Assembly (NCBI GenBank): GCA_001797465.1
Contig: MGPQ01000011.1
Coordinates: 1 to 55,853, forward strand
Origin: Deltaproteobacteria bacterium GWB2_55_19
GTDB lineage: Bacteria; Desulfobacterota; GWC2-55-46
Direction: 5' to 3'
DNA: 55,853 nt
The notes beneath the pieces are model-generated. The model was not told where the DNA came from. It saw only the letters and a program-made list of their open reading frames with translations, and searched no databases. Every line of letters starts with the position of its first letter. The first letter of the stretch is position 1. A program made the position numbers and the translations under genes. This document shows positions 1-55,853 of this stretch, piece after piece.

Positions 1-361
<361 letters not shown>

Positions 362-503
362 ATGATTATTTATGCAAGCCCAGGTTACTGACTTCCGACG
401 TCTTGAATAAAACTTTACTCTGTTCGGTTTGAAAAATCGCGGGCCGCGAGGCGCGCGTTGGAGAAGTCCGCGAGGGCTTTTTCATACGGATAGATTGAAA
501 TCT

Positions 504-619
<116 letters not shown>

Positions 620-627
620 TTTAAATC

Positions 628-663
628 AAAGCCCCCCTGTCGAAAGACAGGGGGGCTTTTTTT
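628..663 (+). terminator. rRNA operon terminator
   Basis: Perfect 14-bp inverted repeat (AAAGCCCCCCTGTC, loop GAAA, and its complement) followed by a run of T. It starts 9 bases after 5S and is a strong Rho-independent terminator. Confidence 0.93.
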
Positions 664-1020
664 GTGGGGGGGGGAGTGATCAGAGAGGGATGTGTTTTTT
701 TAGCGTGCAGGGGTATTAGCCTAAATGGTGAGGACGGCACAGCCTACGGGGCTACTTATATTTGCCACACATCTCCTTTAGCCGGGTAGGGTGCGCCCCG
801 CGCACCATTGATGACTGGATTCCCGCTTGAGGCGCGCGGGAATGACGGGATATGCTTTTGTATGTCATTCCCGGGGTTTTTATCGGGAATCCAGTGTCTT
901 ATGCAAGGGCCCCCTTATAAAAAGGGGAGGAGATTAAAGCCCCCTCCTTCCACTCAAGTTTTCCTCCTTTTCTGCCGATTAGGTCATAAGGCAGGAAGAC
1001 AACCCACGGAGGTTTTGAAT
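664..1020. other. Gene-free stretch between rRNA operon and PilZ gene
   Basis: No convincing coding region. It holds a nested palindromic repeat at 814-895 and, at about 906-930, a short CCCCCTTATAAAAAGGGGAGGAG motif of the kind also seen in other gaps of this window. A ribosome binding site GGAGG at 1008-1012 serves the next gene. An open reading continues upstream of the PilZ gene to 808, but this part crosses the palindrome and is unlikely to be translated. Confidence 0.6.
814..895. repeat. Nested palindromic intergenic repeat
   Basis: Outer arms ACTGGATTCCCG (814-825) and CGGGAATCCAGT (884-895) are perfect complements. Inner arms CGGGAATGAC (837-846) and GTCATTCCCG (864-873) are also perfect complements. 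The element could fold into a large hairpin or cruciform. The sequence type (TGGATTCCCG and GGGAATGAC) is typical of dispersed repeats in many bacterial genomes. Only one copy is in the window. Confidence 0.75.
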
Positions 1021-1695
1021 ATGGACTTCTATTATCAGAGCGTTGAGTCCAACCCCAATATACCTATCCCGCTCGGCGGGGAGCTTATGGCCGAGATCGC
1101 AGATATGAACCTCAAGTTTAAATTTTCCCTCGTCGGCATGGAAAAGGGCAACTTCCTCGTGGCAAAGGCCTTTGAAAACGACCTCGGCAGGAGCTTCAGA
1201 GGGGATTCGATAAGGGACAAGGACATCAAGTTGAGTTTCGTTCACGGCAACACCGTCTACGGCTTCACGTCTGAAGTGATAAACGTCGTCACCCAGCCGG
1301 AAAAGATGTTCTTCATGAAATACCCGAAGAGGATAGACGAGCTGAACATAAGGGTCTCGTCCCGCTACGGCTGTACGCTCCAGGCCATGACCATGATAGG
1401 CCACGAGATAGCCTCGATGACGATAGTGGACGTGAGCGTTGACGGGTGCCAGGCGATCATCGACACGCACAAGGGTAGCCGCCTTTTCGACATTGTCCAG
1501 ATAGACAAGCTCTTCGACATACAGGTCCAGTTCCCGGCGACGGGCAAGAGAGGTTCGGTACTCGGGATAGTCAGGAACGTATCCAAGGACGTGGACAGGA
1601 TAATCGTGGGATTAAGCTTCAAGGACCTGAGGGGAGATCTGAGGCAGGAGATAGAGGGTTTCATAAAAAGCCTTTCGAGCCTTAAAAAGCATTAA
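1021..1695 (+). CDS. PilZ domain protein with YcgR-like N-terminal domain
   Basis: A 224-residue predicted cytoplasmic c-di-GMP receptor. The N-terminal half (about 1-110) looks like the flagellar-brake/YcgR_2 beta-barrel that precedes PilZ in YcgR proteins. The C-terminal PilZ domain shows both ligand motifs: RVSSR (RxxxR) after about residue 107 and DVSVDG (D/NxSxxG) about 35 residues later. The start at 1021 is chosen because GGAGG at 1008-1012 has ideal spacing; an in-frame extension to 808 runs through a repeat. It is monocistronic, between the rRNA operon and its own terminator at 1713. Binding of c-di-GMP is inferred from motifs; whether it acts on motility, polysaccharide or a transcription partner cannot be told. 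Confidence 0.88.
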   Translation: MDFYYQSVESNPNIPIPLGGELMAEIADMNLKFKFSLVGMEKGNFLVAKAFENDLGRSFRGDSIRDKDIKLSFVHGNTVYGFTSEVINVVTQPEKMFFMKYPKRIDELNIRVSSRYGCTLQAMTMIGHEIASMTIVDVSVDGCQAIIDTHKGSRLFDIVQIDKLFDIQVQFPATGKRGSVLGIVRNVSKDVDRIIVGLSFKDLRGDLRQEIEGFIKSLSSLKKH

Positions 1696-1712
1696 GGTCT
1701 TGTGTCCCTTTT

Positions 1713-1748
1713 AAGGCCTCCGTCGCCGTGGCGACGGAGGCCTTTTTT
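1713..1748 (+). terminator. Terminator of the PilZ gene
   Basis: 15-bp arms AAGGCCTCCGTCGCC and GGCGACGGAGGCCTT with a tiny loop, followed by seven T. It lies 18 bases after the PilZ stop codon. Confidence 0.92.
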
Positions 1749-2034
1749 TGTTTAATTAATATGAAGGATATTTCACCCTCCCCTCTATCCCCTCCCGTCA
1801 AGGGAGGGGAGGTATTAGGAGATAACCACGAGCCTCCGCGGGGTAGTTCATTTATGTCATTGCGAGGAGCCTTTTGCTATGAAAATCTCCGGCAGTCTCA
1901 TAAAGGATGAGATTGCTTCGCTACGCTCGCAATGACAAGCTATTGGAGGGGGAAAAAGGCGAGCCCGCCAAGTTTAATGGTTTTACAAAATGGATTGGCT
2001 GATATGCCTTTGTATGTTAATTTGATGAACGTAT
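1749..2034. other. Intergenic region with repeats, before the EamA gene
   Basis: No gene recognised. It contains a CCCTCCC/GGGAGGGGAGG palindromic motif at about 1775-1812 and a dispersed palindromic repeat at 1856-1936. No clear promoter was seen, and the spacing before the EamA start lacks a strong ribosome binding site. Confidence 0.5.
1856..1936. repeat. Dispersed palindromic repeat, copy 1
   Basis: Bounded by GTCATTGCGAG (1856-1866) and its complement CTCGCAATGAC (1926-1936). The internal segment GAGATTGCTTCGCT is shared with a second copy at 55597-55681. This looks like a short non-coding, MITE-like or REP-like element found in gaps between genes. Confidence 0.85.
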
Positions 2035-2916
2035 ATGGAACAGAACAGAAACCCCGCTCTTTTCACCCTCCTCATGGTCATCTCCATGGTCATCTGGGGA
2101 GGCAGTTGGGTCTCGGCAAAGGCGATAGCATCCGCCCTCTCCCCTGAGTCGCTCACCTTCTGGCGCTCGCTCGTAAACACGATCGCGCTTATTCCTGTCC
2201 TCTACCTCGTAAAAGGCCACAAAAAGATGGAGAGAGAGGCGCTTGTCTTTACCCTACTCGGCGCGCTTTTCTTAAGCGGCTACATGTACCTCTTTTTCAT
2301 GGGCCTCTCGATCGGAGACGCCGGGGCGGCAGGGGTCCTCGTGACAACGACCGTCCCGCTCATCACATTCGCCTTATCGGCCGCTATCTTCAGGCACGGG
2401 TTCACAAGAAAGGACGTCCTGGGGCTCGCGCTCGGCGTAATCGGCGGAGCGGCGCTCCTGGGCGCGTGGACGCTCGACGCGGGGAGGATATTTGTGGGCG
2501 GGAACGCCTATTTCCTCGTAGCGGCGCTCCTATGGGCCTTGCTCACGCACTGCTCTCAAAAGGCGTGCGGGATGATCTCTCCGATACTATTCAGCCTCGT
2601 CGCGAATGCGCTCGCTACCGTCATTTTCTTTTTTCTCGCCATACCGAACGGCATAGGTGGCGCGCTTGCGGAGGGTCCCCTTTTCTGGCTAAATATCTTC
2701 TATCTGGGCGTAATATCGAGCGCTTTTGCCACGACCGTCTATTTTCTCGCCTCGAACAGGCTCTCATCGCGCCGAGCGTCCTCGTTCGTATTCCTCGTAC
2801 CCATTAGCGCGGTCTTTTTAAGCTGGCTCTTCCTCGGGGAGGTGCCGAGGCTCAATACGGTCGTTGGGGGCGCGCTCGCCACGGGGGCGGTCTACATCAT
2901 AAACTCAAGGCATTAA
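2035..2916 (+). CDS. EamA/DMT family transporter
   Basis: A 293-residue inner-membrane protein with about ten hydrophobic segments in two repeated halves (EamA domains, roughly 8-140 and 155-290), the standard size for drug/metabolite exporters. Telling segments are WGGSWVSAKA in helix 1 and the C-terminal half ending SWLFLGEVP followed by GGALATGAVYI, both typical of the family. The start ATG at 2035 gives a short cytoplasmic lead before helix 1, but its ribosome binding site is weak. It stands alone between repeats. The substrate cannot be predicted. Confidence 0.88.
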   Translation: MEQNRNPALFTLLMVISMVIWGGSWVSAKAIASALSPESLTFWRSLVNTIALIPVLYLVKGHKKMEREALVFTLLGALFLSGYMYLFFMGLSIGDAGAAGVLVTTTVPLITFALSAAIFRHGFTRKDVLGLALGVIGGAALLGAWTLDAGRIFVGGNAYFLVAALLWALLTHCSQKACGMISPILFSLVANALATVIFFFLAIPNGIGGALAEGPLFWLNIFYLGVISSAFATTVYFLASNRLSSRRASSFVFLVPISAVFLSWLFLGEVPRLNTVVGGALATGAVYIINSRH

Positions 2917-3066
2917 AAATGGGTCTGGTTACAGAAAAAAATGTTAACATTGTTTAAAATTCCCCTTAATATTTCAATAGAAACACCGAACTGATTGGGG
3001 AGGGGGACCGTTTTCAATTCATGGTTTTTCGTCCCTGCGGACGCGCCTTGAATAACGATAAAAACC

Positions 3067-3095
3067 TTGACTTTTCAACTGAGTAAGAGTAATTT
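3067..3095 (+). promoter_or_regulatory. Possible sigma70 promoter of response regulator gene
   Basis: TTGACT (3067-3072) is 17 bases from TAATTT (3090-3095), in the gap before the response regulator. The -35 is good and the -10 weak. Confidence 0.4.
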
Positions 3096-3122
3096 TGAAC
3101 AATTGAAGGCATGAGGAGGACT

Positions 3123-4535
3123 ATGCCCAAAAAGATACTTCTGGCAGACGACAGCATCACCATCCAGAAGGTGATCTCCATAACCTTCGCGGCTGAGAGC
3201 TATGAACTCACCATAGTCGGTGACGGGGATTCCGCCGTAAGAAAGGCGAGGGAGATAGCCCCTGACCTCGTCATGGCCGATGTCGCCATGCCGGGAAAGA
3301 CAGGATATGAAGTCTGCGAGGCCATAAAGAATGACCCGCAACTGAAGGACACCCCTGTGCTCCTCCTTGCCGGGACATTCGAGCCGCTTAACAAGGACGA
3401 GGCGTTAAGGGCCGGCGCTGACGACAGTATCGTAAAGCCGTTCGAGTCGCAGGAGCTCCTCGACAAGGTAAAAGACCTGCTCGATAAGGCCGAAGCAAGG
3501 CAGAGGGCAGTATCAGCCCCGGTTGTCGCGCCGGTTCAGCAGGCCGCGCCCGAGGCGCGTACCCTTAAGGCAGAGCAGGCGCCTGAGGACATCTGGCACG
3601 CCGGGGACTTCCTGGGCTTTACGGACGAGCCTGAAAAGGCAGAGTTCAAGCCCGAGGAGGTGCCTGACCTCGACTTTCTCGACACCGGGTTCTTCGAGGA
3701 GCCGGAAAAGCCGGCTCAAAAGACGGCGTCCACGGACCGCTCCATGCCGCGCGAAAAGGACTTCTTCGACCTCGAGTTCAAGGAAGAGGAGATATTGTCT
3801 GAAAAGGCCCCGAAAGAGGCCTCAAAGGATGAATTCTTCGGAGGCAATTTCGATTTTTCGACCAACATGAAGGATGAGGCGAAGCCCGAGCCCTTTGAGG
3901 TCGGGCCCATTGATTTCGAATCCTTTAAACAAGAGCCCAAAAAGGAGGAAACGGCTTCAGCCGACTTCGAGACGCTGAGCCCCTTTGAGCCTGCGCCTGT
4001 TGAGACAATCGAGGCGCCGGAGTCCAAGCCCAAGCCGTTCTGGGCAGGGGACTTGAGGGATGACGAGAAGGTCCCATTTGCAGAGCCCGAGCTTATAGAG
4101 AATGAAGAGCCGATAGTAGAGGAGACCCCTTCCCCGGGCCGGTTCTTCGAGCAACCGCAGGAAGAGCCGAGGTTCGAGGAGACAGCCTTCGAGCCGCCTG
4201 CGCCCTTGTTAAGGGAGCCGCTCCGTCCCGTAGTCGAGGACAGGCCGCTCCGGGCAGAGGCGATCGCCGCGCAGGCCGTCTCAGCCTCCCCGGTAAGGGT
4301 GGAGGCTGAGAGACAGGAGGGCGCGTCCGCGAGGCTTGAGGAGAGGATACGGGAGGCGGCGCAACCAAAGGTCGAAGGCCTCCCTATCTCAAGGGAAGAG
4401 GCAGAGGCGATAGTCAGAAGGGTCGCAAGGGAAGTGATAGAGGAGGTCGCCTGGGAGGTAATCCCGGACCTCGCCGAGGAACTCATAAGGGCCGAGATAG
4501 CGAAAGCCAAAGAGGCGATCTTTAAATTGAAATAA
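3123..4535 (+). CDS. Response regulator with long acidic linker and conserved C-terminal helix
   Basis: A 470-residue protein with an N-terminal receiver domain (about 1-120). It has the acidic pocket near LADD, the phosphoacceptor Asp53 in MADVAMPG, and the KPF motif (Lys about 106). The middle (about 125-400) is low-complexity, rich in Glu, Pro and Phe, with repeated Asp/Glu-Phe-Phe patterns, probably disordered. The last 60 residues form a predicted amphipathic helix (AIVRRVAREVIEEVAWEVIP). This REC-linker-helix layout without a DNA-binding domain is reminiscent of deltaproteobacterial polarity or motility regulators, but no specific homology is claimed. The start at 3123 follows GAGGAGG at about 3113-3119; an upstream ATG at 3111 overlaps that site. 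No cognate histidine kinase is in the window. Confidence 0.82.
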   Translation: MPKKILLADDSITIQKVISITFAAESYELTIVGDGDSAVRKAREIAPDLVMADVAMPGKTGYEVCEAIKNDPQLKDTPVLLLAGTFEPLNKDEALRAGADDSIVKPFESQELLDKVKDLLDKAEARQRAVSAPVVAPVQQAAPEARTLKAEQAPEDIWHAGDFLGFTDEPEKAEFKPEEVPDLDFLDTGFFEEPEKPAQKTASTDRSMPREKDFFDLEFKEEEILSEKAPKEASKDEFFGGNFDFSTNMKDEAKPEPFEVGPIDFESFKQEPKKEETASADFETLSPFEPAPVETIEAPESKPKPFWAGDLRDDEKVPFAEPELIENEEPIVEETPSPGRFFEQPQEEPRFEETAFEPPAPLLREPLRPVVEDRPLRAEAIAAQAVSASPVRVEAERQEGASARLEERIREAAQPKVEGLPISREEAEAIVRRVAREVIEEVAWEVIPDLAEELIRAEIAKAKEAIFKLK

Positions 4536-4551
4536 ATTCCAAGCGCCATTC

Positions 4552-4587
4552 AGAAGGCCGGGGCCATCCGGCCCCGGCCTTCTTTCT
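4552..4587 (+). terminator. Terminator of the response regulator gene
   Basis: 14-bp arms AGAAGGCCGGGGCC and GGCCCCGGCCTTCT with a short loop, followed by a T-rich tail. It lies 16 bases after the stop codon. Confidence 0.9.
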
Positions 4588-4658
4588 TGTATACGGTAAC
4601 ATGGTCTTCAAGTCGGCTGAACTCTTATGGCCGATTTTTTAATTTCAGCGGCGGCGGG

Positions 4659-4697
4659 CGGGGGAGCGGGGGAGCGGGGGAGCGGGGGAGCGGGGGA
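4659..4697 (+). repeat. 8-bp tandem repeat (CGGGGGAG) upstream of valS
   Basis: Four full copies and a partial fifth of the octamer CGGGGGAG, about 65 bases before the chosen valS start. An ATG at 4627 is in frame with valS through this tract, so copy-number change would shift that upstream reading frame. Confidence 0.9.
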
Positions 4698-4761
4698 CGT
4701 GAAGACGCGCCCGCATACGCTATCTGGCCGCGCAAATAAAACTCAATGGAAAATACGGGAC

Positions 4762-7412
<2,651 letters not shown>

Positions 7413-7419
<7 letters not shown>

Positions 7420-8300
7420 ATAAGGACATCGACAAGGGGCCCGAGGCGATGTACAACCTCCCGGGGCTTATCAGTTACTCGGACCTGCTTGTCAAGGCCG
7501 CGCTCGCCGAGGACATCGGGACCGGCGACATAACTACCGGTGCGATAGTCGGGAAAGGCCAGAAGGGCGAGGCGGTATTCATAGCCAAGGAAAATATGGT
7601 AGTCGCCGGGCTCTTTATCGCCGAGAGCGTCTTCAAGCACCTTGACAGGAAGGCGTCTTTCCGGCCATTTTTCAAGGACGGGGACTTTGTAAAGAAGGGC
7701 GCGACTATTGCCGCTGTCAAGGCGCGTCTTTCCGCCATACTCATGGGAGAGCGGGCGGCGCTGAACTTCGTCCAGAGGCTCTCGGGTATCGCTACCCTTA
7801 CATCACGTTTCATCAAAAAAGCGGGGCCTAAGGTGCGCGTGCTCGACACCAGGAAGACGACGCCTTGCCTGAGGTTGCTTGAAAAGTACGCGGTAAAGGC
7901 CGGGGGCGGGTACAACCACAGGTTCGGCCTCTTCGACTGCGTGCTCATAAAGGACAACCATATAACGGCCGCCGGGTCGATAAAAAAGGCGGTCGAGAAG
8001 GTTAACAGGAAGTACAGGGATGGGCTCCTCGTCGAGGTCGAGGTGACGGACGAGAAAGAGGTGCGCGAAGCGGTAGAGGCCGGCGCCGACATCATAATGC
8101 TCGACAACATGGGGGTCGCGAAAATCCGGAAGGCATTGAAGATAATAGACAACCGGGCGCTCGTCGAGGCCTCAGGCGGCGTGACGATAGATAACATCGG
8201 CTCTATCGCCGGAACCGGCATAGATTTCATCTCCGTCGGCGCGCTCACGCATTCAGCCAGGGCGATGGACATAAGCCTTGAAGTCGTCCATGCGCCCTAA
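7413..8300 (+). CDS. nadC: Nicotinate-nucleotide pyrophosphorylase (quinolinate phosphoribosyltransferase)
   Basis: A 295-residue enzyme converting quinolinate and PRPP to nicotinate mononucleotide in de novo NAD synthesis. Family motifs are clear: an N-terminal ALAEDIGTGDITT, the PRPP/quinolinate site VLDTRKTTPCLR, YNHRFGLFD, IKDNHI, and the C-terminal barrel motifs ASGGV and ISVGALTHS. It starts at an ATG overlapping the valS stop by 7 bases, with a GGAG site inside valS, so translation is probably coupled. It in turn overlaps birA. nadA and nadB are not in the window. Confidence 0.95.
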
Positions 8301-9273
8301 GGGGGCCGTCGAGGCGGAGATAGTGAGGCTCCTTAAGGGGGCGGGGTCGTTCGTCTCCGGAGAGGCACTAAGCAAAGGGATCGGGGTCTCCCGGACCGCC
8401 GTATGGAAGCACATAAACGCGCTTAAAAAATCCGGCTATAATATCGAGGCCTTGACCGCTAAGGGGTACAGGATTGCGCCGCCGTACCCGTTTAACGACA
8501 TAGAGGTCGCCTCCGGAATTACGACCGGGTTCGTCGGAAGGAAGGTCTTTTTTTTCGAAAGGACCGACTCCACGAACAGACGGGCCTTTGAGCTCGGCCT
8601 CAAGGGCGAGGGCGAGGGCACGGCCGTAATCGCTGACGCGCAGGACAAGGGCAGGGGGAGGATAGGGAGGATATGGGAGTCGCCAGGCAACGTCAACCTC
8701 TATACCTCCGTTATATTAAGGCCGTTGATAGCCCCCAGGGAGGCGCACGAATTGACCTTTGTGATGGCGATAGCCGTCGCTGAGACGGTAGCCGGGTTTT
8801 CGGGCAAACGCCCCACGGTCAAATGGCCGAACGACATACTGATAAACGGTAAAAAGGCCGCCGGTATCCTCCTTGAGATGGACTCGGAACCCGATAGGGT
8901 TCACTTCGTCGTAGGCGGCATAGGGGTGAACCTGAACATGCGGAAGAAGGATTTCCCGCCGGCCATCCGGGAGATAGCGACGTCCCTCTTTGAGGAGACC
9001 GGGGTCGAGATAGACAGGGCCTCTTTTGCGCGCGGCCTTTATTCGAGCATGGAGCTGTGGTATAAGATATACTTGGATAAGGGTTTTCAGGCCGTGCTTG
9101 AGGCTTGGAAAGGGTGGTTCTCGTCCGTCGGCAGTACAGTGCGCGTAACCTCTTTTGACCGGGTCCTGGAGGGAGTATGCGTCGGGGTGGATAAAGACGG
9201 CGCGCTCCTTGTAAGGACGCCGTCCGGCAATGTAGAGCGCGTCATATCCGGGGACGTCGATACCACGGGATAG
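8290..9273 (+). CDS. birA: Bifunctional biotin operon repressor / biotin--[acetyl-CoA-carboxylase] ligase
   Basis: A 327-residue protein, close to E. coli BirA in length. An N-terminal winged helix (about 5-60, with GVSRTAVWKHI as recognition region) precedes the ligase domain. That domain holds the biotinyl-5'-AMP loop GRGRIGR, KWPNDILI with the catalytic Lys, and a small SH3-like C-terminal domain. It attaches biotin to the acetyl-CoA carboxylase carrier protein and, having the DNA-binding domain, may repress biotin genes. ATG 8290 lies 11 bases inside nadC; a TTG at 8278 is an alternative. No biotin biosynthesis gene or BirA operator was recognised nearby. Confidence 0.93.
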   Translation: MRPKGAVEAEIVRLLKGAGSFVSGEALSKGIGVSRTAVWKHINALKKSGYNIEALTAKGYRIAPPYPFNDIEVASGITTGFVGRKVFFFERTDSTNRRAFELGLKGEGEGTAVIADAQDKGRGRIGRIWESPGNVNLYTSVILRPLIAPREAHELTFVMAIAVAETVAGFSGKRPTVKWPNDILINGKKAAGILLEMDSEPDRVHFVVGGIGVNLNMRKKDFPPAIREIATSLFEETGVEIDRASFARGLYSSMELWYKIYLDKGFQAVLEAWKGWFSSVGSTVRVTSFDRVLEGVCVGVDKDGALLVRTPSGNVERVISGDVDTTG

Positions 9274-9318
9274 CTGGCAAGTTTTTGAAATCCTGGATAA
9301 AATCGGAAAACCAACTCC

Positions 9319-10083
9319 ATGCTCCTTGCCATAGACATAGGGAATACGAATATCGTCGCAGGGGTCTTTGATGGCGGGGACTTGTTGGCCCATTGGCGGA
9401 TCGGCTCGGAGAAAAACAAGACCTCCGATGAGATGGGGGTGCTATTACTTAACCTCTTTGGCGCATCGGGGATGGATAAAAAGGCGCTTGCCGGGGCGAT
9501 TGCCTGCTCGGTCGTCCCTGAATTGAACGGGGCGATATCAGAGGCGATTAAAAAATATCTCGGGCTTAAACTCCTCTTTGTCGGCGAGGATGCCGGAACC
9601 CCGATCAAGATCGATATCGATAACCCGCTTGAGGCCGGCGCGGACAGGATAGTGAACGCGGTCGCGGCGTACGCGATTCACAGGTCCGCTCTCATCATCG
9701 TCGACTTCGGCACAGCCGTGACCTTCGATTATGTCTCCCCGGAGGGCGTCTATTCGGGCGGGGCCATCGCGCCCGGCATAGGCATCTCCGCAGAGGCCCT
9801 TCACGCGAGGACGGCGAAGCTCCCGAAGGTCGAGGCAGGGATGCCGCCCTCAGTCATAGGGAGGAACACGGTAGACGCCATCAGGTCCGGCCTCTTCTGG
9901 GGGTTTGTCGGGCTTGTGGACGAGATAATAGAGCGGATGATCCGGGAGGCCGAGACAGCCCCGAGGGTCGTAGCCACAGGCGGGCTTGCGCGCCTTGTGG
10001 CCGGGCATTCGAGGTACGTTACCGAGCCGGACGAGTTCCTGACATTGAAGGGGCTTAAGATTATATACGAGGGGAAGAGGTAA
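9319..10083 (+). CDS. coaX: Type III pantothenate kinase
   Basis: A 254-residue enzyme that phosphorylates pantothenate, the first step of CoA synthesis. It belongs to the acetate/sugar kinase (ASKHA) fold. Visible motifs are DIGNTN at residues 5-10 (phosphate 1 loop), GADRIVNAVAA, DFGTAVTFDYV (phosphate 2), and the C-terminal VVATGGLA (adenosine site). The pairing with birA is common in bacteria. The next gene starts directly at the base after its stop, so the two are probably co-transcribed. Confidence 0.95.
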   Translation: MLLAIDIGNTNIVAGVFDGGDLLAHWRIGSEKNKTSDEMGVLLLNLFGASGMDKKALAGAIACSVVPELNGAISEAIKKYLGLKLLFVGEDAGTPIKIDIDNPLEAGADRIVNAVAAYAIHRSALIIVDFGTAVTFDYVSPEGVYSGGAIAPGIGISAEALHARTAKLPKVEAGMPPSVIGRNTVDAIRSGLFWGFVGLVDEIIERMIREAETAPRVVATGGLARLVAGHSRYVTEPDEFLTLKGLKIIYEGKR

Positions 10084-10548
10084 ATGTCTGAAAGCGCGCG
10101 CGAGCAGTTCCTTGCGGGGAAGCGGTTCCTTAGAGAAGACAATATCGACAAGGCGTTAAGGGCGTTCGAGAAGGCCTACAAGGAAGACAAGGAAAACGCC
10201 GACTATATCTCCTACTTCGGCATGTGCAAGGCCGTCCGGGGCGGCGAGATAGGCCTCGGGCTCGAGCTCTGCACCCGCGCCATAAAAAAGGAGTTCTTCA
10301 AGGCCGAGTTCTACATGAACCTCGGCAAGGTCTACCTCGCCGCCGGGAACAAGAAGGGCGCGATCAAGGTTTTCCTGAAGGGCCTCAAATTCGACCCCCA
10401 GCACGAGGATATGAACAGGTTCCTTATCGAGCTCGGCTTCAGGAACAAGCCTGTAATCCAGGGGCTCGACAGGGCGAACCCGGTGAATAAGTTTCTGGGG
10501 ATACTTTTCAGGAGAACTCTTCCGAAGCTTTTCAAAAAAGGGAAATGA
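10084..10548 (+). CDS. Small TPR-repeat protein
   Basis: A 154-residue protein made mainly of three to four tetratricopeptide-like helix pairs (about 5-125). Pattern residues are A..F..A and an alternating G/Y/A spacing, for example NLGKVYLAAGNKKGAIKVF. No signal peptide or membrane segment. The tail is basic (about 135-154, RRTLPKLFKKGK). Its start abuts the coaX stop codon with no gap. It is probably a protein-interaction scaffold; no function can be assigned. Confidence 0.8.
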   Translation: MSESAREQFLAGKRFLREDNIDKALRAFEKAYKEDKENADYISYFGMCKAVRGGEIGLGLELCTRAIKKEFFKAEFYMNLGKVYLAAGNKKGAIKVFLKGLKFDPQHEDMNRFLIELGFRNKPVIQGLDRANPVNKFLGILFRRTLPKLFKKGK

Positions 10549-10551
10549 TGG

Positions 10552-10672
10552 AGAACGCAATAAATGTTCTTTATACTGTGTTCTGCTCCTCGGAAAATCC
10601 TCGACGTACACAACAAGTACGCCTGCGGTTCTCCTCGTCGCACGCTTGTCTAAAGAACATTTCTTGCGTTCT
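10552..10672. repeat. Long palindromic element with CGTAC-N7-GTACG core, copy 1
   Basis: 22-base arms at 10552-10573 (AGAACGCAA then TAAATGTTCTTTA) and 10651-10672 are complementary with one mismatch. The centre carries CGTAC-N7-GTACG (10605-10621) followed by CC. A second element with different arms and the same centre and size is at 21502-21620. It fills most of the gap between the TPR gene and the EF-G gene and could act as a transcript hairpin or as a mobile non-coding element. Confidence 0.8.
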
Positions 10673-10724
10673 AGAAAGAATACGGGAGAAGAGGGCTCGC
10701 TAACTTTTCAAAAAGGAGGCTCGC

Positions 10725-12827
10725 TTGGAAATTCCCCTGGATAAAAAAAGAAACATCTCCGTCATAGCCCACGGCGGCGCCGGAAAGACCACACTCTCAG
10801 AGGCTATCCTCTTTAACGCGAAGGCGACCGAAAAACTCGGCCGCGTCGACGACGACACATCCATCCTCGATTACGAACCCGAAGAGCACAAACGAAAGAT
10901 AACCATCTCGGCGGCTATCCACCACTACGACTGGGGAGGGTGCCGGGTGAACGTCATCGACACGCCCGGATACCCGGACTTCCTGACCGAGACGAGGGAT
11001 GCTCTGCGCGTGGCCGGCGGCGCGGTAGTCATCCTCTCCGCGATCTCCGGCGTCAAGGTCCAGACAGAGAAGATATGGGAGTTCGCCGACGAGTTCGAGG
11101 TCTGCAGGATCGCCTTCGTCAACAAGATGGATAAAGAACGGGCGAGTTTCTTCCGCGCCGTCGATGACATGGAGCGGGTTTTGAAGGTCAAGGGCGTGCC
11201 CATGCAGTTGCCCATAGGCGAGGCGGATGCCTTCAAGGGCGTCATCGACCTCCTTTCCATGAAGGCGTATTATTATAAGGACGACTCATCCGGCTCATTC
11301 GACATAAAGGACGTACCCCCTGCGCTCAGGAAAGACGCGGAAAAGGCGCGGGAGACGATGGTCGAGGCCGTCGTCGAGGCAGACGACGCGCTTACAGAGA
11401 AGTACCTTAACGGCGAGGGAATCTCGGTAGACGAGATAAAGCAGGGCGTGAGGGAAGGTGTGCTTACGCGCAGGTTTATCCCTGTCTACGTGGGCTCGGC
11501 CTTGAGGAACATGGGGGTCAACCTCCTCATGGACGCCATAAACTTATCGCTACCCGCCCCGCCCGACAAGGGGACGATAAGGGGTGTGTTGAAGGGCAGG
11601 AACCCGAAGACCGGGGAGGAGCTTCAGCGCGAGCCCGACTACAACGCGCCTTTCTCGGCCTTTGTCTTCAAGACCGTCATAGACCCGTACACCGGCAAGC
11701 TCTCTTTCTTCAGGGTATACTCAGGCGTCCTGCACGCGGACTCGACCGTTCTTAACGCAACGAGAGACGCGAAGGAGAAGATAAGCCACCTTTATCTCCT
11801 CGAAGGTAAAAAAATAAAGGAAGTGGGAAGGGCCTCGGCAGGCGACATAGTCGCCGCGGCGAAACTCAAGGACACGCTGACAGGAGACACATTGTCGGAC
11901 GCCGGGAGCCCTGTGGCCTTTCCGCCGTTCCCGCCGGTCCCGACGACGCTCTCCTACGCCATACGCCCCAGGACAAAGGCGGACGAGGACAAGGTGCCTT
12001 CAGGGATGGAGAGGCTCATGGAAGAGGACCCCGCGATCGAGTTCAGGAGAGACGAGCAGACGAACGAGTTCCTATTATCCGGCGTGGGGCAGGTACACCT
12101 CGAAGTGTCCATAGAGAAGCTCAGGAGGAAGTACGGCTGTGACGTGGAGTTGAAGACCCCGAGGGTCCCGTACAAGGAGACTATTCGCTCGCATGTTAAG
12201 ATACAGGGCAAGTACAAGAAGCAGTCCGGCGGCCGCGGCCAGTACGGAGACGCGTGGCTCGATTTGAGCCCTCTGCCCCGCGGCAAGGGGTTCGAGTTCG
12301 TCGACAATATCACGGGAGGCTCCATACCGAGGCAGTACATACCGGCGGTTGAAAAGGGGGTGCGGGAGGCGATGGGGAGCGGCATACTCAGCGGCTTTCC
12401 GGTGGTGGATGTAAGGGTCGCGCTCTACGACGGGTCGTACCACTCCGTCGATTCTTCCGAGATGGCCTTCAAAATAGCCGCCTCGATGGGCTTCAAGAAG
12501 GGCATGGAGCAGGCGCACCCTGTCATACTCGAGCCCGTGGTCAGGATGGAGATAAGCGTGCCGGAGGACAAGCTCGGCGACATCATAGGCGACATAAACG
12601 CGAGACGCGGCAAGATACTCGGGGCCGAGCCAAAGGCCGGGTCGCAGACGATAAAGGCGCTCGTGCCGATGGCCGAGGTCATCACTTACGCGACGGACTT
12701 GAAGGCCATGACGGCGGACAGGGGCATATTCACGATGGAGTTCTCCCATTACGAGGAGGTCCCGACGTATCTCAGCCAGAAGATAATAGCGGACGCGAAG
12801 GCTGAAAAACCGGATGAGACGCGCTGA
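10725..12827 (+). CDS. Elongation factor G, second type (EF-G2-like)
   Basis: A 700-residue translational GTPase with all five EF-G domains. G1 is HGGAGKTT near residues 17-24, G3 is DTPGYPDF with Tyr83, and G4 is NKMD at 133-136. Domains II-V follow and end with the EF-G C-terminal fold (EVITYATDLKAM). Classical FusA has DTPGH; the Tyr for His replacement is the mark of the EF-G2 branch, known in several bacteria as a second, non-essential or specialised factor. Translation starts at TTG 10725 after AAGGAGG at 10713-10719. It is not next to ribosomal protein or tuf genes, which fits a second copy. Its role is inferred from the family only. Confidence 0.9.
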   Translation: MEIPLDKKRNISVIAHGGAGKTTLSEAILFNAKATEKLGRVDDDTSILDYEPEEHKRKITISAAIHHYDWGGCRVNVIDTPGYPDFLTETRDALRVAGGAVVILSAISGVKVQTEKIWEFADEFEVCRIAFVNKMDKERASFFRAVDDMERVLKVKGVPMQLPIGEADAFKGVIDLLSMKAYYYKDDSSGSFDIKDVPPALRKDAEKARETMVEAVVEADDALTEKYLNGEGISVDEIKQGVREGVLTRRFIPVYVGSALRNMGVNLLMDAINLSLPAPPDKGTIRGVLKGRNPKTGEELQREPDYNAPFSAFVFKTVIDPYTGKLSFFRVYSGVLHADSTVLNATRDAKEKISHLYLLEGKKIKEVGRASAGDIVAAAKLKDTLTGDTLSDAGSPVAFPPFPPVPTTLSYAIRPRTKADEDKVPSGMERLMEEDPAIEFRRDEQTNEFLLSGVGQVHLEVSIEKLRRKYGCDVELKTPRVPYKETIRSHVKIQGKYKKQSGGRGQYGDAWLDLSPLPRGKGFEFVDNITGGSIPRQYIPAVEKGVREAMGSGILSGFPVVDVRVALYDGSYHSVDSSEMAFKIAASMGFKKGMEQAHPVILEPVVRMEISVPEDKLGDIIGDINARRGKILGAEPKAGSQTIKALVPMAEVITYATDLKAMTADRGIFTMEFSHYEEVPTYLSQKIIADAKAEKPDETR

Positions 12828-12849
12828 TAAGGGGGCGGGGACTTAAGGG

Positions 12850-13854
12850 ATGAAGGTCAGGCAGGCGCTTTTAAAATACATTTCCCCAACGGCCCCGAAG
12901 GAGACGAAGCTCAAACTCGCTTCGAGGGAGCGCGTTGACGGCCCCCTTACACCCGAGGACGAGGTGACGATACTCTTTGTCCTCGCATTCGACAAAGACA
13001 CAGATGTGTCATCGGCCGCGAGGAAAAGCTTTGACGAGTATCCGCCGCACCTTCTGCTTGACGCGCTTGAAAAGAAGCTCGACCCCGCTGTCATAAAGAG
13101 GATAGCCGAGGCGCGCCAAGAGGTCGACTCCGTCCGGATCATGTGTTTTCTGAGTCCCTGGACCGACGACGAGACGCTTAAGACAATCGTCGAGACAGGG
13201 CCTGAAGAGGTCGTAGGCGTGCTCGCCGAGGAGCGTGAGAGGTTTCTTGAAAAGCCCTTTTTGCTGGATTCCTTAAAGAAGAACCCTCTCGCGCCGTACA
13301 TCCTTGTGAGCGGCATAGATGACATGATGAAGGACGCGAAGGCAAAGGCGCTCGTCGAGGCCGAGGCCGGGAAGAGGTCCGTTAAGGGCCCTGAAAGGCT
13401 CGCTGTCCCAAAGGAGCTCGTCGAGGACAAGAAGGTCGACGAACACAACATCTACAAGATCGTTGGCTCCATGTCCATGGGCCAGAAGGTCAAGCTCGCC
13501 CTCTCAGGGAACAAGTCCGCGCGGGAGGTCCTCATAAAGGACTCTAACAAGATGATCTCCGTAGCAGTGCTTAAGAACCCGAGGATAACCGAGGATGAGA
13601 TATTGAGGCTTACGTCCTCCAAAAGCACGCCCGAAGACCTCCTCCGGCAGGTCGCCAAGAACAAGGAATGGGTGAAGAACTACAACGTCAAGCTCGGAAT
13701 AGTCTCGAACCCCAAGACCCCGCTTGCCATCTCGGTCAAGATGCTCGACAATATGTATGATAAGGACCTCGCCAATATCGCCAGGTCCAAGAACATCCCG
13801 AGCGTCCTCGCTTCGACGGCCCGAAGGAAGATCGACGCGAAGGTAAAGAAATAG
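12850..13854 (+). CDS. HEAT-like helical repeat protein of unknown function
   Basis: A 334-residue soluble, all-helical protein with irregular repeats of about 35-40 residues. In the C-terminal half (about 200-330) the pattern is clear: SGNKSAREVLIKDSNKMI, then VAVLKNPRITEDEIL, and so on, as in variant leucine-rich/HEAT scaffolds. The middle is highly charged. No catalytic motif, signal peptide or membrane segment. It lies 22 bases after the EF-G gene on the same strand and is probably co-transcribed with it. The function is unknown. Confidence 0.75.
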   Translation: MKVRQALLKYISPTAPKETKLKLASRERVDGPLTPEDEVTILFVLAFDKDTDVSSAARKSFDEYPPHLLLDALEKKLDPAVIKRIAEARQEVDSVRIMCFLSPWTDDETLKTIVETGPEEVVGVLAEERERFLEKPFLLDSLKKNPLAPYILVSGIDDMMKDAKAKALVEAEAGKRSVKGPERLAVPKELVEDKKVDEHNIYKIVGSMSMGQKVKLALSGNKSAREVLIKDSNKMISVAVLKNPRITEDEILRLTSSKSTPEDLLRQVAKNKEWVKNYNVKLGIVSNPKTPLAISVKMLDNMYDKDLANIARSKNIPSVLASTARRKIDAKVKK

Positions 13855-13898
13855 CCTGGTCTCTATCTCGCCAAATCCACTGAAAAAGAGGTCGTCTC

Positions 13899-14750
13899 AT
13901 GCCGCTCGGAGTGCATACATCCATAGCCGGGGGGCTCTGTAAGTCCGTTGAGAGGGCGGTGTCTCTCGGGTGCGACGCCATGCAGATGTTCGGCAGGAAC
14001 CCGAGGGCCTGGGCGTGGAGTCCGGTATCCGAGACCGATGCCGCGCTCTTTCGCAGTAAGAGGGAAGAGGCCCTTCTCTGGCCAGTGGCCATACACACGA
14101 CGTATCTGATCAACCTCTCCGCGCCGGACGACGTCATATTCGACAAATCGGTCTTCCTCTTTAAAAAGGAGCTCGAAACCGCCGAGAGGCTCGGGGCGGA
14201 CTATCTCGTCACCCATCTGGGCAGTCCCGGCGAGATGGGGCGGGACTTCGCTCTCAGACGCATACTATCGGCCCTGAAAGAGACCGCCTCAGCCGGACTC
14301 GGTAAAAAGACGCGGGTCCTTCTGGAAAACACCGCTGGAGGCGGCTCCGGCTTCGGAAGCTCCCTTGCCGACATAGGGCGCATAATCGAAGGCGCAAGCG
14401 CCTTCGGCCTTGACGCCGGGCTCTGCTATGATACCTGCCACGGCTTTGCGGCAGGATACGACATGAGGACCCGGGATGACGTTGAGTCCCTCGTTAAGGG
14501 CATCGATAAGGAGACAGGGTTCAAGAACCTCAAGCTCATGCACCTGAACGATTCCAAGGGAGAGCTCAACTCCCGCCTTGACCGCCACGAGCATATCGGA
14601 AAGGGCAGGATCGGCATCGACGGGTTTGCCATCCTCCTCAACCACCCGAAGGTCTTAAAGACCCCGCTGATCCTCGAGACCCCTAAGAAGACCGAGGGCG
14701 ACGATCCCATGAACCTCGCGACGATAAAAAGAATAATAGGAGAGGCCTGA
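13899..14750 (+). CDS. nfo: Endonuclease IV (AP endonuclease)
   Basis: A 283-residue TIM-barrel DNA repair enzyme that cuts 5' of abasic sites with a trinuclear zinc centre. It starts PLGVHTSIAGGL. The metal-binding segments are present: the His of AIHTTYL, HLGS, LLENTAGGG, CYDTCHGFAAGYD, MHLNDSKG, DRHEHIGKG and the final LETP. The length matches the family. It follows the HEAT-like gene by 44 bases. Confidence 0.96.
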   Translation: MPLGVHTSIAGGLCKSVERAVSLGCDAMQMFGRNPRAWAWSPVSETDAALFRSKREEALLWPVAIHTTYLINLSAPDDVIFDKSVFLFKKELETAERLGADYLVTHLGSPGEMGRDFALRRILSALKETASAGLGKKTRVLLENTAGGGSGFGSSLADIGRIIEGASAFGLDAGLCYDTCHGFAAGYDMRTRDDVESLVKGIDKETGFKNLKLMHLNDSKGELNSRLDRHEHIGKGRIGIDGFAILLNHPKVLKTPLILETPKKTEGDDPMNLATIKRIIGEA

Positions 14751-14821
14751 ATTTTTATGCCTTGAATTCGGCCTTTCTCTGGTTTAGGATAAACCGCATA
14801 CGCTTAAGGAGGTTTGCACGG

Positions 14822-15730
14822 ATGTACGACCTGGTGATCATCGGGGGAGGGCCCGCAGGGCTCACTGCCGGCATATATGCGCAAAGGGCGCGCCTCAACA
14901 CCATTCTCATCGAGAAACAGATGGTAGGCGGGCAAATTGCCGTAAGCGACGTAATAGAGAACTACCCTGGTTTCCCCTCCATCAGCGGCGCGGGCCTGAT
15001 GGAAAAGTTCGAGGAGCACGCAAAGGGGCTCGGCCTTAAGATAAGCTTCATGGATGTCGAGAATATTACCCTCGACGGCAACGTAAAGGTGTTAAAGACT
15101 TCCGAAGGCGAGCTCCGGGCCAAGGCCATTATAGTAGCCACCGGCGCCAGGCCCCGGAGGCTCGGGGCGCCGGGAGAGAAGGAATTAACCGGCAAGGGCG
15201 TCTCATACTGCGCGACCTGCGACGGCCCGTTCTTCAGGGGCCAGAGGGTCATGGTCGTAGGCGGGGGCGACACCGCCGTAAAGGAGGCTGTATACCTCTC
15301 CAGGCTCGCCGCAAAGGTATATGTCGTCCACAGGCGGGACAAGTTCAGGGCCGAGAAGATGCACATGGAAAAGGCCGAGGCGGCGCGGAATATCGAGTTC
15401 CTTCGCTCCCATGTGCTTAAAGAGATAAAGGCCGAGAACAATGTGGTCACAAAGGCCGTTGTCGAGGACCTTAAAGGGTCCGCGATAAAAGATATAGAGG
15501 TGGAAGGCGTATTCATATTCGTCGGCATAAACCCAACGACCGACTTCGTCGACGCGGATAAGGACGCATCAGGCTTCATAAAGACGAACGCGCGCATGGA
15601 GACGTCCATTCCCGGCATATTCGCCGCCGGAGACTGCAGGACAACGCCTCTTTTGCAGGTCGCCACAGCCGTCGGCGACGGCGCAATAGCCGCGGCAATG
15701 GCTGAGGAGTATATAGAAGGGCTTGGATAG
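14822..15730 (+). CDS. trxB: Thioredoxin reductase (NADPH)
   Basis: A 302-residue FAD- and NADPH-dependent disulfide reductase. It has the N-terminal FAD motif GGGPAG, the redox-active CATC at residues 130-133 (YCATCDGPFF), the NADPH motif GGGDTA, and the C-terminal FAD motif FAAGDC. The start at 14822 follows AAGGAGG at 14806-14812; an upstream in-frame codon at 14762 lacks such a site. It reduces thioredoxin for cytoplasmic thiol balance. A palindromic terminator follows at 15753. Confidence 0.95.
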   Translation: MYDLVIIGGGPAGLTAGIYAQRARLNTILIEKQMVGGQIAVSDVIENYPGFPSISGAGLMEKFEEHAKGLGLKISFMDVENITLDGNVKVLKTSEGELRAKAIIVATGARPRRLGAPGEKELTGKGVSYCATCDGPFFRGQRVMVVGGGDTAVKEAVYLSRLAAKVYVVHRRDKFRAEKMHMEKAEAARNIEFLRSHVLKEIKAENNVVTKAVVEDLKGSAIKDIEVEGVFIFVGINPTTDFVDADKDASGFIKTNARMETSIPGIFAAGDCRTTPLLQVATAVGDGAIAAAMAEEYIEGLG

Positions 15731-15752
15731 GGATATTCGAGAGCATTCCCAA

Positions 15753-15790
15753 GAGCGCCCTTTTTATAAAAAGGGCGCTCAAGCATTTTT
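15753..15790 (+). terminator. Palindromic terminator after trxB
   Basis: GAGCGCCCTTTTTATAAAAAGGGCGCTC is a perfect palindrome (15753-15780) followed by AAGCATTTTT. The centre CCTTTTTATAAAAAGG also occurs at 19286-19317, so it may belong to a repeat family re-used as terminator. Confidence 0.7.
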
Positions 15791-15831
15791 CATAGTCCCT
15801 TTAGCCGTACCCTTCCATCACAGGTGAGTTC

Positions 15832-16806
15832 ATGGAGCCTAGGCTCTCCGTAGTAAGGCAGGCGGCGGCTGAAAAGGTCATCGTCTCCATCGGCGGCAAC
15901 ACCATCATAAGGCGGAGCGACTCCGGCACAATCGAGGAGCTCTACTCCAATATAGAGCGGGCCTCGGGCTTCATCGGGAAGATGATACAGTCCGGGCGCT
16001 CCGTCATCATTACCCACGGCAACGGCCCCATCGTTGGCAACATCCTCATCCAGAACGAGTCCGCGAGCTCTCTTACCCCTCCCATGCCCCTTTACATCTG
16101 CGACGCGGATTCCGAAGGCGGCATCGGCTTTCTCATCCAGCAGGTCCTGTATAACCGGCTACACAGGGTCCATAATATAAAGGACGTTGTCACGATAGTC
16201 ACGCAGGTCATCGTGGACAGCGAGGACCCGGCCTTTAAAAACCCTGAAAAACCGGTCGGCCCTTTTTATTCCGAGGAGGACGCGAAAAGGCTCATCGCAA
16301 CGCGCGGCTGGGTGATGAAGGAGGACAGCCAGCGGGGTTTCCGGAGGGTCGTGCCTTCGCCGCTCCCCAGGCGCGTCGTGGAGGCCGGGGTCATAAAGAG
16401 GCTCGCGGAGTCAGGCGTCGTAGTGATCGCCGCAGGCGGGGGCGGGGTGCCGGTAGTCGAGGACAAGGAGGGTTTGCTCCGTGGCGTGGACGCGGTAATC
16501 GACAAAGACCTCGCAACGGCGCTCCTCGCGAAAGAGGCCCTCGCCGAGCGCTTCATAAACCTTACGCAAATCGACATGGTCTATCTGAGCTTCGGGAAGC
16601 CCGGACAGAAGGGCATCCCGAGGATGAATGTAAGCGAAGCGCGCAAACATCTTGAGGCGGGCGAGTTCGCCCCCGGCTCCATGGGCCCGAAGGTGCAGGC
16701 GGCGATTAACTTCATCGAGGGCGGAGGGAAAGAGGCGATTATCACGTCTCCCGAGGCGGTCGAGGCGGCGCTCGACGGGAGAGCCGGGACGCGCATAACA
16801 AGGTGA
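15832..16806 (+). CDS. arcC: Carbamate kinase
   Basis: A 324-residue amino-acid-kinase-family enzyme that interconverts ATP plus carbamate and ADP plus carbamoyl phosphate. Motifs: SIGGNTI near the N-terminus, THGNGPIVG, the long segment with CDADSEGGIGFLIQQ, AAGGGGVPV, DAVIDKDLA and the C-terminal FAPGSMGPKVQAA. The length is typical. Neighbouring arcA (arginine deiminase) and a catabolic ornithine carbamoyltransferase are absent, so the source of carbamoyl phosphate in this organism is unclear. GGTGA lies about 7 bases upstream of the ATG. Confidence 0.92.
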   Translation: MEPRLSVVRQAAAEKVIVSIGGNTIIRRSDSGTIEELYSNIERASGFIGKMIQSGRSVIITHGNGPIVGNILIQNESASSLTPPMPLYICDADSEGGIGFLIQQVLYNRLHRVHNIKDVVTIVTQVIVDSEDPAFKNPEKPVGPFYSEEDAKRLIATRGWVMKEDSQRGFRRVVPSPLPRRVVEAGVIKRLAESGVVVIAAGGGGVPVVEDKEGLLRGVDAVIDKDLATALLAKEALAERFINLTQIDMVYLSFGKPGQKGIPRMNVSEARKHLEAGEFAPGSMGPKVQAAINFIEGGGKEAIITSPEAVEAALDGRAGTRITR

Positions 16807-16880
16807 TTTTTTTAAGTGTTCGCCCGCTCCCCTTCGTGATATCGTAAAGCATCCTCAAAATCAGACAAGGGTTCGGAAAA

Positions 16881-18134
16881 ATGCCTGACCAGACCATAAA
16901 ATGCCCGCACTGCTCGCGGGAAATCCCGCTTACCGAGACGCTCTCCAGCCAGATAAAGGAGGGCGTGATGAAGGAGTTCGAGGACAAGGCGAGGGCGCGC
17001 GAGCTGGAATTAAAGAAGCGAGAGGACGCGCTCGTTGGGAGGGCCCGCGAGGTGGAGGATGAGAAGCGCTCGCTTGAAGAATCCCTCGCCAAAAGGCTCG
17101 CCGTTGAGAAGGCGAAGCTCGTCGAAGGGGCCGAGAGGAAGGCTAAGGAAGATTTTGTCGTTGAGCTTAAGAACTTAAAGGACGAGAACGACGAGAAGGC
17201 GAAGTTGCTCGCCGAGGCGCGTGGCAAGGAACTGGAGCTCAGAAAACAGGCCAGGGAGCTCGAAGAGGCTAAAAAGACCGTTGAGCTCGATGTCGCCCGC
17301 AGGATCGATTCCGAACGGGAAAAGATACGGCTCTCTACGATCGAGATGTTTTCAGAGGAGCACAGGCTCCGCGACTTCGAGAAGGAAAAGAAGATAGCGG
17401 ACATGCAGAAGATGATCGATGAGCTCAAACGGAAGTCCGAGCAGGGCTCGCAACAGGCCCAGGGCGAGGCGCTTGAGCTCGACCTCGAATCCCTCCTCAA
17501 ATCCAGGTTCCCGGTGGATTCCATCGAGCCGGTGCCAAAGGGTCTGAGGGGGGCGGACATCCTCCAGAAGGTCTACACGAGGACGGGCGTCTACTGCGGG
17601 TCTATCGCCTGGGAGTCGAAAAGGACAAAGGCCTGGAACGACGAATGGATAGCGAAGCTCAAGGAGGACCAGCTGGAGGTCAGGGCCGAGACGGCCGTGA
17701 TCGTGACCGAGACACTGCCCAAGGGTGTCTCGTCCTTCTCGCAGATGGACGGCGTATGGGTGACGGCGATACCGCTCGCCGGCGCGCTCGCTGAGGCTTT
17801 AAGGGTCTCGCTCATCCAGGTCGCGCTCTCAAGGCTCTCGGCTGAAGGCAAGAACGAGAAGATGGAATCGATTTATTATTATCTTACGGGGACCGAGTTC
17901 AGGCAGAAGGTAGAGGCGATAGTGGAGGCGTTCAAGGCGATGCAGGAAGACCTCGACGCCGAGAAGAGGTTGATGAACAAAAACTGGGCCAAGAGGGAGA
18001 AGCAGATAGAGAAGGTAATGATGAATACGTTGCGGATGTACGGCGACGTGCAGGGCATATCCGGAAAGAGCCTCCCGGAACTAAAGTCCCTCGATTCGGG
18101 CAATGACAATGAGGACGCTGTGGAGGGGGCCTGA
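16881..18134 (+). CDS. DUF2130 domain protein
   Basis: A 417-residue protein. The N-terminus has a CPHC zinc-knuckle half (CPHCSREIPL), followed by a long coiled coil (about 40-190, rich in Glu, Lys, Arg). The C-terminal domain (about 205-390) matches the DUF2130 family, with segments SIAWESKRTKAWNDEW and AVIVTETLPKGV. The family is widespread; a nuclease-like fold has been suggested from the conserved E-K pattern, which is not proven. It is followed at 2 bases by a small membrane protein with its own zinc ribbon, possibly a partner. Confidence 0.85.
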   Translation: MPDQTIKCPHCSREIPLTETLSSQIKEGVMKEFEDKARARELELKKREDALVGRAREVEDEKRSLEESLAKRLAVEKAKLVEGAERKAKEDFVVELKNLKDENDEKAKLLAEARGKELELRKQARELEEAKKTVELDVARRIDSEREKIRLSTIEMFSEEHRLRDFEKEKKIADMQKMIDELKRKSEQGSQQAQGEALELDLESLLKSRFPVDSIEPVPKGLRGADILQKVYTRTGVYCGSIAWESKRTKAWNDEWIAKLKEDQLEVRAETAVIVTETLPKGVSSFSQMDGVWVTAIPLAGALAEALRVSLIQVALSRLSAEGKNEKMESIYYYLTGTEFRQKVEAIVEAFKAMQEDLDAEKRLMNKNWAKREKQIEKVMMNTLRMYGDVQGISGKSLPELKSLDSGNDNEDAVEGA

Positions 18135-18136
18135 AG

Positions 18137-18379
18137 ATGGATGTTTACATAATAATCGCCGTAGTCGCCGTGGTCCTCGGCCTCGCCCCGGCATTCATGG
18201 CGAGAAGGCAGGGGCGTTCGTTCGTCCTCTGGTGGATATACGGGGCCGTCGCGTTCCCGGTTGCCATCATACACTCACTCGTCCTTAAGCCGGATTACGT
18301 CGTCAAATGCCCGTTCTGCGGCGGCATGACGGGCGTCGGCAAGGGCTATTGCAGGCGGTGCGGCTACGAGTTCATGTAG
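18137..18379 (+). CDS. Small membrane protein with C-terminal zinc ribbon
   Basis: An 80-residue protein with two predicted membrane helices (about 3-20 and 30-48) and a C-terminal zinc ribbon CPFCGG ... CRRCGYEF. It starts 2 bases after the DUF2130 stop, so it is probably translated with it. The architecture (short membrane anchor plus ribbon) is common in small hypothetical proteins; no function is known. Confidence 0.75.
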   Translation: MDVYIIIAVVAVVLGLAPAFMARRQGRSFVLWWIYGAVAFPVAIIHSLVLKPDYVVKCPFCGGMTGVGKGYCRRCGYEFM

Positions 18380-18490
18380 AGGGGCGGACCCTTTTTTGCT
18401 TCCTTCCCATTGTCGCTTCCCGCGCGATTTTTTCCCCAGAGGTATGATAGCGCGCTTTCCGCTTGCCGCATTCGCCGTTCTGTCATAGGC

Positions 18491-19249
18491 TTACAGCTCT
18501 ATGGTCAGGCCGTCATAGGCGAGCTCAATGCCCGGAGGCAAAAGGGAGGCGTCTTTTTCGTAATCGAGGTTGTGGCCGAGGTGCGTGAGTATCGTCCTTT
18601 CGGGGCCTATCGCCCTTGACGCCTCCATCGCCTGCTCGACGCTAAAGTGCGTCGGGTGCGGCTTGTGCCTCAATGCCCCGAGGATGAGGAGTTCCACGCC
18701 CTTAAGCTTTTCGATGGACGCGGGAGGTATGCCGCTGCAATCCGTCAGATAAGCGAGCCTCCCGATCCTGTAACCGAAGATAGCCGCCGAGCCGTGAGAG
18801 ATATCTATCGGCTCGACCCCGATGCCGAAGACCAAGACGGGCCCGTCAACGATGTTTGTAGTCAGGTTCGGCTTCCAGCCGTCGCCCGCGTCCTCCCTGA
18901 AAATATAGTCGAACATCACCCGTATCCGCTCGATGGTAAGCGCGCTCCCGTAACACGGTATCGGCCCCTTCTGCGCGAGGTTGAACGCCCTCAAGTCGTC
19001 TATGCCGTGGATGTGGTCGGCGTGCGGGTGAGTAAAAAGGACCGCGTCGATTCGCTCTATCCCGTTGCCAAGCGCCTGCGCCCTTAAGTCGGTAGAGGTG
19101 TCTATGAGGATGTTCCGCCCTTCCTCCTGCACGAGGATGGACGAACGCGTACGCTTGTTTCGGGGATTGGATGACGAACAGGTCGGACAGTGACAGCCTA
19201 TGACAGGCACGCCGGTCGATGTGCCGCAACCTAAGATGATGATCTTCAT
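18491..19249 (-). CDS. MBL-fold metallohydrolase (PhnP/lipoate-protein-ligase-B-neighbour type)
   Basis: A 252-residue beta-lactamase-fold hydrolase. The metal site HPHADHIHGID (HxHxDH) is clear, with further ligands in DISHG, LTDCSG and the C-terminal LTHLGHN. The N-terminus LGCGTSTGVPVIGC followed by CPTC is characteristic of the PhnP-like phosphodiesterase branch, where these Cys bind a structural zinc. The natural substrate (cyclic phosphate ester or other) is unknown. It is convergent with the preceding plus-strand genes and separated from the upstream minus-strand gene by a 32-bp palindrome. Confidence 0.88.
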   Translation of the reverse strand: MKIIILGCGTSTGVPVIGCHCPTCSSSNPRNKRTRSSILVQEEGRNILIDTSTDLRAQALGNGIERIDAVLFTHPHADHIHGIDDLRAFNLAQKGPIPCYGSALTIERIRVMFDYIFREDAGDGWKPNLTTNIVDGPVLVFGIGVEPIDISHGSAAIFGYRIGRLAYLTDCSGIPPASIEKLKGVELLILGALRHKPHPTHFSVEQAMEASRAIGPERTILTHLGHNLDYEKDASLLPPGIELAYDGLTIEL

Positions 19250-19285
19250 CGGGGTAAATCCAAGTAGATAATGATTTAAGATTTT

Positions 19286-19317
19286 TGGGAGGACCTTTTT
19301 ATAAAAAGGTCCTCCCA
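19286..19317. terminator. 32-bp perfect palindrome
   Basis: TGGGAGGACCTTTTTA and its complement abut without a loop. It lies between the cytochrome b5-like gene stop and the MBL gene start on the minus strand, where it could end transcription. It has no strong T run after it, so termination is uncertain. It shares the CCTTTTTATAAAAAGG centre with 15753-15780. Confidence 0.5.
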
Positions 19318-19333
19318 GGGTCTTATTCGTTAT

Positions 19334-19567
19334 CTATTTCTTGTACTCGCCGACGACGGTCAGCTCGGCCATGACCTCGTCGTCATGGGGGGCGTCGGCC
19401 ATGAAGTCCGTAAGGTCGCACCCGGAGTAGTGTTCGAAGTGCATGCCGTCGATGAAAAGGGGGCTGTGGGTTATGTCGTAGACCTTCCCATTGTAGGCGA
19501 TGTATATGGGGTTGTCAGGGTTGCTGCCGTCGAATTTTTTGAGTTCAGCTTCGTCGAATATCTTCAT
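19334..19567 (-). CDS. Cytochrome b5-like heme/steroid-binding protein
   Basis: A 77-residue protein with the cytochrome b5 fold pattern: FDEAELKKFDG, then IYIAYNGKVYDIT, then the heme-ligand region HFEHYSGCDLTDFM. It belongs to the small predicted heme/steroid-binding proteins found alone in anaerobes. The start at 19567 is the codon giving the usual length; an ATG two codons earlier is possible and would overlap the end of the next gene upstream. It probably sits in one transcript with the M50 protease and AI-2E-type gene. Heme binding is inferred from the two His. Confidence 0.82.
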   Translation of the reverse strand: MKIFDEAELKKFDGSNPDNPIYIAYNGKVYDITHSPLFIDGMHFEHYSGCDLTDFMADAPHDDEVMAELTVVGEYKK

Positions 19568-19569
19568 GG

Positions 19570-20442
19570 TCATACAATATAAAATGGGGTCGGCATGAAA
19601 GTCAATATAAATACGGCTATCGCGGCGGCTGTTGTGGCGCGGTGTCTTAAGTCCATGGGGGCCTCCTGGTCCTCGATCGGCGGGTGCCACATGCCGATCA
19701 TGGAGATGAGCGCGGCCCATACGAACCAGCCAGTCCAGGAGTAGAAGCCGAGCGCGACGAGGGCCGCTATCATGGCTGTGGAGAAGGCCCGGTGGCGCCT
19801 GCCGATGAGGGCGTAGACGATGTGTCCGCCGTCGAGCTGGCCGATTGGCAGGAGGTTCATGGCCGTTACGAACATCCCTATCCAGCCAGCGAAGGCGACC
19901 GGGTGGAGCATGACGTCGTAGCCCTCGGGCGCGGTGCCGACGGTAAGGTAGGTGATGAGCTTGAAGATGAGGGACGAGCCGAGGCCGAGCGCGCCTGTGA
20001 CGGACGGGACCGGCATTACGGTGGAAAGCTTGAGCCCGATGGCGGTGACGACGATGGCGACGACGAATCCGGAGAGGGGCCCTGAGGCGCCTATGTCCAC
20101 GAGGGCGTTTTTTGTCGTTATCGGGGATTTTATGCGTATGACCGCGCCGAACGTCCCTATCATCGGGGGTATAGGCGGGCCGGGGATGAATACCGGGAGG
20201 GTCGTGGCCACGCCGTGCCTCCGTGAGGCGACGTAGTGGCCGAGCTCGTGCGTGCCCAATATGAGGATGAGCGAGGCCGAGAAGGGGACGCCTGTCCAGA
20301 GGGTCGATGGCGCGTTAAGGATATCCGCACCCTGGTACAGCGCCCCGGCGACGACCGTCGTTATAATAGTGGCGATGAAGAGGACGACAGGGAGCAGTAC
20401 CTTCGGCCTCTCCAACCTCTCCTCTCCCTGGAGTTCGTCCAT
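19570..20442 (-). CDS. M50 (site-2 protease type) membrane metalloprotease
   Basis: A 290-residue integral membrane protein with about six helices. The zinc site THELGH is at residues 64-69 and the second motif NLLPIGQLDGGH at about 208-219, both intact, so it is probably an active intramembrane zinc protease. There is no PDZ domain, unlike RseP; this resembles the EcfE-lacking, archaeal/plant-like EGY group. The substrate is unknown. Its start is 2 bases from the stop of the AI-2E-type gene upstream, and its end almost touches the cytochrome b5-like gene. Confidence 0.9.
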   Translation of the reverse strand: MDELQGEERLERPKVLLPVVLFIATIITTVVAGALYQGADILNAPSTLWTGVPFSASLILILGTHELGHYVASRRHGVATTLPVFIPGPPIPPMIGTFGAVIRIKSPITTKNALVDIGASGPLSGFVVAIVVTAIGLKLSTVMPVPSVTGALGLGSSLIFKLITYLTVGTAPEGYDVMLHPVAFAGWIGMFVTAMNLLPIGQLDGGHIVYALIGRRHRAFSTAMIAALVALGFYSWTGWFVWAALISMIGMWHPPIEDQEAPMDLRHRATTAAAIAVFILTFMPTPFYIV

Positions 20443-20444
20443 GT

Positions 20445-21494
20445 CTAATGCCTGCCCTTGAGGAGGTAGTGCTGGTATATCTCGACCATCGCCTGGCCGA
20501 CGCTCAGGATGAGCGGCCCAGCGATGACGCCTATGAAGCCGAAGGCGTTTACGGCCCCTAATATGCTGAAGAATAGGAGCATGGGGTGGAGGTTCGTCCT
20601 GCCGCTTACGATAAACGGGCGGAGTATGTTGTCCACCAGCCCTATTACGAATACCCCCCAGATGACGAGAATAATGCCCTTTACGTAGCTCCCTATGACG
20701 AAGAGGTATATCGCGGCAGGGACCCAGATTACGGCGGATCCTACGCTCGGGAGGAACGAGAAGAGGAACATTACGAACCCCCAGAGTATCGGGCCTGGAA
20801 TGGAGAGGAACCAGAAGGAGAGGCCGCCGAGCGCGCCCTGGACGAGCCCGACGAAGACCCCTCCGTTAATAGTCGCCCGGATGACCTCCCTGTTCTTCGC
20901 TACTATCTTTTCCTTGTCGTAGTCGGAGAGCGGGATAACCTCCATTATTATCGCGAATAGCCTGTCCCCGTCCCTGAAGAGGAAGAACATGGTGATGAAG
21001 GCGAGGAATATGTTGAATACGAAGGCGGTCAGGTTCTTTATGATGCCCTTTACGCCCTCCCCGGCGTAGGCCGCGGCGTCATTGGCGAAGCCGGCGAGAA
21101 TGCCGTGGAGGTCGAATCCCGAGACATCGACATACTTCCCGATGAAGAGCTCCACGCGGGTCATGAGCCTTGAGGGCGAAGGCGCGCCCCCGGCGGAGAT
21201 CTCTTTAATGTATTCCTCGGACCAGTCGTAGAGGTTCAGGAGTTCGTGTACGAGGGTCGCGCCAAGCAGGATGAGCGGTATGAGTATGAAGACCGCGATG
21301 GTCAGGCACGCTATGAGAGAGGCGGCGGACTTCGACCCGTGCGTCTTTTTTATCAGCCACTTGAAATGCGGGTAAAAAAGGATAGAGAGGACGACGGCCC
21401 AGAATATAGGGATAAAGAAGGGCGACAGGACCAGGTACATGAGGTAGCCGACGACCAGCGCGAGTAGAAGGGTTATAAGGTATTCTGATTTCAT
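20445..21494 (-). CDS. AI-2E family (PerM-type) membrane transporter
   Basis: A 349-residue inner-membrane protein with about eight helices and a large periplasmic/cytoplasmic loop (about 110-155), as in TqsA/PerM proteins. The conserved end is DNILRPFIVSGR followed by HPMLLFFSILGAVNAFG. Family members export AI-2 or act as ion antiporters; the substrate here cannot be predicted. The start at 21494 (MKSEYL) has a purine-rich GAAGAGGA site; an in-frame extension to 21563 runs into a palindromic repeat and is unlikely. Confidence 0.88.
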   Translation of the reverse strand: MKSEYLITLLLALVVGYLMYLVLSPFFIPIFWAVVLSILFYPHFKWLIKKTHGSKSAASLIACLTIAVFILIPLILLGATLVHELLNLYDWSEEYIKEISAGGAPSPSRLMTRVELFIGKYVDVSGFDLHGILAGFANDAAAYAGEGVKGIIKNLTAFVFNIFLAFITMFFLFRDGDRLFAIIMEVIPLSDYDKEKIVAKNREVIRATINGGVFVGLVQGALGGLSFWFLSIPGPILWGFVMFLFSFLPSVGSAVIWVPAAIYLFVIGSYVKGIILVIWGVFVIGLVDNILRPFIVSGRTNLHPMLLFFSILGAVNAFGFIGVIAGPLILSVGQAMVEIYQHYLLKGRH

Positions 21495-21501
21495 ATCCTC
21501 T

Positions 21502-21620
21502 TCAGGCTGTTCAAAAAGTCCATCTGCTTTGTTGTCATCGTCGCTCGTCTCTGCGGCGTACATAAAGAGTACGCCTCGCGCCTCGACGCCCCGCGTCCGG
21601 TGCTTTTTGATTCAGCCTGA
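21502..21620. repeat. Long palindromic element with CGTAC-N7-GTACG core, copy 2
   Basis: Ends TCAGGCTG-t-TCAAAAAG (21502-21518) and CTTTTTGA-tt-CAGCCTGA (21603-21620) are complementary with a small bulge. The centre CGTAC-N7-GTACG (21557-21573) followed by CC is the same as in 10552-10672. It lies between the divergently transcribed AI-2E-type gene and the thiouridylase-like gene. Confidence 0.8.
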
Positions 21621-21773
21621 CCGGGTTTCTCTTGCGGCCTGTTAGCGCAAAGACATCATTCAGAACATTAGGAGAGGAGAGAACTTTCTTTTGATTTTGC
21701 CGCCCCTTCTCAGTATAATAATATTTTATTAAATTACAAGGGGTTTCAACTAAAGAAGGGGTTTAAGAGGAAG

Positions 21774-22778
21774 ATGACAAAGGCGGTGGCGTTGCTCTCC
21801 GGGGGGCTTGACAGCACCCTTGCGGTAAAGATGATGATCGAACAGGGTATAGAGGTCCATGCCCTTAACTTCACCTCGGTCTTTTGCACCTGCAACCACG
21901 GCGGCAAGGACGGCGGCGGGTGCAGGAGCGAGTCCAAACGGGTCGCCGAGGAGTTCGGGATCCCCCTTAAGGTGCTCGCGAAGGGGGACGATTACATAGA
22001 TATCGTCAGGAACCCGAGACATGGTTACGGCAAGGGCGTAAACCCTTGCGTCGACTGCCGCGTCTATATGTTCAAGCAGGCGAAGGCGTACATGGAGGAG
22101 ATAGGGGCCTCTTTTGTCATAACAGGGGAGGTGCTCGGCCAGAGGCCCATGAGCCAGAGAAAGGACGCCTTCAGGATAATCGAGAGGGAGAGCGGGCTCG
22201 AAGGGCTTGTGCTGCGCCCTTTGAGCGCCAAGCAGTTGGAGCCGACGACCCCGGAAACGCTCGGGCTCGTCGACAGGGACAAGCTCCTTGCCGTACTCGG
22301 CAGGTCCAGAAAGGACCAGATGGAGCTCGCCGAGGAGTACAACTTAAACGACTACCCTTGCCCGTCCGGAGGGTGTTTATTGACCGACAAGATATTCTCG
22401 AAGAAGGTCAGGGACCTGATATTCAATAAGAAGGACGTGAGCAAGAAAGACCTCGCGCTACTTAAGTCCGGCAGGCACTTCAGGTACAACGGAGTGAAAA
22501 TAGTAGTTGGGCGGAACGAGGCGGATAACGCGAAGCTCAAAAACCTCATCCAGCCAGGCGACACGCTCGTCGAGCCCTCGGGGTTCCTTGGGCCGGCGGC
22601 CATAGTCGCGGGGGAGGCAGGCGACGCGATCGCCTTCGCCGGCGGCCTCATCGTCAGGTACGCGCTCGACAAGGCCGGGGCGGACCCGGTCGTCACGGTA
22701 TCGCGTAATGGCGAGGCGAGGGATATGCGCCCGGCCCCGGTCTCCGACGTCGTGGTCGAGGAGACGCGCATATGCTGA
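21774..22778 (+). CDS. PP-loop ATPase, tRNA thiouridylase-like
   Basis: A 334-residue protein with an N-terminal adenylating PP-loop (LLSGGLDSTLA, about residues 8-18), as in MnmA/ThiI-type sulfur transferases. It is unusually Cys-rich: CTC and GGGC near 40-52, NPCVDC around 92-97, and YPCPSGGC around 196-203, any of which could carry persulfide, zinc or an iron-sulfur cluster. The C-terminal third resembles an NFACT-R/DUF814-like domain (HFRYNGVKIVVGRNEADN). It is often labelled a thiamine or tRNA 4-thiouridine synthesis protein in related genomes; the substrate is not proven. It overlaps larE by 7 bases. Confidence 0.82.
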   Translation: MTKAVALLSGGLDSTLAVKMMIEQGIEVHALNFTSVFCTCNHGGKDGGGCRSESKRVAEEFGIPLKVLAKGDDYIDIVRNPRHGYGKGVNPCVDCRVYMFKQAKAYMEEIGASFVITGEVLGQRPMSQRKDAFRIIERESGLEGLVLRPLSAKQLEPTTPETLGLVDRDKLLAVLGRSRKDQMELAEEYNLNDYPCPSGGCLLTDKIFSKKVRDLIFNKKDVSKKDLALLKSGRHFRYNGVKIVVGRNEADNAKLKNLIQPGDTLVEPSGFLGPAAIVAGEAGDAIAFAGGLIVRYALDKAGADPVVTVSRNGEARDMRPAPVSDVVVEETRIC

Positions 22779-23644
22779 ACGAGGCGGTAGTCTGCGCGGG
22801 CGGAAAGGACCTGCGCATAACGGATGAGAAAAAGGCGCTCGCTTCGGTGAAGCTCGAAAGGCTTCAAGGCATCTTGAAAGACATGGGCTCATTGCTCGTC
22901 GCCTTCTCGGGCGGGGTCGACTCGACCTTCCTGCTTCGCGTGGCCTCGGACTCGCTCGGAGAGAAGTGCGCGGCCATAACCGCTACATCCCCGACCTATC
23001 CGGAAAGGGAGTTCAAGGAGGCGGTCAAGCTCGCTGATTCCATGAAGGTAAGGCACATAATAGTAGAGTCTAACGAGCTGCTCATACCGAACTTCGCCGA
23101 CAACACGGAGAAGCGGTGCTATTATTGCAAGAGCGAGCTCTTTAAAATCTCGGTCGATAATGCGCGCTCGCTCGGTTTTTCATACGTCGTGGACGGCTCC
23201 AACGCCGACGACCTCCTCGACTTCAGGCCCGGCAAGACCGCGGCAAATGAGCTCGGCGTAAGGAGCCCTTTGCAGGAAGCGGGGCTTACAAAAGACGAGA
23301 TACGGATATTGAGCCGCGATATGGGGCTCCCCACATGGGACAAGCAGTCCTTCGCGTGCCTCTCGTCCCGCTTCCCCTACGGGACAGCGATAACGGAGGA
23401 GAGGCTCTCGATGGTCTCCGAAGGCGAAGACCTCTTGCGCGGCCTCGGGTTCAACCAGTTCAGGGTAAGATACCACGGGGAGACCGTAAGGATAGAGGTC
23501 GAGGCAAAGGCGATAGCGAGGTTCCTTGACGAAGACCTGAGAAAAAAGATAGTCGCGGGCTTTAAAGACATAGGCTTCATATACATAACCCTCGACCTCC
23601 AGGGCTACAGGACAGGCTCCATGAACGAGGTGTTGGGTAGCTAA
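22772..23644 (+). CDS. larE: ATP-dependent sacrificial sulfur transferase LarE
   Basis: A 290-residue PP-loop enzyme (SGGVDS at 46-51) of the LarE family. LarE transfers sulfur to make the nickel-pincer cofactor of lactate racemase. Typical segments: ATSPTYP, KRCYYCKSELF, VDGSNADD, and the Cys-containing SFACLSSRFPYG that includes the candidate sacrificial or cluster Cys. The C-terminus (VRYHGETVRIEVE) is standard. The partners larB and larC are not in the window, so its role here may be general sulfur insertion. It starts inside the stop of the preceding PP-loop gene, implying coupled expression. Confidence 0.92.
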   Translation: MLNEAVVCAGGKDLRITDEKKALASVKLERLQGILKDMGSLLVAFSGGVDSTFLLRVASDSLGEKCAAITATSPTYPEREFKEAVKLADSMKVRHIIVESNELLIPNFADNTEKRCYYCKSELFKISVDNARSLGFSYVVDGSNADDLLDFRPGKTAANELGVRSPLQEAGLTKDEIRILSRDMGLPTWDKQSFACLSSRFPYGTAITEERLSMVSEGEDLLRGLGFNQFRVRYHGETVRIEVEAKAIARFLDEDLRKKIVAGFKDIGFIYITLDLQGYRTGSMNEVLGS

Positions 23645-26370
23645 GGCCTCAACAGCCCCTGGCTTTCGCTACGGGCCTCGTCGAGCCACTGGTGGAAGTG
23701 GTATTTGACGATCTGTCTGAAGAACTCGCCTTCCGAGTTGAGCATCTCGTAGATGACCATTGGGATGTTCGCTTCGAACCCCTTGAATATGACCTCGCCG
23801 CTTTTGAAGAAGGCCTCCGTCCGTTCCGAGTTTTTTATGGTCTCGGTCGAGAGCCAGAATTCGAGCGGCGTGACCGGGAAGAAGAAGGCGTCGCGGATGG
23901 CGCTGTCGAGGTCTTTGGGATCGACGGTCTTTTTGAAGAAGAACTTGGTGCCTTTCTTCTCGCGCATGTAGGCTTCGAGCGCGTTTACGCTTATCGCCTG
24001 CCCCTTGTTATAGATGTCGGTCGTCGATGAGATAATCCTTAAGTTTGTAAAGGCCTCTCCGGCGATTATCTTTTTGAGGTCGATGAAGAACTCGTTAGCC
24101 ATTATCTGGGTCATGGCCTGCGCCGAGGCCGGTTTGCCCGAGCCTATGAGTTTTTCGAAGGCGCTGTCGAGCTCAGGCGGCATCTTTATGGAAAATACCC
24201 GGTCTATGTAGATGTCGAACGGGTATTTTACCTTCTGCCTGCGCTTGAGCCTCTCGTTTTCGAGGAGGAGCTCGAGCTTGGCCCTCACCATCGGGTTCCT
24301 GAAGGTCCCGCGTGCCGCTTCGTTTATCTTCTCCCCTATGGCGACCTTTACCGGGCCCGAGAACTCGCCCCTTGGCTCTATGACGGTCGTCTCGGCCTTT
24401 GCGCCGTAGGCGATGTAGAGCCCGGCCTCGAGCTCGCCTTTTATCGCCGTCTCTATCTCTTCCCTGTACGTGTTCTCGAGCCTGTGCTCCTCCTCGCCGA
24501 GGGAGACGAGCTTTAATTCCACGCCCGGCTCCTTCCTCTCGAGCGCCCTCTGCAGTTCGGTCCGCCTGAGTTTCAGCGCGTCCCTTTTCTCCTCAAAGGA
24601 CTTGTGGACCCCGTCGAGGATCTCTTCGTTCCTCATGGGCGGGAGTTTCTGGGCGAGCTGGTCCCTGTACCGTCTTATTATCTGCTGTATGTCGCGCGCG
24701 AGCGCTATGAGGTAGCTTACGCCGCCGGAGAATATAGCCGCGTCGCCGGGGAGGTTCGTGAGGGTTATGCCGCGCTCGTCGCTTGAGACCCCTATGCCAG
24801 CGCTGTACTGGGCCGCGGCTGAGAGGATAGGCTTGTAGAAGTGCTCATTCATGAACTCGGCCATCGCTATCTCCTTTACCTTGAGCGTCTTCCTGGTAAA
24901 GTCCTTCATGTCGATGAAGAGCTGGCCTTCCTCTTCGGTCGCGAGAGTTTTTAGAATGACCCTGTCGTCAACGGAGAACCTGTATAGGCGTCCCCGGTTG
25001 TATTCCTCTACGAGCATGTTCTGGTTGAACTCGCCCCTCCTGTCGGCGAGGGAGGCGCGCATCGGCCCCTCGAAGCCCTCAATGTGGTCGTCGAAGGCCG
25101 AGGCGCAGTACCCCTCGATCAGCGGGAGTATCGACTCGAGCTCCTTTTTGGAGCTTTTAAGGAGGCCTCCGAGGACCGATTTTTTCGAGGAGAGGAAGGA
25201 CTGAAGCGAGTTTATGCACTCCACCCGCCTGCCGTCCTTTGTGAACCTTTTTTTGATCTCTTCGAGCGCCCTGGCGAGGTTCTGGGATGCCTTCTGGTCG
25301 TTAAGGAGGTTCCTTATGAGGCGGTCCTCGTTAAGCACGTCGTAGAGGACCGACTGGACATCCGAGCCGGGTATGTCGAATTCCATGAGGTAGGCGAGTG
25401 CTTCTTCCCTGAACCTCGCCGCGTCGAGGATGGACCTTAAGCCTTCCATTATGCCGGACTTATGCCTGATCTCCTCGGAAAGGGAGTTGATGAGGTCCAA
25501 TGAGGCGGCCTTGCCGGAGACTGGTTGCGCGTGTCCGGATAAGAGCTCTATGACCTCGGCGTTAATCCCGTACGGGTTGAGCGTGTTCGCGAAGAGGGAC
25601 TGGGGTATGGAGAGGAACGACCTCGGCGTAAGCGCGGAGTTCAAGAGCGCGTCGTTAAGCGGCGTATACGCCGCCGCGCCCTGGTCCTTAAGCTTGTCGA
25701 GCGTATCCCTTACGGCGGTCCTTAAAGAGGTAAAGAGCGCCATGCCCACGGCGAGGTCTATCTTTTCGTAGGTGAGCCCCTTTATCCTGAAGCTCTTTAC
25801 CCTCTCTTTTTTCTTCTTTACGGTATTTACAGCAGAGAGAAGGGCGAGGTACGCGGTCCGCTCCTCTCCGCCGTGGCGCGTCTCGTCCTTAAGCGCCTTC
25901 TCCACGAGTACAGAGGCCCATTTTACGAATTTTTTTCCGTGGCCGTCGCCTGTCAGCCATCCGGCGAGCAGGGCGCTGTCAAGGTAAGGCGTCGATGAGA
26001 GTATACCGGCGGCGAGCCTCTTCTCCAGCGAGTCCGACATGAAGAGGTCTGTCCTGAAGGTCTTGTCCTTTATCTGGGGTACGGTGAAGAGGATGGGCTG
26101 GGGGCCTTCCCTGCCTTCTATGGAAGGGGGCGAATACCTCTTGACCATGAGGGCGACGAGCGACTGGACGGCGTCATCGATGAACGCCTCGTCGTCGGCG
26201 CCCATGTGGAACGGGACCTTAAGCTCCGCGATATTTTCGCCGTGCCTGAAACGGAGCGACTTGGGCTCTATGGTCCAGGGCCTGCCGTTCGCTACGTCGA
26301 GACCGAGTTTTAAGAGCGCATCGTGAATCGAGAGGCGCTCCGCGGGATATCCTGAAGGCATCTTGTCCAT
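23641..26370 (-). CDS. Large protein with a split class III nucleotidyl cyclase-like domain
   Basis: A 909-residue soluble protein with no signal peptide. Residues 1-480 are mainly helical and not recognised. Residues about 483-690 resemble an adenylate/guanylate cyclase domain: FIDMKDFT (Asp487) fits the first metal-binding strand, NLPGDAAIFSG (Asp543) the second, and AIGEKINEAAR (Asn683, Arg687) the NxxxR transition-state motif. A charged coiled coil of about 70 residues (571-640) interrupts the domain before the GLYIAYGAKAE strand. The usual adenine-selecting positions are not conserved. The C-terminal 200 residues are unrecognised. The cyclase assignment is my inference from motif order; it may be catalytic, act on another nucleotide, or be a degenerate sensor. 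It overlaps larE by 4 bases on the opposite strand. Confidence 0.7.
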   Translation of the reverse strand: MDKMPSGYPAERLSIHDALLKLGLDVANGRPWTIEPKSLRFRHGENIAELKVPFHMGADDEAFIDDAVQSLVALMVKRYSPPSIEGREGPQPILFTVPQIKDKTFRTDLFMSDSLEKRLAAGILSSTPYLDSALLAGWLTGDGHGKKFVKWASVLVEKALKDETRHGGEERTAYLALLSAVNTVKKKKERVKSFRIKGLTYEKIDLAVGMALFTSLRTAVRDTLDKLKDQGAAAYTPLNDALLNSALTPRSFLSIPQSLFANTLNPYGINAEVIELLSGHAQPVSGKAASLDLINSLSEEIRHKSGIMEGLRSILDAARFREEALAYLMEFDIPGSDVQSVLYDVLNEDRLIRNLLNDQKASQNLARALEEIKKRFTKDGRRVECINSLQSFLSSKKSVLGGLLKSSKKELESILPLIEGYCASAFDDHIEGFEGPMRASLADRRGEFNQNMLVEEYNRGRLYRFSVDDRVILKTLATEEEGQLFIDMKDFTRKTLKVKEIAMAEFMNEHFYKPILSAAAQYSAGIGVSSDERGITLTNLPGDAAIFSGGVSYLIALARDIQQIIRRYRDQLAQKLPPMRNEEILDGVHKSFEEKRDALKLRRTELQRALERKEPGVELKLVSLGEEEHRLENTYREEIETAIKGELEAGLYIAYGAKAETTVIEPRGEFSGPVKVAIGEKINEAARGTFRNPMVRAKLELLLENERLKRRQKVKYPFDIYIDRVFSIKMPPELDSAFEKLIGSGKPASAQAMTQIMANEFFIDLKKIIAGEAFTNLRIISSTTDIYNKGQAISVNALEAYMREKKGTKFFFKKTVDPKDLDSAIRDAFFFPVTPLEFWLSTETIKNSERTEAFFKSGEVIFKGFEANIPMVIYEMLNSEGEFFRQIVKYHFHQWLDEARSESQGLLRP

Positions 26371-26549
26371 TTTTTTTAAAGAAAATCGCTTAAATTTCCA
26401 ATATTTACTTAAGTCTATAATAAGTGAACGGCTAAATCAAGGGCACAAGTCACAGGAATCATAGGCCTTGTATGTTTCCGCCAAAATAGTTAAAATAATC
26501 CAATTAAGACGCTGTCTTACAGGCTTAGAGGGGCTCTCCCCGGGTAAAA
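26371..26549. other. Divergent intergenic region
   Basis: The 179-base, AT-rich gap between the cyclase-like gene (minus) and the first TMTC-like gene (plus). A TATAAT lies at 26416-26421 on the plus strand but without a good -35. It probably holds promoters for both directions. Confidence 0.4.
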
Positions 26550-28451
26550 ATGCGGAACGTTTCTTCGGCAAACAATAGTCGCGGCCCCTCAGGGCAGAAG
26601 GAAAGAGACCTTTTCCATGTCGCGGTCCTCGTTGTTGTTGCCGTCATAGCGGCCGCGTATTCCAATACACTCTTTGCTCCGTTCCAGTTCGACGACCACC
26701 TATATGTCATAGACTACAACGCCGGCAAGGGGCTCGGAGCGTTCTGGCCGCCCTCCGGGACGCGGTATGTGACTTATTTGAGCTTCGCCCTCAACTACCG
26801 ATTCGGCGGGTTTTCTACCTTTGGCTATCACCTCGTAAACATCATCATACACGCGCTCAGTTCCATCGGCGTCTACCTGCTCGTTGCGTGGATAGCGAGG
26901 GCGCCGTTATTAAAGGGAAGGGTCGCAGGCGCGCCCTCTATTGCGCTCCTTTCAGCGGTCCTCTTCGCCGCGCACCCGGTGCATACTGAGGCTATCACAT
27001 ACATAAGCCAGAGGTTTGCTTCCCTTGCAACGCTCCTCTACGTCTATTCTATCGTCTTTTACCTCAAATGGCGTCTCTCCGGCGCCTCGCGCCAGAGGTG
27101 GTTTTTTTATCTATTCTCGATAGCGCTGGCCGTCCTCGCGCAGAAGACAAAGGAGATTGCGTTCACGCTCCCGTTCCTGCTTGTATTCCTCGAGTTCACG
27201 CTCTTTGAAAGGGGCGGCTACGGCGGAAGAATAGCGCGCCTCGTTCCATTCGCGCTCTGCCTCCTCATAATACCGCTATCCCTCTATGGCCACGACCTCA
27301 TCCTCTGGGGCGGGGAGAGCGTAGGGGACGAGGTGAGGGGCCTTCAGTTAAAAGACCTCCACTCCATATCGAGGCACGACTACCTCTTGACCCAGTTCAG
27401 GGTCATGGCCACGTACTTGAGGCTCATCGTCCTGCCCATAGGACAGAACCTCGACTACGACTACCCGATGTACCGGTCGATAGCCGAGCCAGCCGTATTC
27501 CTTTCCCTGGTTTTAGTCGCGTCCGTATTCTCCCTGGGCGTATGGCTCTTCGCGCGCTCTTATCAAAAGGGGGGAGGGTACTGCGCCCTCGCGGGCCTTG
27601 GCGTCATCTGGTTCTTTGTGACTATTTCAATTGAGTCATCGATAATACCGATAAAGGACCTGATATTCGAGCACAGGCTCTATCTGCCGGGCGCGGGCGC
27701 CGCGTTATTTACGGCGACTCTCATATTTTTCCTGAAGGATAGAATCGTCCCCGGTCTAAAGACCGCCGCCTTCACCGCCATCGCCGTCGTCATGTTTGCC
27801 GTCCCTCTCGGCGTAGCCACTTACATGAGGAATTCGCTCTGGACCGACGAGGCCGCGATATTCGAGGACGCGGCGCAAAAATCCCCTGGCAAGGAGCGGG
27901 TCCACTATAACCTCGCGTGGGCGTACCAGAGGAAAGGGGAGAATGACAAGGCGATAGTCCACTATAAGGAGACTATACGGCTTAAGCCCGACAAGGACAA
28001 GGCCCACTATAACCTCGCGGTCTTATACCAGACGACAGGGGACAACGCCGGGGCGCTCAATCACTTCAAGGAGGCAGTACGTATCTCGCCTAATAACGCC
28101 GTCGCCCGCTATAACATGGCCGCCATTTACCACGACATGAGCGACGACATCAAGGCCATAGAGAGCTACTCGGAGGCGTTACGGATAAACCCCGGATACG
28201 TGGACGCGCACTATAATATCGCGTGGCTCTATAAGGAGGCCGGGGACTTGAAAAGGGCTGAGGCGCACCTGAGCGCCGTCCTTGCCCTCGCCCCGGAAAG
28301 CGCGGACGCCCACTATAACCTCGGGCTCATCTATTCTAAGGCGGGGCGTTTCGACCTCGCGGGCAAGGAGCTCAAGGCCGCGCTCGAGATAAACCCCGGC
28401 TACAATGACGCGGCTTTGGAGCTCGCGCGGCTCACGAGGGGGGTGAGGTAG
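26550..28451 (+). CDS. TMTC-like membrane glycosyltransferase with TPR repeats (1)
   Basis: A 633-residue inner-membrane protein. After a short charged N-terminus come about ten to eleven membrane helices (30-425), then five to six TPRs (about 445-630, with recurring HYNLA...Y motifs). The first loop has the acidic motif FQFDDHLYV, then the TRYVTYLSFAL and YHLVNIIIHALS regions, HPVHTEAITYIS, and EHRLYLPGAG, in the same order as eukaryotic TMTC O-mannosyltransferases (GT-C fold, CAZy GT105). Such enzymes move a sugar from a lipid-phosphate donor to protein Ser/Thr; the TPRs would bind the acceptor. It is first of five related genes plus a prenyl-phosphate glycosyltransferase. Catalysis is inferred. 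Confidence 0.82.
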   Translation: MRNVSSANNSRGPSGQKERDLFHVAVLVVVAVIAAAYSNTLFAPFQFDDHLYVIDYNAGKGLGAFWPPSGTRYVTYLSFALNYRFGGFSTFGYHLVNIIIHALSSIGVYLLVAWIARAPLLKGRVAGAPSIALLSAVLFAAHPVHTEAITYISQRFASLATLLYVYSIVFYLKWRLSGASRQRWFFYLFSIALAVLAQKTKEIAFTLPFLLVFLEFTLFERGGYGGRIARLVPFALCLLIIPLSLYGHDLILWGGESVGDEVRGLQLKDLHSISRHDYLLTQFRVMATYLRLIVLPIGQNLDYDYPMYRSIAEPAVFLSLVLVASVFSLGVWLFARSYQKGGGYCALAGLGVIWFFVTISIESSIIPIKDLIFEHRLYLPGAGAALFTATLIFFLKDRIVPGLKTAAFTAIAVVMFAVPLGVATYMRNSLWTDEAAIFEDAAQKSPGKERVHYNLAWAYQRKGENDKAIVHYKETIRLKPDKDKAHYNLAVLYQTTGDNAGALNHFKEAVRISPNNAVARYNMAAIYHDMSDDIKAIESYSEALRINPGYVDAHYNIAWLYKEAGDLKRAEAHLSAVLALAPESADAHYNLGLIYSKAGRFDLAGKELKAALEINPGYNDAALELARLTRGVR

Positions 28452-28453
28452 GC

Positions 28454-29971
28454 TTGAGAAGGTTTTATAGCATCATACCCGCCATTGTCATAGTAGCGGC
28501 GGCGTTCGCGGTCTACGCGCAGACGCTTCAAAACGGCTTTGTCTACGACGACAACCACATAATACTCGCTAACGAGTGGATAAGGGACCTTGCGCGCATC
28601 CCGGATATACTCACGTCTTCGACCCTTTTCGCTGACCCCGCGCGCTCCGCCTCGAACACGTACAGGCCGCTACTCTTCCTCGTATTCATGGCCGAGCAAT
28701 TCGTATTCGGGCTTGAGTCCCCCTGGGGTTTTCACCTCGTGAATGTGTCGCTACTTGCGCTTAACGGTCTCCTCCTGTACGGCATAACCTCCATGTTGTT
28801 TGCGAAGGATGAGGAGGAACATGCCTCCGGTTACGGGTTTTTGCCTCCGCTCCTCGCTTCTCTTGTCTTTACGCTCCATACGATAAATTCAGAGGTAGCC
28901 AACTGGGCATCCGCCCAGGCGGAGCTCCTTTTTACGGCCCTGTTCCTATCCGCCTTCTGGATATATACGAAAGGCCCACAGGAGGCGGTTGGAAGGGCAA
29001 CCGTTTCCGCGCTTGTCTATTTCTTAGCCCTGCTTGTCAAGGAGACTGCGATAATACTACCTGCGCTCCTTTTCGCCTTCGACCTCATCCATGACGGCAG
29101 AAGGATATTCAAGAGGGCGTTCAATTACGCGATATTCTTCGGCGCGGCTGTCCTGTATATGGCCATAAGGACATACGCCGTCGGCGCGCTTGTGCATGAA
29201 AAGAAGATAGCCTTCAGCGCCTTCGAGGCCTTTATAAACATATTCCCGCTTATCACCCATTATCTCTCGAAGCTCGTCTATCCGTCCGGGCTCAGTATCA
29301 TCTATGAATTTTACCCGGCGCGCTCGTTCGGCGACCCGAGGGTCATAGCTGGGATGATTATCGTAACGGCCTTTGTCCTTGCGCTGATTTTCGTCAGGCA
29401 CAGGCCCATAAGGCTCGCCATCGTCTGGACCGCCCTGCCGCTCCTCCCGGTCTTATACATCCCGGCGTTATCGACCTCAGCGACGGCAGACAGGTACCTC
29501 TATCTTCCGACGGCGGGCTTCGCCATAATCATCGCGTCTGTCGCCCTCCGGGCCCTTAAACGCCCCGGAGCGATAAGGCTTGTCGCTGTCTCAGCGTGTT
29601 CTCTCGCGCTCGTCTCCTCATACGCCGTTGCCTCCTTCAAAAGAAGCGTTGTCTGGAGGGAGGACTATACCCTCTGGGCGGACGCGCTGGAAAAGTCCCC
29701 GAGGAGCGCGCACGTCCACTATAACTTCGCGTGGTCGAGCCTGGCGAAGGGGGACGCGAGGTCCGCGATAGAGCATTACAGAGAGTCTATCCGCCTCTCT
29801 CCGGAAGGCGCGGCGGACGCCCACTACAACCTCGGGCTCATATATACGGACCAGTACATCTTCGACGAGGCGGTCTCCGAGTTCCTGGCGGCGCTTGAAT
29901 TAAAGCCCGACTTTGCCATGGCCGCAGAGGCGCTCGCGAGGGCAAGGGCGCTTAAGGCGATGGTGGAGTGA
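28454..29971 (+). CDS. TMTC-like membrane glycosyltransferase with TPR repeats (2)
   Basis: A 505-residue paralogue of the preceding gene: about ten to eleven helices, then only two to three TPRs (about 410-490). The first loop carries NGFVYDDNHIILAN with the putative catalytic acidic pair, then NTYRPLLFLVFM, GFHLVNVSLLA, LLVKETAIILPA and ATADRYLYLPTAGF. Translation begins at TTG 28454, 2 bases after the stop of gene 1, with a GGGGGTGAGG site upstream. It is close in sequence to gene 3, including near-identical TPR codons, indicating tandem duplication. Function as for gene 1, inferred. Confidence 0.82.
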   Translation: MRRFYSIIPAIVIVAAAFAVYAQTLQNGFVYDDNHIILANEWIRDLARIPDILTSSTLFADPARSASNTYRPLLFLVFMAEQFVFGLESPWGFHLVNVSLLALNGLLLYGITSMLFAKDEEEHASGYGFLPPLLASLVFTLHTINSEVANWASAQAELLFTALFLSAFWIYTKGPQEAVGRATVSALVYFLALLVKETAIILPALLFAFDLIHDGRRIFKRAFNYAIFFGAAVLYMAIRTYAVGALVHEKKIAFSAFEAFINIFPLITHYLSKLVYPSGLSIIYEFYPARSFGDPRVIAGMIIVTAFVLALIFVRHRPIRLAIVWTALPLLPVLYIPALSTSATADRYLYLPTAGFAIIIASVALRALKRPGAIRLVAVSACSLALVSSYAVASFKRSVVWREDYTLWADALEKSPRSAHVHYNFAWSSLAKGDARSAIEHYRESIRLSPEGAADAHYNLGLIYTDQYIFDEAVSEFLAALELKPDFAMAAEALARARALKAMVE

Positions 29972-31611
29972 TGGGGAGGCTGAACGCATCGGTGTTGAGA
30001 TGGGTACTCGCGGCGCTCTCAGCCGTGATAATCGTAGCGGCCTTTTCCCCGGCGCTTCAAAACGGGTTTGTCTACGACGACCACACGCAGGTATTGAAGA
30101 ACCCGTGGATAAAGGACTTCCGTTACATCCCCGAGATACTCTCATCATCGCTCTGGTCGTACTCAGGCTATACCTCCAACACGTACAGGCCGATGCTCCA
30201 CCTGTCGTTCATGGCTTCATACTTCGCATTCGGCCTAAAACCCTGGGGATGGCACCTCGTGAACGTCTCCCTTCACGCGGTAAACGGGGTACTCGTATTC
30301 GGAGTGGCGTCGCGCGTGCTTAAGCCCGCCGACGAAGGGGCCTCTGTCAGCGGAAGGGCTGAGGGGCGGTCTTTACTCGCGCCGTTCTTCGCGGCGCTTT
30401 TCTTTGCCCTCCACCCGGTTAACGCCGAGCCGGTGGCGTGGGTCTCTGCTGTAACGGAGCTTACATTCGCCTTCTTCCTGCTGTTTTCATTTTACCTCTA
30501 CATGAGGTTCAGGGAGGGCGGAAGGCCGGGTCTTTATATAATTTCGCTCGCCTCTTTTGTGCCTGCCCTTTTGAGCAAGGAGACGGCCATTGTGTTGCCG
30601 GCCCTTGTCATTGCGTATGATTTATCCGGCGGCAAGCGGCGAGGGGGATGGAAATATTGGCCGGGCTTTTTAGCTGTGGCCGCGCCTTATTTGATAGTGA
30701 GGACGTTAGCCGTCGGCGGCGTCATCCAGCACAGGCAGGCGCCGTTGACAGGTGTTGAGCTCGTGATAAATGTATTTCCGCTCGTCTTTCAATACGCCTG
30801 GAAGCTCGTCTACCCGACGGGCTTATCAGCGCTCTACGAGCTCCACGCGATAAAGTCGCTTGACCTGAACGCCGTGGCGGGCATCGCGGTGACAGCGGCC
30901 TTTGTCGCGGCGCTCTTTGCGTCCCGGAGGAAGAGGGCCCTTCTCGCGGGCCTCCTTATGCTGGGGTTGCCGCTCCTGCCTGTATTGTATATCCCCGCGT
31001 TATCCACGTCCGCCTCCGCCGACAGGTATATGTACCTGCCGACCGCCGGGTTCGGCATTATCGTCGGCTGTATAGTTGAGGCTGTCTTCAGGGGGAAGCT
31101 AAAGGCCGCTTTTTCCGTAGCTGTTATCGCCATCATGATAGCGGTCACTGCCGCGTACGCGTTTGCTTCCTTTGAAAGGGTTGCCGTATGGAGGGACGAC
31201 CTCGCCCTCTGGTCGGATACCGTCAGGAAGTCGCCGGGGAGCAGGTACGCGCATTATAACCTCGCGCTCGCGTACCAGGGCAGGGGCGATCTTGATAACG
31301 CAATAGTAGAGCTCAAGGCGGCGATAAAGGCCGCCCCTGACTACGAGGACGCCCACTATAATCTCGCGTGGTGCTACCAGTCAAAAGGTGATAGCATTAA
31401 CGCGGCCATCCATTACAAGGAGGTCCTTCGGCTCGACCCCGGCTCAGCGGACGCGCACTACAACCTCGGGCTCATATACAGGAATGAGACGTTTTTTGAT
31501 GAGGCGGCTTTCGAGTTCAGGGAGGCGCTCCGGCTGAAACCCGACTATGCCGAGGCGGCAGGGGCACTTGCGGAGATTCCCGGGGCCATTGGAGGAGTGA
31601 CTGCGCGATGA
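29971..31611 (+). CDS. TMTC-like membrane glycosyltransferase with TPR repeats (3)
   Basis: A 546-residue member of the same family with about eleven helices and three to four TPRs (about 420-535). Motifs: NGFVYDDHTQVLKNPW, NTYRPMLHLSFM, PWGWHLVNVSLHAVN, HPVNAEPVAWVS, LLSKETAIVLPAL, SASADRYMYLPTAGF and the stalk VWRDDLALWSD. The ATG at 29971 shares its A with the TGA stop of gene 2, so translation is coupled; a GTG one codon earlier is possible. It ends with a 4-base overlap with the GT2 gene. Confidence 0.83.
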   Translation: MGRLNASVLRWVLAALSAVIIVAAFSPALQNGFVYDDHTQVLKNPWIKDFRYIPEILSSSLWSYSGYTSNTYRPMLHLSFMASYFAFGLKPWGWHLVNVSLHAVNGVLVFGVASRVLKPADEGASVSGRAEGRSLLAPFFAALFFALHPVNAEPVAWVSAVTELTFAFFLLFSFYLYMRFREGGRPGLYIISLASFVPALLSKETAIVLPALVIAYDLSGGKRRGGWKYWPGFLAVAAPYLIVRTLAVGGVIQHRQAPLTGVELVINVFPLVFQYAWKLVYPTGLSALYELHAIKSLDLNAVAGIAVTAAFVAALFASRRKRALLAGLLMLGLPLLPVLYIPALSTSASADRYMYLPTAGFGIIVGCIVEAVFRGKLKAAFSVAVIAIMIAVTAAYAFASFERVAVWRDDLALWSDTVRKSPGSRYAHYNLALAYQGRGDLDNAIVELKAAIKAAPDYEDAHYNLAWCYQSKGDSINAAIHYKEVLRLDPGSADAHYNLGLIYRNETFFDEAAFEFREALRLKPDYAEAAGALAEIPGAIGGVTAR

Positions 31612-32354
31612 AGAACGGCAAGGTGCTCTCCGTCATAATGCCTTCGTACAACGAGGGCGCGCACATCCGGAAGAACGTCGTTGAAACATGGGAGACGCTC
31701 GAGAAGGTCTGGGGCGATTCGTTCGAGATAATAGTAGTCGACGACGGGAGCTCTGACAATACCCACGCGGAGGCCCTGGCCGCTTCAAATATGCGCTCGC
31801 GCGTAAAGGTCGTCCATTACGCCGATAACCGCGGCAAGGGCGGGGCGCTTAAGGAGGGATTCAGGAACGCGGCGGGAGACTATATTGCCTTCTTGGACGC
31901 GGACCTCGATCTCCACCCCTCACAGATACCGGCGCTATTCAAGGTGATGGAGGAAAGCGGGGCCCAGGTAGTGATAGGGTCCAAGCACCACCCCTCTTCC
32001 GCCCTCAAGTACCCCGCCCACCGGAGGATAATAAGCAGGGTATACGCGACAGCGTTGAAGCTCCTCTTCAAGCTCCCCGTCCGGGACACGCAGACTGGGA
32101 TCAAGATATTCAAGGCCGAGGTGCTTAAAAGGATATTCCCGAAGGTCGTCTGCGCGAGGTACGCCTACGACCTCGAGATACTCGCAAACGCGCACCGCCT
32201 CGGCTACACGATAGCCGAGACGCCGATAGTCCTTAACTTCCAGAGGGTCGCAAAATGGGGGAGGATAAGGACGAGAGACCTCTACCTCGCGGGAATGGAC
32301 ACGCTCGCCATATTTTACAGGATGTACTTTACTCGGCACTACAAGGGGATCTGA
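31608..32354 (+). CDS. Prenyl-phosphate glycosyltransferase, GT2 family (DPM1/ALG5-like)
   Basis: A 248-residue GT-A enzyme of family GT2. Motifs: VIMPSYNEG at the N-terminus, VVDDGSSDNT, NRGKGGALKEGF, LDADLD (DxD), VIGSKHH and DTQTGIKIF, the last being typical of dolichyl-phosphate mannose or glucose synthases. No C-terminal membrane domain, so it resembles DPM1 more than GtrB. It would make a polyprenyl-phosphate sugar at the cytoplasmic face. Its ATG at 31608 overlaps the stop of TMTC-like gene 3 with GGAGGAG at 31591, and gene 4 follows by 6 bases. This context suggests it supplies the donor for the TMTC-like transferases. Which sugar is used is unknown. Confidence 0.87.
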   Translation: MKNGKVLSVIMPSYNEGAHIRKNVVETWETLEKVWGDSFEIIVVDDGSSDNTHAEALAASNMRSRVKVVHYADNRGKGGALKEGFRNAAGDYIAFLDADLDLHPSQIPALFKVMEESGAQVVIGSKHHPSSALKYPAHRRIISRVYATALKLLFKLPVRDTQTGIKIFKAEVLKRIFPKVVCARYAYDLEILANAHRLGYTIAETPIVLNFQRVAKWGRIRTRDLYLAGMDTLAIFYRMYFTRHYKGI

Positions 32355-32360
32355 CGCGCC

Positions 32361-34109
32361 ATGCGCTCTGAAAGGGGGCTTAGACTGTTCTTTATCGCGA
32401 TAGCCGCGCTCGTCTCATTCGCGGTCTACGCGAACACCCTTTCCAACGGGTTCGTCTACGACGACCACCTGCAGATAGAGAAGAACGTCTGGCTCGTGTC
32501 CTTCTCCAGCATACCCGATATACTCACAAGCCATGTCTACGGTTTCAAGCAGGAGATCAAGGTAACGGGCTCGTACAGGCCGCTATTCATGCTCGTCTAT
32601 CTCTTCGAATACGCCGCATTCGGAATGACACCCTGGGGCTGGCACCTTGTGAACGTCATCCTCCACGCCGTTTCCGTTATAATGGTATTTCTCATAGCCG
32701 ATACCCTGACAAGAGGACGCCGCGCAGAGGCCGGGGCGCCGCAGGTAAGGCTCATAGCCCCGTTCATAGCCTCTCTCCTCTTCGCCGTTCACCCGGCGCA
32801 CAACGAGCCGGTGGCGTGGGTCGCCTGCGTCCCGGACCTCTCGTACACGGCGCTCTACCTAGTTGCGTTATATATTTCCATAAGGTCTACGCGCGCCTTA
32901 GCCGTTGTACCGGCAATAATTTACCTCCTAGCCCTTCTTTTTAAAGAGACGGCTGTTACGCTCCCCCTTGCGGTATTCGCCTGCGACAGGCTCCTCGCCA
33001 AAGAAAAGACGGACAGCCTCAGGCGTTATCTCCCATTCGTTGCGGCGCTCGCGTTATACCTGGCCTTCCGGCGCTTGTTCCTCGGCGGCCTCGCTAGTGC
33101 GCCCTCGATGCACCCGTACATGGATGCAGGCATGGCAGTCATAAACGCCGTCATATTCTTTGCCGGATATCTCCGCGTGCTCGTCTTCCCTTATTGGTTC
33201 GAGCCCTTCAGTGTATTCGACCCTGCTGTATCGATGGCGGATGCGCGGTTCATATCCGGCGCGCTCGTCGTATCAGCCGTCATCGCGGCGGTCATATACT
33301 GCCGTAAAAGGCACCCGCTGGCGGCGTTCTCGCTCATCTTTTTTTCGATCGCCATATTCCCTGCGCTCTATATACCGGGCCTCAGTCAGAACCCGTTCGC
33401 CGAGAGACAGGCCTACCTGCCCTCTGCCGGGCTCGCGATAGGGGCCGCGGCAGTTTCGTCCCGAATGATAGGGGAGAGGGTTTCGCGCGCAGTCCTTGCA
33501 CTCGCCCTGCTCCTCGTGATTACATCCGTCTTATCATATGTCGCTATAACGCGTAACTTCGCCTGGAAAGACGACCTCTCCATCTGGACCGCCTCAGCGG
33601 TCTCTCAGGCAGGAAATTATCTCGCCTCGCACAATATCGCGGTTGAGCGCGTTATAGCAGGGGAAGCCGGCTCCGCCATATTCGATTACAAGGAATCGAT
33701 ACGGATGAACATGGAGAGAGGGTTCCCGGATGAAAAGACCCTTGTGCTGTCGAACCTGTATCTCGGAAAGATATACGCGGGCAAGGGCCTTCAGAGGGAG
33801 GCTGTTGCAAGGTTTAAGGAGGCCGTACGGCTCAAACCTGACCTCCCGGAGGCCCGTTTAGACCTCGCGCGCGCGCTGGAGGCGTCCGGCGACCTCGCGG
33901 GGGCGGTTATCGAATACAACCGGGCGCTCGATCTGCCATGGAGGAGGGAAGACCTCAAGGCCATATACAGGGACCTCGGAAGGGCGCTTGCGGGACTCGG
34001 CATGTACGAGGACGCAAAGATAAGCCTCGAGGAGGCGCTCAAGCTCGACCCCGACGACGCGGATACGGCAAGGGACCTCGCGCTCGCAAGGAGGTTGTCC
34101 GGGAGATGA
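32361..34109 (+). CDS. TMTC-like membrane glycosyltransferase with TPR repeats (4)
   Basis: A 582-residue paralogue. The membrane part (about 10-405) has SNGFVYDDHLQIEKN, TGSYRPLFMLVYL, PWGWHLVNVILHAV, HPAHNEPVAWVA, LLFKETAVTLPLA and FAERQAYLPSAGL. The last retains the AER..YLPS motif shared with eukaryotic TMTC but with Gln in place of the usual Tyr/Val region. TPRs at about 455-575 are spaced more irregularly than in genes 1-3. It overlaps gene 5 by 4 bases (ATGA). Confidence 0.82.
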   Translation: MRSERGLRLFFIAIAALVSFAVYANTLSNGFVYDDHLQIEKNVWLVSFSSIPDILTSHVYGFKQEIKVTGSYRPLFMLVYLFEYAAFGMTPWGWHLVNVILHAVSVIMVFLIADTLTRGRRAEAGAPQVRLIAPFIASLLFAVHPAHNEPVAWVACVPDLSYTALYLVALYISIRSTRALAVVPAIIYLLALLFKETAVTLPLAVFACDRLLAKEKTDSLRRYLPFVAALALYLAFRRLFLGGLASAPSMHPYMDAGMAVINAVIFFAGYLRVLVFPYWFEPFSVFDPAVSMADARFISGALVVSAVIAAVIYCRKRHPLAAFSLIFFSIAIFPALYIPGLSQNPFAERQAYLPSAGLAIGAAAVSSRMIGERVSRAVLALALLLVITSVLSYVAITRNFAWKDDLSIWTASAVSQAGNYLASHNIAVERVIAGEAGSAIFDYKESIRMNMERGFPDEKTLVLSNLYLGKIYAGKGLQREAVARFKEAVRLKPDLPEARLDLARALEASGDLAGAVIEYNRALDLPWRREDLKAIYRDLGRALAGLGMYEDAKISLEEALKLDPDDADTARDLALARRLSGR

Positions 34110-35833
34110 ACGGAAGGATCAAGACGCTCCTTTTCGCGCTCGCCCTCGTAGCGGCCTCTTTTGCCGTTTACCACGCTACACTCTGGAACTCCTTTGTCTA
34201 CGACGACGCGGAGCAGGTATTGAGGAACCGCTGGATCACGGATTCGGGGTATTTAAAGGAGATATTCACCTCCCACACGTTCGCCTTCGCGGAATCCAGT
34301 TACCAGGCTATCTCATACAGGCCTCTCTTCCTGGCCTTCTATATGGCCGAGTACGCCATCTTCGGCCTTGAGCCGTGGGGGTGGCACTTTGTGAACATAA
34401 TCCTCCACTCGGCGAACGCCATAATCGCGTTCCTTCTCATAAGGCGGCTCATGGGAGAAGAGGAGAGGGCGTCCTTTGCCGCCTTCGCCGGCGCTCTCGT
34501 ATTCACGGTCCTTCCGGCGGGGAGCGAGGTGGTCTCGTGGGTCGGGTGCGTCCCTGAGCTCTTATATACCTTTCTCTGTCTCGTTTCTTTTTATGTATAC
34601 GCGGGGGCCGGCAAGGGGGTCGTAAGGGTCGTGGCATCGGCCCTTATATACTTCATCGCTCCCTTCACAAAGGAGACCGCCATCATCTTCCCGGTTTTTT
34701 TGTATGTCTATGATTCGCTCCGCGATGGTTGGGTCCCGGTCCTCTCACGCGTAAAAAGGTACATCCCCTTTGCGGTGGCGGCCTTTGCCTACATCGGCAT
34801 AAAATCCGCGCTACTCGGCCACATAGCCGCGCCCGAACGGATACACACGGACCTTAAGCCAGCGGACTTCCTCGCAAGCGCCCCGTATCTTTTTGTTGAG
34901 TACCTGAGGGCGCTCGTATTCCCCGAGGGCGTCTACCCCCTTCAGCCCTTTGCGCCGATACCCTTCTTCGGCGCGGAGTTCATAGTCTCGGCCCTGGTCA
35001 TCGTTGCGCTCTCAGCCTTCTGTTTTTACTTCCGAAAAAGATTCGACAGGCTCGCCTTCCTCGCGCTCGCCATTTTAGTCGTGCCGCTCCTGCCCGCGCT
35101 CTACGCCCCGGCCATAAGCAGGACCCCTTTTGCCGAGAGATACCTGTATCTCCCGTCCGTCGGGTTAGCGCTCCTTATAGCGCTCGTCTTCCAGAGGGGC
35201 CTGCTCTATTCGGCTGTCTGGCGGAAGGCGCTTATTATCGCGCTCGCTGTCGTCTCGGCCTTTTACTCCGTCTGGTCGTACAAAAAGTCCCTCAACTGGG
35301 GGGACGACAGGGCCCTGTGGGAATCATCGCTCAAGGGGGGGCCGGGAAACCATCTCGCTCTGCATTCGCTGGGGTACATAGCCCTCAAGGAGGGCAGGGA
35401 CATTGAGGCGATGGAGTTGCTCTCAAAGGCGCTCAAATTCAACCTTGAGGGGAGCCACCCTGACCCGACGATGGTCCTCCTCACGCGGAAGATACTCGCG
35501 AATGCGTACCAGAGGGGAGGCTTGAGTGACCTTGCGGCGCTCGAGTACGAGGAGGTTTTAAGGTACGAGCCCGAGGACCCTGTCGCAGGCTTCAACCTCG
35601 GGACGATATACGAGGGGATGGGGCGCCCCGGCGACGCGATAGATCTCTATGAAAAGGCGCTTTACTTCGCGAAAAGGCCGGAGCTTCTGAGGGAGATTAT
35701 CTTGAGGCTCGGAGAAGGGTATGCGAAGGCCGGGCGCGCAACTGAGGCGCGTGCTTTATATGAGAGGGGCGCAGAGGCGTTCCCAGGAGACCCCGAGTTT
35801 CAGCAAAGGGCCCGCGTCCTCCCAGCGCGTTAG
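34106..35833 (+). CDS. TMTC-like membrane glycosyltransferase with TPR repeats (5)
   Basis: A 575-residue family member, most similar to gene 4. Motifs: NSFVYDDAEQVLRNRW, ISYRPLFLAFYM, PWGWHFVNIILHSAN, FTKETAIIFPVFL and FAERYLYLPSVGL, then three to four TPRs (about 425-560). The Asp pair of the first loop is kept. The start at 34106 lies in an ATGA overlap with gene 4; a longer reading frame back to 33938 lies inside gene 4 and is not credible. It ends the operon: a new promoter lies 30 bases downstream. Confidence 0.82.
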   Translation: MNGRIKTLLFALALVAASFAVYHATLWNSFVYDDAEQVLRNRWITDSGYLKEIFTSHTFAFAESSYQAISYRPLFLAFYMAEYAIFGLEPWGWHFVNIILHSANAIIAFLLIRRLMGEEERASFAAFAGALVFTVLPAGSEVVSWVGCVPELLYTFLCLVSFYVYAGAGKGVVRVVASALIYFIAPFTKETAIIFPVFLYVYDSLRDGWVPVLSRVKRYIPFAVAAFAYIGIKSALLGHIAAPERIHTDLKPADFLASAPYLFVEYLRALVFPEGVYPLQPFAPIPFFGAEFIVSALVIVALSAFCFYFRKRFDRLAFLALAILVVPLLPALYAPAISRTPFAERYLYLPSVGLALLIALVFQRGLLYSAVWRKALIIALAVVSAFYSVWSYKKSLNWGDDRALWESSLKGGPGNHLALHSLGYIALKEGRDIEAMELLSKALKFNLEGSHPDPTMVLLTRKILANAYQRGGLSDLAALEYEEVLRYEPEDPVAGFNLGTIYEGMGRPGDAIDLYEKALYFAKRPELLREIILRLGEGYAKAGRATEARALYERGAEAFPGDPEFQQRARVLPAR

Positions 35834-35862
35834 GGCCGCGCGTTAGTGGACAAACCGCTTTC

Positions 35863-35892
35863 TTGTTGTAATCCGACGTATTATGATATAAT
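35863..35892 (+). promoter_or_regulatory. Sigma70 promoter of the HEAT protein gene
   Basis: TTGTTG (35863-35868), an 18-base spacer, and a perfect TATAAT (35887-35892). It lies about 80 bases before the HEAT-repeat gene start. Confidence 0.65.
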
Positions 35893-35973
35893 CAGCGTGC
35901 CGGGACGGGGTTGGGGCGGGCGCGAGGCTCAAAAGCGCTGAATTGTGAAAAAACACGTCGAGGGAATATCTTC

Positions 35974-36795
35974 ATGGCTTCTGAAAGAACAGACTCTAAT
36001 CCGATGAGCTCAACCCGCGAGAAGCTGGCCCACATGTTCTCCAAGGTCATGGCAGGGACGGTCACGAGGGAAGAGGGGACGATGCTCCTCAACCACCTCG
36101 TAAAGGAGGACCATGCAGGTACGGTAAAGGAGCTCGCCTATCTTATCGACTACCCGCCCCCGGGCGTCTTTCCCAAGACCATACTCCACACCATAGCGCT
36201 TTCGAGGAACAAGGCCTTCTACAACATAATGGTAGGGAGCCTCGAGCATAAGAACGAGGAAGTCTCGATACTCGCGGCCCAGGAGCTCGCCAGGCTGAAG
36301 ACCTCGGACGCGAAGGTCGTGCTCGTCGAACACCTGAACAGCGAGGTATACCATGTGAGGAAGGCTTCAGCGATAGCGCTCGTAGATGGGTTGACCGACG
36401 GGATTGATATCGTCAGAAGGCACCTCATGGGCCAGGCAGAGCCCTTCTACAGGTCTACTTCCGCGCTGGCGCTCCTTACAGGCGGCAGGAAGGGGATAGA
36501 TGCGCTCCTCGCCATTCTCAATTCCGGCGAGCCGGGCCCCGTGTCCACAGCCGCTGAGGCGGTAATGGGGGCGTCTTCCAGGCTTGACGCGGGAGACATA
36601 CCAAAGGTCTTCGAGGCGTTGATGCTCGCCGGCGACAGGAAGGACTCAAGGACGATAATAGAGCTTCTAAAGGTGGCGACGGCGCTCGGAGGCAGGGCCA
36701 GGGGGTTCGATGGCTATGTGCAGGCCTTTGTCGACTACCCGTTCGACGCGGTGAGGAACGAAGCCGCCGACGCGCTCCGTGTGATCAGGGCCTGA
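35974..36795 (+). CDS. HEAT-repeat protein
   Basis: A 273-residue, all-helical protein with HEAT/PBS-lyase-type repeats of about 30 residues from about residue 70 onward (SILAAQELARLKTSDAK, then VRKASAIALVDG, and so on). No signal peptide or membrane helix. Start ATG 35974 follows GAGGGA at about 35960; an in-frame upstream ATG at 35911 has no comparable site and lies close to the promoter. It is convergent with the truncated TPR gene, overlapping it by 11 bases. It is probably a binding scaffold; function unknown. Confidence 0.78.
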   Translation: MASERTDSNPMSSTREKLAHMFSKVMAGTVTREEGTMLLNHLVKEDHAGTVKELAYLIDYPPPGVFPKTILHTIALSRNKAFYNIMVGSLEHKNEEVSILAAQELARLKTSDAKVVLVEHLNSEVYHVRKASAIALVDGLTDGIDIVRRHLMGQAEPFYRSTSALALLTGGRKGIDALLAILNSGEPGPVSTAAEAVMGASSRLDAGDIPKVFEALMLAGDRKDSRTIIELLKVATALGGRARGFDGYVQAFVDYPFDAVRNEAADALRVIRA

Positions 36796-37609
36796 ACCTT
36801 GTCCGTCTCAGGCCTTCAACTGCGTCGATGAGCCCCGGGTTCAGCCTCAGCGCGGTTTCGTATTCTTCTCCGGCGCGTCCATGCTCGCCAGACATCTCAA
36901 ACGCCTTCCCGAGCCCGTTATGGGCCTCGGCGGAGCCGGGGGCAAGCTCGACGGCACGGAAAAGGTTCTCGATGGCTGAGGCCGGGTCTTTTTTAATGAT
37001 GAACGTCTCCCCGATCAGCCTGTGGGCGTCCGCGTAATCCGGCGCGTACCTTAACGCCGTTCTGTATTCCCCGATCGCCTCATCCAGCATGCCCGTATCC
37101 CTGTAAAGATAGCCGAGGTTAATGCGCGTCTTCACGTGCGAGGGTTTTATGCCGAGGGCTGTCCTGTATTCCTTAAGCGCCTCCGGGAACCTGCCCTTCG
37201 TGTAATAGGCGTATCCGAGGTTGTTGCGGGCCTCGACGATGTCGGGTTTGAGCGCAAGGGCGATCTCGTACTTTTCTATGGCCTCGTCTATCCTTCCCCA
37301 TGTGTGGAATATCGCCCCGATGTTGAAGTACGCCTTCCCGTAATACGGGTATATCTCGATGGCCAACAAGTTCTCTTCGAGCGCGCGGTCGAGGTCGCCG
37401 TTTCCGGCAAGCACCGTCGCGTAGTTGTAATGCGGGCGGGCCTTTGACGGGGATTTGCCGACGACGTCCGCCCAGAGCGTCTCCGGGCTCTTCCAGACCG
37501 AGTTCCTGTTGAACGATATGAAGGCGAGCGCGATGATGGCCGCCGCAAGCGCGACTGATGGGAGGATGGATTGGCCGGTCCGGGCTATTGGGCGGCCGGC
37601 TACGCTCAT
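36785..37609 (-). CDS. Membrane-anchored TPR protein, apparent C-terminal part of a TMTC-like protein
   Basis: A 274-residue protein with one membrane helix (about 14-33), then NSVWKSPETLWADVVGKSP, a close match to the helix-TPR junction of the neighbouring TMTC-like proteins (their VWRDDLALW...KSP), and six TPRs (about 58-265). The catalytic membrane domain is missing. It may be a remnant of a sixth TMTC-like gene or a purposely shortened version. Its ATG shares a base with the stop of the beta-barrel gene (TAATG), so it is translated with that gene, which argues against a dead remnant. Confidence 0.78.
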   Translation of the reverse strand: MSVAGRPIARTGQSILPSVALAAAIIALAFISFNRNSVWKSPETLWADVVGKSPSKARPHYNYATVLAGNGDLDRALEENLLAIEIYPYYGKAYFNIGAIFHTWGRIDEAIEKYEIALALKPDIVEARNNLGYAYYTKGRFPEALKEYRTALGIKPSHVKTRINLGYLYRDTGMLDEAIGEYRTALRYAPDYADAHRLIGETFIIKKDPASAIENLFRAVELAPGSAEAHNGLGKAFEMSGEHGRAGEEYETALRLNPGLIDAVEGLRRTRFRP

Positions 37610-39618
37610 TACCAGACCCTCATGAAGACCCTTGTGGCCCTGAACAGTATCGAGGCCTCCGCAGTCTCGGTATTGCTCTCGACCGTGTAGGTGTTCTTCT
37701 GCTCGAGACCGAGGAACCAGGCCCTCAGGGGGTAGGTGAGGGAGTTGGTGAACGAAGTAGTGTCCTTGTCCGACTCAGAGCTCAGCTTCTGTGTGACCGA
37801 GAAGGTCGCCTGCCAGTTCAGGTTGTTGTAGAACTTCCTCACGTACTGGGTGAGGAACTGCAGGTCCCTTATAGTGTCGGAGCCGCCCTCATATTCGGTG
37901 TCCATGAGGGTGTAGTAGAGCGAGAGGCTGAGCGTACCCTTGAAAAGGGGCCTGTTGTGCCCGACGGAGGCCCCGACGGTGTCGTTCTGTCCCGACCCGC
38001 TAACCCCGCTGAATGTGTTCGAGCGCTCAGCGTAACCCATGAGGTTGAAGTTCTTGAAGTAGGCGGAAGTGGCGTCGAGCCTGTACGTCTCGTTCTTGCT
38101 CCCGGTTATATCGATATAGGACTCGGTTACGGATTTGTTGTAGGAGGCGTTAATGAGGACGTACTGTTTCCAGAGCTTGTTGAAGGCGTTGGCGTTGTAG
38201 CTATTTGAGTGGGAGAATATGTCCTGGCCGGCGAGCGTGTAGGTGTCGGACTGCGAGAAGCCTGCGCCGAAGCCGACGTACTTGTTTACGTCTATGTTGT
38301 CGAGCGACCCGTTGAAGCTGTGCTCGAGGCCCTGTCCGGTACTGAAGCCCTCGGCCTTGTCCTCTATGTAGCCGAGCCCCCAGCCTGCCCCTAACACGGC
38401 CCGTGTGAATATCTTCGAGTAGCTCAGCCTGGAGGTCGCTCTGAGCGTCGTCCTGTCGCCGGTCGTCGCGGACGTATCCGAGGCCGTGTCGGTCGTCGTT
38501 GTGTCAGTGGTCGTGTCGGTCGTGTCCGTCGTGTCCGTGGTTGAGGCGGCCGAGGTGTTGGCGTTTGTCTTGTAATCTGAATACGACACCGATTCCGAGG
38601 CCATGAGGTTGTCCGTGAGCCTTAAGTTCACGCCGCCGCTCACGCCTAATGACTCGGTTTCGGAATCCGAGGTCGAAGAGTTGTTTTTTGCGGTGCCGAG
38701 GCTGACGGAGAGGCTCGCGTCCGCCCTCTTCGAGATCTTGTAGCCCATGTCGCCGGAGTAGGTGGTCCCTATCTGCTCGTCGCCGTCGGTTGAGTTCCTG
38801 TAGTAGGAGTACCTGTGGTTCTGGTTGAAGTCCTCGCTCGGCTTGGAGTTGAGGAGGAGGCTTAAGCCTTCGAGGCTCGTATTGGCGTCCGAGTCGGTCT
38901 CGGTAGAGGCGGAACGGCTGAGCGTGGCGCCTGCGTATAGCTGGGTGCTCTTGGATATCCTTGTGAGGTTGTTGGCGTTAAAGGTGGCGACCGACGATTC
39001 CGTGCCGTCGTTCGAGCCGCTCGTCGAGTACGACATCGTCGCCTCGTTCTTGGTCGGGCCGAGGTCCTTCTTCAATATGACCTTGTAGTTGCCCGTTTCG
39101 GTATCGGTGCTTTCCGACTCCGAGAGCGTCCTCTCGGCGTAGATAGAGGTCTGCGGCAGGGTCCGGAGTTTCAAAAACCAGTTGAGGCCGTAGGTAGTCT
39201 TTATCGTTTCCGACGTGGTAGCCTCGTCCACGGTCCTCTGCCCGTAGAGGGAGAGAGGTATGGCGGATTTCGGGAGCGCTGTCGTACGGAAGTAATAGCC
39301 GGTAGAGCGGGTCGTGACGTCGCTGGCATCCGACGAATAGTCGTTGTTCGTGAAGGACACCCCAGCGTCGTAGATGATGAGCCTCCTCGACAGGAAGTTG
39401 CCCTTCAAGTCCAGTGTGTATGTCTGCTGGAAGCGGGCCGTTTCCGACGCTATTCCGTTCTGCTCGGTCGCGGACTCCTCGAACTCGAACAAGACCTGTC
39501 CAACGAGGGACTTGTAGATGTACGGGTCCTCCTCGACCGCGTAGCCTCTTTGAGGTGCGAAGAGGAGAGCGGCGACAACGGCTGTTGCGGCAACGAGCGC
39601 CAGTTTGTTGCGGAGCAT
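37609..39618 (-). CDS. Predicted outer-membrane beta-barrel protein
   Basis: A 669-residue exported protein: signal peptide about 1-27 (ending RGYA), followed by many alternating polar/hydrophobic strands rich in Ser, Thr, Tyr and Asn, and a C-terminal Trp (VFMRVW), as expected for a large outer-membrane barrel. No CxxC or heme motif as in MtrB/PioB. Residues 355-387 are a Thr/Asp/Ser-rich tract (TTDTTDTTDTT...), probably a surface or periplasmic loop. It has GGAAAGGA before ATG 39618 and is co-translated with the truncated TMTC-like gene. It could be an export channel, an adhesin or a glycoprotein; no family was recognised. Confidence 0.75.
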   Translation of the reverse strand: MLRNKLALVAATAVVAALLFAPQRGYAVEEDPYIYKSLVGQVLFEFEESATEQNGIASETARFQQTYTLDLKGNFLSRRLIIYDAGVSFTNNDYSSDASDVTTRSTGYYFRTTALPKSAIPLSLYGQRTVDEATTSETIKTTYGLNWFLKLRTLPQTSIYAERTLSESESTDTETGNYKVILKKDLGPTKNEATMSYSTSGSNDGTESSVATFNANNLTRISKSTQLYAGATLSRSASTETDSDANTSLEGLSLLLNSKPSEDFNQNHRYSYYRNSTDGDEQIGTTYSGDMGYKISKRADASLSVSLGTAKNNSSTSDSETESLGVSGGVNLRLTDNLMASESVSYSDYKTNANTSAASTTDTTDTTDTTTDTTTTDTASDTSATTGDRTTLRATSRLSYSKIFTRAVLGAGWGLGYIEDKAEGFSTGQGLEHSFNGSLDNIDVNKYVGFGAGFSQSDTYTLAGQDIFSHSNSYNANAFNKLWKQYVLINASYNKSVTESYIDITGSKNETYRLDATSAYFKNFNLMGYAERSNTFSGVSGSGQNDTVGASVGHNRPLFKGTLSLSLYYTLMDTEYEGGSDTIRDLQFLTQYVRKFYNNLNWQATFSVTQKLSSESDKDTTSFTNSLTYPLRAWFLGLEQKNTYTVESNTETAEASILFRATRVFMRVW

Positions 39619-39686
39619 GGAACGGTCCTTTCCCGGCCCGACGCTTTGTTTTATTCCGGTGTCGACTTAAGGCAAAAACGGCTGTT

Positions 39687-39724
39687 CCGCAGAGGCCCCG
39701 CTTAAGCGGGGCCTCTGCGGCGTG
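39687..39724 (-). terminator. Terminator after the FGE-fold lipoprotein gene
   Basis: 15-bp perfect arms CCGCAGAGGCCCCGC and GCGGGGCCTCTGCGG with loop TTAA (39687-39720). The minus strand continues with ACAGCCGTTTTTGCC. A further hairpin with 11-bp arms (CCAGAGGGCCC) lies at 39743-39776. Both fit termination of the minus-strand gene ending at 39812. Confidence 0.75.
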
Positions 39725-39811
39725 TCTTTTTGACCAAGGGCTCCAGAGGGCCCGAAGGACGCAGTGGGCCCTCTGGCACTCAGACGCGCCTTCAGGCGGC
39801 CTTGATGAGAT

Positions 39812-40600
39812 TTACCAGGCGCACCTGAACCCCACGTCGTCGTAACGTCTTTCGGGAGGCGCGGCGTTCCTGAAAGGCGCCCTGACGTAGACCTGGAGCG
39901 AGTAGTGGCCCATGCCGCCCCATCCGCCGCCGCGGACCACCTTGAGCTTTTCCCCGTAATCAGGGTCCTTGAACTCGTTATTCGGGTACGGCTTGTACCA
40001 GTCCGACGTCCACTCCTGCGCATTGCCGGACATGTCATAGGCGCCGTAGGGGCTTACCCCGTCCTTGAGCGTGCCGACCGGGAGGGTGCCGCCGTACTCG
40101 CCTATGGTGTTGACCTTCTTTATGTCGAAGTCGTTGCCCCAGGGGAAAACCCTCCCGTCCGCGCCTCTGGCGGCCTTCTCCCACTCCGCCTCCGACGGGA
40201 GCCTCCGCCCCTTCCACTTGCAGTACTCATCGGCGTCCGCCCATGTCACGAATACCACGGGATGGTCGGAGAGGTCCGCCGGATACGACCCTGCGGACCA
40301 CTGCGGCGGAGCGGGGCGCCTGGCGGCGTCTACGAACTCCTTGTACTGTCTGTTCGTCACCTCGGTCCTGTCGATATGGAACGTATCGAGCTTTATCTTC
40401 CTCTCGGGCCTCTCGTTCGCGTACCAGGGGCGCCTGTCGCCGTACTGCAAGGCCTTGGCCTCCCTGTCCACCTCGTTACTGCCGATCGTGAACTCGCCCC
40501 CCGGGACCTTCACCATGTCCTCGGGCGCTGATTGGCAACCAACGAGAGCGAGAGAGAGTGACGTAAGGATCAAATAACCGGCATTCTTTACGGAGCGCAT
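39812..40600 (-). CDS. FGE-sulfatase fold lipoprotein without catalytic cysteines
   Basis: A 262-residue lipoprotein: signal peptide with lipobox LVGC (Cys22), then a formylglycine-generating-enzyme/SUMF1 fold. Family motifs: VPGGEFTIGSNE, IDRTEVTNRQYKEFV, HPVVFVTWADADEYCKW, RLPSEAEWEKAARG, PWGN, YDMSGNAQEWTSDW and GFRCAW. The region matching the FGE active-site Cys pair reads RGGGWGGMGHYSLQVYVR, without Cys, so it is probably a binding or structural member rather than an FGly enzyme. GGGAGG lies 7 bases before ATG 40600. The previous gene on this strand encodes a membrane spermidine-synthase-like protein; a related domain fused to hemes is at 42275. Confidence 0.88.
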   Translation of the reverse strand: MRSVKNAGYLILTSLSLALVGCQSAPEDMVKVPGGEFTIGSNEVDREAKALQYGDRRPWYANERPERKIKLDTFHIDRTEVTNRQYKEFVDAARRPAPPQWSAGSYPADLSDHPVVFVTWADADEYCKWKGRRLPSEAEWEKAARGADGRVFPWGNDFDIKKVNTIGEYGGTLPVGTLKDGVSPYGAYDMSGNAQEWTSDWYKPYPNNEFKDPDYGEKLKVVRGGGWGGMGHYSLQVYVRAPFRNAAPPERRYDDVGFRCAW

Positions 40601-40690
40601 AAAAAACCTCCCTGTATTTAAAGGCCTGCCCTGCGGGGGCCGGCCCGAAGTGTGAAGTATCAACCGCCTTCAGCGGCTTTTTCAGGCCTT

Positions 40691-42259
40691 TCAGTCCAGG
40701 ACGATCTCCCGGTCCGACGTCGCAATAACGCTGAAGCGGAACCGCTCCCTGGTCTTGAAGTCCTGGAAATCCACAGGGTTGAAGTTGTCCGTAAAAAGCG
40801 TCTCTCCAAGGGGAAGTTTTATTTTCCTTGAAAGGAGCGCCCTTACGTCCTCCTCGTACGCGGGATGAACCCTGGCTTCGTAGGAGTCCTTGATCGGCCG
40901 ATCGACGAGGGTCGCCGCGAAAATCATGTTCACGACCCTTGGGGCAAGGTCGGAATACTCAACAGACGTGTAGACGTCGATATTGGGGAAGACCTCCTTC
41001 AAGGTCCGCAGGAGCGACGAGGGGGCCGCGAGGTCCTCCGGCATATTCGACCCGACGAAGTTTATTATAAGGACCCCGTCTCCGGAGAGCCTTTTTCTGA
41101 CGAGCTTGAACGCCTCCAGGCTTATGAGGTGGCTCGGCGGCGTATCCCCTGAGAACGCGTCGAGGACTATTATGTCGTAAGGCTCTGTTGACGCGCTGAG
41201 GAAGTACCGGCCGTCCTCGATGAACGTGGGGTGGAGCGACTTGTCATAGGCGAAGTACCTGGCCGCCGTCTCAACTACCGAGGGGTTTATCTCCACTACG
41301 TCGGTCTTTATGCCGTAGAGCTTATGCAACCTGTTCGGTACGATGCCGCTCCCGAGTCCTATGACAAGGGCGCGCTTTGCCGAAGGGTTGTAAGCGCGCG
41401 AGAGCTTTTCGATGTAGTACGTGTACTTGGAGACCGAAAGTCCGGTCTTCAAGTCGACGGCGCCCTGTATCATGTTCTCAAGAAGGAACTCGCGGACCAA
41501 TTGGTCTCCGTAGGAGTAATCGACGACCTTTACCTGCCCGTAGGCGCTGTCCTCGTTTACAACGAGAGCGGCCTTTGTGCCGTCGGGCCTGACTACGGAC
41601 GGGAGGTCCTTCGGGTAAAGAAGGAGTACTAACGGCACCGCGACGACCGCCATGGCGTAGGCCTTTCTCCTGAACAATAGCCAGTAGAGCGCCCCGATAA
41701 GGATGAGGGACGCCGACGAGAGGTAGATTATGTTATTGACGCCGATATTAGGTATGAGGATAAAGCCGGTGGATACGGTGCCGACGAAGCTCCCGGCGGT
41801 CGATACCGCATAGAGCCAGCCGACGGTCCTCCCTATCTCGTCCCTCCCGTCGCCCATGTAGAGCTTGACGGTGTACGGCGCGACCATGCCGAGGAGGAAG
41901 AGCGGCGGGCCGAAGAGGACGGTCGAGCTGACGAGCGACCCGGCGCGCAGGCCCAGGGACAGGGACAGGCCTATGACAGTCCCCTTTATGACCGGGACCG
42001 CGAGAAGGGAGAGCCCGGCGAGGAAAATGACCGTAAAGAGCGCGCCGTGGCTCCCGTATCGGTCCGCGAGCCTGCCGCCCAGCCAGTAGCCTAATGCGAG
42101 CGATACGAGCGTTACGGTTATGAGCGAAGTCCAGACGAAGAGGCTCACGCCGAAAGGCGGTCCGATGACCCTTGAGCCGATGAGCTCGACGACCATTACT
42201 ATCGAGCCGCACGCGAAGGCGGTGAAGACGAGGTATTTGTTCGAGCCTTCCCCTTTCAT
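40691..42259 (-). CDS. Membrane-anchored spermidine synthase-like protein
   Basis: A 522-residue protein. The N-terminal half (about 8-205) has seven to eight membrane helices of the MFS-like type seen in fused spermidine synthases (FACGSIVMVVELIGSRV). The C-terminal half (about 225-515) is a Rossmann aminopropyltransferase-like domain: ALVIGLGSGIVPNRL, VVEINPSVVETAARYF and IVLDAFSGDTPPSHL. The metabolic role of these fusions is not settled; polyamine synthesis or alkylation at the membrane are both possible. It lies between two FGE-fold genes, 15 bases downstream of the diheme-FGE gene, apparently one operon. Confidence 0.85.
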   Translation of the reverse strand: MKGEGSNKYLVFTAFACGSIVMVVELIGSRVIGPPFGVSLFVWTSLITVTLVSLALGYWLGGRLADRYGSHGALFTVIFLAGLSLLAVPVIKGTVIGLSLSLGLRAGSLVSSTVLFGPPLFLLGMVAPYTVKLYMGDGRDEIGRTVGWLYAVSTAGSFVGTVSTGFILIPNIGVNNIIYLSSASLILIGALYWLLFRRKAYAMAVVAVPLVLLLYPKDLPSVVRPDGTKAALVVNEDSAYGQVKVVDYSYGDQLVREFLLENMIQGAVDLKTGLSVSKYTYYIEKLSRAYNPSAKRALVIGLGSGIVPNRLHKLYGIKTDVVEINPSVVETAARYFAYDKSLHPTFIEDGRYFLSASTEPYDIIVLDAFSGDTPPSHLISLEAFKLVRKRLSGDGVLIINFVGSNMPEDLAAPSSLLRTLKEVFPNIDVYTSVEYSDLAPRVVNMIFAATLVDRPIKDSYEARVHPAYEEDVRALLSRKIKLPLGETLFTDNFNPVDFQDFKTRERFRFSVIATSDREIVLD

Positions 42260-42274
42260 CTCATCGCGGGCCTT

Positions 42275-43267
42275 TTATTTTTTATCATTCGCGCACCGGA
42301 ACCCGAAGTTGTTGTTCTTCGTTGTCGGGTGGAAGAATATCCTGTTGTAGTTCGGGGAGCTTATCCCGCACTTGTACGTGGTGCAGTCGTACCAGGAGCC
42401 GCCCTTCAACACCTTGTACTTTTCCCCGTAGTTCTCGTCGGGGTGGGTGTTCCCGGGGTAGGGTTTGAACCAGCTGTCGGTCCACTCGAACGCGTTGCCG
42501 GCCATGTCGTAGAGGCCGTAAGGGCTCTTGCCGCTCTCGAAGGACCCGATCGGGAGCGTGTCCTCGTGCCCGTACTGCGGCGTGTTACCCTTTTCCTTGG
42601 CGAACTTGTCTCCCCAGGGGAAAGTCCTCTTGTCTGAGCCTCTGGCGGCCTTTTCCCATTCCTCCTCGGAGGGAAGGCGTTTGCCCTCCCATCTGCAGAA
42701 GTTGTCCGCGTCCTTCCATGTCACATATACGACAGGGTGGTCCTTTTTGCCCTCCGGAATATTCCCGTCCTTCCAGTGGTCCGGGGCAGGGTAGCCTGCG
42801 GCGTCGACGAAGGCCTTATAGCGCTGGTTCGTCACCTCGTATCTGTCGATGTAGAAGGCCCCGACCATCCTTGAATGCTCCGGCTGGCTCTTGGGCCACC
42901 ATTCATTCGAGCCCATGGTGAACTCCCCGGCCGGGATGAGCACCATCCCCTTTGGGGCGGCCCCCTTTACCGCGCCCTTGCCGGAAGCAACGGCAAGGGT
43001 CTCGGCGTACCTGTCTATTTCATTCCGCTCCGAGGGATCCCTGAACCTCCCGTCTATCTCTACATAGTTGTCGCTCAAGCCCGGGCCGTGGCACCCCGCG
43101 CAGGTCTCGTCCCTGGTGTAGTCCGTCGAGTACCGCCTGTCCGGCGTGTGGCAGTCCATGCATTTGGGCTCGCCTGTGGCCGGGTCATAGTCGCTCGCCG
43201 CGCCGTAAGCGGACTGGGCGGCCGCGCAGAGGCAGACAACAACAGCCGATAAAAGAAGTCTTTTCAT
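42275..43267 (-). CDS. Diheme cytochrome c fused to an FGE-sulfatase domain
   Basis: A 330-residue exported protein. After the signal peptide (about 1-22) there are two heme-binding motifs, CMDCH (36-40) and CAGCH (56-60), then an FGE/SUMF1 domain from about 105: IPAGEFTMGSNEW, DRYEVTNQRYKAFV, HPVVYVTWKDADNFC, RLPSEEEWEKAARG, WGDKFAK, YDMAGNAFEW, and GFRCA at the end. The active-site-like segment GGSWYDCTTYKC keeps two Cys four residues apart (Cys295, Cys300), the same C-x4-C spacing as the catalytic pair of FGly-generating enzyme. A heme-FGE fusion is unusual. Neighbours are a monoheme cytochrome and the spermidine-synthase-like gene. No sulfatase gene is in the window. Confidence 0.87.
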   Translation of the reverse strand: MKRLLLSAVVVCLCAAAQSAYGAASDYDPATGEPKCMDCHTPDRRYSTDYTRDETCAGCHGPGLSDNYVEIDGRFRDPSERNEIDRYAETLAVASGKGAVKGAAPKGMVLIPAGEFTMGSNEWWPKSQPEHSRMVGAFYIDRYEVTNQRYKAFVDAAGYPAPDHWKDGNIPEGKKDHPVVYVTWKDADNFCRWEGKRLPSEEEWEKAARGSDKRTFPWGDKFAKEKGNTPQYGHEDTLPIGSFESGKSPYGLYDMAGNAFEWTDSWFKPYPGNTHPDENYGEKYKVLKGGSWYDCTTYKCGISSPNYNRIFFHPTTKNNNFGFRCANDKK

Positions 43268-43295
43268 TATTAGCTCGTTTTTTTTGTTTGCGGTC

Positions 43296-43745
43296 TTATT
43301 TCGGGGCGGCCTTGCCCTCGCGTTCGAGTTGTCTTATGAACGCGAGCACGTCCCATCTCTCTTTTTCGGACAATATCTCCTGCCACCTCGGCATGGACAT
43401 CGACTCTCCGCCGACCTCTTTGTGTATCCCCTCGGTTATGGACTTAAAGAGCTCGGCGTCGGTCTTCGACATCCTCTTCGCGTCGTTTACGAAGTCAGCC
43501 GGGTGCGGTGAGAGGGCTATGCCTACTGGCCCGTCGCCCATGCCCTTCTGCCCGTGGCAGAAGTGGCAGTACCTGAAGTATATATCCTTGCCCGCCGCCG
43601 CTTCGCCGGCTACTGCCTGCATGTCCAGAGCCGCGGCTGGCGGCTTTTCAGGCTGAGGGGGGCTCTTTTTCTCGCCGGTGCATCCGGATACGGAAAGGAG
43701 CGCCGCAAGGGAGGCGGCTATGGTTATAGCGAGCGACTTCTGCAT
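43296..43745 (-). CDS. Monoheme cytochrome c lipoprotein
   Basis: A 149-residue class I cytochrome c: lipobox SVSGC (Cys22), a Pro-rich spacer, then heme motif CHFCH in YCHFCHGQKGMGDGP, and the distal Met in SMSMPRW followed by the helix WDVLAFIRQL. The short spacer after the lipid anchor allows shuttling of electrons at the membrane. It lies 28 bases before the diheme-FGE gene, so a redox pairing is likely but not shown. Confidence 0.92.
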   Translation of the reverse strand: MQKSLAITIAASLAALLSVSGCTGEKKSPPQPEKPPAAALDMQAVAGEAAAGKDIYFRYCHFCHGQKGMGDGPVGIALSPHPADFVNDAKRMSKTDAELFKSITEGIHKEVGGESMSMPRWQEILSEKERWDVLAFIRQLEREGKAAPK

Positions 43746-43796
43746 AAATGGAATATCCTTGTCTTCACATGCCGATACTGCTGGCCCTTAAGGCCG

Positions 43797-44792
43797 TCAT
43801 TTCAGGGGTGTGACGAACTCGACCTTGGAGGAATCGCGCAGGCTTTTAAGCCAGCCGTTCCAGAGCCTCTTGTACTCCTTAGTCTCGAGCTCCTTTTCGA
43901 GTTTTTCCTTGTTGAGCTCCTCGTACTTCTTCTGCACCGCAGGCTTGCTTCCTTCGAGCTTTATGACATGATAACCGTAAATAGACATGATCGGGCCGCC
44001 GATCTCGCCGGCCTTGAGCTTCGAGGCGGCGTCGTCTATCTCAGGTATGAGCTCGCCCTTGTGCGACCAGCCCATGTCGCCGCCCTTTTTCGCGAACGGG
44101 TCCTCGGAGTGCTTCTCGGCGAGCTTGCCGAAGTCTTCGCCCGCCTTCGCCTTCTCCGCTATATCTTTCGCCTTCTTGAGCGACTCGTTCCAGACCTTCT
44201 GGCCGCCTGAAGGGTCTGCCTTGACGAGTATGGATCTTAAGTGTATCTGCTCTGGCTCCTTGAACTTCGGGAGGTTTTTCTGATAGTAGTCCTTCATGAA
44301 GGCCTCGTCGACGGTCTTTTCCGAGAGCTTCTTTGTTTCCTCCGTTTTTTTCTTGGCGAGCCTTTCGACGACCATGTCCCTCCTGAAGTCTTCCTTCAGG
44401 TTGGCGAGCGTAATCCCGCTCCTCTTCAATATCTTCTCTATGGTCTCGCCTTTCGGCAGTTTTTTCTTGAGTTCCTTTACCCTCGCGTCTATTTCCTTGG
44501 GGTTTACGTCGTCCTGTTTCGTTTCAACGGCGGCCTTGTACATAAGCTCGTTGTTTATGAGTTTATCGAGCGCCTGCCTCTGTATCTCCTTCATCTTTTC
44601 GTCGGATACCGACTGGTGATATGTCATGAGAGGGAGGAGGTTGTTTGTGGCGGTATCCAGGGTCTCCCTCGTTATGACCTTTCCGTTCACCTTTACTATC
44701 ACGTCCGTCGGCGAAGTGGCCGCGAACGACGCCGGGGCGAGGAGCGCGACAAAGACGGCCGCGGCGAGGAGCCTTTTTGAAAAACTTGACAT
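43797..44792 (-). CDS. Periplasmic peptidyl-prolyl isomerase, PpiC/parvulin-SurA type
   Basis: A 331-residue exported chaperone: signal peptide (about 1-24, ending ASFA), a SurA_N-like helical domain (about 28-185), and one parvulin domain (about 200-300; IHLRSILVKAD, AEKHSEDPFAKKGGDMGW and GGPIMSIYGYHVIKLEG). It probably assists folding of outer-membrane or periplasmic proteins such as the cytochromes encoded alongside. The start at 44792 follows GGAGG; an in-frame extension to 44885 lies in a palindromic leader. It is the first gene of the downstream minus-strand run. Confidence 0.9.
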   Translation of the reverse strand: MSSFSKRLLAAAVFVALLAPASFAATSPTDVIVKVNGKVITRETLDTATNNLLPLMTYHQSVSDEKMKEIQRQALDKLINNELMYKAAVETKQDDVNPKEIDARVKELKKKLPKGETIEKILKRSGITLANLKEDFRRDMVVERLAKKKTEETKKLSEKTVDEAFMKDYYQKNLPKFKEPEQIHLRSILVKADPSGGQKVWNESLKKAKDIAEKAKAGEDFGKLAEKHSEDPFAKKGGDMGWSHKGELIPEIDDAASKLKAGEIGGPIMSIYGYHVIKLEGSKPAVQKKYEELNKEKLEKELETKEYKRLWNGWLKSLRDSSKVEFVTPLK

Positions 44793-45165
44793 GTTTGGAC
44801 CTCCGGGGTTTAGTGATTGGTGGCTACTTCTAAAAATTGCTATTTTTCCTAATCTCTGTGTCAGGGCGTAAATAAAAATGCTCACATATTCACATATATG
44901 CTGCGCTTTTTATTTCCACCCTTCCTTGATCTTAGAAAAAATATCTAATTTTTAGAAGCAGCCGAGTCATTATAATATAACGGAAATAAATAATAAATCT
45001 AAAATCTTATCCTGGCAGGCGAATAAACCGGCCCAGTGCCACATTCTATATTTTCAGTTTAAAATGACGGTTATGCGGTTATTAAAAAATTTTAATCCAT
45101 TTTATCCCTACATGGATGGACGAGGGTCATTGTAAGCGCCATTGGGTAGCGGCGCAGGGTAGGCA
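44793..45165. other. AT-rich gene-free stretch with inverted repeat upstream of the PPIase gene
   Basis: No gene recognised. It holds an imperfect inverted repeat with arms of about 25 bases at 44822-44846 and 44937-44962, and a further AAATAAAAA/TTTTTATTT pair inside. The rest (44963-45165) is AT-rich, with TATAATA at about 44973-44979. It probably contains the promoter and leader of the PPIase gene. Confidence 0.5.
44822..44962. repeat. Inverted-repeat element in the PPIase leader
   Basis: Arms GGCTaCTTCTAAAAATTgc (44822-44840) and AATTTTTAGAAGcAGCC (44946-44962) are complementary apart from one bulge each, with TATTTT/AAAATA adding further pairs. Total length is 141 bases. It could be a transcript hairpin or a MITE-like insertion. 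Confidence 0.65.
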
Positions 45166-45203
45166 AAAAAAAGAAGGGCCGGTTTCCCGGCCCTTCTTTT
45201 TTT
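45166..45203 (-). terminator. Terminator of the tetraheme cytochrome gene
   Basis: 17-bp arms (AAAAAAAGAAGGGCCGG and complement) with loop TTTC. On the minus strand the hairpin ends in a run of T. The symmetric A/T flanks allow function on both strands. Confidence 0.93.
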
Positions 45204-45233
45204 ATCCGATTCGGTCTTGCGACCGAGCGGTTT

Positions 45234-46124
45234 TTACTTCTCGTGGCAGGTTCTGCATACGCCAGAACCGGTGTTGCCGCCGACCCTTCTGATGAACAAG
45301 CCGTTGGACTCACCTTCCTGGTCCGCGGTCACGTTCGAGTAGGTGGAGTCGACTTCCTGCCAGGACTTGTTGTTGAAGTGCGGATCGTGGCAGCTGGAGC
45401 ACTCAACCTTGGAGGACCTGAGGAGGTCGGCGATCGTCGCCGTGTCGGAGACGAAGCCCTTTACCGCCCAGAGGTTCTTGGTGAGGTTGCCGTTGTCGTA
45501 GGTCGCGGCAGAGGTGTTCATCTCAGAGGTAAGGTCGATGCTGCTGATGGTCGTGTTGGTGGCCCTAAGTCCAGCGGCCGTCCCGGCTAAGTAGGTCACG
45601 GAAACCGGGTGGTCGTTGGAGAGGTTGAGGCCGAGGTTCAACCTGCTGGATGTCATGAAGTCGGAGACGACTGACCCGAAGTCATAGAAGGTGTAGCCGC
45701 GGTCTGAACCGTTGTTGGTCACGCCGGCCTTACCAGGGGCGTTGACAAGGTTGTCGAAGGTGGTTACGCCGTCATGGCATGAAAGACAGGCAAGCGAGGT
45801 CGAGCCGATGTCGGAGCCGGAGATCGTGGAGCCCGCGATCGTCGTGCCATAGGCCGTGAAGGATGTCGGAGCAGAGGTGCCCCTGTTCCACATCGGCTTC
45901 AGGTTGTTGGCGGTGTTGGTGTGGTGAGGCGTGTGACAGAATACGCAGACTTCGGTCGTGCCCACGGCGCCGATGTGCATCGAGAAACCGCCGAGGTTGT
46001 GTCTTCCGGCTGCGATACCTGCAGCGGCATCACCAGCGACGTAGGTGTCAACGGCTGAAGCTGTTCCGGCGGTGAGGAAACCGATTGAGGCTACCGCTAC
46101 TGCGAGTGCGAGAAACCTTTTCAT
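45234..46124 (-). CDS. Tetraheme cytochrome c
   Basis: A 296-residue exported protein: signal peptide (about 1-25, ending GTASA) then four CxxCH motifs, CVFCH, CLSCH, CSSCH and CRTCH. The spacing is wide, with Thr/Ser/Asn-rich stretches between, and the last motif lies at the extreme C-terminus (CRTCHEK). Further His (HTPHHTN, HPVSVTY, HDPHFNN) can be distal ligands. It is likely a periplasmic or outer-surface electron carrier, related to the doubled-CXXCH cytochromes. GAAAAGGAG precedes ATG 46124; an in-frame extension to 46226 falls in the leader. Strong promoter and terminator suggest it is highly expressed alone. Confidence 0.93.
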   Translation of the reverse strand: MKRFLALAVAVASIGFLTAGTASAVDTYVAGDAAAGIAAGRHNLGGFSMHIGAVGTTEVCVFCHTPHHTNTANNLKPMWNRGTSAPTSFTAYGTTIAGSTISGSDIGSTSLACLSCHDGVTTFDNLVNAPGKAGVTNNGSDRGYTFYDFGSVVSDFMTSSRLNLGLNLSNDHPVSVTYLAGTAAGLRATNTTISSIDLTSEMNTSAATYDNGNLTKNLWAVKGFVSDTATIADLLRSSKVECSSCHDPHFNNKSWQEVDSTYSNVTADQEGESNGLFIRRVGGNTGSGVCRTCHEK

Positions 46125-46307
46125 ATGAGACTCCTTTTCAGACTTTAAAAGTTTTTTTGGATACCGTGTTTCGTTTCGTCTCTGGCATTTTTTTTGGGTA
46201 AAAAAAATGCCTTCAGTTACCACCACCAGTCATCGGTAGTACCAAGGCATCCATCGCCTGGAGGTCTGTCAGGGCCCGCCGTGAACCTTGTCAGCCTTCA
46301 TTAAGTT
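46125..46307 (-). promoter_or_regulatory. Structured 5' leader of the tetraheme cytochrome gene
   Basis: About 180 bases between the promoter and the cytochrome start. On the minus strand it has, in order, GGTGGTAACTTAATGAAGGC, a GC-rich middle with two CTGACA, a hairpin CCAGGC...GCCTTGG (about 46239-46257), a GGTACTACC turn, GGTGGTAACTGAAGGC (near-copy of the beginning), and a perfect 12-bp hairpin GGCATTTTTTTT/AAAAAAAATGCC (46184-46211). The cyclic-dinucleotide GEMM signatures (GCAAACC, GACGCAAAGCC) are absent. It is a candidate cis-regulatory RNA of unknown class. Confidence 0.5.
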
Positions 46308-46313
46308 ACCACC

Positions 46314-46341
46314 ATTATACTCTTAAGTTAAAAACTGTCAA
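46314..46341 (-). promoter_or_regulatory. Near-consensus sigma70 promoter of the tetraheme cytochrome
   Basis: On the minus strand TTGACA (46336-46341) and TATAAT (46314-46319) are both perfect, separated by 16 bases. Transcription would start near 46307 and give a leader of about 180 bases. Confidence 0.85.
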
Positions 46342-46633
46342 TAGGAAAATTAACAGGTTTTTAATAATTTTTTATGGAAGGGCTAATGCTACGCAACCTG
46401 CTGTTTTTATTAATTAAATATCTTTTTTGTTGTGCCATTTTGCCTTTTGGCCAGCCCTTTGAGGCTCTCATCGTGCGTAAGGACGGTGGTTTTATTAATG
46501 CAAATCCCGATTCCAGGCCCGGTGTCATAGCTCATATAAGTAAGGCCATTTCTTTGCGGGTTCAGGTTTGCAAACCTGAACCCGCCAGAGGCCTTCAATT
46601 AAAAGGCCTTGTTTTTTGAAGGGCGGTCCAAAT
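46342..46633. other. Gene-free stretch with palindrome and plus-strand terminator-like hairpin
   Basis: No gene is supported; an open frame at 46374-46619 runs through both hairpins. GCGGGTTCAGGTTTGCAAACCTGAACCCGC (46556-46585) is a perfect palindrome. AGGCCTT-loop-AAGGCCT (46589-46609) followed by TGTTTTTT would terminate a plus-strand transcript, suggesting a possible small RNA in this gap. Confidence 0.4.
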
Positions 46634-46665
46634 AAAAGGCCCGGCAGGCTTGCGCCTGCCGGGCC
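46634..46665 (-). terminator. Terminator of the NHL-repeat gene
   Basis: 12-bp perfect arms GGCCCGGCAGGC/GCCTGCCGGGCC with a 4-base loop, followed on the minus strand by TTTTATT. It lies 21 bases after the NHL gene stop. Confidence 0.92.
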
Positions 46666-46686
46666 GGATAATACCCGGTGAGCCGC

Positions 46687-47727
46687 TTACTTCTTAATAA
46701 CGTTTACGGGCGTCCTCGACTTCGCCTTGTCCCCGAGGTACTCGAACTTCTCAATCCGCCTGTTCCAGGAGTCTACTACATATATATAGTCGTCCTTATC
46801 GACCGTGAGGCCCGCGGGCAGTATCATCTGCCCCCTGTCGCTCCCGTAGGAGGCGAACGCGAGGAGTATCTGCCCCTCCTCGTTGAATATCTGGATGTTA
46901 TTGAAGGCCGCGTCCACGACGTATATATGGCCTTCGCTGTCGACCCCGATGCCCTTGGGTCTGGCGAACATCCCCGGGGCGTCCCCGAACTGGCCGAAGG
47001 CCCGTATGAACTTGCCTTCGGTATCGAATATCTGGACCCTGCCGTTCATGGTGTCTACTACGTAGAGGTTGCCCTTGGTGTCAACGGCTATATGGGACGG
47101 GAAGTTGAACTCGCCCTCCTCCTTGCCCCTCTTGCCGATAGTGCTTATGTGCTTCAATGTCTCGGTATCGAAGACCTTTATGTTATGCGTGTGCGTGTCC
47201 GCGACGTATATCTTCTTGCGCTCGAAGTCGGAGGCGATCCCGCTCGGCTGTTTGAAGGGCTGGTCCGCGACGAGGTTGCCGACGATCTTGCCGGTCGAGT
47301 CGAGGACCGTAACCGAGTCGGTCTGGGAGTCCGAGACATATATTCTGCCGTTTGCGTCCGTCGCAACACCTATGGGCTTGTAGAAGAGCTTCGCGCCCAT
47401 CGCCGCGAGGCTCGTGCCGGTCATGTTTACGGTGTCGAAGATGTAGACGTCCGCGTTCGCGGTGTCGGTCACGTATATCTTGCCCTTTATGTCGGTATGG
47501 ACGCTCATAGGCTTTTTAAGGGAGCCGCCGCCCTCGCCGCCGAGGAGGATGTCCATAGCCGCCGAGCCCTTCTTGAAGTCAGCTCCGCCGCGAAAGTCCC
47601 TGATATATTTTATCCGGGGCTCGTCCGGGGGCTCGGGCCAGAAGAGGTCCGGGAGCGGCGGCGCGGCGCAACCGTATATCAGAATGGGAAGGGCGATTGT
47701 GAGGAGAACCTTCAGGATCTTCTTCAT
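46687..47727 (-). CDS. NHL-repeat beta-propeller lipoprotein
   Basis: A 346-residue lipoprotein: lipobox LIYGC (about Cys20), then six NHL repeats of about 40-48 residues with the pattern P.GIA.D..G.IYV.D.....VQIFD (for example RPKGIGVDSEGHIYVVDAA). These form a six-bladed propeller in the periplasm or on the outer membrane. NHL proteins often accompany cytochrome clusters in metal-reducing deltaproteobacteria, as here with a triheme lipoprotein upstream and a tetraheme cytochrome downstream. A binding or scaffold role is inferred. Confidence 0.9.
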   Translation of the reverse strand: MKKILKVLLTIALPILIYGCAAPPLPDLFWPEPPDEPRIKYIRDFRGGADFKKGSAAMDILLGGEGGGSLKKPMSVHTDIKGKIYVTDTANADVYIFDTVNMTGTSLAAMGAKLFYKPIGVATDANGRIYVSDSQTDSVTVLDSTGKIVGNLVADQPFKQPSGIASDFERKKIYVADTHTHNIKVFDTETLKHISTIGKRGKEEGEFNFPSHIAVDTKGNLYVVDTMNGRVQIFDTEGKFIRAFGQFGDAPGMFARPKGIGVDSEGHIYVVDAAFNNIQIFNEEGQILLAFASYGSDRGQMILPAGLTVDKDDYIYVVDSWNRRIEKFEYLGDKAKSRTPVNVIKK

Positions 47728-47848
47728 GTCGGAATCGTTCCTTGTTGTGTATTCTTGTTTATGCGTCGTCCGGGAGCTTCCAAGGCCATTATCTAACTTT
47801 AAAATGATACTATGCTGAATCCGTCAAAGTCAAGGGGAAGGATGGCGC

Positions 47849-48481
47849 CTACTTGAAAGTCTCCCTCTCAAGGGACTGCCCCTTTAGGATTATGTGGCAC
47901 CTTACGCAGTTCTCCCTCGGCCAGAAGGTGAAGGCGACCTTGCCGTGGCACCTGCCGCACCACTGCCCCTTGAATATCTCGTCCATGGAGATCGGGTTCG
48001 CGCCGGCTTCAGGTATGAATATCTTCGGGTGGCAGTTGTTGCAACTCAGCCAGTAGGTGTGTATCGAGTGGGGGAAGATGACGTTAGCCATGAGCGGGAC
48101 CTTGGCCTCTAAGAAAATATTAAGGTTGAGCGGCTGGTCCTCGGGAACGCCGGGTTCGAGTGAGCCCCTCGGGTTTATATAGCCGTTTACAACCGCCGCG
48201 GTCCAGTTGACGTTGCCGGAGGGGTCCTTGGGGAGCGAGTCGAGGGCCTTTATGTCAGAGGTGCCTTCCTTTATATGAGACCTCATGCTCACCTCTTTAT
48301 AGAACTTCTCGTAATAGTCGTCGAGGTTGACCTTTTCATCGACCTTCTTCGGCATATCGGCGTTTACGAGGGTGTCGAAGTCCTCGGCCATGCCGCCGCA
48401 CCCTGTGAGGAGAGCCGCGCAGAAAAGCGCGAAAAAGAGGAGGCGGGCTGTATCGTTAAGGGACTTCCGCACCGGTTGCAC
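47849..48481 (-). CDS. Triheme cytochrome c lipoprotein
   Basis: A 210-residue lipoprotein: lipobox LLTGC (about Cys28), a long N-terminal region without hemes, then three CxxCH motifs close together near the end: CNNCH, CGRCH and CVRCH, with IFPHSIHTYWLSC and FPHS-type extra His as likely distal ligands. This resembles cytochrome c7/c3-like domains (three-heme, about 70 residues). It is probably a membrane-tethered electron carrier. It lies 121 bases upstream of the NHL gene on the same strand. Confidence 0.9.
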   Translation of the reverse strand: MQPVRKSLNDTARLLFFALFCAALLTGCGGMAEDFDTLVNADMPKKVDEKVNLDDYYEKFYKEVSMRSHIKEGTSDIKALDSLPKDPSGNVNWTAAVVNGYINPRGSLEPGVPEDQPLNLNIFLEAKVPLMANVIFPHSIHTYWLSCNNCHPKIFIPEAGANPISMDEIFKGQWCGRCHGKVAFTFWPRENCVRCHIILKGQSLERETFK

Positions 48482-48538
48482 CGTGGAGGGGCCTCAAGGC
48501 CTGGAGTTATATTTTTTATACTTTACTACCTATAATAA

Positions 48539-48567
48539 TTTGTACTATCAGTGCGGGCGTTTGTCAA
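48539..48567 (-). promoter_or_regulatory. Possible promoter of the triheme lipoprotein gene
   Basis: On the minus strand TTGACA (48562-48567) is perfect; 17 bases further is TACAAA (48539-48544), a weak -10. The same gap must also hold the promoter of the divergent MinD-like gene. Confidence 0.35.
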
Positions 48568-48610
48568 GGGTTTAAATAATTTATCTCCTGAATAATGTTG
48601 ACAATTTCAG

Positions 48611-49849
48611 GTGAAAAGGGTACTTAATACGGCAATGCCGGGAAAAAAAACAATATGGTCCGTAGGCGGCGGCAAGGGCGGCGTGGGGAAAAGCATCGCC
48701 ACTGCCAATATAGGTTGCGCGCTGGCCCAGAGGGGCAATAAGGTCATCCTTGTCGACGCGGACTTGGGCGGCGCGAACCTGCACACCTACTTCGGCATAA
48801 GGCACCCGGAAAAGGGTCTCGACGATTTTTTGAAGGGCAGGGCAGGGTCCCTTGAAGATACCGCGCTCGAAACCGAGGTCAAGGGCTTGCGCCTCATAAC
48901 CGGCGGGGGCGAGTTCTTAGGTATTGCCAACCCGGCCTTTGCCCAGAAGCAGAGGCTTCTCTCTCATATAAAAAAGCTCGAAGCGGACTTCATACTCGTT
49001 GACCTCGGCGCCGGCTCCACCTACAACATCCTCGACTTCTTCGCCGTCTCGAACGAGGGGATAGTCGTCCTCGTGCCAGAGCCGGCGGCTATCCAGAACG
49101 CCTATATATTCCTCAAAAGTTTCGTTTACAGGAGGCTCCAGCGCCTCTTCGCCGAAAACGAAGGCATCTCCCGCATGGTCAGGGACGCGACAGACGCGAG
49201 GAGCGGCTCGTCGGTCAAGACCTTCTCGGACCTCTGCGAAAAGATAGCCTCGAAAGACAGGGAGGCCGCGAAGTCCGCGATAACCGAGATAAAGTCCTTC
49301 AGGCCAAAGGTCCTCTTGAACATGGCCGCAACGAAGGCGGACCTGAAGGTCGTCGACGCCTTCAGGTCCGCCTCGAATACGTTTCTCGGCCTGGAGACCG
49401 ATTACATTGGCGTCCTTTATTCCAGGCCCTCGGTCAAGGCCGCGGCCAGGCGCATGAGGCCGTTCATGTGCGACAAGACGGCGGACGACGCCCACAGGGA
49501 CATGGGCGTCATAATAGAGAGCCTCCTTAAGGCTGAGGGGAAGGAGCCCCTCGTCCGGCCCATTCCCCAGAAGGAAGACGCGGCCCATGTACAGGAGGTA
49601 TTCGGGTTCAACGACAACGTGAGCCACGGGGGCGCAGTCTATCATGTCCAGACAGAGGTCCAGGGCGGCGGCCTCCCCTCGATAGAGACGATCATATACT
49701 GCGGCGGCAGGATATATTTTTCAAAGAAGTCGCTCTGGAACGACATCGCAGAGGCGAACGGCGGGCTTGAGATAAAGGACTACGCCACGCGCCAGCACAG
49801 GGCCGCGATGGCGGCTATAAAGATGGACAAGATCACACTCAAGGGCTGA
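48611..49849 (+). CDS. MinD/FlhG-like P-loop ATPase with extra C-terminal domain
   Basis: A 412-residue ATPase. The deviant Walker A GGGKGGVGKS near residues 20-29, DADLGGAN (Walker A') and ILVDLGAG are typical of MinD/FlhG/ParA. The body (about 10-300) matches FlhG-type proteins, which place or number polar structures. A C-terminal extension of about 100 residues contains GGAVYHVQTEVQGGGLP and TIIYCGGRIYFSKKSLW, a small domain I believe occurs in other deltaproteobacterial proteins. GTG 48611 is taken as start; ATG 48635 is an equally possible alternative. A PilZ gene follows by 4 bases, so the pair may link c-di-GMP to polarity or motility. Confidence 0.85.
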   Translation: MKRVLNTAMPGKKTIWSVGGGKGGVGKSIATANIGCALAQRGNKVILVDADLGGANLHTYFGIRHPEKGLDDFLKGRAGSLEDTALETEVKGLRLITGGGEFLGIANPAFAQKQRLLSHIKKLEADFILVDLGAGSTYNILDFFAVSNEGIVVLVPEPAAIQNAYIFLKSFVYRRLQRLFAENEGISRMVRDATDARSGSSVKTFSDLCEKIASKDREAAKSAITEIKSFRPKVLLNMAATKADLKVVDAFRSASNTFLGLETDYIGVLYSRPSVKAAARRMRPFMCDKTADDAHRDMGVIIESLLKAEGKEPLVRPIPQKEDAAHVQEVFGFNDNVSHGGAVYHVQTEVQGGGLPSIETIIYCGGRIYFSKKSLWNDIAEANGGLEIKDYATRQHRAAMAAIKMDKITLKG

Positions 49850-49853
49850 AGAT

Positions 49854-50552
49854 ATGGGGTACGGCGTGGTGTTCATAGGCAAGGGAAACGCCTTTATGGG
49901 CGACTTCAGGAAGCTCGTCGAGGACTGCGGCTACGAGGTCAGGGCCGGGGGGAGGGACCAACAGGCGGATTCGAGAGACCTCTGCGTCTACGAGGTCGCG
50001 GACAAGGACGACCTCAAGCTCCTCATGGAAATGGGGGGCCGCCTCCAGGCCGAGCCGTTCCTCGTCTTCGCTACCCTTGACGCGGCGGACTGGCTCCAGC
50101 CATTGAAGGAGGCCGGGCTCATGGGTGTCGTCTCGCCCGCGTCTTCAGCAGAGGACGCCTCTTTCCTTTTGAACAAGGCCCTCTTCTACAAAAAGATGCT
50201 CAAAAGGAACCCGAGGATACAGGTAAACCTCCCGGTGGAGCTTAAAAGCGGGGCGCGGACCATAAGGACGAATGCGTCGCTCTTAAGCAGGGACGGGATG
50301 TTCATCGTCACCTTGAACCCGCTCCCCGTGAACGCGCTCTGCGAGCTGAGGTTTTCTCTGCCTTCGATGCCCCTTGAGACCGCCGCGAGGGTCCTCTATA
50401 ATATCTCCATAAACAAGGATCTGAACATCATCGCGGACCCGAAAGACCCCTTCAAGAGGCTCGTCTCCCACCCGGGCATGGCAGTATTCTTTACGGGGCT
50501 GTCGGACTCGGAGAAAGAAGAGATAGACGGGTATATAAAGGCCCTGGAATAG
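49854..50552 (+). CDS. PilZ-domain protein with receiver-like N-terminal domain
   Basis: A 232-residue protein. Residues about 1-115 show an alternating alpha/beta pattern like a receiver domain (VVFIGKGNAFMGDFRKLV, LCVYEVAD, GLMGVVSPAS) but lack the usual acidic pocket, so it is probably a pseudo-receiver. Residues about 120-230 form a PilZ-like barrel (NPRIQVNLPVELKSG, then SLLSRDGMFIV), with weak versions of RxxxR and D/NxSxxG, so c-di-GMP binding is uncertain. The ATG lies 4 bases after the MinD-like stop, implying coupled translation. Confidence 0.78.
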   Translation: MGYGVVFIGKGNAFMGDFRKLVEDCGYEVRAGGRDQQADSRDLCVYEVADKDDLKLLMEMGGRLQAEPFLVFATLDAADWLQPLKEAGLMGVVSPASSAEDASFLLNKALFYKKMLKRNPRIQVNLPVELKSGARTIRTNASLLSRDGMFIVTLNPLPVNALCELRFSLPSMPLETAARVLYNISINKDLNIIADPKDPFKRLVSHPGMAVFFTGLSDSEKEEIDGYIKALE

Positions 50553-50584
50553 AAAGGCCGGAAGGGCTTGATTGTCGTTTGCAG

Positions 50585-50612
50585 AACCCCTCTTTTCTAA
50601 AGAGGGGTTTGG
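50585..50612. terminator. Hairpin between convergent genes
   Basis: 11-bp perfect arms AACCCCTCTTT/AAAGAGGGGTT with loop TCT, followed by TTGGGGAGATTA. It lies between the PilZ gene (plus) and the phosphoribosyltransferase (minus). The CCCCTCTTT...GGGGAGATTA wording resembles other intergenic motifs here, so it may be a repeat used as terminator. Confidence 0.6.
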
Positions 50613-50617
50613 GGAGA

Positions 50618-51271
50618 TTAGTCGGCAAACTCCTCAAGTATTTTCATGACCTCTTCGTCCTCTATTTGCCGGAAGTCCGCGTAGAGCTGGCTCACCGCGA
50701 AAAAGAGCGGCGGTATGACAGGGCAGACCACCTCTGAGACCTCTTTCATCCCCCGTATCAGCTCAACCGTATCCTCCGGCCCTCCGGGGACCGCTACTAT
50801 TATCCTCGCCGCCCCTTCGGCTGAGGCGGCCTGTATGGCGGATATCATCGTCGCGCCGGTCGCAAGGCCGTCGTCGGCTATTATGACGGTCTTGCCGTTG
50901 AGCGGGACCTTCTTCCTTATCTTGCGGTATAAGGCGAGCCTCTCGGTAATCGCAGACAGGCGCGCCTTCGTTTCTTTCTCAAGATAGTCGGGCTTGATGT
51001 GAAGGCCCCTTATGGCGAGAGCGTTAAGGTAGACGCGCCCGTCCTCGGTTATGGCGCCTATGGCGAGCTCGGGGTTGTAAGGGGCCCGGAGCTTGCCCGC
51101 TATTATCACGTCGAGGTCGGCCTTCAGGGCGCGGGCGACGATCGCGGCTACGACCACCCCGCCCCTCGGAAGCCCTACGACTACGGGGCGTTCTGATGCG
51201 TAAGGTTTGAGCTTGTCAACAAGCGCCATGCCTGCCTCACGCCTGTTTTCGTACGGGTTATCGTTTCTCAT
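50618..51271 (-). CDS. Phosphoribosyltransferase family protein
   Basis: A 217-residue PRTase-fold protein. The N-terminus has VVVGLPRGGVVVAA and the PRPP motif VIIADDGLATGATM is intact, as in the COG1926-type predicted phosphoribosyltransferases often found with dienelactone hydrolase or stress genes. The base substrate is unknown. The start ATG 51271 gives MRNDNPYENRREAG; an in-frame Met 14 codons on is an alternative. Confidence 0.87.
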   Translation of the reverse strand: MRNDNPYENRREAGMALVDKLKPYASERPVVVGLPRGGVVVAAIVARALKADLDVIIAGKLRAPYNPELAIGAITEDGRVYLNALAIRGLHIKPDYLEKETKARLSAITERLALYRKIRKKVPLNGKTVIIADDGLATGATMISAIQAASAEGAARIIVAVPGGPEDTVELIRGMKEVSEVVCPVIPPLFFAVSQLYADFRQIEDEEVMKILEEFAD

Positions 51272-51428
51272 TGTAGTCCCTTCGATTCAGAGGATATCCG
51301 GATAAAGGCGTTTGTCAAGAGAAGCGGGGTTTTGGGATATACTGTATTCCGCGGGCGGCTCTCTTGCCGGAGGCCGGCTTATGAGTTATATTTAGTTTGG
51401 CAAGGCGCGCGGGGGTTCGGTATCGAAG

Positions 51429-52814
51429 ATGAAGGCTGACAAGAGACTGGCCGAAGAGATAGCCGGGTACGGGCAGGGGCTCAAGTTCACTGACCTGCCT
51501 GACGCCGTCGTCCACGAGGTGAAGAGGCGCGTTATAGACGCCTTCGCCTGCGCGCTCGGGGCTTACGGGGCCTTGCCGGTGAAGGCCGCCTTGAGTGTAG
51601 CGCCTTCGATAAAAGAAGGCCCGTCATCCTCAATCATCGGCGGAGGCGCGACCTCCCCTGAGTTTGCCGCGTTTATAAACGGCATACTCATAAGGTATCT
51701 CGACTTCAACGACACCTACTTATCAAAGGAGCCGGCGCACCCCTCCGACAACATCGCCGCGGCGCTTTCCGCGGCAGAGGCGGCCGGGAGGAGCGGCGAG
51801 GACCTCATAACCGCGATAGCCGCGGCATACGAGCTCCAGTGCAGGCTCTGCGACGCGGCGTCTTTAAGGTCGAGAGGCTGGGACCACGTCACCTACGGCG
51901 CGTTCTCGGCGACCCTTGCGGCCTCCATGCTCCTCGGGCTCACAGAGGAAGAGACCGTCCACGCGCTCGGCATAGCCGGGACGACCTCTCCTTCCTTAAG
52001 GCAGACGAGGGCCGGGGTCTTGTCCATGTGGAAGGGCGCGGCGTTCGCCCATGCGTCAAAGGAGGCGGTATTCTCCGCCATGCTCGCGAAAAACGGCATG
52101 ACCGGCCCGGGTCCGGTATTCGAGGGCGAGTTCGGTTTCTTTAAGCTCGTTTCCGGGCCTTTTGAGCTTCCGCCGCTTGCGCGTGGGGTCCGCGATCACT
52201 TTAAGATACTCGACACCTATATCAAGTATTATCCCGTCGAGTACCACGCGCAAAGCGCCGTGGGCGCGGCGATAGAGATTTACAAAGAGATCGAAGACGG
52301 GGACGTTATAGAGGCCGTCGAGGTAAAGACATTCAGGGCGGCTTATGAGATAATAGGCTCCGGCCCCGAGAAGTGGAGGCCGAAGACGAGAGAGACCGCC
52401 GACCACAGCCTCCCGTTCGTCGTAGCCGCCGCCCTCGTTGACGGGACCGTTAACTTAGGCACTTTTGTCGGGAAGCTGGAGGACGCGAGGATAATGGCCC
52501 TCGCGGAAAAGGTCAGGGTCACGGTGGACGACGCGCTTGAGAGCCTATACCCGGAGGCCGTCCCTAACAGGGTCGAAGTGACGCTCTCTTCGGGCAGGCG
52601 TGTCTCAAAGGAGGTTATCTACCCGAAGGGGCACCCAAAGGACCCTCTTACCGACATCGAGGTCGAGGAGAAGTTCAGGTCTCTCTCCGGCTGGCTCTTT
52701 TCAGGCGAAAGCATGGACCGGGCGTTAGGTGCGCTATGGAATATCGAGAAGGCCGCTGATATAAAGGGGGTTTTTAAGGTGGGGATAGGAGGCTCTGTTG
52801 GCAGGAGGTCTTAA
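51429..52814 (+). CDS. prpD: MmgE/PrpD family protein (2-methylcitrate dehydratase-like)
   Basis: A 461-residue protein of the MmgE/PrpD fold, which dehydrates 2-methylcitrate in propionate breakdown. Characteristic parts: RVIDAFACALGA near 35-45, AAFINGILIRYLDFNDTY (about 75-92), HPSDNIAAALSAAE, AFAHASKEAVFSAMLA, YHAQSAVGAAIEI, ADHSLPFVVAAALVDG. The length and order fit. It overlaps the isocitrate lyase-type gene by 17 bases, an arrangement consistent with a methylcitrate-cycle pair; methylcitrate synthase (prpC) is not in the window. Confidence 0.9.
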   Translation: MKADKRLAEEIAGYGQGLKFTDLPDAVVHEVKRRVIDAFACALGAYGALPVKAALSVAPSIKEGPSSSIIGGGATSPEFAAFINGILIRYLDFNDTYLSKEPAHPSDNIAAALSAAEAAGRSGEDLITAIAAAYELQCRLCDAASLRSRGWDHVTYGAFSATLAASMLLGLTEEETVHALGIAGTTSPSLRQTRAGVLSMWKGAAFAHASKEAVFSAMLAKNGMTGPGPVFEGEFGFFKLVSGPFELPPLARGVRDHFKILDTYIKYYPVEYHAQSAVGAAIEIYKEIEDGDVIEAVEVKTFRAAYEIIGSGPEKWRPKTRETADHSLPFVVAAALVDGTVNLGTFVGKLEDARIMALAEKVRVTVDDALESLYPEAVPNRVEVTLSSGRRVSKEVIYPKGHPKDPLTDIEVEEKFRSLSGWLFSGESMDRALGALWNIEKAADIKGVFKVGIGGSVGRRS

Positions 52815-53658
52815 GGGGCTTATAAGGAAGGGCGGGGCGCTTGTCGTGCCAGGGGCCTTCGACGCGGCCTCAGCCATGCTCGTGGAGAAGGCCGGCTTCA
52901 AGGCGTTTTACGTGTCAGGGGCCGGGGTGTCGAACTCCAGCGGACTGCCGGACGCCGGGTTGCTCCCGAGAGACGAGGTCGCGCGCCTCTCCTCATACAT
53001 GATAAAGGCGGTCGATATCCCCGCGATAGTAGACTGCGACACCGGCTTCGGGGGGCCGGAAGACACCGGCGGCACGGTTGCCCTTTTTGAGGACCTCGGC
53101 GCAAAGGCCGTTCAAATTGAAGACCAGAGATACCCGAAGAGGTGCGGACACCTGCCCGGCAAAGAGGTCGTGCCGATGGTTGAGTTCGCGGAAAAGATAG
53201 CGGCTGCGGCAAGGGCGAGAAAGAGCGGCGAGTTCATCATCATAGCGAGGACAGACGCATACGCCGTTGAGGGGATGGAGTCGGCGATAGCGCGGGGGCG
53301 CCTGTACGCCGAGGCCGGGGCGGACGTCATATTCCCCGAGGCCTTGACGACAAGGGACGAGTTCGAGTATTACGCGAGCGAAGTCCGCGCCCCGCTCATG
53401 GCCAACATGACCGAGTTCGGCAGGACCCCCTACTTGACTGTGGATGAATTCAAGGAGATGGGTTATTCTATGGTGGTATTCCCGATGACGGCGTTTCGCG
53501 CCGCGATGAAGGCGGCGGAGAGCGCGCTTTTTGAGATTCGGGATAAAGGGACACAGGCGGGGATGCTCGATAAGCTCCAGACGAGGGCGGAGCTCTACGA
53601 CCTCCTTAAATACCGCGGTTTCGAGCCGCCTGTCGGAACAGGGACAAAAACAGTTTGA
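52798..53658 (+). CDS. prpB: 2-methylisocitrate lyase / PEP mutase family
   Basis: A 286-residue TIM-barrel lyase. It would split 2-methylisocitrate to pyruvate and succinate. Family motifs: PGAFDAASAMLVEKAGF, FYVSGAGVSNS, DCDTGFGG, VQIEDQRYPKRCGH with the catalytic Cys of KRCGH, IIARTDA and MANMTEFG. Translation begins at TTG 52798 inside prpD, after GGAGG at about 52788. A carboxyphosphoenolpyruvate phosphonomutase-like role is a less likely alternative given the prpD neighbour. Confidence 0.92.
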   Translation: MAGGLKGLIRKGGALVVPGAFDAASAMLVEKAGFKAFYVSGAGVSNSSGLPDAGLLPRDEVARLSSYMIKAVDIPAIVDCDTGFGGPEDTGGTVALFEDLGAKAVQIEDQRYPKRCGHLPGKEVVPMVEFAEKIAAAARARKSGEFIIIARTDAYAVEGMESAIARGRLYAEAGADVIFPEALTTRDEFEYYASEVRAPLMANMTEFGRTPYLTVDEFKEMGYSMVVFPMTAFRAAMKAAESALFEIRDKGTQAGMLDKLQTRAELYDLLKYRGFEPPVGTGTKTV

Positions 53659-53671
53659 GCGGACGGCAGAG

Positions 53672-53863
53672 ATGGCCATAGAGAAGGTAGAGTGCTTCAA
53701 GTGCAAGTTCTTTTACATCACCTGGGACGAGTTCTTTCCGAGGGGTTGCAAGGCCCTCGGCTTCAAGAGCAGGGAGGTCCCCTCTGCCGTGGTCTTCAAC
53801 TCGTCGGGCCTGCCGTGCCAGAAGTTCGAGCTTAACACAAGAAAGACGAAGGGCGCGGGGTAG
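53672..53863 (+). CDS. Small Cys-rich protein, probable zinc binding
   Basis: A 63-residue protein with four Cys: Cys8 and Cys11 (CFKC), Cys26 (RGCKALGF) and Cys49 (LPCQKFE). The C-x2-C...C...C layout suggests one structural zinc. Aromatic residues (FFYITWDEFF) lie between. It starts 13 bases after prpB; a longer in-frame reading into prpB is ruled out by overlap. I recall similar small proteins in deltaproteobacteria but cannot name a function. Confidence 0.75.
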   Translation: MAIEKVECFKCKFFYITWDEFFPRGCKALGFKSREVPSAVVFNSSGLPCQKFELNTRKTKGAG

Positions 53864-53869
53864 GATAGG

Positions 53870-53988
53870 GTCTTTTTCTCCTCCCCTTTTTACAAGGGGA
53901 GGCAGGGAGGGGGCGTCTCCTTTCTCTTTTGTCATTCAGCCTTCCCGGAAGACCTTAATCGATAATAAAGCCAAGGAGAATCGGATAA
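53870..53988. other. Gap with repeat motif before tldD
   Basis: It contains CTCCTCCCCTTTTTACAAGGGGAGGCAGGGAGGG (split: 53878-53911), a C-rich/G-rich palindromic motif like those at 906 and 1775. AAGGAGAA lies before the tldD ATG. Confidence 0.5.
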
Positions 53989-55404
53989 ATGATAGATTCG
54001 TTCGAGCCGTTCAAGATACTCAGGGCCGCGCTCAAAAACGGAGGCGAGTTCGCCGATATTTACGTCGAGGACAACTGCAATACATCCATCGTCTCCGAGG
54101 AGAACCGGATTGAGAAGGTGATAACGGGCAGGGACAGGGGGTGCGGCGTACGCGTCATCGCAAACCTCAAGACCTACTATGCCTATACGAACGACCTGAC
54201 CGAGAAGGGGCTCATCGAAGTCGCCGGTATTGTCGCCAACGGCGTCCGGGACGGCAAGGAGGCTGGGGACATAAGCCTCGTTAAAAAGGAAAAGGCCCCT
54301 GGCTTCGATATAAAGAGGCTCCCGACACGGACGGATTTAAAAGAGAAGGTCGCTCTCGTGAACCGCGCGATGGACGCCGCCTGGAAGACGGACAAGAGGA
54401 TAGTGCAGGTGAGGGTCGTCTACGGCGACGGCTGGAAGAGGGTCGCCATAGTGAATTCGCTCGGCGAGTGGGTGGAAGAGGAACGTGTCGGGCTCGTATT
54501 TTTGTGCAACGCGGTTTCAAAGGACGGCGACGTCGTCCAGACCGGGTACGAGCCTCTCGGCGGGGCCTTCGGCATTGAGGCGTTCGACGAGACCCCGCCC
54601 GAGCTTGTCGCCGAGATAGCCGCTAAGCGCGCCCTCTCCATGCTCAAAGCGAAGCGGGCGCCTGGCGGCAGGATGGGCGTGATACTCTCGTCCGACGCCG
54701 GAGGCACGATGATACACGAGGCGGTCGGCCACGGGCTGGAGGCAGACCTCGCGCAACAGAACTTGTCGGTTTATTCGGGCAAGATCGGCGAAAAAGTCGC
54801 CTCGCCCATCATCACGGTGCTGGACGACGCTACCATTCCGTACAAGAGGGGGTCGTTCTTCTTTGACGACGAGGGCGTGAGAGCGGAAAAGACCGTACTT
54901 GTCGATAAGGGCGTATTGAAGAGCTACATGTGCGACAGATTGAATTCTATGAAGAGCGGGCACAAGCCCACGGGGAACGGAAGGCGCGAATCCTATCATC
55001 ACAGGCCCATCCCACGCATGACTAACACTATCATCGCGCCCGGCAAGGACGATCCGGAGGCCATTATAAGGTCGCTCGACAAGGGCTTGTTCGTCAAGAA
55101 GATGGGCGGCGGACAGGTGAACACGGTAAACGGCGACTTCGTATTCGAGGTGACCGAAGGCTATCTCATAGAGAACGGGAAGATAGGCGAGATGGTCAGG
55201 GGCGCGACCCTTACAGGCAACGGACCCGAGGTATTGATGAACATAGACATGGTAGGGAGCGACCTCGGCTTCAGCATAGGCACCTGCGGCAAGGACGCGC
55301 AGGGCGTGCCGGTCTCTGACGCGCAACCGACGCTCCGCATCCCTGAGATAACAGTTGGCGGGGGCGTTCAAGGCGAGGTCCTCGCAAAGAGTACTATATG
55401 GTAA
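53989..55404 (+). CDS. tldD: TldD-type metalloprotease
   Basis: A 471-residue member of the TldD/PmbA family, the zinc protease heterodimer that degrades or matures small peptides. The metal motif HEAVGHGLEAD is present with His243 and His248 (HExxxH), the TldD mark that PmbA/TldE lacks. Other family segments: FADIYVEDN at the N-terminus, DDEGVRAEKTVLVDKGVLK, TNTIIAPG, VNTVNGDFVFEVTEGYLIENG and the C-terminal GICGK-like GTCGKDAQ. The partner tldE is not in the window. A YHS-domain gene begins inside its last codons. Confidence 0.93.
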   Translation: MIDSFEPFKILRAALKNGGEFADIYVEDNCNTSIVSEENRIEKVITGRDRGCGVRVIANLKTYYAYTNDLTEKGLIEVAGIVANGVRDGKEAGDISLVKKEKAPGFDIKRLPTRTDLKEKVALVNRAMDAAWKTDKRIVQVRVVYGDGWKRVAIVNSLGEWVEEERVGLVFLCNAVSKDGDVVQTGYEPLGGAFGIEAFDETPPELVAEIAAKRALSMLKAKRAPGGRMGVILSSDAGGTMIHEAVGHGLEADLAQQNLSVYSGKIGEKVASPIITVLDDATIPYKRGSFFFDDEGVRAEKTVLVDKGVLKSYMCDRLNSMKSGHKPTGNGRRESYHHRPIPRMTNTIIAPGKDDPEAIIRSLDKGLFVKKMGGGQVNTVNGDFVFEVTEGYLIENGKIGEMVRGATLTGNGPEVLMNIDMVGSDLGFSIGTCGKDAQGVPVSDAQPTLRIPEITVGGGVQGEVLAKSTIW

Positions 55405-55577
55405 ATGACCCGGTCTGCGGGATGGGGCTTATGGAGGAGAAGGCGCCGTTTAAATATGAATATAAGGGGCGGCCTTATTACTTTTGCGGCCAGGGTTGCA
55501 AAGAGCGGTTCGAGCACGACCCGGAGAAGTACCTGTCGGGGAGGCCCGTGGATTGGATAGCGGACGGGGAGAAGTAG
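55398..55577 (+). CDS. YHS domain protein
   Basis: A 59-residue protein consisting of one YHS domain: DPVCGMGLMEEKAPFKYEY then YYFCGQGCKERF and a DPEKYL end, with Cys pairs that probably bind a metal. Such domains occur in copper-ATPases and heavy-metal proteins and as single small proteins. The ATG at 55398 overlaps the tldD stop by 7 bases, so translation is coupled. It is short and easily missed by gene finders. A role in metal handling is inferred. Confidence 0.85.
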   Translation: MVNDPVCGMGLMEEKAPFKYEYKGRPYYFCGQGCKERFEHDPEKYLSGRPVDWIADGEK

Positions 55578-55596
55578 GGGGATAGTAAAAAATATT

Positions 55597-55681
55597 GTCA
55601 TTGCGAGGAGCGCATTTGCGACGAAGCAATCTCCTGCGCATGGGTCAAAAGATGAGATTGCTTCGCTCCGCTCGCAATGAC
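55597..55681. repeat. Dispersed palindromic repeat, copy 2
   Basis: Bounded by GTCATTGCGAG (55597-55607) and CTCGCAATGAC (55671-55681), with internal arms GACGAAGCAATCTC and GAGATTGCTTCG. It matches the copy at 1856-1936 over both ends and the right inner part. Confidence 0.87.
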
Positions 55682-55786
55682 AAGCTTTTGTTCGAAAGCG
55701 CGCGGAGCGCGGCAAAATGGCCTTGGGCAGAAGATTCAAATAGCCGATACAAACTCGGTTAGGGTTACGAAACAAAGGGTTCAGGT

Positions 55787-55853
55787 TGATCTTCCCCCGA
55801 AAAAATGGACACACAGTTAAGCTACTTTTGACTGCTCGAACGCATGAGGCGAG
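55787..55853 (-). mobile_element. Possible end of an IS3-family insertion sequence (partial)
   Basis: TGATCTTCCCCCGAAAAAATGGACAC resembles the terminal inverted repeats of IS3-family (IS150 group) elements, which run TGA-C-TGCCCCC-AAAA-TGGACA. On the minus strand a reading frame enters from the window edge and stops at the TAG 55824-55826, about 37 bases from the putative end, as the orfB end of such an element would. Only 67 bases are visible, so the call is tentative. Confidence 0.35.

Follow-up and report, generated by a model that had tools for sequence, protein, structure and literature searches.

The window, meaning the whole 55,853-nucleotide stretch of DNA analysed, contains an array of five consecutive + strand membrane protein genes together with one GT2 gene (26550-35833). 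The array and the two genes that follow it are:

26550..28451, + strand: gene 1 (633 aa), TMTC-like protein of predicted GT-C fold from a divergent lineage; DD and KE kept, no YRP, EHRLY, at least five TPRs
28454..29971, + strand: gene 2 (505 aa), TMTC-like protein of predicted GT-C fold with a short TPR tail, assigned from motifs and TPR matches
29968..31611, + strand: gene 3 (547 aa), TMTC-like protein of predicted GT-C fold, start at GTG 29968 or ATG 29971, assigned with an AF2 model
31608..32354, + strand: GT2 gene, predicted polyprenyl-phosphate sugar synthase (DPM1/ALG5-like), assigned from PF00535, PDB relatives and linkage
32361..34109, + strand: gene 4 (582 aa), TMTC-like protein of predicted GT-C fold, assigned from motifs; same-place orthologue in the genus, clade with gene 5
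34106..35833, + strand: gene 5 (575 aa), TMTC-like protein of predicted GT-C fold, assigned from sequence, motifs and clade
35911-36795: HEAT-repeat gene, not a transferase
36785..37609, - strand: truncated TMTC paralogue (TPR-only gene), with the last TM helix, a W...LW...KSP linker and TPRs only

Intergenic spacing within the row ranges from -4 to +6 nt, with overlaps between genes 2 and 3, gene 3 and the GT2 gene, and genes 4 and 5. The gene 1 stop is 2 nt from the TTG start of gene 2. The GT2 gene lies between genes 3 and 4, as originally predicted; its ATGA overlap is with the gene 3 stop, and gene 4 follows 6 nt on. The start of gene 5 that fits its homologues is ATG 34106, placed in an ATGA overlap with gene 4, while the open reading frame start at 33938 was rejected as a mechanical extension. 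Genes 2 and 3 are 45% identical in the TM domain. Promoter and terminator scans of the locus returned numbers at about chance level. The array is flanked by a minus-strand 909-aa gene (23641-26370) on one side and by a minus-strand outer-membrane-barrel cluster on the other. The HEAT-repeat gene begins ~80-140 nt past the array; the transferase operon had been predicted to extend to 37609, a range that was too wide, as it takes in both this gene and the minus-strand TPR gene. Relatives of the host bacterium are of groundwater origin.

Pfam and NCBIfam detect TPRs only in the array membrane proteins and no GT-C model, and annotation would therefore call them 'TPR proteins'. The repeats are matched by Pfam in all five proteins, bearing out the C-terminal TPRs first read from the sequence; they are predicted to be periplasmic, and their number varies among the paralogues. 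A sequence search with TM-domain profiles found nothing in the PDB copy searched. An AlphaFold (AF2) model of gene 3, built with 108 homologues, has a pLDDT of 94.1 and pTM of 0.93, and the gene 1 model has a pLDDT of 91.2. Alignment of the gene 3 model to solved GT-C enzymes with VIA-align gave Z 18-22 over ~310-348 residues, comfortably above the tool's stated level for chance matches between helical bundles. The matches include STT3 (8agb, Z 21.7), PglB (3rce, 20.2), Pmt4 (9i5l, 19.9), ArnT (5f15, 19.5) and Pmt1-Pmt2 (6p25, Z 20.3 over 336 residues at 3.9 Å). The gene 1 model aligns to Pmt4 (Z 20.7 over 364 residues), Pmt1/2 (20.5) and ArnT (19.1). The TPRs of the gene 3 model (residues 424-547) separately match TPR structures. 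Helix boundaries and charge distribution (positive-inside rule) predict 11 TM helices in an N-in/C-out arrangement, with DD, KE and [DE]R all on the predicted outer (periplasmic) side. The models hence indicate a GT-C membrane fold for two lineages of the array (gene 1 and gene 3), and structure prediction agrees with the original proposal of a GT-C site whose Asp pair faces the periplasm.

An Asp pair (DD) follows TM1, in the first external loop, in all five array proteins. KE is likewise found in 5/5, as KET in genes 2-5 and KEIA in gene 1. YRP and [DE]RxxY are present in genes 2-5, and gene 1 lacks YRP and carries EHRLY instead of [DE]RxxY. Hence, the motif plan proposed for five open reading frames stands for DD throughout and for YRP, KET and [DE]RxxY in genes 2-5, with gene 1 departing from it. 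In the alignment of 108 homologues, K204 and [DE]352 are invariant (108/108), followed by D37 (107/108), E154 (106/108), D38 and Y356 (105/108 each) and R353 (97/108); E205 is also near-invariant. As judged from this alignment, motif conservation is far above chance. The DD, KE and ERxxY motifs of TMTC are placed around the donor and metal in the models of Eisenhaber et al. (PMC7801869), and we infer the active-site geometry of the array enzymes from the positions of the corresponding motifs. From the TMTC motif M2 (SHKSYRP), genes 2-5 share the YRP part; the His and Lys that contact mannose in TMTC are absent from all five proteins. For M3 (RxD), genes 2-5 have the acidic position and lack the Arg, and M5 (DW) was found in none of the five. 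It is very unlikely that the proteins are non-enzymatic TPR membrane scaffolds with a retained GT-C-like fold: the TPR-only Pfam and NCBIfam matches and the loss of YRP from gene 1 would fit such a role, but active-site positions rank with those best conserved across the 108 homologues, gene 1 retains DD and KE, and the genes are linked to a GT2 gene.

The relation to TMTC is apparent from profile comparisons, although not from the Pfam model itself. TMTC_DUF1736 (PF08409) has no match in the five array proteins at E 0.1 and none in the whole genome, and is weakly matched by 3/108 homologues. Four bacterial proteins from the same phylum (L139, L140, L141 and L142) exceed the PF08409 cut-off. 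The membrane profile of the window family, searched against a small database, matches all four (E 1e-67 to 1e-104), with alignments that run from TM1 to TM11 for three of them and from TM3 onward for the other. These profile matches confirm the TMTC likeness originally read from motifs and make a solid case that the array family is homologous to TMTC over the membrane domain, outside the Pfam definition. The proteins are therefore named TMTC-like and not filed as GT105; they are not demonstrated GT105 members. TMTC1-4, the animal Dol-P-Man:protein O-mannosyltransferases of CAZy GT105, likewise combine a GT-C module with a lumenal or periplasmic TPR tail, and share the DD after TM1, YRP, KE and ERxxY as well as homology across the whole membrane domain via the DUF1736-positive bacterial proteins. 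In contrast, the array proteins are bacterial, have no detectable DUF1736, lack the His-Lys of SHKSYRP and the DW motif, and belong to a family that occurs in many copies and in arrays with GT2.

Similarity to the PMT/POMT enzymes (GT39) consists of the GT-C fold (Z about 20) and a weak resemblance to Pfam PMT_2, which is matched by 22/108 homologues (best 2e-9). No array protein reached the cut-off of the PMT/GT39 models (PF02366 or PF13231), the PMT_2 match of gene 3 having E 0.025 and 15 bits against a cut-off of 26. PMT enzymes contain a MIR domain, for which Pfam gave no match in the array proteins, whereas the array proteins carry TPRs. Of the TMTC and PMT profile matches initially expected, homology via DUF1736-positive proteins was thus recovered; the PF08409 and PMT cut-offs were failed, and TPR models alone matched directly.

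The GT2 gene product matches PF00535 (Pfam, E 8e-36) and has no predicted TM helices. Its best solved relative in the PDB is the P. furiosus Dol-P-Man synthase (E 1.3e-17), with ArnC next and GtrB further down; identity to E. coli ArnC is 35% over 113 aa. No NCBIfam equivalog model scored over its cut-off. The protein is hence predicted to be of the polyprenyl-phosphate sugar synthase class (DPM1/ALG5/ArnC type). Together with the spacing, these relatives uphold the original view of a DPM1/ALG5-like GT2 gene within one transcript-like row. Mannose is possible as the donor sugar since the host genome encodes a GDP-mannose enzyme, with no evidence singling it out. A search of the host genome for a GtrA-type flippase (PF04138) found none.

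Linkage between GT2 and TMTC-like genes is well supported. Eight arrays of the family contain two to five TMTC-like genes each, and 7/8 have a GT2 gene. Where contigs are long enough to be read, these arrays share a neighbourhood of a ThiI-like gene, a 290-aa protein, the 909-aa gene, the array, the HEAT gene, the TPR-only gene and the barrel. Within the host genome, 4/17 GT2 genes lie <=2 kb from a TMTC-like gene compared to 0.46 expected (P 0.0009; P 0.008 with the window GT2 excluded). Among 77 public loci from several phyla, 18/24 GT2 genes adjoin a TMTC-like gene compared to 8.2 expected, a figure that is indicative and not a clean probability, as the loci were picked for containing a TMTC-like gene and close relatives were counted. 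Gene orders that recur in these loci (T, TMTC-like; G, GT2) are TTGT, TGT, GTT and TTTGT. Locus L029, from the cultured relative Geomonas diazotrophica Red69, has the order GT2-GT2-TMTC. It could be argued that the GT2 gene is present by chance or serves another pathway, given that a related genome (G015) has kept the array without GT2 and that the host has 17 GT2 genes. This is very unlikely in view of the overlapping start, the presence of GT2 in 7/8 family arrays, the adjacency in unrelated phyla, and the occupation of one slot by two GT2 clades.

These two separate clades at the array slot were obtained in a quick GT2 tree (SH-aLRT 100 each). Clade A comprises the genes of G000-G004 and G006, and clade B those of G005, G010 and the public loci L004, L005, L006, L011 and L035. 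The only solved relative of a clade B member is again Dol-P-Man synthase. The flanking transferases belong to three old lineages (g1, g2/3 and g4/5) kept in a fixed order according to the tree. The occurrence of two GT2 clades at one slot with the flanking transferases retained is read as donor-synthase replacement, and the trees thus suggest exchange of the donor synthase within the array. The two clades may also have arisen by differential loss from an ancestor holding both.

The computed fold, topology, motifs, TMTC homology, GT2 class and conserved linkage are together consistent with a periplasmic glycosylation operon, in which TMTC-like enzymes are probably fed by the GT2 donor and the acceptors are most likely proteins. 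On the cytoplasmic face of the membrane, the GT2 enzyme (31608-32354) would form a polyprenyl-phosphate sugar, and a flippase would bring the lipid-sugar to the periplasmic side, where the five TMTC-like GT-C enzymes could take it up. Use of such a donor is suggested by the GT2 linkage. By position, the Asp pair after TM1 may serve in acceptor activation, with Lys-Glu of EL3 and Arg of EL5 holding the donor phosphate. The periplasmic TPR tails would bring in the acceptors, for which envelope proteins or secreted ones, modified at Ser/Thr, are the likeliest candidates. The paralogues could act on different acceptors or add successive sugars. Proteins are put forward as the likeliest acceptors by analogy, from the architecture shared with TMTC. 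For the TPRs of human TMTC, a role in acceptor recruitment has been proposed (PMC11292533). Points against the operon reading are the failure at the PF08409 cut-off, the absence of the His-Lys and DW motifs, the negative search for a GtrA-type flippase, the G015 array that has no GT2 gene, and the negative acceptor search described below.

Among bacterial GT-C enzymes of known function, many act on lipids or polysaccharides, and the Ara4N and Gtr systems are built on GT2 and GT-C pairs. The main alternative is thus an LPS or polysaccharide acceptor, with the GT-C enzymes decorating lipid A, O-antigen or capsule in the manner of ArnT or GtrC and the TPRs merely holding a biosynthetic complex together. 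In ArnC-ArnT and GtrB-GtrC, an undecaprenyl-phosphate sugar made by a GT2 enzyme is likewise transferred in the periplasm by a GT-C enzyme. ArnT is also among the structural matches, and a few homologues weakly match the NCBIfam models for ArnT and a cell-surface glycopolymer protein. Those systems have LPS as acceptor and their own flippase genes. However, ArnT and GtrC are without TPR tails, and the hhalign comparison with E. coli ArnT alone was not significant (probability 1.5). Furthermore, the relatives that share the whole architecture are the TMTCs, which act on proteins, and no LPS genes were recognised within the array or its conserved flanks. We therefore regard this alternative as rather unlikely and protein modification as the preferred reading.

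Alternatively, the paralogues might not differ in acceptor but extend one glycan in turn, each attaching one residue supplied by the single donor. The service of several transferases by one GT2 enzyme would suit such a scheme, as would the ancient co-inheritance of g1, g2/3 and g4/5 in fixed order. In Streptococcus mutans, PgfS, a GT2 enzyme, works alongside two membrane proteins, PgfM1 and PgfM2, in a process proposed to be stepwise (PMC5856776). The pgf operon similarly joins GT2 and multi-TM proteins in surface-protein modification, and is functionally the closest precedent for such a combination within a single operon. It differs in its epimerase and Gram-positive host. Partial arrays in relatives (GT2-g4-g5 in G006; g2/3-type, GT2 and g5-type in G005) nevertheless indicate that the full set is not obligate, and TPR number differs between paralogues. 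Sequential action is accordingly held to be possible, if somewhat improbable.

No conserved Ser/Thr-rich acceptor was found near the array, and no pilin or other obvious acceptor was seen beside the other TMTC-like copies. The TTDTTDT Ser/Thr-rich tract of the neighbouring outer-membrane barrel occurs only in close members of the genus and is absent from other orthologues; it is therefore not claimed as a substrate.

Full-length prokaryotic TMTC homologues were already noted in 2021 by Eisenhaber et al. (PMC7801869), with AMJ42_05695 of Deltaproteobacteria bacterium DG_8 as the example. Those proteins similarly place TPRs after a sugar-transferase domain, in an account without operon, GT2 coupling, copy number or function. 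We found no report in the open-access literature of a bacterial TMTC operon, GT2 coupling or expansion beyond that passage, which is not proof of absence, nor any experiment on a member of this bacterial family. The role of the TPRs in TMTC is itself inferred only. Small bacterial homologues with their own donor enzyme would offer a tractable system for testing acceptor choice by TPRs and for identifying the catalytic residues.

The host genome (2.6 Mb) contains 17 or 18 TMTC-like copies, as counted with the A2 or A4 profile, respectively. Across the class, 1-25 copies occur in 43/45 genomes. The family is thus abundant with no assigned function, and a large hidden layer of envelope protein modification is therefore possible. 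With these copy numbers, tandem rows are normal in the class, and five copies in tandem, thought unusual at first, prove to be a trait inherited across the family. Both synteny and the tree support inheritance of these rows, which hold between two and five TMTC-like genes: gene 1 falls in its own clade, genes 4 and 5 form a clade with support 100/100, and a gene 4 orthologue is found at the same position across the genus. We tentatively propose, as a doubtful extension, a modular form of periplasmic protein glycosylation, in which TPR-aimed sets of enzymes (up to ~25 per 2.4-Mb genome) would be combined with an exchangeable donor-synthase cassette and a lineage-specific sugar.

The TPR-only gene (36785-37609) has an N-terminus with a 42-bit match to a profile of TMTC TM11 plus linker. 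Its orthologues match this profile too, and its synteny beside the array is kept in relatives.

Four features beside the TMTC-like array (five tandem GT-C genes with one GT2 gene inside the row) are listed below.

Features flanking the array
23641-26370, minus strand: gene for a conserved protein of 909 aa, oriented divergently to the array
36785-37609, minus strand: TPR protein without a catalytic module, whose N-terminus corresponds to the last TMTC-like TM helix plus the W...LW...KSP linker
37609-39618, minus strand: outer-membrane-barrel-like protein, C-terminal ...FMRVW
39812-47727, minus strand: gene cluster for FGE-sulfatase-domain, spermidine-synthase-like, PPIC, CXXCH and NHL-repeat proteins

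The TPR-only gene is retained next to the array in those relatives with a readable flank. Its product is a catalytically empty TMTC paralogue, possibly serving as an adaptor. The adjacent barrel-like protein contains a Ser/Thr/Asp tract, TTDTTDTTDTTTDTTTTDT, found only in close genus members.

In the cluster beyond, the spermidine-synthase-like protein is flanked by two FGE-sulfatase-domain proteins, and a PPIC isomerase, an NHL-repeat lipoprotein and one exported protein with four CXXCH motifs are also encoded. Together these genes resemble a cluster for outer-membrane or extracellular cytochromes.

On the other side of the array, Pfam and PDB searches returned no match for the 909-aa protein. 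By eye, its LFIDMKDFT...GDAAIFSG stretch resembles a nucleotide-cyclase core.

A relative from another family (genome G023, 23-25 TMTC-like copies) carries on contig C28 a row of a second type, four tandem TMTC-like genes with no GT2 inside (locus L121). At loci L110, L125, L126 and L129, TMTC-like genes are associated with GT2 genes of a separate, very conserved clade, accompanied by small zinc-ribbon proteins in the latter three.
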